Source: a virus
Length of the DNA stretch: 61,874 nucleotides
Reading direction: 5' to 3' (one strand)
IMG/VR virus record: IMGVR_UViG_3300032561_000022
Coordinates: 1-61,874 of that record
Part shown: positions 1-61,874 of the stretch, in pieces
Position numbering within the stretch: position 1 is the first letter of the stretch
Layout of the letters: every line of letters begins with the position of its first letter
Notes under the pieces: generated by a model
The model's input: only the letters and a program-made list of their open reading frames with translations
Told to the model about the DNA's origin: nothing
Databases searched by the model: none
Made by a program: the position numbers and the translations under genes

Positions 1-1
1 T

Positions 2-1549
2 ATAGATAAAAACGGTACATTAGCAGTACAGCTCTTGAAAAAAGCTGGAAGCCCTCAGACTGAGGGTAATATTTTTAATGCGTATATGCTATCGCCATTT
101 GCTGGACAAACAGCGGCTAGATATAGAAGTTCAAATAATGACTACGATGGTACACAAAAAAGTTATGGTATGTGGTTTGTTCCACCCGATATTGACACAC
201 AAGTATTAGTAATATTTGTTGGAGGTGAAACAGGTCGTGCGTACTGGCTAGGATGTGTGTCTGACGATGATATTGGATTTGCAGTTCCAGGTATGGCCGC
301 TACACAATTTAATGTTGACGGTGGAACGAATACAGCAGGACAACTTTTGCGTGTTCCTGTTGCAGAAGTGAACAAAGTAGTTGCTGGTACTGACAACGAT
401 GGCAATAAGAGTTTTGTTAAAGTAAACAAACCTACAAGTCTATTAGCAAAAACATTAACCGATCAAGGTTTAAACATTGACGATATTCGAGGAATTACTT
501 CAAGTAGTTCTGCACGAGAACTTCCTAGTAATGTATATGGTATTAGTACTCCTGGGCCAGTAGACAGACGTCCTGATGCACCTAAAGGCCCATACGGTCC
601 TACGTCTGGCACATCCGGAGCATCTATCAATGTACCGTCGAGTAGATTAGGTGGAAGCACTTTTGTAATGGATGACGGAAGCTCTCAATTCAGAAGAGTT
701 AAAAAAGCCAATGCAGGTCCTCCTAAGTATGCATCTGTGTCTGGAGGAGAAACCGACGGTGATCCAACAATTCCGCATAATGAACTTGTTCGTATTAGAA
801 CTCGTACCGGGCATCAAATTTTATTGCACAATAGCGAAGATTTAATTTATATTGGAAATGCTAGCGGAACTTCTTGGATTGAATTATCAAGCAACGGTAA
901 AATTGATATATTTGCACAAGACAGTATTAGTATTCATACTAAACAAGATATGAATTTTTATGCTGACCGTGATATTAATATGGAAGCTGGTCGTAATATT
1001 AATGTAAAAGCATCTGGAACAAATACAACTGGAAGTGTTACGGGAAGAATCCAAGTTGAAAGTGCTGGGGATCGTAATGTTATTGTAGGAAAAAATTACA
1101 AAGTATCTGTCGTTGGGGATTATATTAACGTATTGAACGATTTCAATGTAACGACAACAGGATCTATTAATTTAACTAGTGCAGTTGATACAAACATAAA
1201 CAGCACTAATAACATTTTATTAACCGCAAATACTATTGGAGAAAACGGCCCTGTTGCACCAAAAGCACTTACTACAAAACCAGTAGCATTGACAACTTTT
1301 AGTAATATTTACGATGCAAATGGTAGTACACTAACCAGTATAATGAAACGGATTCCAGCACACGAGCCTTGGCCACAACATGAAAATTTAGACCCATTAA
1401 CAATGACACCAGACAAAACTGATAGAGAAAATTCAACTCCAATTAAGTTTAGTAATGGAAGTGCTTTAGCTCCTGAGTTTTATAACAAATATACAACTGC
1501 AACAGATGTATTTGATTACATACCTGTACAATCGGATACTAACCAATAA
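2..1549 (+). CDS. 5: Baseplate central spike protein, gp5-like (5' end cut by window edge)
   Basis: Partial gene: the frame is open back to base 2, so the true start lies upstream and the TTG at 35 is only the first possible start inside the window. The visible N-terminal part looks like the OB-fold of T4 gp5/VgrG-type spikes (GMWFVPPDIDTQVLVIF, then YWLGCV). The C-terminal part (about nt 780-1250) has the short G-x-I-x-L and D-I-N-M-E-A-G-R-N-I-N strands of a gp5/VgrG triple-stranded beta-helix. I see no T4-type lysozyme domain between them. Known role of the family: the membrane-piercing tip of the contractile tail. It is followed 11 nt later by gp25 with a good ribosome site (AGGGGAC). The family is fairly certain; the missing N-terminus could hold extra domains. 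Confidence 0.8.
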   Translation: MDKNGTLAVQLLKKAGSPQTEGNIFNAYMLSPFAGQTAARYRSSNNDYDGTQKSYGMWFVPPDIDTQVLVIFVGGETGRAYWLGCVSDDDIGFAVPGMAATQFNVDGGTNTAGQLLRVPVAEVNKVVAGTDNDGNKSFVKVNKPTSLLAKTLTDQGLNIDDIRGITSSSSARELPSNVYGISTPGPVDRRPDAPKGPYGPTSGTSGASINVPSSRLGGSTFVMDDGSSQFRRVKKANAGPPKYASVSGGETDGDPTIPHNELVRIRTRTGHQILLHNSEDLIYIGNASGTSWIELSSNGKIDIFAQDSISIHTKQDMNFYADRDINMEAGRNINVKASGTNTTGSVTGRIQVESAGDRNVIVGKNYKVSVVGDYINVLNDFNVTTTGSINLTSAVDTNINSTNNILLTANTIGENGPVAPKALTTKPVALTTFSNIYDANGSTLTSIMKRIPAHEPWPQHENLDPLTMTPDKTDRENSTPIKFSNGSALAPEFYNKYTTATDVFDYIPVQSDTNQ

Positions 1550-1560
1550 AGGGGACAATA

Positions 1561-2010
1561 ATGTCTACAAGTTTACATACAAAAATAACAATTCCTGCTA
1601 GTCAAAACCCAGACATTACTGGCCCTCAGATGTACAGGGGGTTTAGTACTCTTAATAAAAATAGTAAAAATTTTGCTCTATACGACTTTGAATTAATTAA
1701 ACAGGATTTGCTAAACAGTTTCTACGTGCGTCAAGGCGAGCGATTAATGAATCCTACGTATGGTTGTGTTATTTGGGACTTGTTATTTGAACCATTAACA
1801 GAAGATGTTAAAGGGTTGTTATTGCAAAATATCAATGCTATTCTTAACGCAGACCCAAGAGTACAAGCTAGTAATGTAATAGTTTCACAGTATGATACTG
1901 GTCTTCAAGTACAGTTTACTTTGAGTTATACTATCTACAATCTAAGCGAAAAAATACAGTTGCAATTTGATCAAAACAACGGTTTAACATCGTCGCAAGT
2001 AACTGTTTAA
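1561..2010 (+). CDS. 25: Baseplate wedge protein gp25 (GPW/gp25 family)
   Basis: A 149-residue protein of the gp25/GpW lysozyme-like-fold family, which forms part of the inner baseplate and triggers sheath polymerisation; it is not a lysozyme. Recognisable are the central block GERLMNPTYGCVIWDLLFEP (residues about 59-78) and the following helix with ILNADPRVQ before a final beta hairpin. T4 gp25 is 132 aa, so the length fits. The ribosome site AGGGGAC precedes ATG by about 5 nt. It lies between gp5-like and gp6-like genes, the usual T4-superfamily order. After the stop is a 50-nt spacer with an imperfect AT-rich palindrome and a late-promoter-like octamer for gp6. Confidence 0.9.
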   Translation: MSTSLHTKITIPASQNPDITGPQMYRGFSTLNKNSKNFALYDFELIKQDLLNSFYVRQGERLMNPTYGCVIWDLLFEPLTEDVKGLLLQNINAILNADPRVQASNVIVSQYDTGLQVQFTLSYTIYNLSEKIQLQFDQNNGLTSSQVTV

Positions 2011-2034
2011 TTAACTACGTACTTAATTTTATTC

Positions 2035-2042
2035 GATAAATA
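2035..2042 (+). promoter_or_regulatory. T4-late-like promoter octamer for gp6-like gene
   Basis: GATAAATA sits 18 nt before the gp6-like ATG. T4-like phages use TATAAATA-type -10 boxes read by a phage sigma (gp55), with no -35 element, and marine relatives use variants with a changed first base. The assignment rests on the match and on similar octamers before other late genes here (20383, 24619, 26163). Confidence 0.45.
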
Positions 2043-2060
2043 CCATTATTAGGATAAATC

Positions 2061-5000
2061 ATGGGTTCAACTACTAGACAAAATAATCTTTTACTTTCTG
2101 AAGATTGGAAGAAAATTTATCAAACATTCACCAACGCAGACTTTCAAAGTTATGATTTTAACAATCTGCGTCGTACAATGATTGATTATATTCGTACAAA
2201 TTTTCCAGAAGATTTTAACGATTATATTGAATCAAGCGAGTATCTAGCATTAATCGACCTTATTGCATTTGTCGGACAAAGCATTGCGTTCCGTGTTGAT
2301 TTAAACGCCCGTGAAAATTTTATTGAAACAGCAGAGCGTAGACAAAGTTTATTAAACCTTGCTCAGTTGGTAAGTTATGTTCCAAGTAGAAGTATAAGTG
2401 CAAGTGGTTTATTAAAAATTGCAAATATCACAACAACAGAAGATGTTATTGATAGTAATAACAGAAACTTATCGGGTCAAATTGTTACTTGGAACGATGC
2501 AAGCAACAGCAATTGGTATGATCAATTTATCAAAATTCTAAATGCGTCTTTTCCACAGACACAAAAATTTGGAAATCCTGCCGACAAAGCAACAATTTAT
2601 AATATTCCAACAGCACAATACAGATTTAATACTATTAATGAAGGACTATCTGTCTATGATTTTAGTTCTGTTGTAGCTGGTCGTTCGATGAATTTTGAAG
2701 TTGGTAGCACAACATTTGCAAACAATACATTCATTTACGAAGAAACTCCAAAAACTGGAAATCAAATCGCATGTGTGTACACTGATGATGGGTATGGTGC
2801 AGGTAGCCCAGGCACAGGGTTTTTCTTTTACTTTACACAAGGTACATTGAATACTGCTACATTTACAATTACAAATCCTAGTAGTAACGAACAAATAAAC
2901 ATTAACACACAAAATATTAACAATACAGATGTATGGTTATGGCAACTAGATTCTGCAGGAAACGAAAGTGTGTTGTGGACTCAAGTACCGGCTACTACTG
3001 GAAATAATGTTATCTATAATAGTTTAAATCAAAAAATTACAACAATTTATAGCGTTACTACACAGACTAATGATGCTATTACTTTGAATTTTGCAGACGG
3101 TGTATTCGGTCAGTTACCACTTGGAAATTTTAAAGTATACTATCGTGTTAGTAATAACTTATCATATACTGTTAACCCAACAGACATTAATAATATTTCA
3201 ATTTCTATTCCATACATTTCTTCTGCTAATGCACCAGAAACACTAACAATAACATTAGGACTGGCATCATCTGTTGTTAATGCAACACAAACCGAAACTA
3301 ATGCAAGTATTAAACAAAATGCTCCTCAAACATACTACACGCAAAATCGTATGATTACTGGAGAAGATTACAATATTAGTCCACTATCGGCAAGTTTACA
3401 AGTTGCAAAAGTAAAATCAATTAATAGAACAAGTAGCGGTATTAGTCGCTACTTTGATTTAACAGACCCAACAGGCAAGTATAGTTCAACTAATTTATTT
3501 GCCGATGACGGTATTGTATATCAACAAACATATACCGCAGGTACTACATTTACCTATGTTACTCAAACAGATATTCAAGGAGTAATAGATAATGTAGTTT
3601 TACCAATACTTGAAGATCCAAACCTTAGAAACTTTTTCTATTCTAATTTTATTGATTATGTTAATACAAATATCAATGCAATTTGGTATGCACAAACAAA
3701 TGATAGTAATAGTTCATCTGGCTACATAGGAGCATCGGATACTTCTGCACTTATAGTAGGATCTGGAAATACTTCTACAGATTTACAATATGTTGGTCCT
3801 GGTGCATTAGTTAAATTCATTGCTCCAACCGGTTATTATTTTAACACTTATAAAAATAATGCTCTTACAGCAGGAACAACTTTGCCTGAAGGCGGAGTAA
3901 GTTATGTATGGGCTAGTGTTATTTCTTTAACAGGAGATGGTACTAGTAAATTATTATCTACAGGGTTTGGCCCAATTACATTAAGTAAGTCAATTCCAAA
4001 TAAAGCAGTTTTAGCACAGATTATTCCTGCATTTTCTACAACATTAAGTTCAAGTGTGCAAACACAAATGATTGATTTAATCTTCGGTAATGCTTCTTTT
4101 GGTTTGCGTTATGACGGAGTGACACAAACTTGGCAAATTGTTTACGAAAACAATTTAAATTCATCTAGTGATTTCAGTTTAGCAAACCAAGGCGATACTT
4201 CTAATACACAATTAGATGCAAGCTGGTTCTTATTGTTTACAACTAACAGAGAAAACTATACTATTACACAACGCTCTCTTCGATATGTATTTGAAAGCGA
4301 TTCAGAAGTATCATTCTATTTTGACGATACTGTTAAAATTTACGATGTTGTATCAAGTACAACAGTAACAGACGTAATTAAAGTATTAAACATTAATACG
4401 CAACCTGGTAGTTCAACACCGTTTACAACAGATTATCAATGGCAAATAGTTAGTGAGTACATTGGACAAGATGGATATATTGATCCTAAGAAAATTGTTA
4501 TTACTTTTGCAGATCCTTTAAACAATGGTGTCGTAGATAATCCTCAAGAATTTTTAGATATTGTTAATCCGCAACCTGGATCTTTAACACAATATATTGT
4601 TGAACAAAAATATACAATTACGACTGGTCAAGAAGATTACAAGTATGTTTACAACGATCCACAAAGCGGCCCAGTAATTATCTTAGCAACAAAGTCTTTA
4701 GCATATCCATTATCTCAATGGACCGACGGACAATATTTTTATTTTGCAGATACACAAACTGTTGTTCAGTATTCTTCAAATAACGCTGTTGAAAAATTAC
4801 AGCCAACTTTAGATTATAAAGTGTATGTAGGGCGAAGTGGTCTTCGATTCCAATACACACATAGCGCCGATTACAATTCCAGAATCGATCCAGGCGCAAG
4901 CAATATTATTGATTTGTATGTATTGACTAATAGTTACGATACTGCATTTAGACAATGGGTAGCTGGCGGCACAGTAGGAACAGAACCATTACCGCCAAGC

Positions 5001-5525
5001 CAGGATAGTCTTAATAGTTTGTTAGCACCAAATCTAAATCTAATTAAATCTATTTCAGATGAGATTGTTTATCACCCAGTGAAATATACATTATTGTTTG
5101 GCCCAGCGGCTGATGCAAGTCTACAAGCAACATTTGATGTTATGATTAATCCATCATCAGCAGTATCTAGTGCCAACGTAACGGCAAGAGTACTAACTGC
5201 AATTAATCAATTCTTTGCTCTAGCAAACTGGGATTTTGGCGATACATTTTATTTTACAGAATTATCAACTTATGTAATGACTCAGTTAAGTCCAGATATT
5301 ATTAGTTTTGTTATTGTGCCATCACAAACAGGACAATATTTTGGAAGTTTATTTGAAATACAATGCCCGAGCGACAGTATATTTTTAAGTTGTGCAACAA
5401 CTGATAATATTCAAGTTGTTTCTGGGCTAACATCTAGCAATCTTAAAACAGTAACAGGTACAGCTTTGACATCAACAGCAAACTTACAACAAGTAACAAG
5501 TGCAAATTATGGGGCAAATAGTTAA
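2061..5525 (+). CDS. 6: Baseplate wedge protein gp6-like
   Basis: A 1154-residue homologue of the T4 gp6/baseplate J superfamily, which makes the inner baseplate ring. The N-terminal 120 residues hold the conserved gp6 start: DFQSYDFNNLRRTMIDYIR, then FNDYIESSEYLALIDLIAFVGQSIAFRVDLNARENF in the same order as in marine T4-like phages. The central part is beta-rich, and the C-terminal third carries the FWD/ANWDFGDTFYFTELSTYV-type J-like block near residues 1060-1080. T4 gp6 is 660 aa, so this copy is considerably enlarged. The ribosome site AGGATAAATC precedes ATG. The stop codon shares bases with the next start (TAATG), implying coupled translation with the giant gene. Confidence 0.88.
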   Translation: MGSTTRQNNLLLSEDWKKIYQTFTNADFQSYDFNNLRRTMIDYIRTNFPEDFNDYIESSEYLALIDLIAFVGQSIAFRVDLNARENFIETAERRQSLLNLAQLVSYVPSRSISASGLLKIANITTTEDVIDSNNRNLSGQIVTWNDASNSNWYDQFIKILNASFPQTQKFGNPADKATIYNIPTAQYRFNTINEGLSVYDFSSVVAGRSMNFEVGSTTFANNTFIYEETPKTGNQIACVYTDDGYGAGSPGTGFFFYFTQGTLNTATFTITNPSSNEQININTQNINNTDVWLWQLDSAGNESVLWTQVPATTGNNVIYNSLNQKITTIYSVTTQTNDAITLNFADGVFGQLPLGNFKVYYRVSNNLSYTVNPTDINNISISIPYISSANAPETLTITLGLASSVVNATQTETNASIKQNAPQTYYTQNRMITGEDYNISPLSASLQVAKVKSINRTSSGISRYFDLTDPTGKYSSTNLFADDGIVYQQTYTAGTTFTYVTQTDIQGVIDNVVLPILEDPNLRNFFYSNFIDYVNTNINAIWYAQTNDSNSSSGYIGASDTSALIVGSGNTSTDLQYVGPGALVKFIAPTGYYFNTYKNNALTAGTTLPEGGVSYVWASVISLTGDGTSKLLSTGFGPITLSKSIPNKAVLAQIIPAFSTTLSSSVQTQMIDLIFGNASFGLRYDGVTQTWQIVYENNLNSSSDFSLANQGDTSNTQLDASWFLLFTTNRENYTITQRSLRYVFESDSEVSFYFDDTVKIYDVVSSTTVTDVIKVLNINTQPGSSTPFTTDYQWQIVSEYIGQDGYIDPKKIVITFADPLNNGVVDNPQEFLDIVNPQPGSLTQYIVEQKYTITTGQEDYKYVYNDPQSGPVIILATKSLAYPLSQWTDGQYFYFADTQTVVQYSSNNAVEKLQPTLDYKVYVGRSGLRFQYTHSADYNSRIDPGASNIIDLYVLTNSYDTAFRQWVAGGTVGTEPLPPSQDSLNSLLAPNLNLIKSISDEIVYHPVKYTLLFGPAADASLQATFDVMINPSSAVSSANVTARVLTAINQFFALANWDFGDTFYFTELSTYVMTQLSPDIISFVIVPSQTGQYFGSLFEIQCPSDSIFLSCATTDNIQVVSGLTSSNLKTVTGTALTSTANLQQVTSANYGANS

Positions 5526-8500
5526 TGACTAATGACAACATTCCAACCGGCAACACTGGATTAGGTGTTAATTTTCTTCCTGATTTTTATCAGTCAAGTG
5601 CAAACAAAAAGTTTTTGCAAGCAACAATTGATCAATTATATCAGCCAGGAACAATTACTAAAACTAGTGGATTTATTGGTCGTAAAAATGCAAAAGCCGC
5701 TACCGGAACAGATGTATATGTTCAAGCCGCTAATAATATTCGCCAAAATTATCAGTTAGAGCCGGGGTTGACAGTTACAGATACTTTAGGAAACACAACA
5801 TTTTTTAAAGACTATCAAGATTATATTAATCAATTAAATGTATTCGGTGCAAATACAAGTAATCATGCAAGACTAAACAAACAAGAATTTTATAGTTGGG
5901 ATCCACATATTGACTGGGATAAGTTTATTAATTTCCAAGATTACTATTGGTTACCAAACGGTCCAACAGTTATTACAATCTACGGACAACCTACAGGTGC
6001 AAATAGTACATATAATGTTCAGCTACAGTCAGAAGGGGACACTAATGAATATTTGTTTACCCCAGACGGATTAACTTTGAATCCTACCTTAAAATTATAT
6101 AGAGGACAAACTTATAATTTTAATATTACTAGTTTAGGAAATCCGTTCAGCTTTATGACTGAACGTAGTTTAGGAACTGCGTATCTATATACAAAAAATG
6201 TAAGTGCTCATAGTGTAGAAAGCGGGACAATAACATTTGAAGTTCCAATCGATGCACCTAGTTTATTATTTTACCAAAGCGAAACAGATATTAATGTAGG
6301 CGGCGCAATTGAAATTTATGACATTGTAGACGAAACAACACTTGATGTCGAAAATGATATTATTGGAAAACAAGTTTATATTTTGCCCGACGGTACAGCA
6401 CTAAGCAACGGCATGAAAATTAATTTTGGAGGTAATGTAATACCTTCTAGTTATGCTACAGGACACTATTATGTTGAAGGTGTCGGCACAGCAATTAAAT
6501 TAATTTCAGAATCTATTTTAGAAATCGTAAGCCCTTATTCTTCTAACGAGGCAGTCGAATTTGGAGCTGATCCATTCGATTCCACACCATTCGACGACTC
6601 AACTGGATTTGCAAGTAATAAAGATTATATTGTAATTAATAGAGCAAGCACTGACCATAACCCTTGGAGTCGTTATAATCGTTGGTTCCATAAGGATGTT
6701 ATCGAAACTAGTATAACATATAATGGTGACACTCCAAGTTTGGATCAAACAACAAGAGCTATAAGACCTATTATTGAATTTGAAGCAGGACTTAAATTAT
6801 TTAATTTAGGTACAACTGCAATACAAGACATTGATTTGGTAGATACATTTACTACTGATGTATTTTCTTCAATTGAAGGAACGCTTGGGTATAATATCGA
6901 TGGAATTCCTGTATCAGCAGGACAGCGTATTCTTTTCACTAATGACTATGATCCTTTAGTTAAAAACAATATCTACGAAGTCAGTTTTATAAACATTCAA
7001 GGACGCAATCAAATACACTTGACCCAAGTACATACACCGATTGAAAATCAGATAGTGTTAGTTCTTCAAGGTATAAAAAATCAAAGTCAGTTATACTGGT
7101 ATGACGGTACAACTTGGATTGCCGGGCAACAAAAAACAGCTACAAACCAGCCTCCTTTATTTGATATATTTGATAGTGAAGGAATCAGCTTTGGAGATAC
7201 AAGTAAGTATAACGGTTCAAGTTTTATAGGAACAAAAATATTTTCCTATAAAGTTGGCACAGGTAACGATGACTCCAGTTTAGGATTTCCTCTAAGTTAT
7301 CTAAATGTTGCAAATATTGGCGACATTGTGTTTAGTTTTGATTTAGCATCGGACACTTTTAATTATAAAGAAACAACGGCGGTTATTAATCAAGGTATTA
7401 ACACCGGTTATTTGTTAAAAAATAATTTTGTTGGAGTGTCTAGTTATGTAAATGGATGGCAAATTTGTAATACATCAATAGTACAAGCCGCTATTAGAAT
7501 CTATGATGGATCAACACAAACAAATAATTTTAATATTGATATTTTTGATGACATTAATAATTTAGCAGATTTAGTTGTAAAAGTTTATGTTAATAGTTCT
7601 AGATTAGATTCAACTTTGTGGACTATCATATCAACACCGCAATACAAACAAATAGTATTGAATACTAGCATAGGCACTGGCGATGTATTAACTATTCGTG
7701 CTTTTGCTTCACAGGCTATTAATAGTAACGGTTATTATGAAATTCCATTGAATCTTCAAAACAATCCAATGAATGATGTCATTGGAACATTTACGTTAGG
7801 CGAAGTAGCAGATCACGTTAATAGTATTATTGATAATTTGCCATCAGGATTTGTTGGAATTTTTCCAGGAGATAGCAATTTACGAGATCTTGGAAATATA
7901 ACTCAATACGGCACAAAATTTGTACAACACAGTGGTCCAATAAGTTTAAGTTTATATCATATTACAAATCAATCGAATAATATTATTAATGCTATTGAAA
8001 CTGCAAAAGATGACTATAATAGTTTCAAAAGAAATTTTATAAAAACAGCTGAAACATTAGGAATCGATGGAGACCCAGTCACTATAGTTGATTTAATCTT
8101 ACAAAAACTTAATGCAAATAAACCTAATACCGCACCATATTATTTTAGTGATATGGTTCCGTATGGTGCATCTACAATTACTAATCTTACTGTAGTCGAT
8201 TATAGAGTAAAAACATATCCTCTATCAAATGTGTTTACATTAGATACATTATCTAATAAAGCGGTAGGAGTTTATCGTACTTCTAATAATATTAAAACTC
8301 AATTAGTTTACGGAAGAGATTATACATTTAACAGTCAAAGTTTTATTGTTATCGCTAATAATGTAACATTAATTAACGGTGATACAATTACAACTGTTGA
8401 ATATGATTCAACAGACGGGTGCTTTATTCCAGCAACACCTTCTAAATTAGGTATGTGGCCAGCATTTATTCCACAACTGTATCTAGATACAACTTTAATC

Positions 8501-11500
8501 ACACCACAGAATGTGATTCAAGGACACGACGGAAGTATTTTGTTAGCATACGGCGATTACAGAGATGCGTTAATATTAGAATTAGAAACAAGAATTTTTA
8601 ATAATATTAAAGTAAAATATGATACTACAATTTTTGATATAGCAGACATTATTCCTGGTTACAATCGAACCAATGACTACAGTTTATCAGAATTTAATGA
8701 AGTACTTGCACCGTCATTTTACCAATGGAGTGGTTTAGTTGGTATCGACTTTACTCAACCGTTAAGTTACGATAAGAGTAATTCATTTACTTTTAACTAT
8801 AAAGAAAGTGTCTCGCCCGACAACAATTCAGTTCCTGCATTCTGGAGAGGAATATATCGCTGGATGCTTGATACAGACAGACCACACCTTTGTCCTTGGG
8901 AAATGTTAGGATTTAGTCAACAACCGAGCTGGTGGACTAGTGTGTACGGACCTGCACCTTATACAAGCAATAATTTAGTTATGTGGCAAGACCTTGCCGC
9001 TGGACTAGTTAAACAACCAGGATTACCCGCAGTTAAATTGTCTAACTATGTTCGTCCTTTCTTAACACAGCACATTCCAGTAGATGAATTTGGTAATTTA
9101 GTAAGCCCAATCGTTTCTGGATTAGCAACAGGTCCAATTAATTACAGTACGAATAATGCATTTGTATTTGGCGATATTAGCCCAGTTGAATCTGCTTGGA
9201 GACGTAGCAGTTATTATCCGTTTAGTGTAATAGTAACATCGATGTTATTAACACCTGCAAAAACATTTGGATTATTACTAGACAGATCGAGAGTTGAAAG
9301 AAACGTTGCTGGCCAATTTGTTTATAAAGACACCGGATTACGTATCAGACCAGCTGATATACAGATTCCTAGTATCTATTCTAGTACATCTAGAACACAA
9401 ACAGCAGGTATTGTTAACTATGTAGTTGATTTAATTTTAAATATTATTTTTAGTAATAACCAAGATTCTTATAATTCTTATAAATCTAACTTGTCTAATC
9501 TAGTTCCTAAATTAAGTTATAGAGTTGGTGCATTTACTAATCAAGATCAATTTAAATTATTACTTGAAAGCAAAACACCTCTTTCAACAGGTAGTGTTTT
9601 CATCCCAAATGAAAGTTATAAAGTATTTTTAAACACATCTAGTCCTGTTAAAAAATTAACTTATAGTGGAATAATTATTACAAAATTATCTACAGGTTAT
9701 GAAATTAAAGGGTATAGTAAAACTCAACCATATTTTAATTATTATAATTATTTGCAATCTGGTATTAGTATAAATGTTGGAGGAATTTCAGAAAGTTTTT
9801 CACAATGGACACAAGGACAGTCTTATGTGGCAGGGCAAATTGTAAAATATGGAATAACATATTATCGAGCCAAAGTAAATTCAACTGCTGGAATTAGTTT
9901 TAATTCTGACTATTTTTCTCCTTTAGATACATTACCGATAGTTGGAGGTGTCAATGCAACCTTCAGAGAAGCATGGGACAAATCGGCTCTGTTGACATTA
10001 CCATACGGCACACAGTTATCTACAATCCAAGAAGTTGTGGATTTTATGTTAGGATACGAACAGTATCTAATTGACAACGGATTCCAGTTTAATAATTTTA
10101 ATAATAACTTAAATGCAGTAACAAATTGGTCAACTAGTGTTAAAGAATTTATGTTTTGGACCACACAAAATTGGTCTAATGGAGAAGAAAAATGGGCAGA
10201 TTGGTTACCAAACCAAGTTTATAGCTATGGCACGGTTGTTAAGTACGAAGGCGATTATTATAGTGCTCAATACAATATTCCGGCATCGCCTATTTTTGAT
10301 ACTAATGTATGGTTATTACTTCCAGGATTATCAAACATTGGAAGTAGTGCGATAAGCCTAAGTCCAGGTGCTAGCGGGGTTACATTTACAACAGAGTTAA
10401 CTGTTGTCGACAGTATATCAAACCCATTTAATAGTTACGAAATTTTTAAAGTTGACGGCACACCATTTAAAACAACAGAGCTAGACAGCTACAGAGACGG
10501 CAATGTTGTTACATATACACCAAGAACTGCTGACGGCATTTATTGTGCAAGTTTCTACTTGATTCAAAACGAACATGTAGTTATTATTGACAATGTTGAT
10601 ATCTTTAATGATGTAATTTATAATCCTCCAAGTGGATATCGTAGAGATCGAATTAAATTGTCTGGATATGTTACAACTGGATGGTACGGCGGCTTGGATA
10701 TTCCAGGGTTTGTTTTTGACGGAGCAACTGTTGAGAACTGGCAACCTTGGCAAGATTATAATATGGCAGATATTGTTGCCTATCAAGGATCTTATTATAG
10801 CGCAAACGCATTTACCGCAGGTACATCGACATTTGTTCCATCTAGTTGGGCACGTTTATCATCTCAGCCATCTGCAAAATTATTGCCAAACTGGACTAAC
10901 CTTGCAACACAGTTTGTAGATTTTTATAGTTTAAATGTTGATAATTTTAGTAGTCAACAACAAAAATTTGCACAGCATTTAATTGGATATCAAACACGTC
11001 AATACTTAGATAATATTATTCAAGATCCAGTAAGCGAATTTAAATTCTATCAAGGGATGATTCGTGAAAAAGGAACTCAAAATGTATTGAATCATTTGTT
11101 TGGTGTGTTGAGCGAAGACAAAGCTGAAAGTTTAATATTCTATGAAGAGTGGGCATTACGTACTGGTCGATACGGTGCGAGCAACGCATTTGAAGATATT
11201 GAAGTTGTGTTAGATCAAAGTAAATTTAGAAACAATCCTCAAGGATTCTTGTTAACAAATAATATTAACAACAATATAAATTCATTTATCAATCAATACA
11301 CACCTAATGATATCTACGTTAAGCCTTTGGGATATAATTCAAATCCATTCCCTGCTATCGACAATTATCAACCACTATTGCGTAGTGCAGGATATGTAAA
11401 TTCTGCAGATGTAGCAATTAGTATTGGACAACTTTCTGATATTGTTACACAAGACATTGGTAGTTTAAATAACGGTCAATATGTATGGACAGCGTTTGAA

Positions 11501-14500
11501 GGAGCAAGTTGGAATATCTATCGTTTTTCTGATTTGCAAATACGTGCATCTAGTGTAACGTACACTAACGGGGTATTAACAATCACAACACAAAATATTG
11601 ACCCACTTGTTGTAGGACAATACATTGGATTGGCTGAAGTTGCTATGCTTCAAGGATTCTATGAAGTTACTAGTGTTTCTTTGAATACTTTTACAGTTAA
11701 TGCAAGTATTCAAAATTTCCCAGTATCTTTTACAGAAGCTAACCAACTAGTGATATATGCGCTAGTCACACGTCGAACAAGCTCTATAGATAATTTAGAT
11801 CAAATTCCGGTTAGCCATATTGCTCCAGGAGAATTAGTATGGACAGATGATGACGGTACTGGTAACTGGGCAACATGGGAATATTCTCCTGTATACAACT
11901 TATCAAGTATACCAAATCAAACTCCAACAACATCTTTCCAATTTGGTTCGACTATTGGAATGAATAGCCAAGGATCTATCTTAGCAATTACTAGCGGGTC
12001 TACAGGAGTTGTAACTACATTTGATAAGGCTGGAATTTTAGTTCCTTGGGTACAACGTTCTACCTTAGATCAACCATTTATTACACAGCATATCCCAGGA
12101 CAACCATCGTTATATGTAAAACCTACACAAATTGCTACTGTAATTGGAATAAGTACAAACGGAGAATGGTTAGCTACTGGGCACCCAGCTGTGAGTAGAG
12201 TAGCAACAAATTATGTAGGTGCTTATAACAGCGGAAATACTTATGTTTCTGGAAATATTGTTTCATACAACAATGTATACTACGAAGCATTGCAAACTAC
12301 ATCGGGAACAACACCATCATCTACTACACTAGCATGGCAAATAATTCCTTATATTCCAGCAAACGAAATTTCTGGAATAAATTCAACAATAGTAGGGCAA
12401 GGTGCAATTAGTATCTATCAGAAAGATTTAGATAATAATTATAATCTTGTAGATACAATTATTAGTCCAAATCCCACTACAGGTGAAAATTTTGGATCAA
12501 GTATTACCTTTGGTAACAATACATTATATGTAGGTGCAACAGGTTATAATAACGGTACAGGCCGTGTTTATAAACTAAGTTACAAAACTATAGTAATGGC
12601 TACTACTCAATACAATCCTGTTGGAAGTTCTTTGAACACACTAGTAGTAAATTCAACTAGCGGAATACGTGCTGGAATGATTGTAACTGGTAGCGGATAC
12701 ACTAGCAATCAAACGGTCGATTATGTGCTAACTAAATTAATTTTAGTCAATGCAAATAGTTTAGTGAATGTGGTATTCAGCACAGTTAATGTGTTAGATA
12801 GTATGACAGTTACTGGAACAAATATTCTTCCAAATACAAAAATAGTAAGTCAAGGAACTGAAATTGTTCTAGTAAATGGAATGCAAACAGTATTGAGCTA
12901 TTTTATTATCGGATCTCCGCAAGACATTGATGCATCTATAACGCAAGTTGTAATCGATAATAATGTTAATTTAACTTTTGGTGTATCGTCAGTTATTAAA
13001 TTAAATACAATCTTGTTAGATTCTCCCGTTGATAAAAATAGTTTACCAAGCGGACAATTACAATTTATTATCAACACTTGGGCATATGATTCAACAATTG
13101 ATTCATCTAACACTACAAACTTTGGTCAATATACTAAACTAAGTTTAGATTCTAGTACTTTATTAATTTCATCTTCTGGAAAAGTTAATGTCTACAAAGA
13201 TGCTGGAGCTGGATTTGTAACCTCTCAAGTGTTAACAGGTTCTGATTCAAGATTTGGCAATAGTATTGCAGTATCTTCATATGGTGATTATATTGCAATA
13301 TCTGATGATACACAAGGAACACCAACTAAACCAAAACAAGGAATTGTTAATGTTTACGGTTATAGTTCTAACGGTTATACATTGACACAGACTTTAGTTA
13401 ATGCTAATCCAGAAGTTGATGCTCTATTTGGAAACAAGATAGAGTTTATGAATGATTATCAAACTATTGTTGTTTATAGTCCTAATGGAGACACAACTGT
13501 AACTACAACATTTGATGAAAATTTAACAACATTTGATAAAAAATCTACAGATTTTATTACTAAAATAGTCAGTAGCGGACGAGTAGATGTTTATGATAGA
13601 TACAATATTAATTGGGTCTTTAGCGAAAGTTTAAAAACTTCAAATTCAGTCGGTGACGGTTATGGCATCGGTTTTGCAGTTGGTAGTAATCAGGTTGTAG
13701 TTGGAGCACCAACTGCATTTAATCAAGGAACACAATCTGGACAAGTTTATGCTTATACTAAATTAAACAATAACCTTACATGGACTATTACTCGTCAGCA
13801 AGTCGATATTCCTGATGTTTCGAAGATTCGTAAAGCATTTTTATATAATAAATCTTTAGGAACATTGGTAACTTATCTAGACGTTATCGATCCATTGCAA
13901 GGAAAAATAGCAGGACCCGCTCAGGAAGAAATTAAGTATCAAACATTCTACGATCCGGCAACTTATTCTTATAGCGATGGAACTGTAACTGTCAACGTTG
14001 CGCCGTCAAATGGAATAGAAGGATGGTGGTCTGATCAACCTTTAGGAAGATTGTGGTGGGATCTAAGAACTGCTAAATTCCTTAATAATTATTTTGACGA
14101 TCCTCTTTACGGAACAAACACTTGGAATACGTTAGCGTCTGGTGCAAGTATCGATGTGTATGAATGGGTATCTTACAGCCAATTACCAGCAGTATGGGAT
14201 AGTCTTGCAGATACATCAACAGGACTAGCATTGGGTATTAGCGGAACTAGTTTATACGGAAATTCTGCATACAGTTTAACACAAGTATATGACAACGTAA
14301 GTAAAACATTTAAAAATACATATTATTTCTGGGTTAAGAATAAAAAAATTATTCCTAATGTCGATGGAAGAAATATGGCCGCAAATGATGTTGCAAGTTT
14401 AATTGCAAATCCTCGAGGTCAAGATTATACTTGCCTTGCATTAACTGGCACCAACAGTTTTAGTTTAATAAATGCATCACAATATCTAAATGCAACAGAT

Positions 14501-17500
14501 ATTGTGTTAGCAATTGAATACTGGTTAATAGATAAAAACGACCAAAATATTCACAGTCAGTGGAAGCTAATTAGTAATGATCCGGCAGTTGATTTACCTT
14601 CTGGTATAGAACAAAAATGGTTCGATAGTCTATGCGGAATTGATACAGGAGGTCGCCCAGTACCAGATCCAACATTGCCTGTAAAATTAAGATATGGAAT
14701 TGAAAATCGTCCTCGCCAGTCGATGTTTGTAAATCGTATCGAAGCATTAAAAGAGTTTATCGAAAGAGTTAACATTGTTTTAAGTACGTATCAAACTACT
14801 AATTCGAGAGACATTTCTCCATTAGAAACATTTGATCCTGCTCCAACAGAAATTTCTGGATTATGGGATAAATCTTTTGATACAGATACTGAATTAAGAT
14901 TTGCTAACGTAGGATCTTTCAGCACACCTTCATTAACACCGATTATAACAAACGGTAGAATTACTGGAATAAATGTTATTAGCGCAGGAAGAGGGTATGC
15001 TGTTGCACCTTATATTGAAATATCGGGTTCGGGCGAAGCCGCCATAGTTCGAGCAACTATTAATGCTCTAGGAGAAATCACTGGAGCAAATATTATTAAC
15101 AGTGGTGTCGGATATAATAGCAGTACAACTGCAACTGTGAGAGGTTACTCTGCATTGATTAAGTCCGATAGCACATCGCTTGGTGCTTGGAGTATCTATG
15201 CTTACGATAATACTACTGCTACATGGTCTAAGACACTAACTCAATCATATAATGTTAATAACTATTGGAGTTATGCTGATTGGTTTGCAACAGGATATAA
15301 TCAATATACCGCCGCAGATTATCTAGTATCGACTTTTGCAGATTTGAATACAATATACCCTACTATTGGACAAGTTGTTAAGATTGCAACAGTTAATGCA
15401 GGAGGCTGGTTACTATTAGAAAAATATGCTAATAGTACAAGTATCGATTGGACACAAAGTTATAATGTAATTGGAATTCAAAACGGAACAATACAGTTTA
15501 ATTCTTCACTTTATGAATTTAGTGGAACAAATGTAGGGTATGATTCTAACACATTTGACGGCGGAGACTTTGATGTACAAGCTAGTGCAGAATTACGAAT
15601 TATTCTTAATACAATTAAAAATAATTTATTGATAGATGATTTAAAACAAAATTATTTAGATTTGTTCTTTACTAGTGTACGTTTTGCACACAGCGAGCAA
15701 CCATTTATTGATTGGATATTCAAAACAAGTTTTGTAAGAGCTACTCATACTGTAGGAACTTTAAATCAACCAGTTAATTACCCAGTTGATAATTTAAACA
15801 ATTTCCAAGATTATGTTGCAGAAGTTAAACCTTATAGAACAAAAGTTAGAGAATATATCAGTAACTATACCGGACTAGATACTAATGAAAGTGCGGTTAC
15901 CGACTTTGATTTACAACCAACGTTTGTTAATGGAACCTCAACTGCAATCGATGTAATAGTTGCTAACAATCAACTAGAATCGACTAGCGGATTATTACAA
16001 ACTTATCCATGGAAATTCTGGACAGATAATCTAGGATTTAGTGTAACAGATATTATTATCACTAATGGCGGAAGCGGATATGCAAATATTCCAGAAGTTA
16101 TTATTTCGACTCCGACCGGTATTAACGGAATTACAGCCGAAGCTGTGGCATATATTGCTAATGGAAAAGTAAATCGTGTTGTGATTTTAACAAATAAAAA
16201 TGGAAGCGGATATTTAAGTGCTCCGACGATTGCATTTAATGGCGGGCTTGGTGATAACGGAGTTCCGGCAACAGCCGTTGCGATTATTGGTGACGGAATA
16301 ATTCGTTCAAACTTAACAGCATTAAAATTCGACCGTATTAATTCTGGATACTACATTAGTAATATTAAACAAACAGATACATTTACTGGTTCTTCTTCTA
16401 AAGTGCAGTTTGCCCTAACTTGGGCGCCTGATGTAAGAGTAGGTGAATCAACGGTTACTATTGACGGAATTCCAGTACTTCGAGAATTATATAAGATGGC
16501 GATTGTAAAATCAACATCAAATGGATACACCCAGTATTCTGGAACAATAACATTCACAGATGCGCCATCAACTGGTTCTACTATAGTTGTTACATACAGT
16601 AAAGATGTATCGATTATGGGTGCAACAGATCGTATTCAATATTATTATAATCCAACAACAGGTCAACTTGGTAAGGATTTGTCACAGTTAATGACAGGTG
16701 TTGACTACGGTGGAACTATTGTTAGCGGACTAGATTTTAATATTGCTGGCGGCTGGGGATCAACTCCATATATGACAGATACTTGGGATAGTAGAGATCC
16801 AACGTTTAACGATTATGCTGTCCAAGTTGCGGCAAACACCCATGTGTTTACATTGCCTTATACTCCTGCGGCCGGTACAAATATTAACATTTATTATGTA
16901 AAACAAAAAACGTTCTCTTTCACTAGTGACGGCTCAACAGTTACATACAGTTTTGATCAAAACTTAATTTCGCCAACAGTTACAGTTACAACAACTGCAC
17001 TTACAGCAGGAGTAACAACTACATATACATCTTTAAATAGTTCCGGATTTACAGTTAATGTAGGTAGCACATTAGGTATTGTTCCTGGAATGAAATTATA
17101 CGGACAAGGCTTCTTAAACCGTCAGCAAGTTGTTCGAATCGTTAATTCAACATCGATAATTATTGATTCAATTCCAGATAATTTATCGTATTATCGTTCT
17201 TATAATTCTTCAGGTAGTGCAACAACAACACTTGTAATTTCTAGTACTGCTAAGATTATACCTGGAATGTTAATTAGCGGAACAGGATTTACTTCTGGGC
17301 AAACCGTTGTTAAGGTAGTCGACAAAACTACTTTAATTATTAGTGCAATACCCGATGCTACTCCTGCAAACGGCGAAACAATTACATTCACTTCAATACC
17401 TGCAAACGGCAAAACAATTACATTTTCAAATATTGCAGGCGGATATATTTTAACATTGAATAGTGTTTCAAATTTAAAAGTCGGAACAGTTGTTTCTAAT

Positions 17501-20362
17501 TCTTTAGTACCAGCTGGCGCATTTACAACAGGAGTTACTTATACTATTAGTAGTATTGGCACAACTGATTTCACGCTGATTGGTGCATTATCAAACGAAG
17601 CCGGGATAACATTTATTGCTACTGGTCCAGGAACAGGTACAGGTACTGCGGCGACAGCATCGGCTTTTAGTTACGATACTAAGATTACAGCAATCGATAC
17701 AACACATAACACAGTTACATTGGATCAAGTACTGCTATTAAACATTGTAAATTCAACACAAATTACATTTACAGAAAATCTAACCGAATTGAAAGATGTA
17801 GTTATAGTGCCAGGATCTATTTCTCTAAGCACACCTTATGCATCTGGATCATTAATTAATGTTACAGGAACATATAATCCAATTCGTTTAGATGATCCTA
17901 ACTTTGGAACAATGAGTCAAACTAATGCTAACGCAATTATTCCAACTCCTGTAATTGGAAATACCTTAACTACTACATCAGTAGGTGGCGGCGGAGCATT
18001 GATAACAGTTTCATTTGGTGCAGTTGATGACGGTGGATCGGCTTCTAGTACACCAGTAAGTACCTTAGATGGCATGATTATTGACCAATTAGTTAGCAAC
18101 ACTATTGAAATTCCAGCATCTTTTGTAGTTGGTGCAGGCGATCAATTTATTTTAAGAGAAAGCACAAGTGATGGTTCAGTACCAACACCGGATGCAAATT
18201 ATGATACTAAACTCGATGGTGGTAACCTAGCATATACAACTGCAACAGGTATTGCGGCTGATGATATTGTATTAGATGGAGATGGATTAATTACTCCTAC
18301 AAACAGTCCTGCTCCTGAAGAAGTAGTACCAGGACAAGTCGTCGATACACTAGCTATTAAGGTATACGACCAAACTAACAGTGGATCTGCAAATATTAAA
18401 GATATTAGTTATCTAACTGATGATACTACTTACACTTATGCAATTGGCCAAACTCCAAATAATCCACGTGCAATAATAGTCAAACTTGGTTCAAACATTT
18501 TAACATATAATTCAGATTATGTTGTTAATTACCAAACTGCAACAATTGAATTAGTATCAACAGTTAATAATCAGCTAGTTGCAACAGCGCCAACTGCCAA
18601 CCAATTATTAAGCATCTATAGTATTGGTTTTAGTGGATCTAATGTTTTAGACATTGACTATTTTATAGGCGACGGTACAACTGTTGATTTTGTAACAAGA
18701 GCAAGTTGGACAAACAGCGCAACAAGTTTAGTTTATGTAAATGGTGTTGCAACACAAGTAGTTTTATTTAAAACAGACTCAACATATAGTATTGAAGGTC
18801 AAACTGGTATTCAGTTTGCAACAGCACCTGCAGTTGGAGCATTGATTAATTATATTATTGTTTCTGGATTGCAACAAACATTTGCAGTTACTACGACACA
18901 AACGATTGCACCAATTGCAAACACTTCGACTTACACACTATCATATCCAATTGGAAATAATTTACCAAATGAAAGTAATATGATTGTACGTGTTGGACAA
19001 AGTATTTTACAAGCTCCTAATAATAGTTATTTTACTATTAAAGGTAATAGATTAAATTATTCAATAGATCCGTCTAAAGCTACTCCTAATTCAGTTCCTG
19101 TTGGAAATGTTGTAGTTTATGCTGGCAATAATCTTTTAAATCCAGCATCGGATTATACTGTTGATCCAAGCGGCATCAATGTTAAAATTAACAGAAACAT
19201 TTATTCACAATATTCAGGACAGCAATTAATTGTAAGTATTGTTACCAATAATGGATATTCATACAATGCAAGTTCTGGACAAATTACATTTACAACAGTT
19301 CCAACAGGTACAGTTGAAGTAATTAGTTCATATGTGCAAGATGTATTAGACATTCAACGTACTACAGTTCAATACAGTTCTAATTATTCAATTACACCAG
19401 GAACAACACAGTTCTACACTTATAAAAATATTGCTGGTGGTATTATTAATTTAGATCGTGCAGTTATTGACAGCAACTATGTATGGGTAATTAAAAATAC
19501 AACATTATTAACGTCTAGCATCGATTATGTTCTAAATAGTGATTTACAAAGTATCACATTAGGAATTAAGTTAGTGGCTGGTGATACAATCACATTAATC
19601 ACATTTGGAAGTAATTTACTTTCAACATCTAGTATATCTTATATGCAATTTAAAGATATGCTAAATCGTGTAAGTTACAAACGATTGAATCTTAATAAAC
19701 AAGTAAAACTTGCACAAGATTTGAATTGGAATGACACTACAATCGTTGTCACCGACGCTTCACAGTTAGATGCGCCAAACCCTGCAGGAAATAAACCGGG
19801 TATTGTTGAAATTCGCGGAGAAAGAATTGAATATTTTACTATTTCAGGGAATATTCTTGGACAATTACGTAGAGGAACGCTAGGTACCGGCGTATACAAT
19901 TTAAACAAAGCTGGTACGATTGTACAAGGAATTGGACCAAGTGAAACTATTCCATACAATGATACAATCTTAACTAAGAAAATTACTTCACTAGGTACAA
20001 CTTCTGTAAATGTCGGATACACAATTAGCTCTGCGGACCAAGTTGAAGTGTTTGTTGGCGGTCAAAACGATATGGTTCGTTTGAAAAAATCAGCTTATAG
20101 CGTATTTGATATTAACAAAGCTCCATACAGCCCAGCAGGTGATGTAAGTTACCCAGCAGATTTCACTGTAAACAATACAAGTACAATTACTTTAGCCAAT
20201 GCTCCATTATTTGGAACCGAAGTAACAGTAGTTAAAAAGACTGGAATCCCATGGGACGGTAAGCAGTATACCGGAGATGTTAGTGTAATTTACGATTCAA
20301 GCACAGTTGCTAACTTCATTAAAGCCGCTCCGGGTGTATGGTACACAGGATTTAAAAGTTAA
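5525..20362 (+). CDS. Giant 4945-residue baseplate/host-contact protein (gp7 position)
   Basis: One uninterrupted frame of 14.8 kb, starting at TAATG coupled to gp6. Residues about 10-150 hold the conserved marine T4-like structural block (LGVNFLPDFYQSS, then QEFYSWDPHIDWDKF, then YYWLPNGP), which takes the place of gp7, the baseplate wedge initiator (1032 aa in T4). Further modules are: four W-x-Y-x-x-G-x-x-V-x-Y-x-x-x-Y-Y motifs like CBM5/12 chitin-binding modules (residues about 1427, 1557, 1739, 2234); an FG-GAP-like propeller (about 2137-2745) with an inserted segment; G-x-GY repeats (about 3150-3200 and 3510-3570); GSGFTSGQ-type fibre modules (about 2380, 3850, 3910); and a common phage fibre motif TYTISSIGTTDFTLIGA near 4005. 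A conserved C-terminal patch (RGERIEYF, then LRRGTLGTG) lies near 4764-4790. The gp7 role is inferred from position and the N-terminus; the other modules suggest binding to host surface glycans. Confidence 0.7.
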   Translation: MTNDNIPTGNTGLGVNFLPDFYQSSANKKFLQATIDQLYQPGTITKTSGFIGRKNAKAATGTDVYVQAANNIRQNYQLEPGLTVTDTLGNTTFFKDYQDYINQLNVFGANTSNHARLNKQEFYSWDPHIDWDKFINFQDYYWLPNGPTVITIYGQPTGANSTYNVQLQSEGDTNEYLFTPDGLTLNPTLKLYRGQTYNFNITSLGNPFSFMTERSLGTAYLYTKNVSAHSVESGTITFEVPIDAPSLLFYQSETDINVGGAIEIYDIVDETTLDVENDIIGKQVYILPDGTALSNGMKINFGGNVIPSSYATGHYYVEGVGTAIKLISESILEIVSPYSSNEAVEFGADPFDSTPFDDSTGFASNKDYIVINRASTDHNPWSRYNRWFHKDVIETSITYNGDTPSLDQTTRAIRPIIEFEAGLKLFNLGTTAIQDIDLVDTFTTDVFSSIEGTLGYNIDGIPVSAGQRILFTNDYDPLVKNNIYEVSFINIQGRNQIHLTQVHTPIENQIVLVLQGIKNQSQLYWYDGTTWIAGQQKTATNQPPLFDIFDSEGISFGDTSKYNGSSFIGTKIFSYKVGTGNDDSSLGFPLSYLNVANIGDIVFSFDLASDTFNYKETTAVINQGINTGYLLKNNFVGVSSYVNGWQICNTSIVQAAIRIYDGSTQTNNFNIDIFDDINNLADLVVKVYVNSSRLDSTLWTIISTPQYKQIVLNTSIGTGDVLTIRAFASQAINSNGYYEIPLNLQNNPMNDVIGTFTLGEVADHVNSIIDNLPSGFVGIFPGDSNLRDLGNITQYGTKFVQHSGPISLSLYHITNQSNNIINAIETAKDDYNSFKRNFIKTAETLGIDGDPVTIVDLILQKLNANKPNTAPYYFSDMVPYGASTITNLTVVDYRVKTYPLSNVFTLDTLSNKAVGVYRTSNNIKTQLVYGRDYTFNSQSFIVIANNVTLINGDTITTVEYDSTDGCFIPATPSKLGMWPAFIPQLYLDTTLITPQNVIQGHDGSILLAYGDYRDALILELETRIFNNIKVKYDTTIFDIADIIPGYNRTNDYSLSEFNEVLAPSFYQWSGLVGIDFTQPLSYDKSNSFTFNYKESVSPDNNSVPAFWRGIYRWMLDTDRPHLCPWEMLGFSQQPSWWTSVYGPAPYTSNNLVMWQDLAAGLVKQPGLPAVKLSNYVRPFLTQHIPVDEFGNLVSPIVSGLATGPINYSTNNAFVFGDISPVESAWRRSSYYPFSVIVTSMLLTPAKTFGLLLDRSRVERNVAGQFVYKDTGLRIRPADIQIPSIYSSTSRTQTAGIVNYVVDLILNIIFSNNQDSYNSYKSNLSNLVPKLSYRVGAFTNQDQFKLLLESKTPLSTGSVFIPNESYKVFLNTSSPVKKLTYSGIIITKLSTGYEIKGYSKTQPYFNYYNYLQSGISINVGGISESFSQWTQGQSYVAGQIVKYGITYYRAKVNSTAGISFNSDYFSPLDTLPIVGGVNATFREAWDKSALLTLPYGTQLSTIQEVVDFMLGYEQYLIDNGFQFNNFNNNLNAVTNWSTSVKEFMFWTTQNWSNGEEKWADWLPNQVYSYGTVVKYEGDYYSAQYNIPASPIFDTNVWLLLPGLSNIGSSAISLSPGASGVTFTTELTVVDSISNPFNSYEIFKVDGTPFKTTELDSYRDGNVVTYTPRTADGIYCASFYLIQNEHVVIIDNVDIFNDVIYNPPSGYRRDRIKLSGYVTTGWYGGLDIPGFVFDGATVENWQPWQDYNMADIVAYQGSYYSANAFTAGTSTFVPSSWARLSSQPSAKLLPNWTNLATQFVDFYSLNVDNFSSQQQKFAQHLIGYQTRQYLDNIIQDPVSEFKFYQGMIREKGTQNVLNHLFGVLSEDKAESLIFYEEWALRTGRYGASNAFEDIEVVLDQSKFRNNPQGFLLTNNINNNINSFINQYTPNDIYVKPLGYNSNPFPAIDNYQPLLRSAGYVNSADVAISIGQLSDIVTQDIGSLNNGQYVWTAFEGASWNIYRFSDLQIRASSVTYTNGVLTITTQNIDPLVVGQYIGLAEVAMLQGFYEVTSVSLNTFTVNASIQNFPVSFTEANQLVIYALVTRRTSSIDNLDQIPVSHIAPGELVWTDDDGTGNWATWEYSPVYNLSSIPNQTPTTSFQFGSTIGMNSQGSILAITSGSTGVVTTFDKAGILVPWVQRSTLDQPFITQHIPGQPSLYVKPTQIATVIGISTNGEWLATGHPAVSRVATNYVGAYNSGNTYVSGNIVSYNNVYYEALQTTSGTTPSSTTLAWQIIPYIPANEISGINSTIVGQGAISIYQKDLDNNYNLVDTIISPNPTTGENFGSSITFGNNTLYVGATGYNNGTGRVYKLSYKTIVMATTQYNPVGSSLNTLVVNSTSGIRAGMIVTGSGYTSNQTVDYVLTKLILVNANSLVNVVFSTVNVLDSMTVTGTNILPNTKIVSQGTEIVLVNGMQTVLSYFIIGSPQDIDASITQVVIDNNVNLTFGVSSVIKLNTILLDSPVDKNSLPSGQLQFIINTWAYDSTIDSSNTTNFGQYTKLSLDSSTLLISSSGKVNVYKDAGAGFVTSQVLTGSDSRFGNSIAVSSYGDYIAISDDTQGTPTKPKQGIVNVYGYSSNGYTLTQTLVNANPEVDALFGNKIEFMNDYQTIVVYSPNGDTTVTTTFDENLTTFDKKSTDFITKIVSSGRVDVYDRYNINWVFSESLKTSNSVGDGYGIGFAVGSNQVVVGAPTAFNQGTQSGQVYAYTKLNNNLTWTITRQQVDIPDVSKIRKAFLYNKSLGTLVTYLDVIDPLQGKIAGPAQEEIKYQTFYDPATYSYSDGTVTVNVAPSNGIEGWWSDQPLGRLWWDLRTAKFLNNYFDDPLYGTNTWNTLASGASIDVYEWVSYSQLPAVWDSLADTSTGLALGISGTSLYGNSAYSLTQVYDNVSKTFKNTYYFWVKNKKIIPNVDGRNMAANDVASLIANPRGQDYTCLALTGTNSFSLINASQYLNATDIVLAIEYWLIDKNDQNIHSQWKLISNDPAVDLPSGIEQKWFDSLCGIDTGGRPVPDPTLPVKLRYGIENRPRQSMFVNRIEALKEFIERVNIVLSTYQTTNSRDISPLETFDPAPTEISGLWDKSFDTDTELRFANVGSFSTPSLTPIITNGRITGINVISAGRGYAVAPYIEISGSGEAAIVRATINALGEITGANIINSGVGYNSSTTATVRGYSALIKSDSTSLGAWSIYAYDNTTATWSKTLTQSYNVNNYWSYADWFATGYNQYTAADYLVSTFADLNTIYPTIGQVVKIATVNAGGWLLLEKYANSTSIDWTQSYNVIGIQNGTIQFNSSLYEFSGTNVGYDSNTFDGGDFDVQASAELRIILNTIKNNLLIDDLKQNYLDLFFTSVRFAHSEQPFIDWIFKTSFVRATHTVGTLNQPVNYPVDNLNNFQDYVAEVKPYRTKVREYISNYTGLDTNESAVTDFDLQPTFVNGTSTAIDVIVANNQLESTSGLLQTYPWKFWTDNLGFSVTDIIITNGGSGYANIPEVIISTPTGINGITAEAVAYIANGKVNRVVILTNKNGSGYLSAPTIAFNGGLGDNGVPATAVAIIGDGIIRSNLTALKFDRINSGYYISNIKQTDTFTGSSSKVQFALTWAPDVRVGESTVTIDGIPVLRELYKMAIVKSTSNGYTQYSGTITFTDAPSTGSTIVVTYSKDVSIMGATDRIQYYYNPTTGQLGKDLSQLMTGVDYGGTIVSGLDFNIAGGWGSTPYMTDTWDSRDPTFNDYAVQVAANTHVFTLPYTPAAGTNINIYYVKQKTFSFTSDGSTVTYSFDQNLISPTVTVTTTALTAGVTTTYTSLNSSGFTVNVGSTLGIVPGMKLYGQGFLNRQQVVRIVNSTSIIIDSIPDNLSYYRSYNSSGSATTTLVISSTAKIIPGMLISGTGFTSGQTVVKVVDKTTLIISAIPDATPANGETITFTSIPANGKTITFSNIAGGYILTLNSVSNLKVGTVVSNSLVPAGAFTTGVTYTISSIGTTDFTLIGALSNEAGITFIATGPGTGTGTAATASAFSYDTKITAIDTTHNTVTLDQVLLLNIVNSTQITFTENLTELKDVVIVPGSISLSTPYASGSLINVTGTYNPIRLDDPNFGTMSQTNANAIIPTPVIGNTLTTTSVGGGGALITVSFGAVDDGGSASSTPVSTLDGMIIDQLVSNTIEIPASFVVGAGDQFILRESTSDGSVPTPDANYDTKLDGGNLAYTTATGIAADDIVLDGDGLITPTNSPAPEEVVPGQVVDTLAIKVYDQTNSGSANIKDISYLTDDTTYTYAIGQTPNNPRAIIVKLGSNILTYNSDYVVNYQTATIELVSTVNNQLVATAPTANQLLSIYSIGFSGSNVLDIDYFIGDGTTVDFVTRASWTNSATSLVYVNGVATQVVLFKTDSTYSIEGQTGIQFATAPAVGALINYIIVSGLQQTFAVTTTQTIAPIANTSTYTLSYPIGNNLPNESNMIVRVGQSILQAPNNSYFTIKGNRLNYSIDPSKATPNSVPVGNVVVYAGNNLLNPASDYTVDPSGINVKINRNIYSQYSGQQLIVSIVTNNGYSYNASSGQITFTTVPTGTVEVISSYVQDVLDIQRTTVQYSSNYSITPGTTQFYTYKNIAGGIINLDRAVIDSNYVWVIKNTTLLTSSIDYVLNSDLQSITLGIKLVAGDTITLITFGSNLLSTSSISYMQFKDMLNRVSYKRLNLNKQVKLAQDLNWNDTTIVVTDASQLDAPNPAGNKPGIVEIRGERIEYFTISGNILGQLRRGTLGTGVYNLNKAGTIVQGIGPSETIPYNDTILTKKITSLGTTSVNVGYTISSADQVEVFVGGQNDMVRLKKSAYSVFDINKAPYSPAGDVSYPADFTVNNTSTITLANAPLFGTEVTVVKKTGIPWDGKQYTGDVSVIYDSSTVANFIKAAPGVWYTGFKS
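9802..12306 (+). repeat. Four CBM5/12-like modules within the giant protein
   Basis: Four dispersed segments at about 9802-9875, 10190-10275, 10735-10815 and 12225-12305 encode the pattern W-x(3-5)-Y-x-x-G-x-x-V-x-Y-x-x-x-Y-Y-x-A. Examples are QSYVAGQIVKYGITYYRAK, NQVYSYGTVVKYEGDYYSA, YNMADIVAYQGSYYSANA and NTYVSGNIVSYNNVYYEAL. This matches the core of small chitin/cellulose-binding modules of the CBM5/12 type. The pattern is seen directly; the binding function is inferred. Confidence 0.5.
11935..13770 (+). repeat. FG-GAP-like beta-propeller region within the giant protein
   Basis: About five repeats of FGxxIxxxxxGxxLxIxxxxxxxxxGxVxVY are visible. Examples are FGSSITFGNNTLYVGATGY, FGNSIAVSSYGDYIAISDD, FGNKIEFMNDYQTIVVYSP and GFAVGSNQVVVGAPTAF. 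These resemble FG-GAP blades of integrin-alpha-type propellers. A segment of roughly 190 residues (nt about 12600-13170) with fibre-like modules interrupts the series. A six- or seven-blade count cannot be confirmed by eye. Confidence 0.55.
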
Positions 20363-20382
20363 ACTAGCAGTTTAAAGCTGTT

Positions 20383-20390
20383 GATAAATA
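20383..20390 (+). promoter_or_regulatory. T4-late-like promoter octamer
   Basis: GATAAATA lies 20 nt before the ATG at 20411, just after a short AT-rich hairpin (20359-20375) that overlaps the giant gene's stop codon. No sigma70 -35 is seen. It matches the octamers before gp6 and the 502-residue fibre gene. Confidence 0.45.
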
Positions 20391-20410
20391 TAAGATAAAG
20401 AGAGATTAGT

Positions 20411-21022
20411 ATGCAAACTAAAGACGTAACTGGAATTCATATCGAAGGTCATATTCATATATATGACCCTGTTTCTAAGGAAACTTTTATTAACAAACGT
20501 AATGCAATTCATTACGAAAATATCAGTGTAGCCTTAGCTAAATCATTGTCAAACAGCACAGATGGCGGATTTATTTACAATATGGCTTTTGGTAACGGTG
20601 GAACAAGTGTAGATCCTACAGGGATTATTACATATCTTACGCCAAATACTAGCGGTACAAATGCAAGTTTGTATAATCAAACATACGCTAAAGTTATTGA
20701 CCCGAATGCATCAACTAATATTGACCCAACACGTAATTTTACTGAAATTAGGCACGTAACTGGTACAAATTATACCGATATTTTCTGCACCTGCTTGTTA
20801 GACTACGGCGAGCCTAGCGGACAAACTGCTTACGATACATCAGTTAACAGCGAACAAACTTATGTATTTGATGAATTAGGATTACAAAGTTACAGTAAAA
20901 GTGGTGAAAGTTTACTACTAACACATGTAATTTTTCACCCAGTATTAAAAAGTTTAAACAGACTTATACAAATTGATTATACAGTTCGTATTCAAAGTTT
21001 AACTGGCTTGGTAGGAGTTTAA
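20411..21022 (+). CDS. Structural protein, probable baseplate component (gp8 position)
   Basis: A 203-residue protein between the giant gp7-position gene and the fibre genes. It begins MQTKDVTGIHIEGHIHIYD and continues with a hydrophilic beta-rich body. The blocks VALAKSLSN and FIYNMAFGNGGT resemble conserved virion proteins of marine T4-like phages, but I do not see convincing similarity to T4 gp8 (334 aa). It has no signal peptide or membrane segment. The ribosome site AGAGAG precedes ATG, with a late-like octamer upstream. The stop is 3 nt before the next start, so it is cotranscribed with the collar-fibre gene. Role inferred from position only. Confidence 0.6.
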   Translation: MQTKDVTGIHIEGHIHIYDPVSKETFINKRNAIHYENISVALAKSLSNSTDGGFIYNMAFGNGGTSVDPTGIITYLTPNTSGTNASLYNQTYAKVIDPNASTNIDPTRNFTEIRHVTGTNYTDIFCTCLLDYGEPSGQTAYDTSVNSEQTYVFDELGLQSYSKSGESLLLTHVIFHPVLKSLNRLIQIDYTVRIQSLTGLVGV

Positions 21023-21025
21023 TAA

Positions 21026-23275
21026 ATGACTTATTCTGTTGCATACACAGATTCGACTAATCCTGCAAAACCGGCCATTACGGTTGCTGATGGTACAGTT
21101 AATCAACAAACTAGTTTATCATTTCCTGGGCAAACTTATGCAGGATATGCTTCACTGATTGCAGGAAACATGTTGCATTTGTTAGAAAATTTTGCAAATT
21201 CTTCAGCTCCAAATAATCCAGTGCAAGGTCAACTATGGTATGATACATCATCTGGAAATAATATCCTAAGAGTTTATGATGGATCGGGTAATTGGCCTGA
21301 AGCAGGATCAATTAAGCGTGAAGGAAAATCGACCTTAACTACAACAGGTGGTGTTCCTGATGTATCTAATAGTAATCCGGGCGATTTATGGGTAGATACT
21401 GATAATAGTCAGTTGTATTTGTTCTCAGGAACAACATGGTTATTGATTGGACCTCAGTTTAGTTCGGGTCTTTCAACTGGTCCTTTAGTGGAATCTATTG
21501 TTGATACTGCTAACGTAACACATAGCGTAATTTCAATGTATGCATCTAGCAGTTCAAACAGCGCCGCATACAGAGTAGCAATTATAAGCATTGATTCATT
21601 TACACCAAAATCTGCAATTAACGGATTTTCAACAATCAATGCTGGTATAAATTTATATTCAAATTCAATCGATCAAGGTACTACATATATTTGGGGTACT
21701 GCACAGCAATCTAATTCTTTAGTCGTTGGATCTGGATCGACTCAAACAGTAGTTTCAGGTAGTAACTTTCTACGTTCAGACGTAGTCAGTACAACCAATA
21801 ACGGATTTAATGTTAGAAATACAAGTGGTATTAGTATCGGTAGTGATTTAAGTTTGACAATCGGTCAAGGTACAAATACATTTTTATTCAATAGCAAAAG
21901 TAGCACAAATAATATAGATTTCTTATTAAACGGTTCTAATTTACTTCATTTAGATGTATCTGGAAAAGTTTCAGTAGGTGCACCTACAACAGTATCGGGT
22001 TCAATTACGTCAGGAGTAGTTGGAACAGCTGGCGGATTAGCAGTAACAGATGGTGGTTCTCCACAAACTACTGTATTTTCTGTTAATAACTCTAGCGGAG
22101 TAACTACTTCACTAGCAACAACAATTAATAATAATTTAAACTTAGGCGGAGTCCTTCAAATTAGTTCATCTGCTCCAACTGGTTCTATTATTTTACCTCC
22201 AGCATTAACTAACGCAACTCCACAATACGATATCGGATCTCAAACACATCCTTTCAGAAATATTTTTGCACAGTCTTTTGTAGGAAGTTTTACTGGTAAC
22301 TTTACAGGAACAGTTACTGGTAGTGTATCTGGAACAGCAAACAGTCTTAATCAATTAATTACATTTAAGCTAGCAGGCGATGTTGTGTCTTCAGACGGCG
22401 GAACTGGATTCAACGGACAAAGTGCAACAGGCTATGCTGTGTTGAATACACAATTAAGCCCAACAGTTATTAACTCACAAACAACTTCTTTAGTATCTAA
22501 TACATCCGATCAATTCCTTGTATATCAATCGAGCGGAAGTGGTTCTAGCGGTTCTTTAGTTAGTATGTCTAAAGCAGTATTGCTACAAATAGATTCAACA
22601 TTAAAAACTAGTGGATACGGAGTTCCAATTGGCGTAATTTTACCTTTTGCAGGAATTCCAAATATTCGAGCTATACCTAATGGTTGGTTATTATGTGACG
22701 GATCAGAAGTTAGTCAGTCGACTTATCAAAGTTTATTTAAAGTTATTGGTAATACATATGGTATACCACAAGGTGTAGGAACTTTTGTATTACCAGACAT
22801 GCGCGGAAGATTCCCGTTAGGTCGAGATAATATGAATAACCTTACAGATGTGACTGGGTTTACTCAAGCAACAGACGGGTCTGGACATTCTATCAACACT
22901 GGCGGACAAATTGGTGCGGCTCAGCGTGTTAGCGATACTACTGCCGATACAGTCGGCGGAGGTGCAGGATACCAAACAGCAACATTGCAAACATCTAATC
23001 TGCCAGATCATACACACAAACTTACCGACCCAGGCCACCATCACATTGATCCGTATGCAGAAGGTGGAGTACCGTTTGATGTTGTTCCAAATACATATGG
23101 CTCCGCTGGTTCTAGTGCAACAGATAGCGACCAATCACGCTATTATACCAGTACAGAAGTTACAGGTATATCAGTTGGCGGAGTCAATACTTCAACATTA
23201 GGATCAGCAATTAACATTATGAATCCTTACTTGACTCTAAACTACATTATCTTTACTGGTGCTAATTTATCATGA
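21026..23275 (+). CDS. Tail fibre/collar protein with C-terminal phage collar domain
   Basis: A 749-residue fibre-type protein. Residues 1-110 form a domain shared with the next two genes ([20 protein letters not shown], then YDTSSG), probably the attachment end. The middle is a low-complexity shaft rich in S, T, N and G. Residues about 530-600 are a classical phage tail collar domain: [27 protein letters not shown], and [20 protein letters not shown] ending in GRD. After it comes a tip with a His-rich patch ([13 protein letters not shown], about residues 663-675) like T4 gp12-type receptor-binding tips, where clustered His bind metal. The ribosome site AGGAG fits. The stop overlaps the next start (ATGA). 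Likely role: short tail fibre or adhesin. Confidence 0.85.
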
Positions 23276-24606
23276 GCTATTCAATCTTATTAACAAACGG
23301 AACTAAACTAGTTGCAGTTCCTAATGGTACAATAGACCAAACTGCAACAGATTTGACCTTAATTGGACAAAATGCATCTGGTTACGGATTGTATGTCAAC
23401 GATAATTTTGTGCATTTGTTAGAAAATTTTGCAAATACAACACAGCCAAATAATCCAATTAAAGGCCAATTATGGTATGATACTAGTCAAAATCTTTTGC
23501 AAGTGTACAATGGCACAACATTTACACCTACTGGAAACACACTGGTAGCTTCTACTGCACCGAGCGGATTAACAACTGGCGGGTTCTGGATTAATAATGC
23601 TACTAGTCAGTTATTTTTTAACGATGGCACACAAACAACATTAGCTGGTCCCATCTATACTAAATCTCAAGCACCGTCTGGGTTTGTTGTACAAGACATA
23701 CTAGATGTTAGCGGAGTTTCTCATACTATTGTCTTGCTATACATTGCAAATACATTAATGGGAATTTTTGCAAAAGAATCATTTGTTCCTGCTAGTAGTA
23801 TTAGTGGATTTACATCAACAGCAGTTTTTACAGGATACACTAATGGAACAACATTGACTGTTACTTCAGTAACATCTGGAACTATTAGTATAGGGCAATC
23901 AGTATCTGGAGCAGGTATATCTTCAAAAGCAATTATTACTGGATTTGGTACAGGCCCAGGTGGAATAGGAGTTGCACAAGGAAAACTTGGAACCTATACA
24001 CTAAGTACAAGCCAAACTGTTGGTAGTTCGGCTAGCCCGATTACTATTACATCGATTCAAGGAACAATTAATATTGGATTTAATGTCAGTACTTTTGCAG
24101 GTATTAATTTTAATGTTCCAACATCACAGTCTAGTAAATTACTAGCGGCAGATGGATCATTAAAATCTGCAGAACAATTTTTATCTACAGACACTTACCA
24201 AAACTCAACTAGCGGGACATTGTCGATTAATAATGCAACACCTTTAATATTAGGAACTTCTGCTCAATCACAAGTTACAGTAAGTTCCACATTGCTAGAA
24301 ATAGCATCAAATATTTCTAGTCAAGATTTTGAAATATCATTGCCTGTTAGTACTAACAGTTCTTCAATTTTTGTAAGTTCAAACACTGGAAACGTTGGAA
24401 TTAACGGATTTAATTCGGGAAATAGACCTCAAGCAACCCTAGATGTAAATGGTACATTTAGAATTAGTACAGCAACACCAGCATCTAGCACAGCGGCAGG
24501 CGTAACAGGACAAATAGCGTGGGATTCTAGTTACATGTATGTGTGTACTGCGGGTGGCGTTGGCGGTAGTGCTACTTGGAAACGAGTAGCGTTAGGAACC
24601 TTCTAA
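23272..24606 (+). CDS. Tail fibre-type protein, paralog of the preceding collar fibre
   Basis: A 444-residue protein starting at an ATGA overlap with the collar-fibre gene. Its first 110 residues repeat the shared N-terminal domain ([26 protein letters not shown]). Residues about 183-265 are a module ([20 protein letters not shown], then GAGISS, then [14 protein letters not shown]) found again in the 682-residue protein at 26190. The C-terminus ([16 protein letters not shown], then [10 protein letters not shown]) is a common end of phage fibre proteins. It has no collar domain. Probably an alternative or accessory fibre subunit docking at the same site; function inferred from architecture. 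Confidence 0.78.
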
Positions 24607-24618
24607 CAGCAAAACTAT

Positions 24619-24626
24619 GATAAATA
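24619..24626 (+). promoter_or_regulatory. T4-late-like promoter octamer
   Basis: GATAAATA lies 26 nt upstream of the ATG at 24653, in the 46-nt gap after the previous fibre gene. It is the same octamer as at 2035 and 20383, and no -35 element is seen. Confidence 0.45.
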
Positions 24627-24652
24627 CACTGAAATAAGGAACAAGCGACACC

Positions 24653-26161
24653 ATGTCATATACAATTAACCATTATAACGGAACATTACTTGCAACAGTT
24701 GCGGACGGCACGGTTGATACTTCCACAGATCTTACCCTAATTGGTAAGAATTATGCAGGATACGGCCAATCACAAAACGACAATTTCGTTTGGTTGCTTG
24801 AAAATTTTGCAAATACTACCCAACCACCTAATCCACTTGCTGGGCAAATTTGGTATGATAGTGGTAATAAAAAATTAAAATTTTGGGACGGTAGTTATTT
24901 CCGTCAAGCCAACGGAGCAGAAGTTGGTACTGCCCAGCCAGCTGGTCTAACACAAGGCGATTTCTTTTTTAATACAGCAAGTAACCAGCTTTATGTTTAT
25001 AACGGTAGCGGACTTACACTTGTTGGACCACAAGAAGTCACAGGAGCAGGTACAACACAAATGCAATCAGTTAGTTTAACTGATTCATCAGGTTTACATT
25101 CATACCCAGTTATTCAAGCTATTGCTAACGGAACTGTAGTTGCAATTATTAGCAATTCTTCCTTCACAATGGCAAATAACGTAGTTCCAGGATTTGATCA
25201 AATTGTTCAAGGTATTACTTTAGTAGATACTCAGGCATCTACTAATGGTGTTACATCTGGTGGATACAGATTTGAAGGAACTGCAAGTAACGCATTAATG
25301 CTAAATGGATTGCCTGCAAGCTCGTATGTTACATTAAGTAGTTCTGCATTTACACAAGCAAGTTTTTCTTCAGGATTTACTGTCGGTGCAAACAATAATT
25401 TGAGTTTATCAATTGCCTCGGGCAATGTAATTAACGTAAGTCAGCCAACTGTATCTCTTACAAGTACTGGTGGATTCTTATTTCAAACTACTGCACTAAA
25501 CGGAAGCACAGTTACTCCATTGGAATTGATTGGAACTGATTTAATTCCAGGACAAAGTGGAGTTTCGAGCCTAGGTAGTTCGTCTTATCAATGGTTAAAT
25601 GTATATGCTAGTTCTTTTGTAGGAACAGCAACACAGGCAAATTTAGTTAATTTACCGGGATACGGTTATGCACAAGCTAATATGACAGCTTCTGCAAACA
25701 CAATCGCTGGACGTGACGGAAATGGCAATTTATCTGCTAATTTATTCCAAGGAACAGCAACATCTGCTAACTATGCTGACTTAGCGGAAAAATATCTTCC
25801 AGATGTAGAATATGCACCTGGTACAGTTGTTATGGTTGGCGGTGAAAAAGAAATTACTGCATGTACAACTGATGGATATGCACTAGGAGTTATTAGTACT
25901 AACCCAGCATATATGATGAACAGTGAGTTAAAAGGCGGCGTTTATGTTGCTCTAAGAGGTCGTGTTCCAGTAAAAATTGAAGGTCCTGTTAATAAGGGTG
26001 ATTTAATTTATCCAGGATCAAATGGATCAGGTTTTTCAATTAATGCTACACCAAATATGACTACTACTTCACCTGGAAATAACCCATTTGCTATTGCCTT
26101 AGAAGACAAATTAGATGCACAATACAATGATATCAATATTATTGAATGTGTAATTCTATAA
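24653..26161 (+). CDS. Tail fibre-type protein with C-terminal ADLAEKY domain
   Basis: A 502-residue third member of the paralogous set. The N-terminal 110 residues carry the shared domain ([26 protein letters not shown]). The C-terminal ~130 residues begin at YADLAEKYLPDVEYAPGTVV and run through GGEKEITACTTDGYALGVIS and ALRGRVPVKIEGPVNKGDLI, a domain frequent at the ends of marine myovirus fibres and related to intramolecular-chaperone or peptidase-G2-like tips. I cannot identify a catalytic residue with certainty. The middle has repeated glycine/threonine shaft sequence and the SLGSSSYQWLNVYA motif common in fibres. The ribosome site AAGGAAC is about 11 nt upstream. Confidence 0.78.
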   Translation: MSYTINHYNGTLLATVADGTVDTSTDLTLIGKNYAGYGQSQNDNFVWLLENFANTTQPPNPLAGQIWYDSGNKKLKFWDGSYFRQANGAEVGTAQPAGLTQGDFFFNTASNQLYVYNGSGLTLVGPQEVTGAGTTQMQSVSLTDSSGLHSYPVIQAIANGTVVAIISNSSFTMANNVVPGFDQIVQGITLVDTQASTNGVTSGGYRFEGTASNALMLNGLPASSYVTLSSSAFTQASFSSGFTVGANNNLSLSIASGNVINVSQPTVSLTSTGGFLFQTTALNGSTVTPLELIGTDLIPGQSGVSSLGSSSYQWLNVYASSFVGTATQANLVNLPGYGYAQANMTASANTIAGRDGNGNLSANLFQGTATSANYADLAEKYLPDVEYAPGTVVMVGGEKEITACTTDGYALGVISTNPAYMMNSELKGGVYVALRGRVPVKIEGPVNKGDLIYPGSNGSGFSINATPNMTTTSPGNNPFAIALEDKLDAQYNDINIIECVIL

Positions 26162-26162
26162 A

Positions 26163-26170
26163 AATAAATA
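26163..26170 (+). promoter_or_regulatory. T4-late-like promoter octamer (variant)
   Basis: AATAAATA begins just after the stop of the preceding fibre gene and lies 20 nt before the ATG at 26190, whose ribosome site is GAGGAAAAC. The first base differs from GATAAATA used elsewhere here. Confidence 0.35.
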
Positions 26171-26189
26171 TCGCAGACGAGGAAAACAA

Positions 26190-28238
26190 ATGACAGCTAT
26201 TTTTACCGGTTATATTAGTGGAACAACATTAACAGTTAGTTCTGTTGCAAGTGGAACTATTCTTGTTCCAATGAGTATTACCGGTAGCGGTATTTCTGCA
26301 AACACATATATTACTTCTGGAATTTCAGGTGCAGGTTCAACAGGAACATATACAGTAAGTGTTAGCCAAACATCAGGTAGCAGTGGATCTCAAATTACAA
26401 TTACAGGTACAACACCTTTAATTTTAGCTAACGATTATAATACAATTTATAACACAATATCTCCAATCCTTGGAAGAGCTTCAACAGGTTACGGTCAAAT
26501 ACTGAATAGTAGTACAGTTAGTTCTGGAAATACTATTTCAACAGCCCAATGGAACGCATTACAACAAGATATTACAAACGTTTATCAACATCAGTTAAAC
26601 AATACTCCAAGTCCTGCACTAACTACTGCGTCTTCAAGTGTAAAAATTAAAGAAACAGACAGAATTGCATACTTAACAATGTCATCGGCATTGGCAAATA
26701 GTGGATCTGGTAGTATAGTTAACGGTATTACATACCCAGGGTGCTATGCAATTCCTCCAAACGGACAACTTGCAACTCCAACAATTGGTACTCCAACATC
26801 GGGCGGCTTTCCATTTATTACTGCAAGACAAGGATCGAGCAGACCATGGGGCGGCACAAGTATTACTAACCCTTCATCAGGATCTGTAGCCGCTAGTGGT
26901 TATATTAGCGGAACTACAATGACTACTATTACTACTCCAAGCGGAAGTTTTGCCGCTGGAATGACAGTCACTGGTTCTGGTGTAAGTGCAGGAACGGTTA
27001 TTACAGCAGTAAACGTTGCTACTTTCTCTGGTTATATTGTTGGAAATATTTTAACAGTTTCTGGTGTAACTGGGCCACTTAGCGGGGGTATGTTGTTGTT
27101 CGGCGGCGGCGGCAATTTAGCGGCTGGTACAATAGTTACAGGCGGCGGCGGATCAACTTGGACTATTGCTGGACCGGCCCAAACAGTTGGTAGTGCCGGA
27201 AGTTTACAACCATTCTCGGCTTATTCTTATACTGTTAATAATACTCAAACAGTTGCTAGTTTAGCTTTACCAGAAACACTAACATGTACTTTTAATGTTT
27301 CTGAAAGTAATACTCCTATTATTTCTAATACAGTTACAGTTACATTCCCAAGTGGAACAGGATATTCTGGATCGCAAGCCGCAAAATATTTCTTCAATTC
27401 AGGCGGATCGATACAATTTAGTGCTAGTATGAGTTCTCCAGGCACTATATCTCCAACTATTCCAACATCAGCAGGAGCAGTGCCAACAACTGGTACTAAG
27501 AACTATTCTTGGTATACTATTTTAAATGGTATGGGAACAGTCACTTTTAGCTATTATGGAACTAGCCCATCAGGTTCAGGAACAGGCACTGGCAATGGCT
27601 GGCAATATTTCTTAAACAATGCAGGCGGTCCGTTAGTTCCTATTTTTACAAATAGTGTAGGTGCTCCTGGTTCTAGTGTATATGCACCGAATCAATATAC
27701 AATTTGGGCACAACTAAATAGTGCCGGAAATCAACTTACATTCCAAATTATGTTTGAAGATTTATCAAGTGGATTCCCTGTAGTAACTGGTACTGCAAAC
27801 TCCACAGGTGCTTCAAACACTGTCTTCTTAAGTAGTGTTTCAAACATAATTCAAGGTACTGTGATTTTGTTTAAAGGTACAGGCGGAAATGGATTATCAG
27901 CTGGATCTCCTGGATCGACATATTATGTTGCAAGTGTAAATTCTGGAAATAATAGTGTAACACTAGCTACTAGCTATAATAATGCGACAGCGGCTACACC
28001 AATTACATCAGATGTGGCCCTGAGTACCGGGTCATTAAGCGGAACAACATTCCAAGCGGCAGGTACAGAAGATTTCTACAAGACAACAGTCAATCCTTAC
28101 GACATTGACGAAGATGTTACAGGTACAGTAGCAAGCGAAGTTAATATTTCGTATGCATCCGGTAACTATGTAACAATGGCACCAGTGTCCAATTTATACA
28201 ATTATTTGCCAGCAATTGGCCAAATAACTTCTCTCTAA
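26190..28238 (+). CDS. Fibre-like mosaic structural protein with repeated modules
   Basis: A 682-residue protein with no enzyme motif. Residues 3-75 are the module FTGYISGTTLTVSSVASGTI (then GSGISA, then GTYTVSVSQTSGSS), homologous to residues about 183-265 of the 444-residue fibre. Two further diverged copies follow near nt 26895-27010 and 27030-27215 (SGYISGTTMTT and SGYIVGNILTVSGV). Residues about 95-180 (YNTIYNTISPIL to DRIAYLTMS) look like a conserved virion domain with an YQHQLNN helix. Near the end, KTTVNPYDIDEDV and NISYASGNYVTMAP recall conserved C-termini of phage structural proteins. The last gene of the late block, it ends 5 nt before a sigma70 promoter for the next operon. It may be a tail or head decoration. 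Confidence 0.65.
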   Translation: MTAIFTGYISGTTLTVSSVASGTILVPMSITGSGISANTYITSGISGAGSTGTYTVSVSQTSGSSGSQITITGTTPLILANDYNTIYNTISPILGRASTGYGQILNSSTVSSGNTISTAQWNALQQDITNVYQHQLNNTPSPALTTASSSVKIKETDRIAYLTMSSALANSGSGSIVNGITYPGCYAIPPNGQLATPTIGTPTSGGFPFITARQGSSRPWGGTSITNPSSGSVAASGYISGTTMTTITTPSGSFAAGMTVTGSGVSAGTVITAVNVATFSGYIVGNILTVSGVTGPLSGGMLLFGGGGNLAAGTIVTGGGGSTWTIAGPAQTVGSAGSLQPFSAYSYTVNNTQTVASLALPETLTCTFNVSESNTPIISNTVTVTFPSGTGYSGSQAAKYFFNSGGSIQFSASMSSPGTISPTIPTSAGAVPTTGTKNYSWYTILNGMGTVTFSYYGTSPSGSGTGTGNGWQYFLNNAGGPLVPIFTNSVGAPGSSVYAPNQYTIWAQLNSAGNQLTFQIMFEDLSSGFPVVTGTANSTGASNTVFLSSVSNIIQGTVILFKGTGGNGLSAGSPGSTYYVASVNSGNNSVTLATSYNNATAATPITSDVALSTGSLSGTTFQAAGTEDFYKTTVNPYDIDEDVTGTVASEVNISYASGNYVTMAPVSNLYNYLPAIGQITSL

Positions 28239-28242
28239 TTAC

Positions 28243-28282
28243 TTGACAAGCTAACTACTGTAGTGTATCATAGTACACTACG
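28243..28282 (+). promoter_or_regulatory. Sigma70-type promoter with palindromic operator for the glycosyltransferase operon
   Basis: TTGACA (28243-28248), a 17-nt spacer, then TATCAT (28266-28271). An inverted repeat GTAGTGTA / TACACTAC (28260-28267 and 28274-28281, 6-nt centre) covers the -10 and the expected start site. A ribosome site (GGAG) and the ATG at 28292 follow. Near-consensus spacing plus a symmetric element over the -10 suggests a repressible host-sigma promoter; the repressor is unknown. Confidence 0.75.
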
Positions 28283-28291
28283 GAGTTTCTT

Positions 28292-28642
28292 ATGGATGAA
28301 AGAATTGAAAAAGCGTTTGCAGTTGCAAATTATACTGCTACACTTTCAAATCAAAGAAGAATTATTTTAGAAGAATACAACCAGAAATTGGTGTATTATA
28401 CCAACGGTGCAACATTCAAAATCACACCAGATTTAATCAGCTTTACTAAAACAGTCATAGATTTAGGTTATACTAACGATGTGGCATTTATAGATGTTAA
28501 TAACTTTCCAGTTCTTATTGGAGATGTTCAAAAGTTTTTAGATGATATTTCTTTTATATATTTTGAATCTACGAACGACTATGCTGTAAAGTATAATGAT
28601 TTAAAACGCAAAAGAAAGATTGCGGATATAGTCGAGCTATGA
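28292..28642 (+). CDS. Unknown protein, first gene of the glycosyltransferase operon
   Basis: A 116-residue soluble protein that I do not recognise. It starts MDERIEKAFAVANYTATLSN with a helical, charged N-terminus and has alternating hydrophobic strands (TVIDLGYTNDVAFIDVNNFP) in the middle. It ends in a basic/acidic tail (LKRKRKIADIVEL). There is no Cys, membrane segment or obvious DNA-binding motif. It is first in the operon after a strong promoter, with GGAG 7 nt before ATG, and its stop overlaps the next start (ATGA). A regulatory or accessory role is possible but unproven. Confidence 0.6.
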   Translation: MDERIEKAFAVANYTATLSNQRRIILEEYNQKLVYYTNGATFKITPDLISFTKTVIDLGYTNDVAFIDVNNFPVLIGDVQKFLDDISFIYFESTNDYAVKYNDLKRKRKIADIVEL

Positions 28643-29487
28643 CAATAGGTGCGGTGCTTATTGCACAAAATAATTCTAGTATTGATTATATTAAGATGGC
28701 AATTTTTGCCGCAAGTAGAATTAAACAATATCTAGATATTCCAGTTAGTCTAATAACGGATGACCATAAATGGTTGCAGGCTAATTTCCCCGATCACGGA
28801 TTTGATAAAGTTATACAATTAGAAGAATCGGGTCCTGCACAACACAGAAGATTCCATGACGGATCTCTCACAGGAATAACTGCAGAATGGAAAAACTTTT
28901 CTCGTAGTAGTGTTTATGATTTAACACCATACGATAGAACACTTGTTATGGATACTGATTACATTTTAAATTCTAGTGTACTTAAACCTGCATTATATAA
29001 TCAATACGAATTTCAAATTTACAGAAACAGTTTTGATTTAGTTTCAGAACGAGAACTCAATGCATTTAAACGTATAAATCCTTTTAGTATCCCATTTTAC
29101 TGGGCAACAGTTTTTATATTTGATAAAACGCCTTTGATGCAATCTTTCTTTGACCTCATAGAATATATTAAGGTAAATTGGATTTATTTTAGAACCCTTT
29201 ATACTATTGATGCTCCTGCATTTAGAAATGATACAGCATTTAGTATTGCAATACATATCTTTAATGGAAAAACAGAAGGTGAATTTACTGTAGAATTGCC
29301 TGGTAAAATGATTTATACATCGGACAAAGATATATTGATTAGTACTGATGGCAACAAAATGAAATTTTTAGTAGAAAAGAAAAATCATTTAGGAGAATAT
29401 ACTGCAATAAAAACCACAGGGTTAGATGTGCATGTTATGAACAAATTTAGTTTAAATCGTTATATCGATGGAGGCTATGGTGTCTAA
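28639..29487 (+). CDS. Putative glycosyltransferase (GT-A fold, GT8-like)
   Basis: A 282-residue protein that begins with a Rossmann-like strand (GAVLIAQNNSSIDYIKMA) and has the acidic motif in TLVMDTDYIL, with DTD at residues 105-107. That is the DxD metal/sugar-nucleotide site of GT-A glycosyltransferases. The downstream block SIPFYWATVFIFDKTPLMQSF is typical of GT8-like phage enzymes. Donor sugar and acceptor cannot be read. It is coupled by ATGA to the gene before it and overlaps the start of the next glycosyltransferase gene, with which it shares overall layout. It may glycosylate virion proteins, host surface polymers or modified DNA. Confidence 0.65.
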   Translation: MTIGAVLIAQNNSSIDYIKMAIFAASRIKQYLDIPVSLITDDHKWLQANFPDHGFDKVIQLEESGPAQHRRFHDGSLTGITAEWKNFSRSSVYDLTPYDRTLVMDTDYILNSSVLKPALYNQYEFQIYRNSFDLVSERELNAFKRINPFSIPFYWATVFIFDKTPLMQSFFDLIEYIKVNWIYFRTLYTIDAPAFRNDTAFSIAIHIFNGKTEGEFTVELPGKMIYTSDKDILISTDGNKMKFLVEKKNHLGEYTAIKTTGLDVHVMNKFSLNRYIDGGYGV

Positions 29488-30325
29488 AGGATTTTTAATT
29501 TTTGCACAAAATACAGATACAGTTGATTATATTCAACAAGCCTATGCATTGGCATTAAGTATTAAAAATAGTCAAACTGAAGTAAAGGATGTTTCTCTGG
29601 TTACCAATAGTGCTGTTTCTAAAAAATATCGAAAAGCATTTGATCAAATCATTCCTATTCCTTGGTTTGAAAATACAGCAAGCAATCAATTTGCGGCCGA
29701 GCACCGCTGGAAATTATATCACGTATCTCCATACCATGAAACAATAGTACTAGATGCAGACATGCTAATGTTAGAAGATATAAGTGACTGGTGGAAATAT
29801 TGCGGCAATTTTGACATCAAATTCTGTTCATATATTACTAATTACAAACAAGAACATATTCCTGTTGATAAATTTCATAGAAAAACATTTATTGCTAACA
29901 AGTTATCAAACCTATACTTTGCATTACACTACTTTAAAAAATCGGATACAGCATATAATTTTTATAAAGTACTAGAATTTATTTGTAATAACTGGGAAGG
30001 ATGCTATGACATTTTTGCCCCTAATTATTATCAAAAATGGTTAAGTATGGATCTTGCTTCGGCAATTGCTATCGAAATTATGGGCATACATCAAGAAGCA
30101 TTAGATGTATTAAATCCTATGAGATTTGTGCATATGAAAGTTCCTTTGCAAGATTGGCCAGTTGGTGTCGATAGCTGGCAAGATATTGTACCGTTTGTTT
30201 TAAATGAACGTGGAGATTTAATTGTCGGTAATATAAAACAACAGGGTGTATTTCACTATGTTGAAAAAGATTTCATGACAACAGAACTAATTGAACAGTT
30301 GGAGGAAATAAATGGCAAGATTTAA
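29477..30325 (+). CDS. Putative glycosyltransferase (GT-A fold), paralog of the preceding gene
   Basis: About 282 residues from the ATG at 29477. An in-frame ATG at 29468 adds three residues but has no ribosome site, and GGAGG lies at 29470-29474; a GTG at 29480 is also possible. The first strand (KGFLIFAQNTDTVDYIQQA) resembles that of the preceding gene (VLIAQNNSSIDYIK). The motif TIVLDADMLML carries the DxD-type site (DAD), and KLYHVSPYHETIVLDAD is a standard GT8-like arrangement. The C-terminal half has conserved aromatic residues (WWKYCG, FHYVEKDF). It overlaps the previous gene by 11 nt and the next by 14 nt. Substrates unknown. Confidence 0.65.
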   Translation: MVSKGFLIFAQNTDTVDYIQQAYALALSIKNSQTEVKDVSLVTNSAVSKKYRKAFDQIIPIPWFENTASNQFAAEHRWKLYHVSPYHETIVLDADMLMLEDISDWWKYCGNFDIKFCSYITNYKQEHIPVDKFHRKTFIANKLSNLYFALHYFKKSDTAYNFYKVLEFICNNWEGCYDIFAPNYYQKWLSMDLASAIAIEIMGIHQEALDVLNPMRFVHMKVPLQDWPVGVDSWQDIVPFVLNERGDLIVGNIKQQGVFHYVEKDFMTTELIEQLEEINGKI

Positions 30326-30899
30326 ATTTACTCCTCCACAAAAATACTATTTGATTTACGATAAAAAGTCGGGAGTTATAACACATATTTCTAATCAAAA
30401 ATCCCCTACAGAAAAATGTGCATTTGAAATATCTGCGGAAGAATATGACGCATTTATGAAAAAAGAAAAGTACACTAGGGATTATATAATAGGATATTCT
30501 AAAGGCATTAATGGAAAAACAGAGTTAACATTAATGCAAATAACAAACCAATTGTACGGATTTAGAAATAGTGTTTTTCAGTGGATTAAAAATCCTCCTA
30601 ATAAAAATACAGAATTAATTGTCGAGTGGAATGCAAATGAAAAAAATTGGTGTTTTAGATTAACTGAAAAAGCCAAAACAAGGCTTGCTGATAGTATAAC
30701 TAATAATACTATATTTTTTGTAATGCTTAAAAATGATTTTGATTTTCTAATCAGAAGCATACTAATTGATGTTAAAGATTTGATGGAACAGGAAAAGATA
30801 ATAGTTCCTTTTGCAAGCAAAATAGAAAATCAAATAGACAAGATATCCATATCATCAAGGATATACTTTCAAAGTTACGGATTAATTAAAAATGGATAA
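30312..30899 (+). CDS. Unknown protein within the glycosyltransferase operon
   Basis: A 195-residue Lys/Asn-rich protein that I do not recognise. It starts MARFKFTPPQKYYLIYDKKS after a strong GGAGG site. Its N-terminus (IYDKKSGVITHISNQK) has a small beta-sheet look seen in phage virion-adjacent proteins. The rest is mixed alpha/beta with no catalytic motif, Cys pair or membrane segment. It overlaps both neighbours by 8-14 nt and is therefore translated as part of the operon. No function is proposed. Confidence 0.55.
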   Translation: MARFKFTPPQKYYLIYDKKSGVITHISNQKSPTEKCAFEISAEEYDAFMKKEKYTRDYIIGYSKGINGKTELTLMQITNQLYGFRNSVFQWIKNPPNKNTELIVEWNANEKNWCFRLTEKAKTRLADSITNNTIFFVMLKNDFDFLIRSILIDVKDLMEQEKIIVPFASKIENQIDKISISSRIYFQSYGLIKNG

Positions 30900-31791
30900 A
30901 ATTAAAATTATCGAACAAGACATCATCTTTCTTAGTTATGATGAGCCCAACGCTGAAAAGAATTATGCTGATTTGTGTACTAAGGTGCCTTGGGCTAAAC
31001 GTGTACATGGAGTTAAAGGCAGTGATGCCGCGCATAAAGCCTGTGCCGCATTAAGTGAAACTGAATACTTTGTTACAGTCGATGCTGACAATATTGTTGA
31101 TCCAGATTTTTTAAATGTAGAGATAGATTTAGAAGAAATACGATGTACTCCAGAAAATGTTTTTAGCTGGTGTGGCAAAGTACACGTTAACGGACTTATG
31201 TACGGTAATGGTGGACTTAAATTATGGACACGTAAGTTTGTTAACGAAATGAAGACACATGAAAATGCAGATCCTAATGATGCAAAAGGTCGTGTAGAAT
31301 TTTGTTTTGATAATCGCTACTATCAATTTAATACTAGTTATAGCGAGAGCTTTACTAACGCTACTCCGTTCCAAGCATGGAGAGCAGGATTCCGTGAAGG
31401 CGTAAAAATGTCATTGGATCAAGGCAATAAGGTAAATGACCTTAAAAAGATTTGGTGGCAAAACTATCATAGATTACTTGTATGGTGTTCAGTAGGTGCC
31501 GACGTAGAAAACGGAATTTGGAGTATAATGGGTGCAAGAGAAGGCTGTTATAAAACTATGTTTACAGATTGGGACTACAGCCAAGTTCGTGATTTTGAAT
31601 GGTTAACAGAATACTGGAACACTACACACGAGCAAGCAGAGCCAGAAGAAATGTCAAAGTATATTAACTTCTTAGGAAAAGAACTTGCTAAACAAGGTAG
31701 TTTAGAAATTGCTAATTTAGATGGTGCAGGTAGTAAATTCTTTAAAACTGTATATCTTAATACTCCACGTATTATTGGAAGACGCAAATAA
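30892..31791 (+). CDS. Putative glycosyltransferase (GT2-like), conserved phage type
   Basis: A 299-residue protein starting EQDIIFLSYDEPNAEKNYAD after a short leader, a beginning typical of T4-like aquatic phages. TEYFVTVDADNIVDPDFL carries the DxD-type motif (DAD, residues 64-66). Later blocks include GLMYGNGGLKLWTR and TPFQAWRAGFREGVKMSLDQG. The next gene is a shorter paralog with the same block order. Family knowledge suggests a GT-A, GT2-like glycosyltransferase; donor and acceptor are unknown. The ribosome site is weak (ACGGATTA), so translation may depend on coupling to the upstream gene. The stop codon overlaps the next start (TAATG). Confidence 0.65.
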   Translation: MDKIKIIEQDIIFLSYDEPNAEKNYADLCTKVPWAKRVHGVKGSDAAHKACAALSETEYFVTVDADNIVDPDFLNVEIDLEEIRCTPENVFSWCGKVHVNGLMYGNGGLKLWTRKFVNEMKTHENADPNDAKGRVEFCFDNRYYQFNTSYSESFTNATPFQAWRAGFREGVKMSLDQGNKVNDLKKIWWQNYHRLLVWCSVGADVENGIWSIMGAREGCYKTMFTDWDYSQVRDFEWLTEYWNTTHEQAEPEEMSKYINFLGKELAKQGSLEIANLDGAGSKFFKTVYLNTPRIIGRRK

Positions 31792-32465
31792 TGTACGATA
31801 TTATCTTTATTTCATATGATGAAGAAAATGCAGATGAAAACTTTGCTAGTTTAAAAGAACGATTTCCTTTAGCAAAGCGTGTACACGGTGTTAAAGGAAT
31901 TCATCAAGCTCATATTGCGGCCGCAAAGAAAGCCATGACTAAAATGTTTTGGGTCGTAGATGCCGATGCAGTTATACTAAATGATTTTAATTTTGATTAT
32001 GAAGTAAGCGAATGGGACTTAGACGTAGTCCATGTTTGGCGTAGTATTAATCCTATTAATAGCTTAACATATGGTTATGGCGGAGTTAAACTATTACCAA
32101 AATTTCTTACAATGAATATGAATACAGATACTGTAGATATGACTACAAATATCAGTAGTAAATTTAAAGCAATAGATAAGATAAGCAACATTACAGCCTT
32201 TAATACAGATCCATTTAGTACTTGGCGTAGTGCATTTAGAGAATGCTGTAAACTGGCAGTGATTAATAATGAGGAATCGTTAGCTAGATTACACGTCTGG
32301 TGCCAATTAAATACCAATGCAGAACACGGTAGTTATGCATATATGGGTGCTATTCAAGGCAAACAATACGGTGAAAAAAATGCCTCCGATAAGGAGGCAC
32401 TTGCTAAGATTAATGATTTTAATTGGCTACTAAATCGTTGGCAAGAGGAAAAATCTCAGCTATAA
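31791..32465 (+). CDS. Putative glycosyltransferase (GT2-like), shorter paralog
   Basis: A 224-residue protein closely related to the previous gene: DIIFISYDEENADENFASL, KRVHGVKGIHQAH, MFWVVDADAVILNDF (DAD at residues 57-59), SLTYGYGGVKLLPK and DPFSTWRSAFRECCKLA. It is shorter by about 75 residues, mainly at the C-terminus. The pair probably arose by tandem duplication. Its last 47 nt overlap the convergent thyX gene, and the thyX terminator (32374-32399) lies inside this coding sequence, so this end is shared with antisense regulatory DNA. Substrate unknown. Confidence 0.65.
   Translation: MYDIIFISYDEENADENFASLKERFPLAKRVHGVKGIHQAHIAAAKKAMTKMFWVVDADAVILNDFNFDYEVSEWDLDVVHVWRSINPINSLTYGYGGVKLLPKFLTMNMNTDTVDMTTNISSKFKAIDKISNITAFNTDPFSTWRSAFRECCKLAVINNEESLARLHVWCQLNTNAEHGSYAYMGAIQGKQYGEKNASDKEALAKINDFNWLLNRWQEEKSQL
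32374..32399 (-). terminator. Rho-independent terminator of thyX, inside the convergent gene
   Basis: Read on the minus strand: TGCCTCC, 5-nt loop, GGAGGCA (32399 down to 32381), followed immediately by seven T (32380-32374). A GC-rich 7-bp stem with a U tract begins 20 nt past the thyX stop codon. It lies wholly within the coding sequence of the plus-strand glycosyltransferase gene. On the plus strand there is no U tract, so it should stop only minus-strand transcription. Confidence 0.85.
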
Positions 32466-33102
32466 CTTTTGCACAAGCAATAGCAACTTCTTGATGCTCT
32501 TTTTGTGTACCATTAGCACTACGTAGTTCGATAAAATGTACCCAACTGCGTAGTGTACCATTCATATAAATTCTACTTTCGATTAATCCTTCAGGCAATA
32601 CAGCACGGGCTTGCTCTTTAGCAATGCCATTTACAATAGCCCATTCATATGCTTCGCGGCATTTTTCAATAACGCCTTTTTGAATGTTTTCCCAACCAGC
32701 GGCAAGGAAACGATCAGCATCGTTTGTTAGATCCAAATCTATGCTGTTCTGTCTATTTTTAAGATCCTGTCTTCGTGCATCGCGATATACGAATGATAAA
32801 TCTTTCGTTGGATCCGCGTAGCGTTGGCTAAATTCTTGGAAACTGAAACTTCTGTGTCTGAGTATTTGTCTTGCAATATCTCTTGTTGTTGTGATTTCAA
32901 TGCAGGCGCTGACCATTTCAAGTGGGCTCCAGTGCTTGTGTTTGATGAGATATTTGATGAGCTTTTCTGATGTTTCAGTGTTAAGTTGGTTGGAAGGATT
33001 GGACACACGGGCGCAATATGCGATAAGTTCCTGCGCATCATCAATGCCCATAGAAGCAAATTCTTGTGTTGGCTGGCTGAAACTGAGTAATCGGACATTC
33101 AT
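32419..33102 (-). CDS. thyX: Flavin-dependent thymidylate synthase ThyX
   Basis: A 227-residue enzyme converting dUMP to dTMP using FAD, NADPH and methylenetetrahydrofolate. The signature RHRSFSFQEFSQRY (residues 82-95) contains the ThyX RHR-x7-S motif. Upstream HKHWSPLEM (55-63) and downstream IYMNGTLRSWVHFIELR are also typical, and the length matches the family. It starts ATG directly after the stop of the upstream gene. It is last in the minus-strand operon and has its own intrinsic terminator. It supplies dTMP for phage DNA synthesis and, unlike ThyA, regenerates tetrahydrofolate. High confidence. Confidence 0.95.
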   Translation of the reverse strand: MNVRLLSFSQPTQEFASMGIDDAQELIAYCARVSNPSNQLNTETSEKLIKYLIKHKHWSPLEMVSACIEITTTRDIARQILRHRSFSFQEFSQRYADPTKDLSFVYRDARRQDLKNRQNSIDLDLTNDADRFLAAGWENIQKGVIEKCREAYEWAIVNGIAKEQARAVLPEGLIESRIYMNGTLRSWVHFIELRSANGTQKEHQEVAIACAKVIAEIFPLANDLVAN

Positions 33103-33423
33103 CTATAACTTCTTTCTCTTTAAAAATTTTTGAGTCTCTTTTTCAATATCTTTTTTGACTCGTTCTGTGTCGAGTTTGAAGTCTATGTTGTCGATTCTTT
33201 CTTCGTATGTTCTACAAAGTTTTCCAAGATTCTTTTCAAAAGACTTCCAACCCTCACGCTTGGTTTTTGCTGTTATTTTTATTTCCCAAGTTTTACCATC
33301 TTTAAAATTGACCAAAACGGTATGGAGATACCCTAGAGGTAACACGTTTAAGTGTACTTCACCGAATACTTCAGGCCAATGTTCTATGACGTCCTTGGGA
33401 AGTGGTCTTCCCGATTTGGTCAT
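33103..33423 (-). CDS. Conserved phage protein of unknown function
   Basis: A 106-residue basic protein starting MTKSGRPLPKDVIEHWPEVF, a sequence type I associate with T4-like marine phages but with no assigned function. The N-terminal half is a small beta-rich unit (EVHLNVLPLGYLHTVLVNFK), and the C-terminal half is a charged helix (RTYEERIDNIDFKLDTERVK). It starts at an ATGA overlap with the gene upstream and ends directly before thyX. No enzyme motif is visible. Confidence 0.7.
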   Translation of the reverse strand: MTKSGRPLPKDVIEHWPEVFGEVHLNVLPLGYLHTVLVNFKDGKTWEIKITAKTKREGWKSFEKNLGKLCRTYEERIDNIDFKLDTERVKKDIEKETQKFLKRKKL

Positions 33424-34061
33424 TTAACTATTGTTTTTTTCTTAGTAGGTGACAATTCTTCTGCTTTACGGCGCATTTCTGCGGCTTGTTTAGCTAGCTT
33501 ATCTGCTTGACTACGGAAAAATTTTGCTTGATCTTCTGGTGTTGCATCGACTGCTGGTTCGGCATTAACAACTTCGGCTGTTGGTTTAGCTTCAGGCTTC
33601 TTAGCAGTTTCTGTAGTTTTAACAAGCTGATTTTCGGCAACCTTGGCATTAGCATTATCTTTAGGATCAAGACTTGATTTCAATGCTAAATCGTCAACTG
33701 ATAAACCACGCTGTTCAGCAATGATTTGATTTAGTTCTGAAAGCACAATCGAAAATCCAGTAGTTGGAGTCATTTCAACAGCACTAGTACCAATTTTAAT
33801 TAGTCTGTTATTACCATGTAGCCAACGTAACATATTTGAACCATCTGGGAATCGACTACGATCCAACGCTTCTGCAAATTCATAAGCATCTTGTCCAGCA
33901 CTACTCTCGACTAGATTAATCAAAGAGTCATGGTAAATGTCAGGCAAGTTTTCTGTTGGGACAATCAAACAATAGTAAGCATCCCCTGGCAACGTGCGAT
34001 ATGCCACTACACATTTTTTGTTAGTGGCAATAACGCGGCCGATGTGTTTAAGTTCAGCCAT
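33420..34061 (-). CDS. Conserved phage protein with C-terminal coiled coil
   Basis: A 213-residue protein. Residues 1-130 form a globular conserved part (HIGRVIATNKKCVVAYRTLP, then FPDGSNMLRWLHGNNRLIKI) found in T4-like marine phages. Residues about 150-185 are an Ala/Pro/Lys-rich linker, and 185-208 a likely coiled coil (RSQADKLAKQAAEMRRKAEE). The ribosome site AGGAG is upstream of ATG. It is cotranscribed with the genes around it (ATGA overlap downstream). Function unknown; a scaffold or assembly role would fit the linker plus coiled coil but is speculation. Confidence 0.65.
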   Translation of the reverse strand: MAELKHIGRVIATNKKCVVAYRTLPGDAYYCLIVPTENLPDIYHDSLINLVESSAGQDAYEFAEALDRSRFPDGSNMLRWLHGNNRLIKIGTSAVEMTPTTGFSIVLSELNQIIAEQRGLSVDDLALKSSLDPKDNANAKVAENQLVKTTETAKKPEAKPTAEVVNAEPAVDATPEDQAKFFRSQADKLAKQAAEMRRKAEELSPTKKKTIVK

Positions 34062-34065
34062 AGTA

Positions 34066-34329
34066 TTATACTCCTGCTACAGTATTTGCAACTGCTTGAT
34101 CGGCTGGTGTTTGAGCTGGCGCTTGAGCCGGTGCTTGAGCTTGTTGCTGTTTAGCAACTGTATTCAAGAATGTTTCTAGTTTGGTATAAGTTTGTCCAAC
34201 TGCTACCATTTCGTTTGGTTTGAATGCACCACGTGAACTAGCAATATCGATAATTACTTTTAACGAGTTCAAATCGTTAATAGTCAAATCTGTGCTATCT
34301 TGTTGTGGTTGTTGTACTGTATCTGTCAT
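34066..34329 (-). CDS. Small conserved phage protein with Gln/Ala/Pro-rich tail
   Basis: An 87-residue protein. I place the start at 34329 (MTDTVQQPQQDSTDLTINDL) because AAAGGAGA lies 7 nt upstream; a longer frame back to 34389 lacks a ribosome site and would overlap the neighbouring gene. It has an N-terminal Q-rich tail, a helical core (LNSLKVIIDIASSRGAFKPN, then VGQTYTKLETFLNTV) and an AQAPAQAPAQTPAD repeat. It looks like a small phage adaptor or regulatory protein; function unknown. Its start and ribosome site sit in a hairpin. Confidence 0.6.
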   Translation of the reverse strand: MTDTVQQPQQDSTDLTINDLNSLKVIIDIASSRGAFKPNEMVAVGQTYTKLETFLNTVAKQQQAQAPAQAPAQTPADQAVANTVAGV

Positions 34330-34358
34330 ATACGTATCTCCTTTGAAAGTACGTATAT
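34328..34358 (-). promoter_or_regulatory. Inverted repeat enclosing a ribosome binding site
   Basis: Arms of 9 bp (ATATACGTA at 34328-34336 and TACGTATAT at 34350-34358) flank a 13-nt loop that contains the AGGAGA ribosome site (34337-34342). The start codon (34327-34329) overlaps the end of the stem. In RNA this would present the ribosome site in a loop and partly pair the start codon. A DNA operator role is the alternative. Confidence 0.6.
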
Positions 34359-34360
34359 AA

Positions 34361-34648
34361 TTATCTCGTTTGAAGATGTGGACAGGCAATTGTGAAAAAA
34401 CTTAGTTCTTTTTCTGATTCAAAGCCTATGGTAGTATTATACACGATTGTGTTAGTATTATCCAGTTCTATGTCCTGCCCGATGTAATATCTATTGTTTA
34501 GATTTTGGCGAATCCAGCTATCTACAGCTCTAACCAGCTGTGGAGTGTATCTATCTAAAGTAGTGTATTTAAAATGCGGGCAGGCAAACTCGACCCTACG
34601 TAAGTCAAAGTAGTTTAAAGGATTGGGTTTGCCTGATTTTAATGCCAT
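34361..34648 (-). CDS. Small conserved phage protein of unknown function
   Basis: A 95-residue protein starting MALKSGKPNPLNYFDLRRVE, a beginning common to small proteins of T4-like marine phages. Two Cys-Pro-His blocks (FACPHFKY and IACPHLQTR) lie near the two ends and look like mirrored ends of a compact fold, possibly a metal site, though that is inference. It starts within 1 nt of the stop of the metallopeptidase/VWA gene, so it is probably translated with it. No known function. Confidence 0.65.
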   Translation of the reverse strand: MALKSGKPNPLNYFDLRRVEFACPHFKYTTLDRYTPQLVRAVDSWIRQNLNNRYYIGQDIELDNTNTIVYNTTIGFESEKELSFFTIACPHLQTR

Positions 34649-35832
34649 TATGCGTGTTCAGTTTTAAATTCGTAATAAGCATGTTCACCAAATGGTGGAA
34701 CAATCTTATCATTACCATGGATAATGAATACTGTATCACAGTAGTTTTCATCACCCCAGCTACCCCAAGGATAACCGTCAGTAAACATGATAAACTTCTT
34801 AGGCTGAATATCATTTTCCTTCATGTATTCCCAGTTAGCATCGAACTCAGTTCCGCCACCGCCCATTGGCTCGTAGTTATCAAAGTCATCCATTGAATAA
34901 CCATCATAATCTTGTTCGTTGTAAACACGAGTATCGAAGCACCATACTTTAATTTTAAAGTCCTTGTACTCTTGCATAATACCCTTAATCTCTGTTAAGA
35001 AGTCTTTTGCTTGCTCGTCTCCAATAGAACCAGACATGTCAATTGCTACACAGATGTCAATAGTTTCTTGAAACTGTTGACCTGGAAGAATAGCACTCAT
35101 GTGCCAACCTTTGCGGTTAGGACGCATAAAACTAAAGTCATTTTTAATAGTGCTTTGAATTTGTTGACGTAGTATTTCACGCCAATTCATCTTAGGCTCT
35201 GTGAATTCCTTAATCATGCGCTGTACGCTAGCAGGAGTATTACCCGCACCCGCGGCTTGAGCGGCCGCGATAGTTGCTTCGCGCATTTCGTCACGAATTT
35301 CTTTTAACTGTTCTTTAGTATATTTTGGCTGGCCATCTTTACCATCTTTACCCCAGTCAATGTGTTCATCTAACAATTGACCAAGAGCTTGTAATTGTTG
35401 TTCATCATATTCATCGTAAATCTTGTCATAAATTTCTTCAGCACTCATGCCGTAGTATTTAGGATCATGGAAGATTTTGATGTCTGGAACATTGTGATCG
35501 CCGATGTGATCACGGACAGTTTGTCCGTTTACGCAATAGTCTGCGGCAATGTTAAAAATTTGTGGATCTCGTCCTTCACGACGGCCCATGTGATCAAATA
35601 CATTATGCAAGATTTCGTGTGCAATAACGAATTCGACTTGCTTAATAGTAAGTTTTTCAAAAAACTCTCTGTTGAAATAGATGTGACGTCCGTCTGTAGC
35701 GGCTGTCGGTAACCATTCAGATCCTTCTTCAATTTTAAGACGTGTTGCTAAGTTTCCAAAAAACGGATGACGCAACAGTAGACCCACACGGGCTACGATA
35801 ATTTTGTCAATTACTGGATCGGTATGTGACAT
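34648..35832 (-). CDS. Metallopeptidase-like/VWA domain protein
   Basis: A 394-residue two-domain protein. Residues 1-150 hold a zinc-peptidase motif, HEILHNVFDH (72-81), with ADYCVN following, as in the N-terminal domain of DUF2201-type proteins. Residues about 255-390 are a VWA-like domain with a MIDAS site: DMSGS (265-269), Thr in GGGGTEF (about 328) and Asp in FTDGYP (352). It is transcribed from its own consensus promoter (35862-35890) and follows a MoxR-type ATPase gene. Known MoxR/VWA pairs act as chaperone-like remodelling systems, so these two probably work together on a virion or host complex. Peptidase activity is predicted, not shown. Confidence 0.85.
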   Translation of the reverse strand: MSHTDPVIDKIIVARVGLLLRHPFFGNLATRLKIEEGSEWLPTAATDGRHIYFNREFFEKLTIKQVEFVIAHEILHNVFDHMGRREGRDPQIFNIAADYCVNGQTVRDHIGDHNVPDIKIFHDPKYYGMSAEEIYDKIYDEYDEQQLQALGQLLDEHIDWGKDGKDGQPKYTKEQLKEIRDEMREATIAAAQAAGAGNTPASVQRMIKEFTEPKMNWREILRQQIQSTIKNDFSFMRPNRKGWHMSAILPGQQFQETIDICVAIDMSGSIGDEQAKDFLTEIKGIMQEYKDFKIKVWCFDTRVYNEQDYDGYSMDDFDNYEPMGGGGTEFDANWEYMKENDIQPKKFIMFTDGYPWGSWGDENYCDTVFIIHGNDKIVPPFGEHAYYEFKTEHA

Positions 35833-35861
35833 GTTTTTCCTTAATTGTTACTATAGTATAT

Positions 35862-35890
35862 ATTATAACACCTCCCGCAGGAGGTGTCAA
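35862..35890 (-). promoter_or_regulatory. Consensus sigma70 promoter whose spacer is a perfect palindrome
   Basis: On the minus strand: TTGACA (35890-35885), a 17-nt spacer, TATAAT (35867-35862). The spacer forms ACACCTCC / GGAGGTGT arms with a 4-nt centre (35868-35887), which also overlaps the -35. The likely transcript starts near 35855, about 23 nt before the ATG at 35832 (ribosome site AAGGA). Both hexamers are perfect consensus. Confidence 0.85.
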
Positions 35891-35906
35891 ATAGTGCTAA
35901 AACCGA

Positions 35907-36995
35907 TTATTTTTCAGTAGCTTGACTAATGTATTTGCCAAACTTAGCATGGAAATCATCAAAGCATTTGATTTCATCTGGATCCAATGGCAACTTGTAA
36001 GTGCTCAAAGCCAATTTAGTACCCATAATAACCAATTCTGTTTCGAAGTTATTCATCATAAATTCGAAGAAGTAGTTAACTTGATCATTCCAATCTTTAG
36101 CTTTCTTCTCGCAAGAATCTTTCAATTCGTAGCACAATGACACAGTCAACGAGTACATAGCTGAAATTTCTTTTGAGTCCATTTTCTTAACTTTACCACT
36201 CAAAATGTCGCTTGGGTTAGGCATCTTTGATGCAACTTTACGGTGAGCCATAAAGCTGATTGCCAAACCTTCACCAACAGAACCGCATGTAAGATCAGTC
36301 AATGTATCAACATCTGTGTCGTCGTCTGTAAGCAATTCGCTTACAAAACTCCAAGAGCGGGGTGTAGCAAATGCACGTGAGCTAGACTTTGGATCGAAGT
36401 CATACAAGCTCTTTTTAGAGAAAGTCAAATAGCCAACAACGTCCTTGTGGATTTTGTTTTCAACAGCCCATTCAAACCAGTCATCCCAGTTAACTTGCAT
36501 TTCCAAGTGAACAAAACGGTTTGCCAATGGAGCAGGCATACGGAATGTAACACCCTTGTCAGTTTCACGGTTACCAGCCGCAACAATTACAACATTGTCT
36601 GGTAATTGATATGCACCGACTTTACGGTTAAGGATAAGTTGATAAGCGGCGGCTTGTACAGCAGGTGCCGCAGAGTTCATTTCGTCCAAGAACAAAATGA
36701 TTTGTTTGTGATTTGAAGCAAAGTCCTTGCTTGGAAGTTCTGCAGGAGGTGCCCAACGCATAGTACCATCATTGCTATCAAAATATGGAATACCTTTAAT
36801 ATCAGTAGGTTCCCAAAGTGAAAGACGAACGTCAATAACATGAGCTTCTAGCTCATCGCCAAGTTGTTTAATAATGTCAGATTTTCCAATGCCTGGAGGG
36901 CCCCATAGGAAAAGCGGACGCTGATTTTTAAATGCTTTACGCAAAGATTTTTTGGCACCGCTTGGGCCCACTGTGCGACTATTGATTTCTGCCAT
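35907..36995 (-). CDS. MoxR-type AAA+ ATPase
   Basis: A 362-residue ATPase. Walker A GPPGIGKS (residues 32-39), Walker B IILFLDE (99-105) and sensor-type Asn in VVIVAAGN (135-142) are intact. The region LSLWEPTDIKGIPYF and the loop after Walker B (MNSAAPAVQAAAYQLIL) are typical of MoxR/BchI-like ATPases. The C-terminal 120 residues are helical and phage-specific. It is driven by its own sigma70 promoter (37051-37079) with AGGA before ATG. It directly precedes the VWA/metallopeptidase gene, the usual partner of MoxR proteins. Likely role: ATP-driven insertion or remodelling of a protein or metal centre; the target is unknown. Confidence 0.88.
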   Translation of the reverse strand: MAEINSRTVGPSGAKKSLRKAFKNQRPLFLWGPPGIGKSDIIKQLGDELEAHVIDVRLSLWEPTDIKGIPYFDSNDGTMRWAPPAELPSKDFASNHKQIILFLDEMNSAAPAVQAAAYQLILNRKVGAYQLPDNVVIVAAGNRETDKGVTFRMPAPLANRFVHLEMQVNWDDWFEWAVENKIHKDVVGYLTFSKKSLYDFDPKSSSRAFATPRSWSFVSELLTDDDTDVDTLTDLTCGSVGEGLAISFMAHRKVASKMPNPSDILSGKVKKMDSKEISAMYSLTVSLCYELKDSCEKKAKDWNDQVNYFFEFMMNNFETELVIMGTKLALSTYKLPLDPDEIKCFDDFHAKFGKYISQATEK

Positions 36996-37050
36996 TTTTA
37001 AGTTCCTAACTTAGTTAAAAAATTGTGCGAATAATGCTGTGTAAGTATGT

Positions 37051-37079
37051 ATTATAAGGCAGAGTAGGAGTTAAGTCAA
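37051..37079 (-). promoter_or_regulatory. Sigma70-type promoter for the AAA+ ATPase gene
   Basis: On the minus strand: TTGACT (37079-37074), a 17-nt spacer, TATAAT (37056-37051). The expected start is near 37044, giving a leader of about 49 nt before the ATG at 36995. The -35 overlaps the stop codon of the upstream gene. Confidence 0.8.
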
Positions 37080-37483
37080 CTATTATTTTGACTTGCGAGT
37101 TCTTTTTCTCGCTCATTCATAGCTTTAATTAAGCCGAATTTTCTGATGTCGTCTGAAAACAACATTAGCTCAAAACCTTTGCGTTCTGAGAAGACAGTGA
37201 TTGACATGGGGGTAAGATAGTAAGGGCAGTCCACGTATCTTTCTAAAAATATAATTGTTTGTGGACTTAGTTCGATTGGTTCAGTAAACGGAACTTCGTA
37301 CGCTTTCAAATCCAATTCTTGAGTTAAAAATTCGTAACCTTCGTCACTTAACCGAAAGTTATTTTGCTTACCTGCTCTTGTACTTTGCCACCATTTACGA
37401 CCAAATATTTTAACATTGGCATCATCTATGCTTTTGCCCCACTGTTGTAAAAATATTTTGGTTAATGCATCTCTGGTTATCAT
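37076..37483 (-). CDS. Conserved phage protein of unknown function
   Basis: A 135-residue protein starting MITRDALTKIFLQQWGKSID. It has aromatic-rich blocks (IFGRKWWQSTRAGKQNNFRL) followed by DEGYEFLTQELDLKAYEVPF, a layout like a winged-helix DNA- or RNA-binding unit, then a beta part and a charged helix at the end. I cannot assign it. It starts 4 nt inside the end of the next upstream gene, and the downstream ATPase promoter overlaps its stop. Confidence 0.6.
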   Translation of the reverse strand: MITRDALTKIFLQQWGKSIDDANVKIFGRKWWQSTRAGKQNNFRLSDEGYEFLTQELDLKAYEVPFTEPIELSPQTIIFLERYVDCPYYLTPMSITVFSERKGFELMLFSDDIRKFGLIKAMNEREKELASQNNS

Positions 37484-37764
37484 TTTACTACTGTGCCAGT
37501 GGTCAGCATAACAACTTGGAAATCATCACATCCAAATGTCATGTTGAGCTTTTTAGCTAGATTGCGAGCATGTCCTGGATTACTAAAGGAGACCTTTTTA
37601 TATTTAGGTCCAGGATAATTAACAAGGCTATTAAACGATTTTAAATTAAACGGTTCGTTTTTATAGAACACAGCCCATATTGCGTCGGCTTCTAAAATCT
37701 GCTCGGCCTTATAGGTCTTTTTATTGACGTGCTCTAATAGTACTTTAGGTTTAGGTCGACTCAT
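37480..37764 (-). CDS. Small conserved phage protein of unknown function
   Basis: A 94-residue basic protein (MSRPKPKVLLEHVNKKTYKA to TGTVVK). The arrangement ADAIWAVFYKNEPFNLKSFN, then GPKYKKVSFSNPGHARNLAK, then CDDFQVVML looks like a small alpha/beta domain found in T4-like marine phages. No catalytic motif is visible. Its start is preceded by an inverted repeat (37766-37789) and by a late-promoter-like octamer (37791-37798), so it may be expressed independently of the gene upstream. Confidence 0.6.
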   Translation of the reverse strand: MSRPKPKVLLEHVNKKTYKAEQILEADAIWAVFYKNEPFNLKSFNSLVNYPGPKYKKVSFSNPGHARNLAKKLNMTFGCDDFQVVMLTTGTVVK

Positions 37765-37765
37765 A

Positions 37766-37789
37766 ATGCGTATCCAATTATATACGCAT
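37766..37789 (-). promoter_or_regulatory. Inverted repeat in the leader of the 94-residue gene
   Basis: ATGCGTAT (37766-37773) and ATACGCAT (37782-37789) flank an 8-nt centre just upstream of the ATG at 37764. The minus-strand loop holds the only purine-rich stretch (TTGGAT) that could act as ribosome site. The layout resembles the hairpin at 34328-34358, including an ATACG core. Confidence 0.5.
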
Positions 37790-37790
37790 A

Positions 37791-37798
37791 TATTTATC
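37791..37798 (-). promoter_or_regulatory. T4-late-like promoter octamer
   Basis: GATAAATA on the minus strand, 27 nt before the ATG at 37764, in a 37-nt gap between genes. It is identical to the octamers before late genes on the plus strand. Confidence 0.4.
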
Positions 37799-37801
37799 CT
37801 A

Positions 37802-38044
37802 TTAGTCTTTAAAACTTCCGCCGTCTAACTGTATTTGTACTACTTCTGTTGCAGAACTGTTTTTAAGCTGATTAAACATGCTTTCATAGTCTTGTAGTAG
37901 TTTATCTTGTATTTCAGCAAGTGCTAAACTTAGTAATCTAGCGGCTTGAATAGGTATTCTTACTTCTTTTTGTTGAGCAAGTTCAGCACTTCTGATTACT
38001 TGAATAAGGTTTGTGATTGGTGTTAGATTAATCTGATTTTGCAT
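37802..38044 (-). CDS. Small helical protein of unknown function
   Basis: An 80-residue, mostly helical protein (ITNLIQVIRSAELAQQKEVR, then LLSLALAEIQDKLLQDYESM) with a short Gly/Asp tail. It overlaps the end of the upstream gene by 17 nt, so translation is probably coupled. The heptad-like pattern of hydrophobic residues suggests an oligomeric helical bundle. Similar small helical proteins are common in T4-like phages; no function known. Confidence 0.55.
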   Translation of the reverse strand: MQNQINLTPITNLIQVIRSAELAQQKEVRIPIQAARLLSLALAEIQDKLLQDYESMFNQLKNSSATEVVQIQLDGGSFKD

Positions 38045-38507
38045 TAGACAGTACCTGTTTCATTTCGATTTCAGTTTTAAACGGACCTTTGTATGGGTTA
38101 CGTTCCAATGTAATTAATTTAGGGCAAAAACTCTTAACCCAACCTTTATTAAATTGAATGGTATAATAGCCTGCACAATACAAACTTTTACTAGCATTAC
38201 TTTTGGTAAACAATGGTAGTTTGTGTCTTACATCATACATAGCATTATAAGGTTTTACACTAGTAGGAAACCCGTGGCATTCATGTATGTCTTGTTTAGT
38301 AACTTTAACCTTAGTACTCGACAAGAAAAAATCTAATCCAAATTGTTTAGTCAAATCGTCTTTTTTGTTAAAAAAGACTTCTCCTTGTGTACTGCTAAGA
38401 ACAAATTTATTATTTTCTTTTTTATGTAAGGTAGCTATTTTGGCACCGTCTTGCTCGACAATCCAAAATTTTCCATCTACAATTGGTTTAGCGTGTATCT
38501 CTGTCAT
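38028..38507 (-). CDS. Conserved phage protein of unknown function
   Basis: A 159-residue protein (MTEIHAKPIVDGKFWIVEQD). The N-terminal 45 residues are a compact beta unit (KFWIVEQDGAKIATLHKKEN, then FVLSST); the middle contains DIHECHGFPTSVKPYNAMYD, and the end KSLYCAGYYTIQFNKGWVKS, then PKLITLERNPYKGPFKTEIE. It resembles a conserved but uncharacterised protein of T4-like marine phages. It starts at a coupled stop/start with the acidic protein upstream. No catalytic motif. Confidence 0.6.
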   Translation of the reverse strand: MTEIHAKPIVDGKFWIVEQDGAKIATLHKKENNKFVLSSTQGEVFFNKKDDLTKQFGLDFFLSSTKVKVTKQDIHECHGFPTSVKPYNAMYDVRHKLPLFTKSNASKSLYCAGYYTIQFNKGWVKSFCPKLITLERNPYKGPFKTEIEMKQVLSNAKSD

Positions 38508-39007
38508 TATTCTTCCTTAAAGTCTACTACATTACCGTCTGCATCTGCACAAATAATTCGTACAGTTTCACCGGCTTCATTTTGAATTTCAATAGGGCCC
38601 CAGACCCACCATTCGCTATCATCTTGATACCAAGAGTCTTCGCGTTCTTCTAATTCATAGATGCTATTTTCATCAATAAACTCTTGAATCTCTTCTTCCT
38701 CTTCCTCGGTAAGATCTTCAAAATCAACATCATACCAGCAACCGCCATCATCCATGCTAACAAGCTCAACGCTTTCGATATTGTTAACTTCGCAATCTAG
38801 CATATTGATGCTGTCTTTCTTGCCATCGCCACCGGGAACAAAAGTAAACTCAAACTCTGGAGGATTGTCATCTGAAGTTTCTACTGTCCATTCGCCCCAA
38901 CGGAACCCGTTAGTAACTGTGATTTTACCCTCGCTTTCGCTTCGAATCCAATGTTCAATTTCTTGACAAGATTTTTTGTAATGTGTTTTAACGGTCCATA
39001 GTGCCAT
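38507..39007 (-). CDS. Acidic protein of unknown function
   Basis: A 166-residue, strongly acidic protein. Residues about 80-125 are dominated by Asp and Glu (DFEDLTEEEEEEIQEFIDEN). The N-terminal part has an amphipathic start (WTVKTHYKKSCQEIEHWIRS) and a beta segment (FEFTFVPGGDGKKDSIN). Its charge recalls phage DNA mimics, but similar acidic conserved phage proteins have no known function, so I leave it open. The ribosome site AGGAGAG is good, and the stop overlaps the next start. Confidence 0.6.
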   Translation of the reverse strand: MALWTVKTHYKKSCQEIEHWIRSESEGKITVTNGFRWGEWTVETSDDNPPEFEFTFVPGGDGKKDSINMLDCEVNNIESVELVSMDDGGCWYDVDFEDLTEEEEEEIQEFIDENSIYELEEREDSWYQDDSEWWVWGPIEIQNEAGETVRIICADADGNVVDFKEE

Positions 39008-39016
39008 AATACTCTC

Positions 39017-39751
39017 CTAAAATGGGCATTTTGCTTTAACTGCTCTTGAATCTTTATAACGTAGTGCAATCATTTCTCGAGAATTCATATTATGCCATTC
39101 TTGTTGAGAAATTTGATGATGTGCAATTTTAACTTTCTTCTCACTCATAGGAACTAGATGTATTAACGGATCACCTGCTGTAAACTGCACAATCGAACCT
39201 TTACGCTGGAATGCGTTAACATTAGTACCGATTTGATTTTTATAATTTACAATAGCAGACAACACATAAAAATTTTCTAATGCATCTGTGTTATGCCAAG
39301 GACATCCATTCCATGTAAACTTAACACCAGTTTTTTCTTTAAACAACCATGGACTGTCTATTTTAATATGCCCACAATTTTTGTAAAGTGGTTCGCCGAA
39401 TTGTGTACGACCATGGCCTGAGAATGTGCTGTTAACATCTTCACTATTAAAGTTTGCAGTAACACTTACTCCGCTTGGTAACACTTCGTTTTGCCAGTCT
39501 GCCCAATTAGGCAAAATAAATCCATTAGAAAATAAATCTGTAAAACCGACACACTTTTTCAATGTGCCAACTTTAGTCATTAATTTACTATGAGGATTTT
39601 GTATTGCCTTTTGATCTAAATATGGCGGCAGTTCCTTCCAAAATTTAGGAAGGAATTTATTTGCACGTTCTGGTTTGAAATTATGGAATATAATTTCATC
39701 TGCACAAAAAACGTCTACCGTAATTGTGGAAGGTCTGAAAAAGAAAAACAT
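39017..39751 (-). CDS. Conserved phage protein of unknown function (244 aa)
   Basis: A 244-residue protein starting MFFFFRPSTITVDVFCADEI. Blocks KKCVGFTDLFSNGFILPNWA, then GRTQFGEPLYKNCGHIKIDS, then SPWLFKEKTGVKFTWNGCPW, look like a beta-rich fold that recurs in T4-like phages without known activity. A conserved set of Trp and Pro residues suggests a cupin- or jelly-roll-like shape, but this is inference. It starts at a TAATG overlap with the upstream 64-codon gene. Confidence 0.6.
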   Translation of the reverse strand: MFFFFRPSTITVDVFCADEIIFHNFKPERANKFLPKFWKELPPYLDQKAIQNPHSKLMTKVGTLKKCVGFTDLFSNGFILPNWADWQNEVLPSGVSVTANFNSEDVNSTFSGHGRTQFGEPLYKNCGHIKIDSPWLFKEKTGVKFTWNGCPWHNTDALENFYVLSAIVNYKNQIGTNVNAFQRKGSIVQFTAGDPLIHLVPMSEKKVKIAHHQISQQEWHNMNSREMIALRYKDSRAVKAKCPF

Positions 39752-39945
39752 TATTCTGCTACTGGTAGTGATAGAGTTTCTTGAATTAGTTCAATTAATT
39801 CTTCTTCTGTACCTACAATAACTTTAGCTGTTTTCCAATCGTCGTCTTCGTTACGACCACCGACTTCGATCATAAAACCGTTGTCGTAGCGATTGATTGT
39901 GAAACTTTCGTTTACTTTTGTTAATTTTTCTGAAATTGCACTCAT
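39751..39945 (-). CDS. Small conserved phage protein
   Basis: A 64-residue protein (FTINRYDNGFMIEVGGRNED, then WKTAKVIVGTEEELIELIQE). The beta-beta-alpha layout with a C-terminal helix is shared by many small T4-like phage proteins. The ribosome site GAGGAAAATT precedes ATG and overlaps the end of the exonuclease gene, so the two are coupled. Function unknown. Confidence 0.65.
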   Translation of the reverse strand: MSAISEKLTKVNESFTINRYDNGFMIEVGGRNEDDDWKTAKVIVGTEEELIELIQETLSLPVAE

Positions 39946-39946
39946 T

Positions 39947-40966
39947 TTAATTTTCCTCGGTTAGTTTACGCCAAGTAACATCTTTCTCAAGATATTTTGC
40001 TTGGAATGGTTCTGCATATTGCTGAATATTATCAGCAATCTTTTTCATATCCCAAGCATTGCAAAACTTGAGCATACGAATTCCTACCTGATCAACAGTC
40101 TTAGGCACAGCGTGAGTGTTGATAGTTTCTCTAATCTTAGCTTTAATGTCGTCGGGCTGTGCTGTTAAGTCACATAACTGCACATTGCGTTGGTAATCTT
40201 CTAAGACTCTGTGTTCTTGTCCATTGTGGTCGACCCAACGTTGCAACATGAGATTGTTCCAATTAAATCCTTTAGTCTTACGATCGGCAAATGCCTCTTG
40301 GAGACCAACTTTATTCTTTGACCCTTTTGTTCGAACACCTGGATAAGCCGAAAAGACATTATCCGATGTGTCGCCTCGCATACATTTTTCGAATAGCATC
40401 CACTCTGGATCTTGTGCAGGCTTAGGCTCGCCTGTTTTCTTGTCTTTAACAGGTTTACCTTTTGCATCAAATGTTCCTTCGTGTGTAATGTGATGATCTG
40501 CAACACCGTTATATTGACTAACTGTAGGACTTACTAATTGTGCAAAATCTCCATCTGTCGAAATAATAACATGTTTGGAATCTGGATGTGCTTGTACCCA
40601 GCCAGCAATTAAATCATCTGCTTCTAGATTGGGATGTTGCATTACAGTACAGTTAGTTTTTTCTGTAATGAAATTTTTAAACTCGTCAAATGCTTCCCAG
40701 AACAATTTATCTTCATCTTGTTCTCGTTGTGTCATAGCCGCACGATTTTCAGCACGGTTAGCCTTGTATGGCTTGTAGTAGTCTTTGCGCCAGCTACGAC
40801 CTTCAAGGCAGAACACTACATGAGTGCCACCGAAGTCTTGCCAAGCCTTTTTGATACTGTTAAAAGTAATGTGAAATGCCATGCCGAGTTTGATATCAGC
40901 AGAGCCTTGAACTACGTGTCTAGCACGAAAGAATGTGTTAGCAGTATCAACTATAATATATGTCAT
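39947..40966 (-). CDS. rnh: RNase H-like 5'-3' exonuclease (FEN/T4 Rnh family)
   Basis: A 339-residue nuclease of the FEN-1/T4 RNase H family, which removes RNA primers and flaps during lagging-strand synthesis. Acidic metal sites are in place: D7 (IIVDTANTFFRAR), E115/D117/D118 (LEADDLIAGW), D138 and D140 (ISTDGDFAQL), and the block RGDTSDN (197-203) with AYPGV following, as in the helix-hairpin-helix entry of the family. T4 Rnh is 305 aa. It overlaps the end of the upstream gene by 4 nt. With pol, clamp and ThyX in the same block it belongs to phage replication. Confidence 0.88.
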   Translation of the reverse strand: MTYIIVDTANTFFRARHVVQGSADIKLGMAFHITFNSIKKAWQDFGGTHVVFCLEGRSWRKDYYKPYKANRAENRAAMTQREQDEDKLFWEAFDEFKNFITEKTNCTVMQHPNLEADDLIAGWVQAHPDSKHVIISTDGDFAQLVSPTVSQYNGVADHHITHEGTFDAKGKPVKDKKTGEPKPAQDPEWMLFEKCMRGDTSDNVFSAYPGVRTKGSKNKVGLQEAFADRKTKGFNWNNLMLQRWVDHNGQEHRVLEDYQRNVQLCDLTAQPDDIKAKIRETINTHAVPKTVDQVGIRMLKFCNAWDMKKIADNIQQYAEPFQAKYLEKDVTWRKLTEEN

Positions 40967-41412
40967 TCTACAGATGCTTTCCCGTTACCGAGTTTACTTA
41001 CGTTAATATAACCCATACCGCGATTCATGTCTTGCCCTTCATCTGCTAGCATATTTCTGGCAAGATCTCTAAACCAGCGATCTACGATTTCTTCGTCTGG
41101 ATCACCGTCAAAACCGTATCCAGCTTGTTTCAATTGTAACACAAATATTTCATTCCAGTCAAGCTCAAAGAAACCATTACGAACATTTTCTTTGTTCACA
41201 TGAGTATCTAATACTGCTACCCACGGTTCGCCACGTGCAGTAGCACGTTCTTTTGGACTCATTTTAGCAAGTTCCGCGGCCTTTTCAGCTTCAACAACTT
41301 CTTCTAATTTTTGTTTAGCTAATTTTTCAGCAACCGCGGCTTCAGCCAATGCTTGATCCTTTTGAGCTTCGATTTTATCGATGCCAAATAGTCGTTTAAT
41401 TAAGTTTTTCAT
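40963..41412 (-). CDS. Conserved phage protein with N-terminal coiled coil
   Basis: About 149 residues from the ATG at 41412. An adjacent ATG at 41415 and a longer frame back to 41493 exist, but AAGG lies 6 nt before 41412, and the longer form would overlap the 47-residue gene extensively. Residues 1-60 are an amphipathic, Ala/Glu/Lys-rich coiled coil (AQKDQALAEAAVAEKLAKQK), followed by MSPKERATARGEPWVAVLDT and LDWNEIFVLQLKQAGYGFDG, a globular region frequent in T4-like marine phages. Function unknown. Confidence 0.65.
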   Translation of the reverse strand: MKNLIKRLFGIDKIEAQKDQALAEAAVAEKLAKQKLEEVVEAEKAAELAKMSPKERATARGEPWVAVLDTHVNKENVRNGFFELDWNEIFVLQLKQAGYGFDGDPDEEIVDRWFRDLARNMLADEGQDMNRGMGYINVSKLGNGKASVE

Positions 41413-41539
41413 CATTATCCTTACAGTTACAATTTCTTCCTTGTCTACAATTACCTGTACACCCGTCATTTTTACTAAAACGAGCCACAACACCTACAAG
41501 TACTAAAACTAGTAATAGTGCTATAATCATTTCGAACAT
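41396..41539 (-). CDS. 47-residue membrane protein with Cys-rich tail
   Basis: Read directly: ATG at 41539 (ribosome site GAGGAAA, about 8 nt upstream) to TAA at 41396. The first 20 residues are a strongly hydrophobic segment (MFEMIIALLLVLVLVGVVAR), and the tail is CTGNCRQGRNCNCKDND with four cysteines. This membrane anchor plus C-x3-C-x5-C-x-C tail is a pattern I recognise from small phage proteins with no known function. It starts just after the stop of the upstream gene and overlaps the next gene by 17 nt. The tail could bind a metal or form disulfides. Confidence 0.7.
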   Translation of the reverse strand: MFEMIIALLLVLVLVGVVARFSKNDGCTGNCRQGRNCNCKDNDEKLN

Positions 41540-41540
41540 A

Positions 41541-41897
41541 TTAGCTTTCCTCGTGGAAATCGTTAAAGTATGTAATCTTCTTTTCTACCTTAAACCCAGC
41601 TAGTCTTTGTAATTCTTCTTCCGCTAGCTTAGATTCCATATAGGCTTTGTAGCCATTTGGATCTAACATATAGTCGCATTCTTCTTCGGTCATCGGCGAA
41701 TCGCCATTCATGCTTAATATTTGATTAACTTGGTTAATCTTAGCCTGTTGTTCAGGAGTATATTTGCTATCAGGTTTTCTTGACATCTCTTCTCTGAATA
41801 ACACACTAACTTTTCCATCTTTGTCTTTCATTTTAATATTAAGGAAAGAAGAAAAGTTTTCTTTATCAAACTCGATACTATAAACTATTTTTCTCAT
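41541..41897 (-). CDS. Conserved phage protein of unknown function
   Basis: A 118-residue protein. I choose the ATG at 41897 (MRKIVYSIEFDKENFSSFLN) because GGGGAA lies 7 nt upstream and the codon follows the QueE stop directly (TAAAATG); the frame extends further upstream but would overlap queE. It has a beta-rich start, a charged middle (EEMSRKPDSKYTPEQQAKIN) and a helical end (MESKLAEEELQRLAGFKVEK). No known family recognised. It precedes the small membrane gene at 41539. Confidence 0.6.
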   Translation of the reverse strand: MRKIVYSIEFDKENFSSFLNIKMKDKDGKVSVLFREEMSRKPDSKYTPEQQAKINQVNQILSMNGDSPMTEEECDYMLDPNGYKAYMESKLAEEELQRLAGFKVEKKITYFNDFHEES

Positions 41898-41898
41898 T

Positions 41899-42747
41899 TT
41901 AGGTTCCCCACTCATTTTTAAATAACGGCACTTGCAATCGATCACTGTATCGCAAACCATGCTTCATTGCCATTAGTGCTACAGATTTAGCATTTAGGTT
42001 ATACACACTTTCAACGCCTCCAACTGGCATAAAGTAAACATGACCTTTAAAACCTGCCGCACGATATTCACTAGCGGCTTTTAATGCATAGTCTCTATCT
42101 TCTTCGGTAGCAATAACAAACTTCAAATATGCTGTGCCAACTTGTTCGTACTCGCAAACTACTTCTGGGCGAATTGCTTCCTCCCACTTTTCGCCACTAC
42201 ATAGAAGTTTAGCACTTACACTAAATGTAATTTCTCTATCATCGTATGCACGTTTCCATGCATTTAGATAGTTAAAGAACTCTTCGCTTAGTCCCTGTGT
42301 ACCATTTGTTTCAAATGTAATTTCTTTCAATCCTGACATTTTAGGATGATTAAGCAAGTCTGGGTAAGCACGTTGCCAACCCAATAATGGCTCGCCACCG
42401 GTAATAACCAAGTGTTCATCTAGCCATTCATTGTGCGGTAAAATTTCTGTAATTCTATCTGCGATTGCATCACTAGTAAGCATTGGACTAAGATCTTTAA
42501 AACTAGGATGCCAGCTAGCATAACTATCACATCCTGTGCTAACCAGTGGCAGTTCTTCATATTTGTTATATAAATGAACTACTTCTGAAATTTCGTCTGC
42601 TTCTGTACTTAGTTGACCCTTTGGCATACCAAATCCAGCACATTTAAAGTTGCAACCAAATGTACGCAAGAAAACAGACGGCACACCCATGTAACGTCCT
42701 TCTCCTTGGATACTATAAAATAATTCTGCGATTTTAATCTTACTCAT
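41899..42747 (-). CDS. queE: 7-carboxy-7-deazaguanine synthase QueE-like (radical SAM)
   Basis: A 282-residue radical SAM enzyme of the QueE family, which turns 6-carboxytetrahydropterin into 7-carboxy-7-deazaguanine. Visible are FYSIQGEGRYMGVPSVFLRT (residues 10-29), GCNFKCAGF (31-39), HLVITGGEPLLGWQ and EITFETNGT. The usual third cluster Cys of C-x3-C-x2-C is absent: residue 39 is Phe, and the next Cys is C73 in STGCDSYASW, which may supply the third ligand. This variant occurs in related phage proteins. FolE, QueD-like and DpdA-like genes share the operon, so the pathway is probably DNA 7-deazaguanine synthesis. The ribosome site AGGA is good. Confidence 0.85.
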   Translation of the reverse strand: MSKIKIAELFYSIQGEGRYMGVPSVFLRTFGCNFKCAGFGMPKGQLSTEADEISEVVHLYNKYEELPLVSTGCDSYASWHPSFKDLSPMLTSDAIADRITEILPHNEWLDEHLVITGGEPLLGWQRAYPDLLNHPKMSGLKEITFETNGTQGLSEEFFNYLNAWKRAYDDREITFSVSAKLLCSGEKWEEAIRPEVVCEYEQVGTAYLKFVIATEEDRDYALKAASEYRAAGFKGHVYFMPVGGVESVYNLNAKSVALMAMKHGLRYSDRLQVPLFKNEWGT

Positions 42748-42970
42748 CTTCGTCCTGTTCTAAAAATTGTGTTACTTGATCTTCAGCATCTTGTAAAAAT
42801 TCTGCATATACTTTAAATGTAGCAACACCGTTACTAGCTCTAATGTCAAAAGGGATGGTGCCTTGCGGCAACCATCCTGGTCCTACTTCTCGTTTAATTT
42901 CAAACAACTGCAATGTTGAGTTGCGTAAACGATGTATTAAATTGTCAGTTATGTCTTTGGCGTTTTGCAT
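42740..42970 (-). CDS. Small conserved phage protein
   Basis: A 76-residue protein from the ATG at 42970 (MQNAKDITDNLIHRLRNSTL), chosen because AAGGA lies 9 nt upstream. The first half is helical; the second is beta (FDIRASNGVATFKVYAEFLQ) and ends in an acidic tail (EQDEDE). It overlaps the upstream gene by 26 nt and the queE start by 8 nt, so it is translated with them. Function unknown; a link to 7-deazaguanine synthesis is only positional. Confidence 0.55.
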   Translation of the reverse strand: MQNAKDITDNLIHRLRNSTLQLFEIKREVGPGWLPQGTIPFDIRASNGVATFKVYAEFLQDAEDQVTQFLEQDEDE

Positions 42971-43292
42971 CTCTAAATTCCTTAACATCTTTAACAGCAC
43001 TTTTTAAAGTTTCTGCGTAATTAAGTGCTTGTTGCTCACCCATAATGAGATTAGATTCAACTTCGATGTAACCTTTAGTTAACAACGTCCAAATCTTTTG
43101 CCAACGATTAAGTGCCCACCACTTTGTTTTTTGTTGAGTATAGACAGTAACGCTAACACCTGTTTCATCTGCTTCTATCCACACGTTATGAGAATGATCG
43201 CAGTCGTCACACTCGCATACAATTTTATAGACTTTGGCATCGCCCCAGTCTTTTTTCATTAAAATGCCTTCGGCAGGTACTTGCGCTTCCAT
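42945..43292 (-). CDS. Conserved phage protein of unknown function, between folE and queE
   Basis: A 115-residue protein starting at TAATG behind folE. It contains a short Cys cluster CECDDCDH (residues about 26-33) followed by a beta segment (VWIEADETGVSVTVYTQQKT) and a Trp-rich stretch (KWWALNRWQKIWTLL). The C-terminal half is a basic helix. The Cys cluster could be a small zinc-binding knuckle. No family recognised. Position inside the deazaguanine operon is suggestive only. Confidence 0.6.
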   Translation of the reverse strand: MEAQVPAEGILMKKDWGDAKVYKIVCECDDCDHSHNVWIEADETGVSVTVYTQQKTKWWALNRWQKIWTLLTKGYIEVESNLIMGEQQALNYAETLKSAVKDVKEFRDAKRQRHN

Positions 43293-44023
43293 TATTTTGA
43301 TGCCCAGTCTTGTTGTAGTTTAATATTGTCAAAGAACTCTTTCTTTGTACCCATATCTGTATTAAACGCACCACGCAATACTGTAGTCTGTGTTAAACTA
43401 CTCTTGGCCATAATACCGCGATTCTCACAGCATCCGTGTGTAGCTTGAATATACACACCTAAGTCTGATGCTCCTGTGGCTTTTTGGATTTCCCTAGCAA
43501 TGTCATTACAAAGTTCCTCCTGGAGAGTACCACGTCTTGCACACCACTGTGCGATTCTTGTGTACTTGCTAAGTCCGATAAGTTTTTGAGCGGCAATAAT
43601 GCCAATATAAGCAACACCAGTAACGGGTTGGTGATGATGACTACACATACTGCGAAGCTCACTACGGACAACCAACATACCTTCGTAACGGTCCTCCGAA
43701 TCATTTGGAAATGCTGTTGCATCTGGTGCTGGTTCATATCTACCTGCCATAATTTCGTTAAAGTACATTTTAGCTAGACGCTTCGCAGTACCATGCGAGT
43801 TTGGATCTGTTTCTCTATCAATTAACAGAGCATCCAATACTTTTTCAAAAGCCACAGTAGCTTCTTCGATTAAGACTTCTTTTTGTTCTTCGTCGATGTA
43901 ATCGCTAATATTGTCACCAGCCCAAAAGCGTTGACCTTGCGATTTCATTTGTTCGCGAATGACCACGTGTAGCGGTCTGCCTTCTGTTTCGTCTATATTT
44001 TTATATGTCATGGATTCAGTCAT
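43292..44023 (-). CDS. folE: GTP cyclohydrolase I FolE-like
   Basis: A 243-residue FolE family protein, converting GTP to 7,8-dihydroneopterin triphosphate, the first step to both folate and 7-deazaguanine. Zinc and catalytic residues are in place: CSHHHQP (C127, H129, H130), GLSKYTRIAQW (150-160), and Cys in ATHGCCENRGI (198-199) matching the second Cys ligand. The length is close to family FolE (about 220). The ribosome site AGGAG is good. It opens the operon that contains queE, which points to 7-deazaguanine synthesis rather than folate. Confidence 0.9.
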   Translation of the reverse strand: MTESMTYKNIDETEGRPLHVVIREQMKSQGQRFWAGDNISDYIDEEQKEVLIEEATVAFEKVLDALLIDRETDPNSHGTAKRLAKMYFNEIMAGRYEPAPDATAFPNDSEDRYEGMLVVRSELRSMCSHHHQPVTGVAYIGIIAAQKLIGLSKYTRIAQWCARRGTLQEELCNDIAREIQKATGASDLGVYIQATHGCCENRGIMAKSSLTQTTVLRGAFNTDMGTKKEFFDNIKLQQDWASK

Positions 44024-44051
44024 TATTACTCCTATGTGTTATTATATAGGT

Positions 44052-44270
44052 TTATTTAGGCAATTGCAATATTTTTTCTGCTCGAAGTTTGCGACAGCCT
44101 TCTTTAACTTGCACAGGATAATCTGGACTAATTTCGGCAATTGAACAATCGTATCTTATTTCAAGTTTTGGATGACTCCAATTGTACCAAAACAAAAAAG
44201 TAAAAGCTATTGTAGCAAAAACAACTACAAATATGACGTCTAAATCTTCTCGCTTAATAATATTTTGCAT
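44052..44270 (-). CDS. Small single-pass membrane protein
   Basis: A 72-residue protein with one predicted membrane helix near residues 10-30 (LDVIFVVVFATIAFTFLFWY), a short basic N-terminus and a periplasm-like or soluble tail with two Cys (YDCSIAEISP and EGCRKLRAEK). The start overlaps the upstream gene by 31 nt. No known family. The two Cys could form a disulfide if the tail is outside. Small phage membrane proteins of this kind include superinfection or lysis helpers, but nothing here shows which. Confidence 0.55.
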   Translation of the reverse strand: MQNIIKREDLDVIFVVVFATIAFTFLFWYNWSHPKLEIRYDCSIAEISPDYPVQVKEGCRKLRAEKILQLPK

Positions 44271-44437
44271 AACTCTGAATCCTTTTGTGATTTAAATTTA
44301 AACAACATATAATCTTCGTGAGGATGATATGTCCATCTATTTCCAGGTAGCCCGTATACTTCTACAACACTAATGCAAGTTTCATTCCACCATTCGTTAT
44401 GCTGATTATTCCAATCAACTCTAACGTCGAAGCTCAT
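44240..44437 (-). CDS. Small conserved phage protein
   Basis: A 65-residue protein (MSFDVRVDWNNQHNEWWNET) with a Trp-rich first half and RWTYHPHEDYMLFKFKSQKD in the second. The pattern, in which a short beta strand is followed by NEWWNETC and then an HEDYM block, recurs in small T4-like phage proteins. It overlaps both neighbours (31 nt downstream, 17 nt upstream). Function unknown. Confidence 0.55.
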   Translation of the reverse strand: MSFDVRVDWNNQHNEWWNETCISVVEVYGLPGNRWTYHPHEDYMLFKFKSQKDSELCKILLSEKI

Positions 44438-44582
44438 TTCGCTCTGCCTCTTTAAGTTCGTCTTTCAAATATTCGATATAACTTGCTAAAACAGTACGTG
44501 CATTTTCCGAATCAGCTCGCATTAAGTCACCTTCGACTTTTTCGAGTTTTTCTTTAATTTCTGTTACTGTAAGTTCTTTCAT
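44421..44582 (-). CDS. 53-residue coiled-coil protein
   Basis: Read directly: ATG at 44582 with AGGA about 9 nt upstream, TAG at 44421. The sequence is a continuous charged helix (MKELTVTEIKEKLEKVEGDL, then LASYIEYLKDELKEAERNEL), so a coiled coil is likely. Its start overlaps the stop of the next upstream gene (ATGA), and its end overlaps the following start by 17 nt, both marks of a real operon gene. Function unknown. Confidence 0.65.
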   Translation of the reverse strand: MKELTVTEIKEKLEKVEGDLMRADSENARTVLASYIEYLKDELKEAERNELRR

Positions 44583-44770
44583 TTTTTTATCCTAGTAGCA
44601 AGTGTACCACTAAACAAGATATTAAACGCTAACCAAGTTTGCCATGTAAGTTCGATATGCAAAACTGGAAATAATGTGTTTAATGCCCAGATACCTAAAA
44701 TAGGACCGAGTGCAATGGCAATTACAATAAATGCAATGCCGAACAGTAATTTAATTAATGCTGATGTCAT
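44579..44770 (-). CDS. Small membrane protein
   Basis: A 63-residue protein from the ATG at 44770 (MTSALIKLLFGIAFIVIAIA), an ATGA overlap with the phosphoribosyltransferase stop; the frame continues upstream but without a start near a ribosome site. It has two hydrophobic segments, about residues 4-30 and 38-56, ending in RIKK. It probably spans the inner membrane twice. No family recognised; a holin-type role is possible but there is no lysin gene nearby. Confidence 0.6.
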   Translation of the reverse strand: MTSALIKLLFGIAFIVIAIALGPILGIWALNTLFPVLHIELTWQTWLAFNILFSGTLATRIKK

Positions 44771-45261
44771 TTCCAAAAATCCTCCCAAGGGTAAACTAAC
44801 CAACAATCTTCTTCTGCTTTGTTGACTTCCCATACGTTATAGTCAACAGATTCTTTGCTAGCTAGATTGTTTGTAAGCGTAGCAAAGCGAACAGTCTTAT
44901 GCCATATATCGTTATCCCAACGAATAGCACTAGGTAAAGCACTTGAACGCCAATCTTGTTTGATCCAAGCAATAGTACTGCCTTGATCATTAATATCATC
45001 TACAACAAGAATATTTTTACCATCGTAAGCATCCTCTGCCATACCGCAGTTACTAACAAGGTCTCCGCCATCACGCAGGCTTACATCTAAGGATTTCATA
45101 GGAATACCTGTGTATTGGCTTAGTAACACAGCAGGCACTGACCCACCACGTGTAATGCCTACAATATAATCAGGACGCCACTGATCATCAATACTCATTT
45201 GACGAGCAATTTCTAAAACTGCTCCTTGGATGTCCTTCCAACTGTAATAAACTTTCTTCAT
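44767..45261 (-). CDS. Purine phosphoribosyltransferase-like protein
   Basis: A 164-residue type I phosphoribosyltransferase. The PRPP motif is clear: ILVVDDINDQGST (residues 84-96), with PDYIVGITRGGSVPAVLLSQ (30-49) as the N-terminal strand-loop. The layout is closest to xanthine/guanine or hypoxanthine phosphoribosyltransferases (Gpt/Hpt). The start is fixed by an ATGA overlap with the gene upstream. In the presence of FolE, QueE and a DpdA-like protein, a role in salvaging guanine released from DNA exchange is possible (inference); general purine salvage is the simple alternative. Confidence 0.8.
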   Translation of the reverse strand: MKKVYYSWKDIQGAVLEIARQMSIDDQWRPDYIVGITRGGSVPAVLLSQYTGIPMKSLDVSLRDGGDLVSNCGMAEDAYDGKNILVVDDINDQGSTIAWIKQDWRSSALPSAIRWDNDIWHKTVRFATLTNNLASKESVDYNVWEVNKAEEDCWLVYPWEDFWK

Positions 45262-45488
45262 GCAGTTAGTCCGTATGCCAATGCTTGACATTCTTCCTTA
45301 GTCATAAAGAAGTTATAAGTTTGTGAGTCGACAACTTCACCGTCTTTCAGAGACTCTTGAACCATATCAATACTAAACAAACCTTTAGGGCTTAGTACTT
45401 CATGTTTGTTAAGAGTCAAGCGAAAGCCTTCGTGTTCTTTGATAACCATTGTTTTAAATGTATCTCTAACTGATTCATGTAGTTCCAT
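45258..45488 (-). CDS. Small conserved phage protein
   Basis: A 76-residue protein from the ATG at 45488 (MELHESVRDTFKTMVIKEHE), chosen because AAAGGAGA lies upstream at good spacing (an adjacent ATG at 45491 is slightly too close). The sequence LSPKGLFSIDMVQESLKDGE, then TYNFFMTKEECQALAYGLTA, looks like a compact alpha/beta unit. It is joined to the phosphoribosyltransferase gene by ATGA. Function unknown. Confidence 0.6.
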   Translation of the reverse strand: MELHESVRDTFKTMVIKEHEGFRLTLNKHEVLSPKGLFSIDMVQESLKDGEVVDSQTYNFFMTKEECQALAYGLTA

Positions 45489-45879
45489 CATTATCTCCTT
45501 TAATACGATGCCATGTTTTATATTTTTCCAATTCATGCATATACTCTTCGTATAATGCTTTGAGCTTTGGATGTTCAGCTTCCATTGTAACATCTCTTGT
45601 TGGAATTTGCAAGAGTGTTTCAATTGTTTTTAACCGTTCTTCCAAGTCAACTCCGTTTATTTTTACAGTACCTTTAACATCTAATGTTGCCGCCTCGGCT
45701 ATTTCCACAGTTTTACTACCGTGGGGAATAGTCATTACAGCATTAGTACCATCATTGAAATTGGTATTTGTATTTGCCCATGCAGTTGTTGTTCCGTTAG
45801 AACCGGACGCCGTTAACACCTGTCCCGACAACCCTTGCGGGTACGGTAGGTTTACTACGGGATTCGATATAATCGCCAT
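45475..45879 (-). CDS. Fibre-like/coiled-coil small protein A
   Basis: A 134-residue protein with two parts. Residues 1-80 are low-complexity, fibre-like sequence (GLSGQVLTASGSNGTTTAWA, then ATLDVKGTVKINGVDLEERL). Residues 81-134 form a charged helix (EHPKLKALYEEYMHELEKYK). The C-terminal helix block is a widespread marine phage motif attached to different N-termini. It overlaps the end of the cupin gene by 83 nt in another frame, so one of the two has overprinted the other. Likely a small virion or decoration protein; not proven. Confidence 0.6.
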   Translation of the reverse strand: MAIISNPVVNLPYPQGLSGQVLTASGSNGTTTAWANTNTNFNDGTNAVMTIPHGSKTVEIAEAATLDVKGTVKINGVDLEERLKTIETLLQIPTRDVTMEAEHPKLKALYEEYMHELEKYKTWHRIKGDNDGTT

Positions 45880-46321
45880 TGTGTATCCATTTATTTTTTA
45901 CGAGAAAGCCCCATTCCCGTTTTTGTGGACCAGGCATAAACAAGGTCCAAGGCGTAACACCGTCTTCTAATTCAATGCGGTGATAGCTATTAGATTTACA
46001 AAATCTAAAGTGGCCAGGGCCACGCCATTGTGCTTTTTCTCCGACTTGGAGACCATCGGAATTGAATAAAGGTGTCCATTCCCAATATCCACCTTTTAAG
46101 ATTAAGGTAGCATATGGCCATGGGTGATCGTGTACATCGCCAGGATCGCCTTTTAAAAATTTATGTAAGAAAATATTAAATGGAAATGATTTACGATCTT
46201 TCAGGAAAAGATAATAACGTTCCAAATATGGTTCTTTACTTTGTCTGTCTAAAACGACACGTTTGCGTCCGTGCTTGTCTAAGAAATTAAGGAATTGGTC
46301 TTTGATCTTCTGGAGTGTCAT
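45797..46321 (-). CDS. Cupin-fold protein
   Basis: A 174-residue protein with a cupin-type metal site: HDH (H64 and H66 in GDVHDHPWPYATLILKGGYW), E81 and a further His (SYHRIEL, H114). That is the H-x-H...E...H set of cupin enzymes and binding proteins. It is conserved in T4-like phages, often as uncharacterised, and could be a dioxygenase, isomerase or sugar-binding protein. The last ~28 residues (NGDYIESRSKPTVP onward) are encoded in DNA shared with the next gene and look like an overprinted tail. No ribosome site is clear. The gene sits between two fibre-like small genes. Confidence 0.75.
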   Translation of the reverse strand: MTLQKIKDQFLNFLDKHGRKRVVLDRQSKEPYLERYYLFLKDRKSFPFNIFLHKFLKGDPGDVHDHPWPYATLILKGGYWEWTPLFNSDGLQVGEKAQWRGPGHFRFCKSNSYHRIELEDGVTPWTLFMPGPQKREWGFLVKNKWIHNGDYIESRSKPTVPARVVGTGVNGVRF

Positions 46322-46700
46322 AGTGGTCTTTCACTAGTTTATAAGTTGTTACAAATTTTTCGTATGCTATTTTCAATCCGGGATATTCTTCACACATCTT
46401 TTGTACACGGTCATAGTCTGGAAAACTATCTACAAACTCTTCCGGCATTTTCCATGTAAAATCTGATACTTTAATATCTGCGATTGAAATTGATGCACCA
46501 CTGGCTATAGTAACACTTCCAGTGGAGTACGTCAATCCCGATCCAATAGTTCCAGTTAATGCGCCTGGATTTGAAATATAATAACTACTACCGCCATTGG
46601 AAATGGTAATATTATCAAGCGAACATATATCTTGTGCTATTATGCCCACGTCGTCACTTGATGTTTGATAGTAATTCACTGGCACTGAAGAAGTACTCAT
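46287..46700 (-). CDS. Fibre-like/helical small protein B
   Basis: A 137-residue protein with the same plan as the 134-residue gene downstream: a fibre-like Gly/Ser N-terminus (ITISNGGSSYYISNPGALTG, then SIADIKVSDF) and a helical C-terminus (MPEEFVDSFPDYDRVQKMCE, then YEKFVTTYKLVKDHYDTPED). The helical block recurs in marine T4-like phages with changing N-termini. It overlaps both neighbours (35 and 47 nt). The ribosome site GGATC fits. Possibly a surface-exposed structural or decoration protein. Confidence 0.6.
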   Translation of the reverse strand: MSTSSVPVNYYQTSSDDVGIIAQDICSLDNITISNGGSSYYISNPGALTGTIGSGLTYSTGSVTIASGASISIADIKVSDFTWKMPEEFVDSFPDYDRVQKMCEEYPGLKIAYEKFVTTYKLVKDHYDTPEDQRPIP

Positions 46701-47721
46701 GTAGATCCTTTGCTTGTTTTCTAACAGAAGGAATCATGCTTTGATAGTTATCCATTAATTGTATAATCTTTCCACACAAGTCTGGTCTAAATACATTATA
46801 AGCATTAAAATCTTCTGTCCATTTACTTGGATATTTGAATGTGTCGTAATACATTTCTGTATAACTTAATCTATCAGGCACTAGTGGAATAGCATCAACT
46901 ACCGCACCTTCATAGCAACTAATGCCTAAAGTTTCTTGTAAGTTAGCACTAAACACCATCTTCGCTTCGCCTAACAAGTTATGATATTCATTTTTTGTTA
47001 GCTGTTGATCCTGACACACTACAAATTCATACTGCGGTAAGTGTGTAGCTAAGTCTCGAAAAATCTCAACTTGCTTCTCGGGCGCGATGCGATGGGGGAA
47101 AAGAATAAGGTCACGTTTGGGCATATTCTTATACATGGTTAATGTATCGTCCATATACTCCATTGGCCAACCTGTGCGAACAACTTTCTTAGTTACATTA
47201 GCTTCTGGAACATAACCTCCTTTGCCTAGTAAATTCTTACCAAACATTTCAATATGGAATGTTGTAGCAAAGTAGTTGTGATCAAATGCGTGATAGAAAC
47301 TTTGTTCGGCATATCTTACCCAAGGCTTATCTCCGACTAAGCGTCCGAGAAAGTCTTGAGGATCATAACTGCCAGCATGCCATAAGCCATGTGTTGTTAC
47401 TGGAATGCCCAGTAACTCACTCATGTACTTTAAGTTTATGATACCAGGGTGCCAAGCATCAGTAAAGATAAAGTGATCACCGGGATGAACGGATCCGTTA
47501 CAAAATAAACGGCCCATTTGCTCAACTTGACTAGACTTGTAAATATTGGTACCACCAAAATTAAGAAAGGCACCAGGAGTAGTAGCTTGAGGAATATCCG
47601 TAGGACCAGATATAATTTGAACATTGTGTCCTTCCTTTCGTAAAAGAGCAGGTACATGGCGTTTCCATTCGCCAGTGTACCTTGTCTCAACTGCTTCTAG
47701 ATCAATTAGAAATACGGTCAT
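46654..47721 (-). CDS. Glycosyltransferase, GT-B fold
   Basis: A 355-residue protein of the GT-B type found in T4-like phages. The N-terminal strand (VFLIDLEAVETRYTGEWKRH), the central block ILFPHRIAPEKQVEIFRDLA (about 207-226) and the donor-binding block ETLGISCYEGAVVDAIPLVP with E-x7-E geometry all fit GT4-like enzymes. Donor and acceptor cannot be read. The gene is coupled by overlap to both neighbours. With a nucleotide-sugar dehydrogenase-like and two oxidoreductase-like genes in the same strand block, a glycan or DNA-sugar modification is plausible. Confidence 0.8.
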   Translation of the reverse strand: MTVFLIDLEAVETRYTGEWKRHVPALLRKEGHNVQIISGPTDIPQATTPGAFLNFGGTNIYKSSQVEQMGRLFCNGSVHPGDHFIFTDAWHPGIINLKYMSELLGIPVTTHGLWHAGSYDPQDFLGRLVGDKPWVRYAEQSFYHAFDHNYFATTFHIEMFGKNLLGKGGYVPEANVTKKVVRTGWPMEYMDDTLTMYKNMPKRDLILFPHRIAPEKQVEIFRDLATHLPQYEFVVCQDQQLTKNEYHNLLGEAKMVFSANLQETLGISCYEGAVVDAIPLVPDRLSYTEMYYDTFKYPSKWTEDFNAYNVFRPDLCGKIIQLMDNYQSMIPSVRKQAKDLHEYFFSASELLSNIK

Positions 47722-47959
47722 TGTTGTAACGTGGGTTTTTGCCTAAGTAAGGTTTGCGTTCGCCTGTGAACGGCTTCTTAGGACGACGTGATTTTTCAAA
47801 GTTTCTCCATGCCCAGCTTTCTCTGTTGTACAGGTGAGCTTCGTCAAATGGAGCCATCTCTAAACGACACCAATCGCGGAATGAATCTAAATCATCGAAG
47901 ATTTTAACAACATCTGGACGGTTTTCGAAATAAGAATAGTCTTTGTAATTTTTAGCCAT
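47702..47959 (-). CDS. Small conserved phage protein
   Basis: An 85-residue protein, acidic and aromatic in its first half (VVKIFDDLDSFRDWCRLEMA, then YNRESWAWRNFEKSR), ending in a basic tail (RRPKKPFTGERKPYLGKNPR). I recognise the type from T4-like phages but not its function. GAGGCTACA precedes the ATG. It overlaps the glycosyltransferase start by 20 nt. Confidence 0.6.
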   Translation of the reverse strand: MAKNYKDYSYFENRPDVVKIFDDLDSFRDWCRLEMAPFDEAHLYNRESWAWRNFEKSRRPKKPFTGERKPYLGKNPRYNNDRISN

Positions 47960-47973
47960 TGTAGCCTCTTGTT

Positions 47974-48363
47974 TTAATATTTGATAAATGAACCATTTTC
48001 TCCATCTTCGGAGACTTCAATCCACACCTCGCGGCCTGGATACTTATTGGAAATGCTGTCATATAAATCACCTGACATCATTTCGCAACTCTTGTAGTCT
48101 AGTTGGAGTGTACCTTCTTTGTACAGATTTTCCAACCAGCGTTTAAACTGAATAAATTCGATATCGCGATCATCGTGTGTAACACTAATCCATACTTTAA
48201 AATGGAATATGTGACGATGCGGATAGCCTAGAAAACTTACATCATATTCATCACCTGTTGCAAGTGTTGGATCTGTAAGTGCGGCCGGATATTTGTGCAT
48301 ACCTTCTTTCTGAAAGGTAACCCAAATCATCTTTAAAGGACGGATGTCTTGTTTAATAATCAT
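47974..48363 (-). CDS. Probable 6-pyruvoyltetrahydropterin synthase (QueD)-like protein
   Basis: A 129-residue protein whose motif order follows the PTPS/QueD fold: an early His (H23, GMHKYPAA), HRHIFHF (H49 and H51) in place of HGH-x-Y-x-V, IEFIQFKRWL like the D-F-x-x-L-K block, a conserved LDYKSCEMMSGDL like the P-S-A-E-N block, and VWIEVSEDGENGS at the C-terminal E position. QueD's catalytic Cys just before the HGH block is not in the usual place, so activity is uncertain. Related phage proteins are usually annotated as hypothetical. Position between queE/folE and a DpdA-like gene supports the role. It overlaps the upstream gene by 11 nt. Confidence 0.5.
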   Translation of the reverse strand: MIIKQDIRPLKMIWVTFQKEGMHKYPAALTDPTLATGDEYDVSFLGYPHRHIFHFKVWISVTHDDRDIEFIQFKRWLENLYKEGTLQLDYKSCEMMSGDLYDSISNKYPGREVWIEVSEDGENGSFIKY

Positions 48364-48880
48364 GTGGTGTATCTTGTGTATATTGATCCCAGTGCGTATA
48401 TTTGTCCATACGCATTAGATCATGGAGTTGATGAGTCCACACACCTGGATTAGTAGCACCCCAAGTGCGATCATCTAGTTTAAGTGTGGCGTTATAGTTA
48501 AGTTGATTAATGTAAGGTAGCTTGACACTAATCATAGGAACAAAGCGAGGATATTCATTATAAGCAGATTCTAAAACACCTTCGATGTGTTCAACGCCAA
48601 AGTCTAGCGTTACCCAAAAGTCTTTCTTTAAACAACCGATAATAACTTCATCCCACGCTTTATATTCTTCTTGTGAAATAGATTTTGGATTAAAACTCTG
48701 ACTAGTGCCAAAGTAAATGTGTGTAACTTTATCTGAACCGCAAGTTGCATGCATTAGAATTTCTTCTAAAGGAGGGGTACCTACCACAAATAGTGTATAC
48801 ATACCATGACAAATAGTATGCTCTACTTCATAACCTGTAAAATAGACAATGTTTTGTCTTTCGTCAGTGTTTAATCCCAT
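48353..48880 (-). CDS. Conserved phage protein next to the QueD-like gene
   Basis: A 175-residue protein with conserved blocks NIVYFTGYEVEHTICHGMYT, EEILMHATCGSDKVTHIYFG, SFNPKSISQEEYKAWDEVII and PRFVPMISVKLPYINQLNYN. I associate this uncharacterised family with T4-like phages. It is joined to the QueD-like gene by an 11-nt overlap and to the oxidoreductase gene upstream by a 10-nt overlap. A role with the deazaguanine genes would be guilt by association only. No enzyme motif is certain. Confidence 0.6.
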   Translation of the reverse strand: MGLNTDERQNIVYFTGYEVEHTICHGMYTLFVVGTPPLEEILMHATCGSDKVTHIYFGTSQSFNPKSISQEEYKAWDEVIIGCLKKDFWVTLDFGVEHIEGVLESAYNEYPRFVPMISVKLPYINQLNYNATLKLDDRTWGATNPGVWTHQLHDLMRMDKYTHWDQYTQDTPHDY

Positions 48881-49776
48881 TTAATATAACCTCTGCTATA
48901 ACCACTCGGACGATTAACGCCGTCCGCAAACGCTTGTTCCCATTCTGTAGTACGATTGTAACACTTTGTCCAGAAGGAATCAACCTCTAGATAGCCTTTT
49001 TCAATCCAATATTTTGCCATATACATGCAATCGATAAACTGAGGATTACGTGGGCTTGGTTTGATAGTGGTAACAGCTTTCCAAAGTTGGACTTGTGCCT
49101 CTTGTTTTGATACAGCCTTACCGACACCGTCGATTATTAAGGCATTGTTATTTAGGTTAATCTGTGGGCCTAGTTCAAAATTACCGCTAAGGTCGATAAC
49201 TACATCATAGTTTTCGATAGTACTGGGCAATAACTTGTCTTGCCAAAGCTCTTTATTACTATGTCCTAGCACATCTACGTGATATATGTAGCCATTTAAG
49301 CGCATAGTATGATACGCAACCCACGCAAGGAAACCACTACCAATAATTAGCATACGTGTGTTTTCACCACGACCTTGTCTATGTTCAATTTGGTCTTTTG
49401 CTTGATTAATAAGGTTAATACCGCAAGCTACTGGTTCTAAAATATACTTAGGTTCGGCTTTTGGTACTCTGACATACTCATCTTCTTTAACATTGTAATA
49501 GTCTGCATACGCAGGTTCACCACGTGTAGCAACAAAGTCACCGATATTAACGTTATTCACTTGCGACCCGATCTTTGTTACTTGACCAATGCCTTCGTGA
49601 CCTTGCATGTGTAATGGCAACGGACCAAAGTCGCCTAACATCATGTCGATGTCACTGCGACAAACACCAGTCATAACTGCTTTAACTTCGATCTCGTTAA
49701 ACGCTATATCAGGTTTGGCATAATCTACTTCTTTAAATACGCCATCGCTAACAGTTTGTAAGCATTTGACCATCAT
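48871..49776 (-). CDS. Medium-chain dehydrogenase-like oxidoreductase
   Basis: About 301 residues from the ATG at 49776 (ATGA overlap with the gene upstream); a second ATG at 49773 and a longer form from 49803 (310 residues) are also possible. The N-terminal GroES-like domain has AVMTGVCRSDIDMMLGDFGP with the catalytic-zinc Cys (about residue 39 of this form) and MQGHEGIGQV with His-Glu, followed by IGDFVATRGEPAYADY. The Rossmann part holds MLIIGSGFLAWVAYHTMR. The four-Cys structural zinc lobe of classic ADHs is not visible. Likely NAD(P)-dependent and part of a sugar pathway with the neighbouring Gfo/Idh/MocA gene. Substrate unknown. Confidence 0.8.
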   Translation of the reverse strand: MMVKCLQTVSDGVFKEVDYAKPDIAFNEIEVKAVMTGVCRSDIDMMLGDFGPLPLHMQGHEGIGQVTKIGSQVNNVNIGDFVATRGEPAYADYYNVKEDEYVRVPKAEPKYILEPVACGINLINQAKDQIEHRQGRGENTRMLIIGSGFLAWVAYHTMRLNGYIYHVDVLGHSNKELWQDKLLPSTIENYDVVIDLSGNFELGPQINLNNNALIIDGVGKAVSKQEAQVQLWKAVTTIKPSPRNPQFIDCMYMAKYWIEKGYLEVDSFWTKCYNRTTEWEQAFADGVNRPSGYSRGYIKWD

Positions 49777-50654
49777 AAAACTTCGATTCGTTTGTGTATC
49801 CATATATCTTGTTCTAGTTGTTCTTGCCAGAAGTCGTTATTATTTAGGTTTTCAACAGCATCTTTAATCATATTTAGGTAAGCATCCTCTGGACACCATC
49901 CTAATTCAAAACGTTCTACTGTGTTATTTTGCATTATAAATTCGATGGCACTATTTTCATAGCTCATGCTACGCCAATTAGCACTACAATGCCATTTATT
50001 ACCAAAGTCAATGTGGCATTTATCATCTACATCATATGTACCGTTTGGATTAACAACACCATATTCAGTGCTGTCGATGTCTTTTAATTCCCACATCATC
50101 TGTGCGCCCTGCCCGTTTACTTGATCGTTACGCCAATTGGGGTTCATAGCAATATACAGGCTCAACAAGTGTGGCATTAAATCACGACTAACACCGCCGA
50201 ACGCTAATTCGCGTGTAGTAAACCAACTACCGGGGCTAGGAATACAGTTCTTTCTAGTCCATTCAATGTTTACACTTTTAGCTTTATTTGCAGATTCTTT
50301 TAATTCTGCAATGTTACTACGCCACTGATTGTTCTTAACCATCATGAAGCGTGTCTTAGGAAATGATTTAACTAAAGTTTCCCATACATTAGAGCTAGCA
50401 ACACCTGGCTTTTCGATAAAAACAATATCGCTTACTGGAGCAAGTTTACGTGCAATTTCAAAGTGTGTAAAATTAGGAGTACAAATATGTACAGTATCAA
50501 ACATACGGCATTCTTCGATAGCCGCATCTACAGTTAAGAAGTCGGCACCTTTAGAAGGATTGCTATCTACAGTAATAATACCGTGTCCGAGTTTATCTAG
50601 TACAGTAGCATATAAGTTGCCAATGCCCATACCTACAATAAGACTAGTTTTCAT
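49773..50654 (-). CDS. Gfo/Idh/MocA-type oxidoreductase
   Basis: A 293-residue protein with an N-terminal Rossmann strand (SLIVGMGIGNLYATVLDKLG), the THICTPNFTHFEIARKL-like region (VHICTPNFTHFEIA), EKPG (about residues 81-84, Lys of the family signature) and a C-terminal domain including WFTTRELAFGGVSRDLMPHL. These are hallmarks of NAD(P)-dependent sugar oxidoreductases. The fingerprint is GMGIGN rather than the usual GxGxxG spacing, a small variation. Coupled by 11 nt to the gene upstream. Likely acts on a nucleotide sugar or free sugar made by the same pathway. Confidence 0.78.
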   Translation of the reverse strand: MKTSLIVGMGIGNLYATVLDKLGHGIITVDSNPSKGADFLTVDAAIEECRMFDTVHICTPNFTHFEIARKLAPVSDIVFIEKPGVASSNVWETLVKSFPKTRFMMVKNNQWRSNIAELKESANKAKSVNIEWTRKNCIPSPGSWFTTRELAFGGVSRDLMPHLLSLYIAMNPNWRNDQVNGQGAQMMWELKDIDSTEYGVVNPNGTYDVDDKCHIDFGNKWHCSANWRSMSYENSAIEFIMQNNTVERFELGWCPEDAYLNMIKDAVENLNNNDFWQEQLEQDIWIHKRIEVL

Positions 50655-50895
50655 TCTTTTCTGCCTTTGATTGTTCGTATTGCTTAAACATACGTGTTAC
50701 ATCTTCCATGCGTTTAGCAAATATTTCTGGTGCTAGTCCTGCCGCATGATGCATATCGTATTCGTTAGGATAGTGACGCAAACATGCCCTTGCTCGGTCT
50801 TTAATTGCTTTGGGAACCCGAGGAGTAATAAGGATCTCAGCTAAAAACTTTTGAGTCTCTACTACTGCTCGGTATCTTTCATCAGGTAATGTCAT
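50644..50895 (-). CDS. Small conserved phage protein
   Basis: An 83-residue protein from the ATG at 50895 (MTLPDERYRAVVETQKFLAE), which lies in the last codons of the dpdA-like gene (14-nt overlap); a longer frame runs back inside that gene and is a shadow. The sequence TPRVPKAIKDRARACLRHYP is a conserved feature of small phage proteins with unknown role. The C-terminal 40 residues are helical and charged. It is coupled to the Gfo/Idh/MocA gene downstream. Confidence 0.65.
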   Translation of the reverse strand: MTLPDERYRAVVETQKFLAEILITPRVPKAIKDRARACLRHYPNEYDMHHAAGLAPEIFAKRMEDVTRMFKQYEQSKAEKNEN

Positions 50896-52597
50896 GTACA
50901 CTGGCCTCGAGTTCGTCAAGTTTATCAATAACGTCTTCAGAAAATTCTGTTTCATCTTCTGATTGTACAGTATCTGCATCCTCTTCGTCAAACAATTCGA
51001 AGTATTTGGTACTTGAGTTAACTGTTTTCTTGCCGGTGTAACCTCGTGTGCCCGGGATAGCCATCCAAAATTTGCTAAATTCATCGATAATAGCATTGGC
51101 AGTATCGCGATCCGGTGCGCCAATAATAGCATCAATTACATCTTTAGCATATAATCTATCAAATGTTTCTTGAACTAACATAGTTGGGCATAATCCAGCA
51201 TCATATTGACGGTTGGCTTCTTGGACGGCATTAATATGCATCCAAACATTATGACCCATCATAATAGCATAAGTGAAACTATCCCAACTTGTCTTACCAA
51301 TTTTACCTAATTTATTAACATCATTAGGTCCGTAGATACAAATTTTATTAACTTCAACACCGTCCATCACTGGGCTAGTTTCAAAGTTCTTAAAATGACC
51401 GTCTTGTACTACTGCATCTTGGAAGAGTCGTGTGTCAGAGGCGTATTTCTTGTTGTCAATAGACGGCAACATTCTGTAGAGCCACTTTTGTCTGTCTGTG
51501 ATTTCTGTTTGAACGTAGATTTGTCCGTTTGCCGTTGCAAGGAACGGTGAGGCGCAGTCAAAAGATATGGTAAAGTTTTCATTATGATATTTCCTTACAG
51601 CACGTTGAATGTCTGTGAGCAGTAACGCCCACTCTAATTTACTAGTTCCAAGAAAGTGCATCCAGTCTTGATGACCTTTTTCTAGTAATCCGTCGAACTT
51701 CAATGCCACGACCCTTTTTAAAACAAGGTGTGCATCACACATATTTTGTCCACCCATTGCCCAACCATTAAATGGTTTGTCGAATTTAGTTGGATCGCAA
51801 AAATGTTTCATCTTTTGATACCAATCTTCGGCTTGGCTATGGTTTTCCCCTTGCAGAACGTTTAAGAACTTGCAAGCACCTGTACGATGTTTAATAAAAT
51901 ATTCATTATTGTATATTGTAGCGTTAACAGCTTGGTCGTATGATGTAATACCAGTGGCTTTCATACCATCCGGACTACGAGCTACCCACGCTGGAATATC
52001 AAGCACCATACCATAGTCCATTAACGCATCCATCCACGCAAGCACTTGCTCACGTTTCTTTTGTGCCGCATCTAATTGTGCTTGATACAACTTAGGGTGA
52101 TCTATCTTAGACATCTTTGGATTACCATTTTTATCTAATTTAGGATTACCAGTAGCATCTAGTTGCGGAACTAGTTCGATACCTTTAGCATTAACTTCTA
52201 CCCACTTGGCCGCAACTTCTGGACCGGTGGGATCTCTCCATTCTCCGGCCCATACACCTTTACCAATTTGGAATCCACCTGAATCACCTAGTACCCAACT
52301 AGTTGTACGATCTCTATTGCGAAACATGTCTTCGCTGTCGTCCTGTTTAGTCAAGTCTAAATTAGCATGACCTGCTGAATATAAGCAATGATCATAATAA
52401 AATGCACCTTTATCCGGCTCTAAGTAGTTAAGACTTTCTACACCATTTTTAAAACTAGCCGGCACTCTTGCAGGATCTACATAATTTCCATAGCGTTGTT
52501 TACCTATATAGGTACTATAGAAACCACTAGTCGCTGGCAAAAAATATGCGTAATCGTTTTGTGTAGCTGTTAAGTTACGATTCAAAGTTGACCCCAA
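50882..52597 (-). CDS. dpdA: DpdA-like DNA 7-deazaguanine transglycosylase
   Basis: A 571-residue protein with tRNA-guanine transglycosylase landmarks: GDSGGFQIG (D105) like the TGT D-S-G-G-F-Q catalytic block, NVLQGE (246-251), GWAMGG (278-283), and FDCASPF (D347) matching the TGT nucleophile region. The full TGT zinc cysteine set is not seen, as in phage DpdA variants. Known role: exchanging guanine in DNA for a 7-deazaguanine, protecting phage DNA from restriction. FolE, QueE and a QueD-like gene in the same block support it. The start must be TTG: a TAA directly precedes 52597 in frame and the first ATG is about 90 codons later. A TTG at 52585 is the alternative. The start lies inside the DUF2061-like gene, so translation may be coupled. 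Confidence 0.85.
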   Translation of the reverse strand: MGSTLNRNLTATQNDYAYFLPATSGFYSTYIGKQRYGNYVDPARVPASFKNGVESLNYLEPDKGAFYYDHCLYSAGHANLDLTKQDDSEDMFRNRDRTTSWVLGDSGGFQIGKGVWAGEWRDPTGPEVAAKWVEVNAKGIELVPQLDATGNPKLDKNGNPKMSKIDHPKLYQAQLDAAQKKREQVLAWMDALMDYGMVLDIPAWVARSPDGMKATGITSYDQAVNATIYNNEYFIKHRTGACKFLNVLQGENHSQAEDWYQKMKHFCDPTKFDKPFNGWAMGGQNMCDAHLVLKRVVALKFDGLLEKGHQDWMHFLGTSKLEWALLLTDIQRAVRKYHNENFTISFDCASPFLATANGQIYVQTEITDRQKWLYRMLPSIDNKKYASDTRLFQDAVVQDGHFKNFETSPVMDGVEVNKICIYGPNDVNKLGKIGKTSWDSFTYAIMMGHNVWMHINAVQEANRQYDAGLCPTMLVQETFDRLYAKDVIDAIIGAPDRDTANAIIDEFSKFWMAIPGTRGYTGKKTVNSSTKYFELFDEEDADTVQSEDETEFSEDVIDKLDELEASVHDIT

Positions 52598-52755
52598 TTA
52601 ATTTTGTTCCATACTCTTTCATGCACATAAAAGCAAATAGTTGTTAATGCGTGTACGGCTAGTGCAGTACCTAGTCCAGTGATAGGAATAGTAACTGCAA
52701 TGGTTAGTATTTTAAAACTAACCATCTTTACCATGCTTCGTTTTTTCGAGTCCAT
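52582..52755 (-). CDS. DUF2061-like membrane protein, 57 residues
   Basis: Read directly: ATG at 52755, overlapping the clamp stop codon (TAATG), to TGA at 52582. The sequence VSFKILTIAVTIPITGLGTA is one membrane segment, and VHALTTICFYVHERVWNKIN continues it. The end VHERVWNKINWG is the hallmark of DUF2061 proteins, which are small membrane proteins of unknown role. Its last 16 nt overlap the TTG start of the dpdA-like gene. Residues 1-11 are basic, so the N-terminus probably faces the cytoplasm. Confidence 0.75.
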   Translation of the reverse strand: MDSKKRSMVKMVSFKILTIAVTIPITGLGTALAVHALTTICFYVHERVWNKINWGQL

Positions 52756-53486
52756 TACTTGCTCTGTGCTGGTAATGTATAGTTGTAAACAGCGATTCCG
52801 CTATCTACTGTAATTTGCATTGCACCAACATCTGCAATACGTATAGTTTTGTCACCTGCTAAGTTTAAAATGCTTTGTACTTGTGCAACAGGCCAAGCCC
52901 ATTGTTGTTTTAGTTTACCAGTAATACCTGATTGGAAAATAAATGAACCTGCGTGTGTGTTTGCATCACCGAAACTGAATACTAAATTACCATTTTCAGT
53001 CTTAACTTGGAATGTAGTTTCTTCAGTGTGTGCGGCCGCTTGATACTTTAACTTTTGAATACTTGCAACACTTGGTTCAAACACTACTTCCCAGTTAGCA
53101 CCTTTGAATTTAACACTCTTCATTTTTTCGTTAATGATTTCTTGATTCATAAAACGATAATCATTTTCAAAATCGCCTAATGCGTTTTGAAAGTGCAATC
53201 CAGTTGGCACATCTTCTCCGTTGCGATTCTGTACAACAACACTAATGCCAGCACCTTCTTTGTATTCTGGACACTTTAAATGCAAATCTAGTTTATTTAG
53301 ATTTGGCATACCGAATGTACCTTCTAATTGGTCTACAGCATTATGAGTCTTGCCATCTACAATAACAGTACGATCTTCTGCCATTGTTTCAATCTTAGTT
53401 TCTTTGGTAGTTGAACTAATTCTAACCAAAGGTAAGAAACCTAAGCTATGTGTATGTGCAACTAAATCTTGTAAAAAGTCTTTCAT
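52755..53486 (-). CDS. 45: DNA polymerase sliding clamp, gp45-like
   Basis: A 243-residue protein from the ATG at 53486; GGAGA lies 5 nt upstream, and the ATG at 53498 is part of that ribosome site. Length and layout fit a T4-type PCNA-fold clamp (T4 gp45 is 228 aa): LEGTFGMPNLNKLDLHLKCP corresponds to the interdomain part of domain 1, and SIQKLKYQAAAHTEETTFQV, then GSFIFQSGITGKLKQQWAWP, to domain 2. Similarity to T4 gp45 itself is faint, so the call rests on layout and on its place next to DNA polymerase. It has its own promoter with perfect -35 and -10 hexamers (16-nt spacer). Confidence 0.72.
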   Translation of the reverse strand: MKDFLQDLVAHTHSLGFLPLVRISSTTKETKIETMAEDRTVIVDGKTHNAVDQLEGTFGMPNLNKLDLHLKCPEYKEGAGISVVVQNRNGEDVPTGLHFQNALGDFENDYRFMNQEIINEKMKSVKFKGANWEVVFEPSVASIQKLKYQAAAHTEETTFQVKTENGNLVFSFGDANTHAGSFIFQSGITGKLKQQWAWPVAQVQSILNLAGDKTIRIADVGAMQITVDSGIAVYNYTLPAQSK

Positions 53487-53506
53487 ATGATTCTCCATGT
53501 TTTTCT

Positions 53507-53534
53507 ATTATACTTTCTTTTGTGACTATGTCAA
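53507..53534 (-). promoter_or_regulatory. Sigma70-type promoter for the clamp gene
   Basis: On the minus strand: TTGACA (53534-53529), a 16-nt spacer, TATAAT (53512-53507). Both hexamers are perfect consensus. The expected start lies near 53500, giving a leader of about 14 nt before the ATG at 53486. The -35 overlaps the last codons of the dehydrogenase gene upstream. Confidence 0.8.
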
Positions 53535-54302
53535 TGTTTTTCTAATTTTTTTGTTATATTTTATTGCCGATTCTACTAGAGTATGAATTATTCCAACTTT
53601 ATCAGCATAATGTACAAATGCACTAGTGTCTTTGGGGAAACAAGCACCGCCAAAACCACGTGATCCATCAGGACCGGGGACTTGCATATGACTATTGCCA
53701 ATCCTGTCATCCATTTGCAGTAGTTCGATAACTGTATTATAATCAGCGCCGTTTATTTGGCACATATCATATAACTGATTAAAGAACGCTACTTTGACAC
53801 TTAGGAAACAATTAGTGGCATATTTTACCATGCTTGCTTCTGTTAGTGTACAATGTTCAATGTTATTTAGGTGTTTAAGTGAATCGGTGAATAAATTACT
53901 CCAAATATTTCCGGGATTACTTCCGCCTAAAATCATATATTCCTGATTGGCAAAGTCTTCGTTAGCAGTAGCCGCACGTAAAAACTCTGGACTATAGGCA
54001 ATATTGTGTTTAGGAAAATCGGTAATAATCTTATTCAAATAGTCTGGACGTACTGTACACTTGATTAATACAGGCAACGTTTCAGGAACCTTTTTCATTA
54101 CTGCATATACTTGACTAACATCACAATCTCCTAGCTCAGTACTAGGAGTTCCCACACAAATAATAATACCATCTGCATCTGGATAGTGTTCTATTTCAGC
54201 AGTGGTATATTTTGGATCTACAATGTAAACATTGTTTTTATCTATCAGCGAATTGTAAACAGCTTTGCCGACAAAGCCATATCCTGCAATTATAATTTTC
54301 AT
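53526..54302 (-). CDS. UDP-glucose/nucleotide-sugar dehydrogenase-like protein, short form
   Basis: A 258-residue protein carrying the first part of the UGD/UDP-ManNAc dehydrogenase family: GYGFVGKA (7-14), CVGTPSTELGDCD (49-61), IAYSPEFLRAA (101-111), ATNCFLSVKVAFFNQ and the catalytic Cys in GFGGACFPKD (C221). Bacterial enzymes have 390-450 residues; here the third, nucleotide-sugar-binding domain is missing, so it is a natural truncation or uses a partner. The stop/start with DNA polymerase is TAATATG. It could supply or modify a sugar for the glycosyltransferases. Confidence 0.82.
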   Translation of the reverse strand: MKIIIAGYGFVGKAVYNSLIDKNNVYIVDPKYTTAEIEHYPDADGIIICVGTPSTELGDCDVSQVYAVMKKVPETLPVLIKCTVRPDYLNKIITDFPKHNIAYSPEFLRAATANEDFANQEYMILGGSNPGNIWSNLFTDSLKHLNNIEHCTLTEASMVKYATNCFLSVKVAFFNQLYDMCQINGADYNTVIELLQMDDRIGNSHMQVPGPDGSRGFGGACFPKDTSAFVHYADKVGIIHTLVESAIKYNKKIRKTLT

Positions 54303-54303
54303 A

Positions 54304-56973
54304 TTAAAACTCGAATAAACTGTTAAATGTTGTTTTTTCTTCTGTGCTATTTAGGTCCCACTTCAATACACCGATTAAATTTGATAATTTATTATCGATA
54401 ATTGTTGCCTCCATTTCGGCATGATCAAATGGTAAGTCTTTAAACCATTGTGGTAATCTCAGTTCGTCTACAGGGTAAGCGACTGATGTGTAACCTAACG
54501 GATTAGGTTTGAGTTTACATACAATAACTTTAGCACCGTCTGTAATACCCATAGAATATTTGTCATCGAACATACGCTTTAATGTATTCCAGTTAATACT
54601 TGCACGAACATGACCTGGCATATTAATCTTACCAGCTTTCTTTTCTTTAGCTTCGTATTCTGTAATGTTGTTAGCACGTTTAGGTGAACCTTTTTCCCAG
54701 CCTGGACGAGCTTTAAATCTAATTCTAAACTCGCTGATATGATCTAGAACTTCTTGTTCAGGCTTACCCATTAGAACCATTTCGAGTACATCACTCAAGA
54801 AGTTTTGAATAAATTCCGGAGTATCACTACGTTTAAGATCCAAGCCCATAGCTTTAATCTTACCAGCTTTGCCATCTACGTCTGTACGCTTGCCTTCTTT
54901 ATCGTAGTAAAGAACTGCATAACGTTTCTTAGTAATGAACAAACTCTTAGATCCAACAATTTCACGTCCAGCTTTAATAACTTCTCCACGACTCTTAGGC
55001 ACATGGAATGCATCTAACATAAACTGTGGAAATGTAGCATTTACTTCATCGCCGATAGTGTCATACAGTTGAATAACAGTTTCCTTGGTCCAAGGAATTT
55101 GTCCTGCATCGATGTCTTTCTTTAGTGTGCTGTAAGCACTAAAATAACAAGAGTCAGTATCACCGTAGATAACTGCTTTACCTACATGATTATATTCGCC
55201 TGTAATAATTTCATTTACTTTACTCGCCATATGCTTGGCAATCTGACGTCCGACGAGTGTGGTACTTTGTCCGATTCGTTTATCAAAAAAGCGACAACCA
55301 CTATTAAGAATAGCGCCATAAAGACTGTTAAGATTAATCTTCTTAACGAGTTGTCGTTTGTCCCAATATTCTTCTTCAACTTTGTTTCCAGCTTTGATAG
55401 CATCTTTTAATTTGGCCTGCATTTCCTTGCGTTCTGCATACCACCTTTTCAGTAGCCCTGGAATTATACCTTCATTTTCGTGGCTGAAGATTGTACCATT
55501 TGCCGAAAGCATCCAAGGCTGATTGCTTTCGTAAATTAATTTATATACCTCGGCCGCACTCAACACATCAGTGTCACCGTTTTCCCAATCGATAGTAATG
55601 TCAGTGCCAATTTCTTGATTTATTACTGATTCATATTCATCAGTACCAAATTTACCTTCCCAAGATGCCGCAAAACTCTTACCTTTTGCCATCTGGGTTT
55701 CGATAAATTCTTCTGTGCGTGTCTGACGTAATTGACCTACGATAGTTTCTGGACCCATGTTAAGCGCACGAATCGCTGACGGATAAAGTGAGTTAATGTC
55801 TAATGATCCTACCCAGTCTTGAATACCTTCTTTAGGATGTGCTACATACGCACCAGCCGCCGCTGTGTTTTCATCACGGTCACTCATCTTAGTACGATTA
55901 GGTACTTGAAAACCTCTACGATGTGCCTCGTTAATAATAGCTTGCTCAGTAACAGCTACCGCACCCATTGTAGTCTGTAGCAATACTGTATTTTCATGTG
56001 CCAGTGTATTGGCAAGATCCATGAATTTTAATTTTCTATCTAATTTTTCAAGAAGCATACAGTCATTGATGTTATATTCAACGAATGTTTTAAAGTCATT
56101 GTTATATAATTGATCTAATGTACCTTCGTATTGTGTTTTACGTTCACCTAGCTCATATTCTGCAATCGCATCAAGTCTATAACTGTGGCGTTCTTCATAC
56201 GTATACTTACGGTATAATTCGAGATAGTCTAAATGAACGCGACCAATATAGTCATAGGTTACACTATTTCGACCAAACTTTTCGTATTCTCTACGTTTTG
56301 GAAATTGATTAAACAAACAAAAACGTCTAGTATCTTCTTTACTCAATACTTTTGTTACACGATTAGTGGTGTACGGAATATCAAATCCTTCACTGTTCCA
56401 ACCGCTAATAACATCTGCATCTTTAATTAGATCCAAAAACATATTTAACAAATCTGCTTCGTTATCAAACAAATATGTGTTAGGAAAATCTTTGACCATT
56501 TCTTTGGCATCTTCCATGCTAAGTTTCTTAGGAGGAATAGCCAAACAGACCATAGTTTCCAACCATTGTAGGTAGACAGCAATCGCAGTAATTGGCATGA
56601 ACGCATCGTCTGGACTAGCGTAGCCACGCTCTGGATCAAAGTCTACCTCAATATCGAAAAACGCTACATTTAATTTTGGAGCATCTTGATTAAGATAGTT
56701 TTCGCTTAGTGTTACAAATATTGGATTAATATCAGCTTCGTATAACTCTTTGCCACTGTTAATGGCTTGTTCTTTACGAAGTTCTTTTGTGTTTTTACAA
56801 ACGATTCTTAATAATGGATCGCCGTATATTGACGTAAATTTCCCTCTTGGGTCTTTTACATAGAATGTGTGGCGTACAGGAATATCTCTAAATTCCCTTT
56901 CACCTTTTTTGTTACGTTCGACAATCTTGATAATATCATTATCGCGGTCAAACCATGCGTCTACATAAGACAT
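54304..56973 (-). CDS. 43: Family B DNA polymerase, gp43-like
   Basis: An 889-residue replicative polymerase, close to T4 gp43 (898). Exonuclease motifs: FFDIEVDF (D107, E109), GWNSEGFD (D198) and the YxxxD block YNINDC (300-305). Polymerase motifs: SLDINSLYPSAI (A, D392), KKINLNSLYGA (B, 543-553) and YGDTDS (C, 602-607). All catalytic residues are present. It replicates the phage genome together with the clamp downstream. The ribosome site AAAGGAG is about 10 nt before ATG and is overlapped by a hairpin resembling T4 gp43's autogenous operator. Very high confidence. Confidence 0.97.
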   Translation of the reverse strand: MSYVDAWFDRDNDIIKIVERNKKGEREFRDIPVRHTFYVKDPRGKFTSIYGDPLLRIVCKNTKELRKEQAINSGKELYEADINPIFVTLSENYLNQDAPKLNVAFFDIEVDFDPERGYASPDDAFMPITAIAVYLQWLETMVCLAIPPKKLSMEDAKEMVKDFPNTYLFDNEADLLNMFLDLIKDADVISGWNSEGFDIPYTTNRVTKVLSKEDTRRFCLFNQFPKRREYEKFGRNSVTYDYIGRVHLDYLELYRKYTYEERHSYRLDAIAEYELGERKTQYEGTLDQLYNNDFKTFVEYNINDCMLLEKLDRKLKFMDLANTLAHENTVLLQTTMGAVAVTEQAIINEAHRRGFQVPNRTKMSDRDENTAAAGAYVAHPKEGIQDWVGSLDINSLYPSAIRALNMGPETIVGQLRQTRTEEFIETQMAKGKSFAASWEGKFGTDEYESVINQEIGTDITIDWENGDTDVLSAAEVYKLIYESNQPWMLSANGTIFSHENEGIIPGLLKRWYAERKEMQAKLKDAIKAGNKVEEEYWDKRQLVKKINLNSLYGAILNSGCRFFDKRIGQSTTLVGRQIAKHMASKVNEIITGEYNHVGKAVIYGDTDSCYFSAYSTLKKDIDAGQIPWTKETVIQLYDTIGDEVNATFPQFMLDAFHVPKSRGEVIKAGREIVGSKSLFITKKRYAVLYYDKEGKRTDVDGKAGKIKAMGLDLKRSDTPEFIQNFLSDVLEMVLMGKPEQEVLDHISEFRIRFKARPGWEKGSPKRANNITEYEAKEKKAGKINMPGHVRASINWNTLKRMFDDKYSMGITDGAKVIVCKLKPNPLGYTSVAYPVDELRLPQWFKDLPFDHAEMEATIIDNKLSNLIGVLKWDLNSTEEKTTFNSLFEF

Positions 56974-56987
56974 AAATTTTCTTCTCC

Positions 56988-57009
56988 TTTGTCAATTCTG
57001 GCTGACAAA
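56988..57009 (-). promoter_or_regulatory. Candidate autogenous RNA operator upstream of DNA polymerase
   Basis: On the minus strand: TTTGTCA (57009-57003), an 8-nt loop GCCAGAAT, then TGACAAA (56994-56988). The 3' arm runs straight into the ribosome site (AAAGGAG), so folding would hide it. T4 gp43 represses its own mRNA by binding a hairpin with an 8-nt loop that overlaps the ribosome site. Loop sequence differs here, so the role is inferred from geometry. Confidence 0.5.
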
Positions 57010-57042
57010 TACCATTTCTGCGATTTATTGGCTCGCTGACCT

Positions 57043-57570
57043 TTATCTTGTGTTGAAAGCAATAACAGTTTTTGTATGTTCGCTTGTGTTCGGTTTAGAA
57101 CAATGTAGCATTGAACCTGGAAACGTTAGTATATCGCCTTCTTCTACGTCTACTTCAAACTCTTTATCGATAAATTTAAAAGTTGTTTTACTAGTGCCTT
57201 CTGGTAAATCTAAATAGTATATATTCGAATACAAACAATTTGCATGAGTATGCCAGCTATGATAGTCACCGGTTCGATATTGTTGAAACCAATAATCGAC
57301 ACACTTAATATCAACTGGCAATTTTAACATATTTTTAACTTGTCTGCAATGTTCTGCAACCATTGGACTAAACATATTAAAATATGCCGGGGTTTCATTT
57401 AATGTTAAAAACCAGTCTGTATTTGAAATACGTTGCGGAATTTTTCCATGCTCTTCGATAATACTATGTTCACCTAATTTATCAATAAGCATCAGCATGC
57501 TCTCTTTAATAAGCTCATGCTGATCTAACTTAGTGATTAAAAATGCATTAGGTTGATCTATTACTCGCAT
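57043..57570 (-). CDS. Fe(II)/2-oxoglutarate oxygenase-like protein
   Basis: A 175-residue protein from the ATG at 57570, just after the upstream stop (TAATATG); a frame running further upstream overlaps that gene. The jelly-roll signature is GDYHSWHTHANCLYSNIYYL (H107, H109), GDILTFPGSMLHCSKPN (H156) and the basic residue before the last strand (K167). HxH in place of HxD is normal for the phage-rich 2OG-FeII_Oxy_5 type. The substrate may be a protein, nucleobase or small molecule. A second oxygenase lies upstream, and the DsbA-like gene between them shares the transcript. Confidence 0.78.
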   Translation of the reverse strand: MRVIDQPNAFLITKLDQHELIKESMLMLIDKLGEHSIIEEHGKIPQRISNTDWFLTLNETPAYFNMFSPMVAEHCRQVKNMLKLPVDIKCVDYWFQQYRTGDYHSWHTHANCLYSNIYYLDLPEGTSKTTFKFIDKEFEVDVEEGDILTFPGSMLHCSKPNTSEHTKTVIAFNTR

Positions 57571-57571
57571 A

Positions 57572-57829
57572 TTAGATACGTTTAGTAATATCCAAAATAG
57601 CTTCAATCTCTTCCCAGTCTTCGTTATACTGACTCCAATCGCCTTTATGTGCAATCTTAATAGCCTTGTTAATAACTGACGGTTTGATTTGTAATTCTTC
57701 TGCAACTGCTTTAACAGTTTCTTTTAAGCCTTCTTGTAAGTCTTCTACTTCACGCAATACTGTAGAACCTTCGCTAATCAAACGTTCCAATTTTGCTTTT
57801 TCTTCTGCGCCGTAATTTCTGCCTGCCAT
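57572..57829 (-). CDS. DsbA-like small DNA-binding protein
   Basis: An 85-residue protein (MAGRNYGAEEKAKLERLISE, then EGLKETVKAVAEELQIKPSV, INKAIKIAHKGDW). The final helix-turn-helix-like stretch resembles the DsbA family of T4-like phages, which bind double-stranded DNA near late promoters. The match is moderate. It has its own sigma70 promoter (57850-57878) and a strong ribosome site AAGGAGAG. It may regulate late transcription together with the octamer promoters seen in this window. Confidence 0.55.
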   Translation of the reverse strand: MAGRNYGAEEKAKLERLISEGSTVLREVEDLQEGLKETVKAVAEELQIKPSVINKAIKIAHKGDWSQYNEDWEEIEAILDITKRI

Positions 57830-57849
57830 ATTTCTCTCCTTATAAGCCT

Positions 57850-57878
57850 ATTATAAATTATTTATGTTGTAAGAGCAA
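57850..57878 (-). promoter_or_regulatory. Sigma70-type promoter for the DsbA-like gene
   Basis: On the minus strand: TTGCTC (57878-57873), a 17-nt spacer, TATAAT (57855-57850). A short TGTTG/CAACA hairpin overlaps the -35. The transcript would start near 57843 and reach the ATG at 57829 with a short leader containing AAGGAGAG. The -35 is off consensus in its last three bases. Confidence 0.6.
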
Positions 57879-57886
57879 CACATTTT

Positions 57887-58486
57887 TTATTTAAATTTCG
57901 GTCCAGTTAGCCAAATAACTAAACTCTTTCTTATGCCTTCTGTTACTGGTGTAACTCTGTGTAATAAAAAACTAGGAAACAACACTAGTGTACCTTTTCG
58001 AAGTCTTGGGCGTTGTACGTTGTTTTCGTTAGAAACGTTAAATTCGAGATCTCCACCTTTGAAATCTACTCCCGGTTCGGTTAGTAATAATGTCATGGAA
58101 AGTTTTCGATTTTCAAACCACGAACGCTCCATTTCGCCTAAACCCATGTCTATATGAAAATCATATCTTCCATCTTTGGCGGCTTCATAAACAGAATATT
58201 GAATATAGTCGTAACCATTAATTTCAAAATTGAAATACTTTTCATTCATGTTTTCTAACACTTTATTTAAGCGTTCAAATATCCAAGTGTTGTCTGGATT
58301 TTTATGCATGAAATTGATATCGCTGTTTCTTACATTACTACGATCCATGCCCTTTTGTAAACCTAGTGTATCCGTGTAAGTAATAATACGATCTATTTCT
58401 TCGGCAGTAAATGCGGTATCGTCTGCCGCATATACCGGCAAATAACGTAACCGTAGGTAAGTGTTATTTGTGATTGTTTTGTACAT
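57887..58486 (-). CDS. Fe(II)/2-oxoglutarate oxygenase-like protein (PKHD/prolyl-4-hydroxylase type)
   Basis: A 199-residue oxygenase with a clear catalytic set: HID (H111, D113, in YDFHIDMG), GGDLEF, H176 (PSFLLHRVTP) and R186 (EGIRKSLVIW) for 2-oxoglutarate. That is the PKHD/P4H type seen in many phages. The substrate is unknown; hydroxylation of a nucleobase, sugar or protein are all possible. The start codon lies in a 7-bp inverted repeat (58484-58490 and 58500-58506), and no ribosome site is clear, so translation may be weak or controlled. Confidence 0.85.
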   Translation of the reverse strand: MYKTITNNTYLRLRYLPVYAADDTAFTAEEIDRIITYTDTLGLQKGMDRSNVRNSDINFMHKNPDNTWIFERLNKVLENMNEKYFNFEINGYDYIQYSVYEAAKDGRYDFHIDMGLGEMERSWFENRKLSMTLLLTEPGVDFKGGDLEFNVSNENNVQRPRLRKGTLVLFPSFLLHRVTPVTEGIRKSLVIWLTGPKFK

Positions 58487-58506
58487 ACACTAATTATCTG
58501 TGTATG
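58484..58506 (-). promoter_or_regulatory. Inverted repeat overlapping the oxygenase start codon
   Basis: CATACAC (58484-58490) and GTGTATG (58500-58506) flank a 9-nt centre. The start codon of the oxygenase gene (58484-58486) is part of one arm, and no good ribosome site precedes it. The stem would pair the start codon in RNA. Alternatively it is a protein-binding operator. Confidence 0.45.
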
Positions 58507-58518
58507 CAGTGGCAAAGA

Positions 58519-60174
58519 TTATTTTGCGGCTTGCTTTACAGAACATTTTGGAACCATTTTACCGTTCTTGTTCTGCATACCTGTTTGTGTTTGCCCAGCT
58601 TTGCAACCGTGCGATTTTTTCTTTGCTTTGATAGGTTTAACTTTTGCTGGAGGAGGAATATCTTCACGTAAGTTATGTTGTGCATATAACTGGTGTAATT
58701 CTTCATCACTTGCGTGTTCCAAATCGCTTAAATCGTATCCGCCTTTTTTGCTCAAACGGCGCATCATACGATAACGTTTAGTTGGATGCATAATTGATTT
58801 TGCATCTTCCATTGGTTCATTGCTTTGTAACCCTGGACCTACTCCACCAGTAAAGCCCATGCTATGACCGGGAATTTCGTTTTCTGAAACATCTTTCTTT
58901 TTAGCAATAGCAATAGCGGCTTGTTGTGCGGCATTGGCGGCTTCTGCTACGCCTTCTGTCGGAACACAATTAGGAACTTTTTTACCGCCCTTCTTTTTCA
59001 TTCCGATTTGTTTGTAGCCTTTCCAGCAAGGATCCTTGCCTTCCTTCATTAAAACACGTTCAGCAATTTGTGCCGCATATTGGCGCATTAGTTGTTTCTT
59101 TTCAGAAATAACTTCTTCTTGCTTTTGTTCTTCTGCTTGGAAATATGTTTTAAGTAGACTTGGTTTTGTTACTTTCTTTTCAACAGGCTGTTGATAGTGT
59201 TGCATTGCCATTTGTACTGGCAAAGATACTTTATGAGGATTAGCGCCTTCGTTTAAGACTGTATTATTGTTAACTTCTTCTTTTAGAATCTTAACATCAT
59301 TCTTATCAATGATAGATAAAAATTTGTTTATACTTTCATCTGTACTTGTTGGAAAATATTTCTTTGCAATATCAGGATGACGATTTACAGCGGCCTTAGT
59401 ATATTTTCCCATTACTCCATCAACTCCATCATGATTTGGTCCAAAAGGACCTAGTTTTCCGCTTTCTCCCGCGGATATTAATTCTTTTTGTAACTGCATA
59501 ATCTTAGGATCTGCCGGAGCAGTAGTACCTGTAGGCGATGCACTTTGATTAGGTTGCCCGTTTTGATCCTTGGAAAACAATTTAGTTCCTGGTTTTACAT
59601 AACGATTACCACGTAGAGGGTGAGCTTTTCCTAACGGTGCATCGTCTTCACACCCTACTCCAGGATCGTCCATACCAATTCTATCGAGTTCAGGGCTACC
59701 GCCCATTGCTAATACTTCGCGTTCAGCACCAGTATACAGATTTTTAGGAATAGGAATCCATTCACCGTTAACAAGGAGCTCGGTTGGTATTGTGTTTAAA
59801 GTTGCATATCGTATAAATCTAGAACCTTTTTTAACATGGTCTTTATTGTATGCATCTAGTTCCTGACCAATTTTGTTCCAGTCTATTTTCATGGCCTTGG
59901 CAAGTTCTTGAGCTCGCATAGTACTATCTTGAGTACAATAACCAAATCCATGATACATCTGTTGCATGCCCCATTCACCGGAACCGCCTTGAACTTGGCC
60001 GTCTCTTGCATCTACAGCATTTTTGTATTTAGGATCGTCGAGGTCGACATATTCGCCTGAACGTTGATAAGGATCTTCGTCGATAATACGAAGAAATTTA
60101 GACATTTCACTAGCGCCTACTACAGGCTTGGAGGCAACGCCGTCCATCGCCTGCAGAATACGCTTCATGTCCAC
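58519..60174 (-). CDS. Structural/head-associated protein with peptidoglycan-binding-like segment
   Basis: A 551-residue protein. The GTG at 60174 is preceded by AAGGG at 8 nt; the ATG at 60168 is the alternative. Residues 1-110 look conserved (QVQGGSGEWGMQQMYHGFGY); 230-275 resemble a peptidoglycan-binding-domain pattern (LQKELISAGESGKLGPFGPN, then DGVMGKYTKAAVNRHPDI). Later comes DPCWKGYKQIGMKKKGGKKV, then PNCVPTEGVAE, a motif common in marine T4-like phage structural proteins, and its remnant (GCKAGQTQTGMQNKNGK) near the end. VAE/A-type sites could be head-protease cuts. Role inferred: head or virion component. Confidence 0.65.
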   Translation of the reverse strand: MDMKRILQAMDGVASKPVVGASEMSKFLRIIDEDPYQRSGEYVDLDDPKYKNAVDARDGQVQGGSGEWGMQQMYHGFGYCTQDSTMRAQELAKAMKIDWNKIGQELDAYNKDHVKKGSRFIRYATLNTIPTELLVNGEWIPIPKNLYTGAEREVLAMGGSPELDRIGMDDPGVGCEDDAPLGKAHPLRGNRYVKPGTKLFSKDQNGQPNQSASPTGTTAPADPKIMQLQKELISAGESGKLGPFGPNHDGVDGVMGKYTKAAVNRHPDIAKKYFPTSTDESINKFLSIIDKNDVKILKEEVNNNTVLNEGANPHKVSLPVQMAMQHYQQPVEKKVTKPSLLKTYFQAEEQKQEEVISEKKQLMRQYAAQIAERVLMKEGKDPCWKGYKQIGMKKKGGKKVPNCVPTEGVAEAANAAQQAAIAIAKKKDVSENEIPGHSMGFTGGVGPGLQSNEPMEDAKSIMHPTKRYRMMRRLSKKGGYDLSDLEHASDEELHQLYAQHNLREDIPPPAKVKPIKAKKKSHGCKAGQTQTGMQNKNGKMVPKCSVKQAAK

Positions 60175-60179
60175 GGGAA

Positions 60180-61634
60180 TTACCCTTTAAGGATGTTTGT
60201 TAATTTACGGAAAGTATCAGCTTCGCGTGATTCGTTAATAATATTTTCATTGCGATTCAAACGACCCGCTAGTTCGCGCATGCGACTAACTTCTGATGAT
60301 TCGTTAACAGTTTCTTTCTTTTTATCAGCAACTGCTTTCTTCATTGGCTCAGACTTGTTACCGTCTTTATCCATGTCTAAAAAGTCTGGTTTAGCTTTTT
60401 TAGACTTTTCAGCAATATAAGATTCAGTTTCTTTAATGTTATTCCACATTGACTTAGCTTTAGAAACAATGCTTTCTGTTTTCTTTTCAGCTTGTTTCTT
60501 TTCTTTAGCTAAACGTGATACACGTTGGGCATCAGTTTCGAAACGCTTAGAAGAAACGCTACCTTCTGGTGCTTTTTCTTTCTTAGCTTCGTCGACTTTC
60601 TTACCGAATGGATTTTTCTTTTTATCAGCAACTGCTTTCTTCATTGGCTCTTTTTTATCGCCATCTTTGTCCATGTCTAAAAAGTCTGGTTTAGCTTTCT
60701 TAGCTTCAGCTACTGATTCGTCTTTCTTACCAAACTTCTCGCCACCTTTCATACCCCATGTTGGTTTGTCATGCTTAGGTAATTTGATATCGTTAGATTT
60801 GTCAGCTTTCTTTTCGTCGCTTGATTTAGCTTTAGCGTGGCTCTTTTGACCGTCGCCACCGTCGTGTTCGTCGCTAAATGTGCTTGACTTACGTGTATAA
60901 CGTGTGCTGTTTGGACCAGTTTTTTGTTTGTTAAACTTGCTTGGTGTTTCTTGATCGCCACCACGCTCACCGTCGAAGTTTTCATCAACTTCTCCGCCTT
61001 CCATATCATCTGGAATACCGTTGTGGTTAGCATCTAAACGCTTGTGAGCGGCTTTAGTTGCCTTCACAAGACGATTGTATTTTGCTACTTTTTCTTTTGT
61101 TTCTTCTGGAAGTGCATACGCAACTTTACCAGTACCACCGCATTCCGCGCAAGGACGCTCTAACCCATGAGACTCATGAAGCTTCTTAGTAACCTTCTCA
61201 GCTTGCGTTAATTTTAGTTCTTTAATTTTCATTTTGGCTTCCGATAACATGTTTTGGAGTTGAGCACGTTGCTCATTGGTAATTTCAGCATCATTTAAAT
61301 GCTTACCAAATTCGTTTACTTTCATCTCATATTCTAAGTAGTGATACACAGTAGCAATATAATCTGCCGCCTTTGTAATCTTAGCTTCGACCCAATTCTC
61401 TAACTCGTCGTCATCGTGTAACTGCTTGAATAGCTTGTGTGAATAGCTAGCTAATTTGTACAAATCAGCCTTGGCCATTTTACCTTGTTGTTCTTTTTCT
61501 TCAGGCGAAACTTCTAAATGGTGGTGTTCTTCCCCACCCATGTGTGCGTCGCCGCCAGCAGAACTGTCAGGAATGCCTGCTCCTAGTTCTTCTGTTGCGC
61601 CCATTTCTGGGTTCAATTGATCTAAATCTGACAT
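60180..61634 (-). CDS. Charged, repeat-containing head-core-like protein
   Basis: A 484-residue Lys/Glu/Asp-rich protein. Residues 50-160 are helical (KMAKADLYKLASYSHKLFKQ, then NWVEAKITKAADYIATVYHY). A half zinc-finger-like CAECGGTGK (161-169) follows, then a disordered linker and two copies of KKAKPDFLDMDKDG...EPMKKAVADKKK, exactly 100 codons apart. D-x-D-x-D-G in each copy looks like a degenerate Ca-binding loop. The start has GGAG about 9 nt upstream and a late-like octamer (GCTAAATA, 61660-61667). Charge and Lys/Glu content recall T4 scaffold/core proteins; this is an inference. Confidence 0.65.
   Translation of the reverse strand: MSDLDQLNPEMGATEELGAGIPDSSAGGDAHMGGEEHHHLEVSPEEKEQQGKMAKADLYKLASYSHKLFKQLHDDDELENWVEAKITKAADYIATVYHYLEYEMKVNEFGKHLNDAEITNEQRAQLQNMLSEAKMKIKELKLTQAEKVTKKLHESHGLERPCAECGGTGKVAYALPEETKEKVAKYNRLVKATKAAHKRLDANHNGIPDDMEGGEVDENFDGERGGDQETPSKFNKQKTGPNSTRYTRKSSTFSDEHDGGDGQKSHAKAKSSDEKKADKSNDIKLPKHDKPTWGMKGGEKFGKKDESVAEAKKAKPDFLDMDKDGDKKEPMKKAVADKKKNPFGKKVDEAKKEKAPEGSVSSKRFETDAQRVSRLAKEKKQAEKKTESIVSKAKSMWNNIKETESYIAEKSKKAKPDFLDMDKDGNKSEPMKKAVADKKKETVNESSEVSRMRELAGRLNRNENIINESREADTFRKLTNILKG
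60315..60703 (-). repeat. Pair of about 89-bp direct repeats, 300 bp apart
   Basis: The stretches at about 60315-60403 and 60615-60703 are nearly identical at DNA level (a 35-base block is exact, the rest has scattered changes, mainly in the middle). The offset is exactly 300 bp, so each encodes the same KKAKPDFLDMDKDG...KKK unit in frame. Little drift suggests recent duplication or ongoing conversion. Confidence 0.9.
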
Positions 61635-61659
61635 GTTATGTAACTCCGTTATCTTTATA

Positions 61660-61667
61660 TATTTAGC
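61660..61667 (-). promoter_or_regulatory. T4-late-like promoter octamer (variant)
   Basis: GCTAAATA on the minus strand, 26 nt before the ATG at 61634, in the short gap between genes (its first bases overlap the end of the gene upstream). The CTAAATA form is the variant known from T4-like cyanophages. Confidence 0.4.
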
Positions 61668-61872
61668 GTCTTTTGATTATTGCTAACTTTTTACCTGTTT
61701 TGTTTTTCATGGTTTCCATAGGTGCGCCAAATAAACTTACACTATTTTGATCAAGGGCACTAACGCTTTTTACAGGTTTTTTATTAGCATTATTGGCGTA
61801 ATTAGGGTTAGGAACACTGGCAATACTAGCACTACTTGTAGCACCTGCACTAGCTGATTCCGCCACACCTTG
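61663..61872 (-). CDS. Partial gene cut by the right edge; structural-type C-terminus
   Basis: The frame is open to the window edge, so the GTG at 61866 is probably internal and the real start lies outside. The visible end runs QGVAESASAGATSSASIASV, then VPNPNYANNANKK, then LFGAPMETMKNKTGKKLAII, stopping at 61663. The VAE/S motif repeats in the two downstream proteins. Ser/Ala-rich and basic, with no enzyme motif. Likely another head-associated protein, but too little is visible to identify. Confidence 0.5.
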   Translation of the reverse strand, partial: QGVAESASAGATSSASIASVPNPNYANNANKKPVKSVSALDQNSVSLFGAPMETMKNKTGKKLAIIKRR

Positions 61873-61874
61873 CT

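Follow-up and report, generated by a model that had tools for sequence, protein, structure and literature searches.

Gene content of the locus

The window analysed here is the whole 61,874-nt stretch IMGVR_UViG_3300032561_000022, a fragment of an uncultivated phage genome, in which genes for the synthesis of 7-carboxy-7-deazaguanine (CDG) share a block with a gene for a DpdA-type transglycosylase. The features considered are:

41899..42747 (-), QueE, 7-carboxy-7-deazaguanine synthase, 282 aa, phrog_2076
43292..44023 (-), FolE, GTP cyclohydrolase I, 243 aa, PF01227 and phrog_2197
44767..45291 (-), PRT, xanthine/guanine-type phosphoribosyltransferase, 174 aa, PF00156 E 9.4e-13
46654..47721 (-), GT, probable QDL-linked glycosyltransferase of GT4 type, 355 aa
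47974..48363 (-), QDL, QueD-fold (T-fold) paralogue and candidate CDG decarboxylase, 129 aa
48353..48880 (-), protein adjoining QDL, function unassigned, 175 aa, in 68/82 loci
48871..49803 (-), accessory ADH-like (GroES-like domain) oxidoreductase, 310 aa, PF08240 E 1.2e-10, in 52/82 loci
49773..50654 (-), accessory GFO/IDH/MocA-like oxidoreductase, 293 aa, PF01408 E 1.6e-5, in 52/82 loci searched
50882..52585 (-), DpdA-type DNA-guanine transglycosylase, 567 aa, reading frame open as far as a TTG at 52597
52755..53498 (-), protein resembling sliding clamps, upstream of DpdA, 247 aa, phrog_12062 (unknown function)
54304..56973 (-), DNA polymerase heading the block, 889 aa, phrog_262 E 6.1e-197

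A first-pass annotation of this DNA had described FolE, QueE and a DpdA-type gene in a one-strand block without QueC, and this part of it stands, the listed genes being tightly packed on the same strand; the identity that it gave to a ‘QueD-like’ gene does not. The gene order broadly recurs in the 45 related loci listed, up to the limits of each contig, and the block is therefore beyond chance. The first-pass annotation had missed the QDL family, its linked glycosyltransferase and the phosphoribosyltransferase. PADLOC, run on six proteins, matched none of them, and a terminal repeat between the contig ends of a relative of the window (G001, a possibly incomplete record) was sought and not found.

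FolE passes the curated cut-off of its family (PF01227, E 1.2e-38, 132.7 versus 27 bits). QueE matches the ‘QueE-like’ family phrog_2076 (E 8.4e-51) and five NCBIfam QueE models at E 2e-14 to 2e-10, all under cut-off (best 53.6 versus 206 bits). It conserves the Cys ligands in the pattern C32-x3-C36-...-C73-D-S, which contains an insertion; C32, C36 and C73 are found in the 19 QueE rows of the alignment, whose twentieth row, a QueC, was omitted from the QueE profile, the GGEP and ETN motifs are also kept, and relatives of this QueE occur in 178 phage records.

Family libraries barely detect the DpdA-type protein (TIGR00449, E 0.068), a PDB sequence search using the DpdA profile found nothing, and Foldseek alone gave no match at E ≤ 0.001 with the predicted model, whose pLDDT is a modest 60.6. 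In a VIA comparison of this model with the PDB, 50/50 among the matches listed were tRNA-guanine transglycosylases or their subunits (Z 11.3–13.0, rmsd 4.6–5.9, 277–313 residues aligned). The motifs DSGGFQ and S[FY]Dx[AS]S are invariant in six aligned sequences, including those of PA5oct, Vibrio 2.275.O and Phosso (29–37% identity), and D101 and D343 do not vary among 25 aligned close relatives. We take DSGGFQ and S[FY]D to be the two catalytic Asp motifs, with the nucleophile in S[FY]D. Loss of the catalytic Asp upon alignment, set beforehand as grounds for refuting the modification route, did not occur, and both motifs are kept to 29% identity. The presence of CDG synthesis genes with a DpdA-type transglycosylase on phage DNA is supported. 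A profile built from six DpdA2-type proteins, applied at E ≤ 0.01, matched nothing in either the window or G001; by its sequence, the DpdA of the window belongs to a group undetected by the DpdA2 profile (nt-1, Moby and BUCT-ZZ01 type). A scan of IMG/VR found 365 relatives of it, of which 80 were kept. The homologue in PA5oct lies about 2.8 kb from QueE, and that in Vibrio 2.275.O has QueC, FolE and a gene annotated as preQ0 reductase nearby. Sliding-clamp-like homologues are also near DpdA in both, and the Phosso homologue of the 52755..53498 protein is annotated as a sliding clamp.

The phosphoribosyltransferase resembles the xanthine PRT model PRK09177 (E 4.4e-13, under its cut-off), and in BUCT-ZZ01 its counterpart adjoins QueE. 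The protein at 48353..48880 has no match in Pfam, PHROG or NCBIfam, and in ACP17 its homologue (E 9.7e-22) is directly upstream of DpdA2.

QDL is a QueD-fold paralogue distinct from QueD

Since the ‘QueD-like’ gene had been named without coordinates, we took 47974–48363 (-) as the candidate meant. Its top structural matches are QueD/PTPS proteins (Foldseek E 3.6e-5, VIA Z 11.3–11.6), and it has the same fold as E. coli QueD (4ntk; Foldseek E 3.6e-5, VIA Z 11.3 over 107 residues). Unlike that protein, however, QDL has no match to PF01242 at E ≤ 0.1 (nor is there a PF01242 candidate in the whole window at an E limit of 10) and lacks the Cys of CxxxHxH, the catalytic residue of QueD; judged by its spacing from HxH, the position is taken by a Leu (L45) that is invariant in 13 sequences. 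A true QueD is found elsewhere in 7/13 longer relatives and in BUCT-ZZ01, and the cysteine (SHCxxxHGY) is kept in 7/7 QueD sequences from relatives. The absent PF01242 match, the missing Cys and the presence of both QDL and genuine QueD in the same relatives are the grounds for rejecting the earlier claim that this gene is QueD.

In a profile comparison of QDL with QueD, the C-terminal part alone was aligned (probability 85), and QDL profiles had only marginal matches to PDB sequences (2hfq, E 0.054; 5jm7, E 0.28; 1y13, E 0.72). QDL keeps a putative metal triad plus further invariant polar residues, the invariant positions in the alignment being H23, H49, H51, H63, R66, E69, S92-C93-E94 and E119.

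QDL occurs in 26 phage records, which we group into 11 lineages; FolE is within the stretch examined in every lineage but PA5oct, which has QueE there. This restricted distribution, with FolE or QueE alongside, rules out QDL as a general cyanophage gene, and a scan with the Aeromonas QDL gave no confirmed relatives. For six lineages (phiST, RHph_I1_18, Bakedbeans, Ahp1, D479 and MA9V-3) neither of two DpdA profiles matched in a stretch of 14–40 kb each, which counts, for these lineages, against a pairing of QDL with DpdA.

Phages with dCDG and dDG were reportedly described in 2023 by Cui et al. in NAR, who are said to have predicted DpdL as a CDG decarboxylase. Those phages would share with the window a QueC-less route from CDG, and phiST, which carries QDL, is presumably one of them. 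Neither a linked glycosyltransferase nor the DpdA group of the window is known to be among the features of dCDG, dDG and DpdL systems. QDL is perhaps the DpdL predicted in print and, from the logic of replacement set out below together with that reported prediction, is probably a CDG decarboxylase.

QDL and QueC as alternatives

Neither the PF06508 profile nor a search for SGGxDS in ORFs of at least 60 aa detected QueC in the window, confirming its reported absence. QueC over cut-off was likewise missing from 13 longer relatives, one of them 161 kb, with one weak 19-bit PP-loop match in G004, and from the full records of BUCT-ZZ01, PA5oct and Phosso. The G004 PP-loop protein was rejected as a general substitute for QueC, being found in 2/19 records only.

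Contig scans with two QDL and two QueC queries, less biased than the hand-picked controls described below, covered 217 loci, each reaching 10 kb to either side or to the end of its contig; one of the QDL scans comprised the best 80 matches, close to the window. QDL was found in 177 loci, of which seven were second views of contigs already counted, leaving 170 contigs with 143 distinct QDL ORFs. QueC was found in 23 loci, and the two genes co-occurred at none of the 200 loci having either, by profiles for QueC, QDL and GT that contain sequences from some of the counted loci. A DpdA of either of two groups, mostly the window’s own, is present at 144/170 QDL contigs.

When named QDL lineages were represented by one record each, 10/11 had no QueC over cut-off, versus 9/10 QDL-free control records that do have QueC; these controls were nine known or annotated 7-deazaguanine phages and PhiXhv-12, the latter included via its GT. 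Phages with DpdA2 fall on both sides, with QueC in nt-1, Moby and pf16 and with QDL and GT in ACP17, X1 and BUCT-ZZ01. There are exceptions. D479 carries a divergent QueC (32.8 bits) alongside QDL, and in 2/21 large QDL contigs a PP-loop protein distantly resembling QueC is barely above cut-off, the other 19 having no QueC over cut-off; the distant QueC-like PP-loop proteins of G014, G016, G018 and G034 are >20 kb away from QDL. Taken together, the profile searches suggest that the QDL family mostly takes the place of QueC, with few divergent exceptions in whole records, and the absence of QueC would therefore mark a recurrent alternative branch. The suggestion that QueC lies elsewhere in the phage or comes from the host is weakened by the larger records and by QDL standing where QueC is missing, though D479 and the two large contigs keep some room for it.

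A probable glycosyltransferase linked to QDL

The GT protein of the window has no Pfam glycosyltransferase (Glycos_transf) match of its own, while its homologues in X1 and BUCT-ZZ01 are above the Pfam cut-offs and those in ACP17 and PA5oct below; it has an E-x7-E motif (ETLGISCYE). Of the 170 QDL contigs 138 have GT, in 137 cases at most 2.5 kb from QDL, and none of the 23 QueC loci has it. The difference persists when sequences are clustered at 60% identity (QDL 8/10 versus QueC 0/8, Fisher p 0.001) or 70% identity (9/14 versus 0/10). Among named QDL lineages GT occurs in 5/11; it was not found in the other six, which are the same six without a DpdA profile match. Four loci in three Magnetospirillum genomes combine GT, QDL and a DpdA in a compact unit. 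In PhiXhv-12, a related GT is one gene away from Gat-QueC and adjoins a PIG-L deacetylase, with a GFO/IDH/MocA gene also flanking it. GT is probably a sugar-transferring enzyme, and its linkage hints at a sugar-carrying DNA base.

A possible QueC-less pathway and its alternatives

We see an even chance that the window represents a branch of the phage pathway for 7-deazaguanine DNA modification that does without QueC, in which QDL would act on CDG, followed by DpdA and then GT. CDG would be made by FolE and QueE, encoded in the window, and QueD, whose gene is seen in relatives only. In QueC’s stead, QDL (47974–48363) could, at roughly balanced chances, be a metal-dependent decarboxylase that converts CDG to 7-deazaguanine. 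The DpdA-type transglycosylase, with its fold and catalytic-type residues, would very likely exchange DNA guanine for 7-deazaguanine. GT may then, more tentatively and going by its linkage to QDL, add a sugar onto the modified base; plain 7-deazaguanine is without the usual sugar attachment point, which counts against this step. The phosphoribosyltransferase might equally well salvage the guanine released by DpdA or not; it occurs in 13/23 QueC loci and 15/35 loci of the ACP17 QDL scan, a presence at both kinds of locus that would fit a step shared by DpdA systems. The full sequence, in which phages of this branch would carry a glycosylated 7-deazaguanine (CDG, QDL, insertion by DpdA, then GT, with the sugar at C7 as a C-glycoside or on the carboxyl), is a possibility that we advance with some doubt.

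The main competitor, which we consider unlikely, is that CDG itself is inserted (dCDG), with QDL for example passing CDG to DpdA and GT esterifying the carboxyl or being unrelated. FolE, QueE and a QueD encoded elsewhere suffice for CDG, QueC is absent, the CDG carboxyl is a possible attachment point for GT, and dCDG reportedly occurs as a phage base. The placing of QDL where QueC would be across unrelated phages, however, suggests that QDL consumes CDG, and its putative metal triad and invariant polar residues are as expected for an enzyme. We find it less probable again that QDL and GT jointly put a sugar straight on the base, at C7 or the CDG carboxyl, so that the final base needs both. Their tight spacing on contigs with both, the GT-QDL-DpdA unit in bacterial genomes and the PhiXhv-12 arrangement would fit this, but QDL without GT in 6/11 named lineages means that QDL must do something by itself.

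That QueC is supplied by the host or by an unsequenced part of the genome, giving a preQ0-derived base, seems improbable: the window is a 61.9 kb fragment, many bacteria have QueC and divergent QueC-like proteins exist in D479 and two IMG/VR QDL contigs, yet QueC over cut-off is missing from the 13 relatives, the three full phage records and 19/21 large QDL contigs, and never shares a locus with QDL. Very improbable is service to a small molecule or to tRNA queuosine instead of DNA, with PRT acting on CDG as TubE does (a CDG phosphoribosyltransferase, PMC6112128) and with a Streptomyces genome having QDL-QueD-FolE together with no DpdA match within 8 kb, given DpdA at most QDL contigs and the DNA polymerase and clamp-like genes adjoining DpdA.

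Relation to known systems

The dPreQ0 and dG+ phages 9g, CAjan and nt-1, with DpdA or DpdA2, replace guanine in their DNA and, like the window, have FolE, QueE and a TGT-related DpdA, with QueD in the same genome (PMC6884629); unlike it, they have QueC or Gat-QueC, whereas the window has QDL and GT, no QueC seen and a DpdA undetected by the DpdA2 profile. Mycobacterium phage Bipper and the uncultured phage clone 7AX_2 are described in the same source as lacking QueC while carrying DpdA and CDG genes, with CDG, the QueC substrate, named as the possible Bipper base and the 7AX_2 sequence as possibly incomplete (PMC6884629). Our profile searches of the Bipper record found neither QueC nor QDL, so that Bipper is QueC-less like the window but without QDL. 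The tubercidin cluster (TubA–TubI) uses CDG with no QueC homologue in its gene table and reaches a 7-H base by decarboxylation assigned to TubF, a UbiD-family protein (PMC6112128). It shares with the window a phosphoribosyltransferase (TubE), but its product is a nucleoside antibiotic and not DNA; and as the decarboxylation step is assigned to a UbiD-family protein, tubercidin is unsupported as a precedent for QDL (PMC6112128).

Implications

The analysis yields a testable rule: where phages have 7-deazaguanine genes, QueC and QDL mostly replace one another, and a glycosyltransferase often accompanies QDL. If this is true, gene content would predict the base in the DNA of many uncultivated phages, a function could be assigned to the unknown family phrog_17812, and a sugar-carrying 7-deazaguanine could be sought in phages that can already be cultivated. 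A glycosylated 7-deazaguanine would be a new guanine DNA hypermodification, present in many uncultivated viral contigs as well as in isolates such as BUCT-ZZ01, ACP17, PA5oct and Phosso and in the genomes of some bacteria, and such a sugar-carrying base would matter for restriction resistance, for sequencing artefacts and for the building of phage tools.

Gene block and candidate modification genes

The window (61,874 bases, from IMG/VR's virus records) contains a tightly packed block on the (–) strand that runs from a DNA polymerase gene to QueE, with small genes interspersed. Gene order is broadly kept across related loci (45 loci listed), and the features in the window are as follows:

54304-56973, (–) strand, DNA polymerase (phrog_262), start of the block
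53526-54302, (–) strand, short UDP-glucose-dehydrogenase-like gene of 258 aa, matched over its N-terminal and central domains and flanked by the polymerase and clamp-like genes
between the UDP-glucose-dehydrogenase-like and DpdA-like genes, (–) strand, clamp-like gene
50882-52585, (–) strand, DpdA-like gene
between the DpdA-like gene and QDL, (–) strand, two oxidoreductases, then an unknown 175-aa protein
47974-48363, (–) strand, QDL (129 aa), first labelled 'QueD-like'
46654-47721, (–) strand, glycosyltransferase-like gene (GT)
44767-45291, (–) strand, phosphoribosyltransferase (PRT)
43292-44023, (–) strand, FolE, passing the Pfam cut-off
41899-42747, (–) strand, QueE (phrog_2076)

The window also holds a single ORF of 4945 aa (5525-20362) that matches phrog_10938, a family of virion structural proteins (E 1.4e-295).

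The first-pass annotation had placed FolE, QueE-like, QueD-like and DpdA-like genes in this block, and most of that description stands: FolE, QueE and a DpdA-like gene are present. QueE scores below the NCBIfam cut-offs, and its third cluster cysteine, C73, is shifted by an insertion yet present in 19/19 QueE rows of the alignment. The QueD label fails in substance: the protein encoded at 47974-48363 has the QueD fold (Foldseek E 3.6e-5; VIA Z 11.3-11.6) but lacks the QueD cysteine, which is kept in 7/7 QueD proteins of the relatives, and a PF01242 (QueD) search of the window gave no match. True QueD was detected by PF01242 in 7/13 longer relatives and in the QDL phage BUCT-ZZ01, and it is present in 12/21 further QDL-carrying contigs; in the 161 kb relative G001 it lies ~56 kb from DpdA. 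Because relatives and QDL contigs carry QueD and the window has none, the QueD of this phage probably lies on an unsequenced part of its genome.

In G001 (locus L099, 6178-8738), IscA/HesB-like, superoxide-dismutase-like and UV-endonuclease-like proteins, read from sequence only, are encoded close to QueD and are possible clues to the host. In Xanthomonas phage X1, a QDL phage (locus L115, 4846-5376), a PAPS-reductase-type PP-loop protein adjoins FolE (PF01507 E 1e-13).

QDL is found where QueC is missing

QDL belongs to PHROG 17812, annotated as function unknown. Residues invariant among 13 sequences (11 named lineages plus the window and a close relative) include H23, H49, H51, H63, R66, E69, S92-C93-E94 and E119, and the QueD fold suggests that H23, H49 and H51 bind metal. 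The family occurs in 26 phage-collection records of 11 named lineages: Phosso, RHph_I1_18, PA5oct (11 records of this type), ACP17 (2), X1, Bakedbeans, Ahp1, D479, BUCT-ZZ01, Cellulophaga (5) and MA9V-3. FolE, QueE or both accompany QDL in 11/11 lineages within the stretch examined. Five lineages (BUCT-ZZ01, PA5oct, Phosso, ACP17 and X1) have a DpdA, either a DpdA2-type one or one from the window's group, and neither profile matches within the stretch examined in the other six. In Bakedbeans (L117, 6212-7360; 383 aa) and MA9V-3 (L120, 8464-9342; 293 aa), QDL makes up the C-terminal portion of a longer protein for which no Pfam match was found.

PF06508 searches of one whole record per lineage found no QueC over the cut-off in 10/11 QDL lineages; X1 has a 16-bit match below the cut-off and D479 a partial match of 32.8 bits. 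The same searches found QueC over the cut-off in 9/10 QDL-free control records, Bipper being the exception. These controls were picked by hand, and therefore contigs were scanned too, with two QDL queries (35 loci and the best 80 loci) and two QueC queries (17 and 6 loci). Together with 80 kept DpdA loci (of 365), 217 loci were searched, of which 177 (170 distinct contigs) have QDL and 23 have QueC. Not one of the 217 has both. Among 21 whole QDL contigs, a QueC-family match exceeded the cut-off in two, spanning only the QueC C-terminal part, fell below it in two and was absent from 17; conversely, a QDL search of 13 whole QueC records gave one marginal match (11.9 bits) and none in 12.

Relatives of QDL are also found at 24 loci in bacterial and archaeal records, none with a QueC match within 8 kb. 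Several come from metagenome bins, and their contigs, which show phage gene order (L271-L275), may be viral. Four loci in three Magnetospirillum genomes carry GT, QDL and a DpdA as one compact unit. The QDL-QueD-QueE-FolE set of Amycolatopsis vastitatis probably sits in a prophage, since terminase, portal and capsid genes adjoin it. In Streptomyces sp. NEAU-Y11 (L292/L293, 7905-9630), QDL, QueD and FolE are adjacent, with no DpdA or QueC profile match within 8 kb; this may be a pyrrolopyrimidine natural-product cluster.

A putative glycosyltransferase linked to QDL

The window's GT protein has no Pfam glycosyltransferase match, and it contains an E-x7-E motif. Among its homologues, the X1 and BUCT-ZZ01 proteins score above Pfam glycosyltransferase cut-offs, and the matches of the PA5oct and ACP17 proteins stay under the cut-offs. 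Relatives were found in 19 phage-collection records, 15 of them QDL phages; in the remaining four records the alignment covers 65% of the length. An ACP17 query also brought up BUCT-ZZ01, and GT is present in 5/11 named QDL lineages. In one of the four records outside the QDL phages, Xanthomonas phage PhiXhv-12, a single gene, for a PIG-L deacetylase, separates GT from Gat-QueC, and a GFO/IDH/MocA gene follows GT. With an acetyltransferase these genes form a cluster (L129, 2328-10752) that looks like an amino-sugar modification tied to archaeosine-type synthesis.

In the contig scans, GT was found at 18/35 loci from one QDL query, at 75/80 (the best 80) from the other, and at 0/23 QueC loci. 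It is present on 138/170 distinct QDL contigs and lies within 2.5 kb of QDL on 137 of those 138 (median ~990 bp). With loci truncated by contig ends scored as lacking GT, the counts are 8/10 (QDL) versus 0/8 (QueC) clusters at 60% identity (Fisher p 0.001) and 9/14 versus 0/10 at 70% identity.

The DpdA-like protein and its relatives

Sequence libraries scarcely recognise the DpdA-like protein (TIGR00449 E 0.068); a Pfam search gave no TGT family match, and a profile built from six DpdA2-type proteins did not detect it. In predicted structure (pLDDT 60.6) its nearest matches are tRNA-guanine transglycosylases, which make up 50/50 of the VIA matches listed (Z 11.3-13.0), and Foldseek alone returned nothing at E <= 0.001. 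DSGGFQ and S[FY]Dx[AS]S, the motifs of the two catalytic Asp residues, do not vary when the protein is aligned with its PA5oct, Vibrio 2.275.O and Phosso homologues (29-37% identity). Relatives occur in 13 phage-collection records, all annotated hypothetical, and in 365 IMG/VR stretches (80 of which were kept). The PA5oct relative lies ~2.8 kb from QueE; that of Vibrio 2.275.O has FolE, QueC and a gene annotated as preQ0 reductase nearby. Directly after the latter DpdA (L103, 13723-14832) comes a putative amidoligase, whose PF12224 match (E 1.8e-4) falls just short of the cut-off, in a cluster that also holds a vitamin-uptake-type transporter and possibly makes an amino-acid adduct of preQ1 in DNA.

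Proposed pathway

The analysis establishes gene content, fold, catalytic-type residues and the occurrence of QDL where QueC is missing. In the pathway inferred, 7-carboxy-7-deazaguanine (CDG) would be made, QDL would consume it, DpdA would insert the product into DNA, GT would add a sugar and PRT would recycle guanine. PRT is of the xanthine/guanine type, below the NCBIfam cut-off, and is linked alike to QDL and QueC loci (45/80 for the best 80, 15/35 and 13/23). Guanine salvage is its simplest role, because each base exchange releases one guanine; alternatively, PRT may act on CDG in a TubE-like manner (PMC6112128).

Cui et al. 2023 (NAR; cited in PMC12783734) reportedly found both dCDG and dDG in phages and predicted that a protein named DpdL decarboxylates CDG. 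We think it rather probable that QDL is DpdL, though this is a guess. DpdA and DpdA2 phages have been described and grouped by gene content, and Bipper and clone 7AX_2 noted as lacking QueC (PMC6884629). We found no report of glycosylated 7-deazaguanine in DNA in the literature on 7-deazaguanine and DNA glycosylation, nor in that on PA5oct, ACP17 and phiST with deazaguanine, both searches covering few subscription papers and so being weak evidence of absence.

Overall, the earlier idea that the DNA base may not be preQ0 is strengthened. The new elements are a QDL and glycosyltransferase module in place of QueC and, with this module, a DpdA group annotated as hypothetical in each of its 13 matching phage records.
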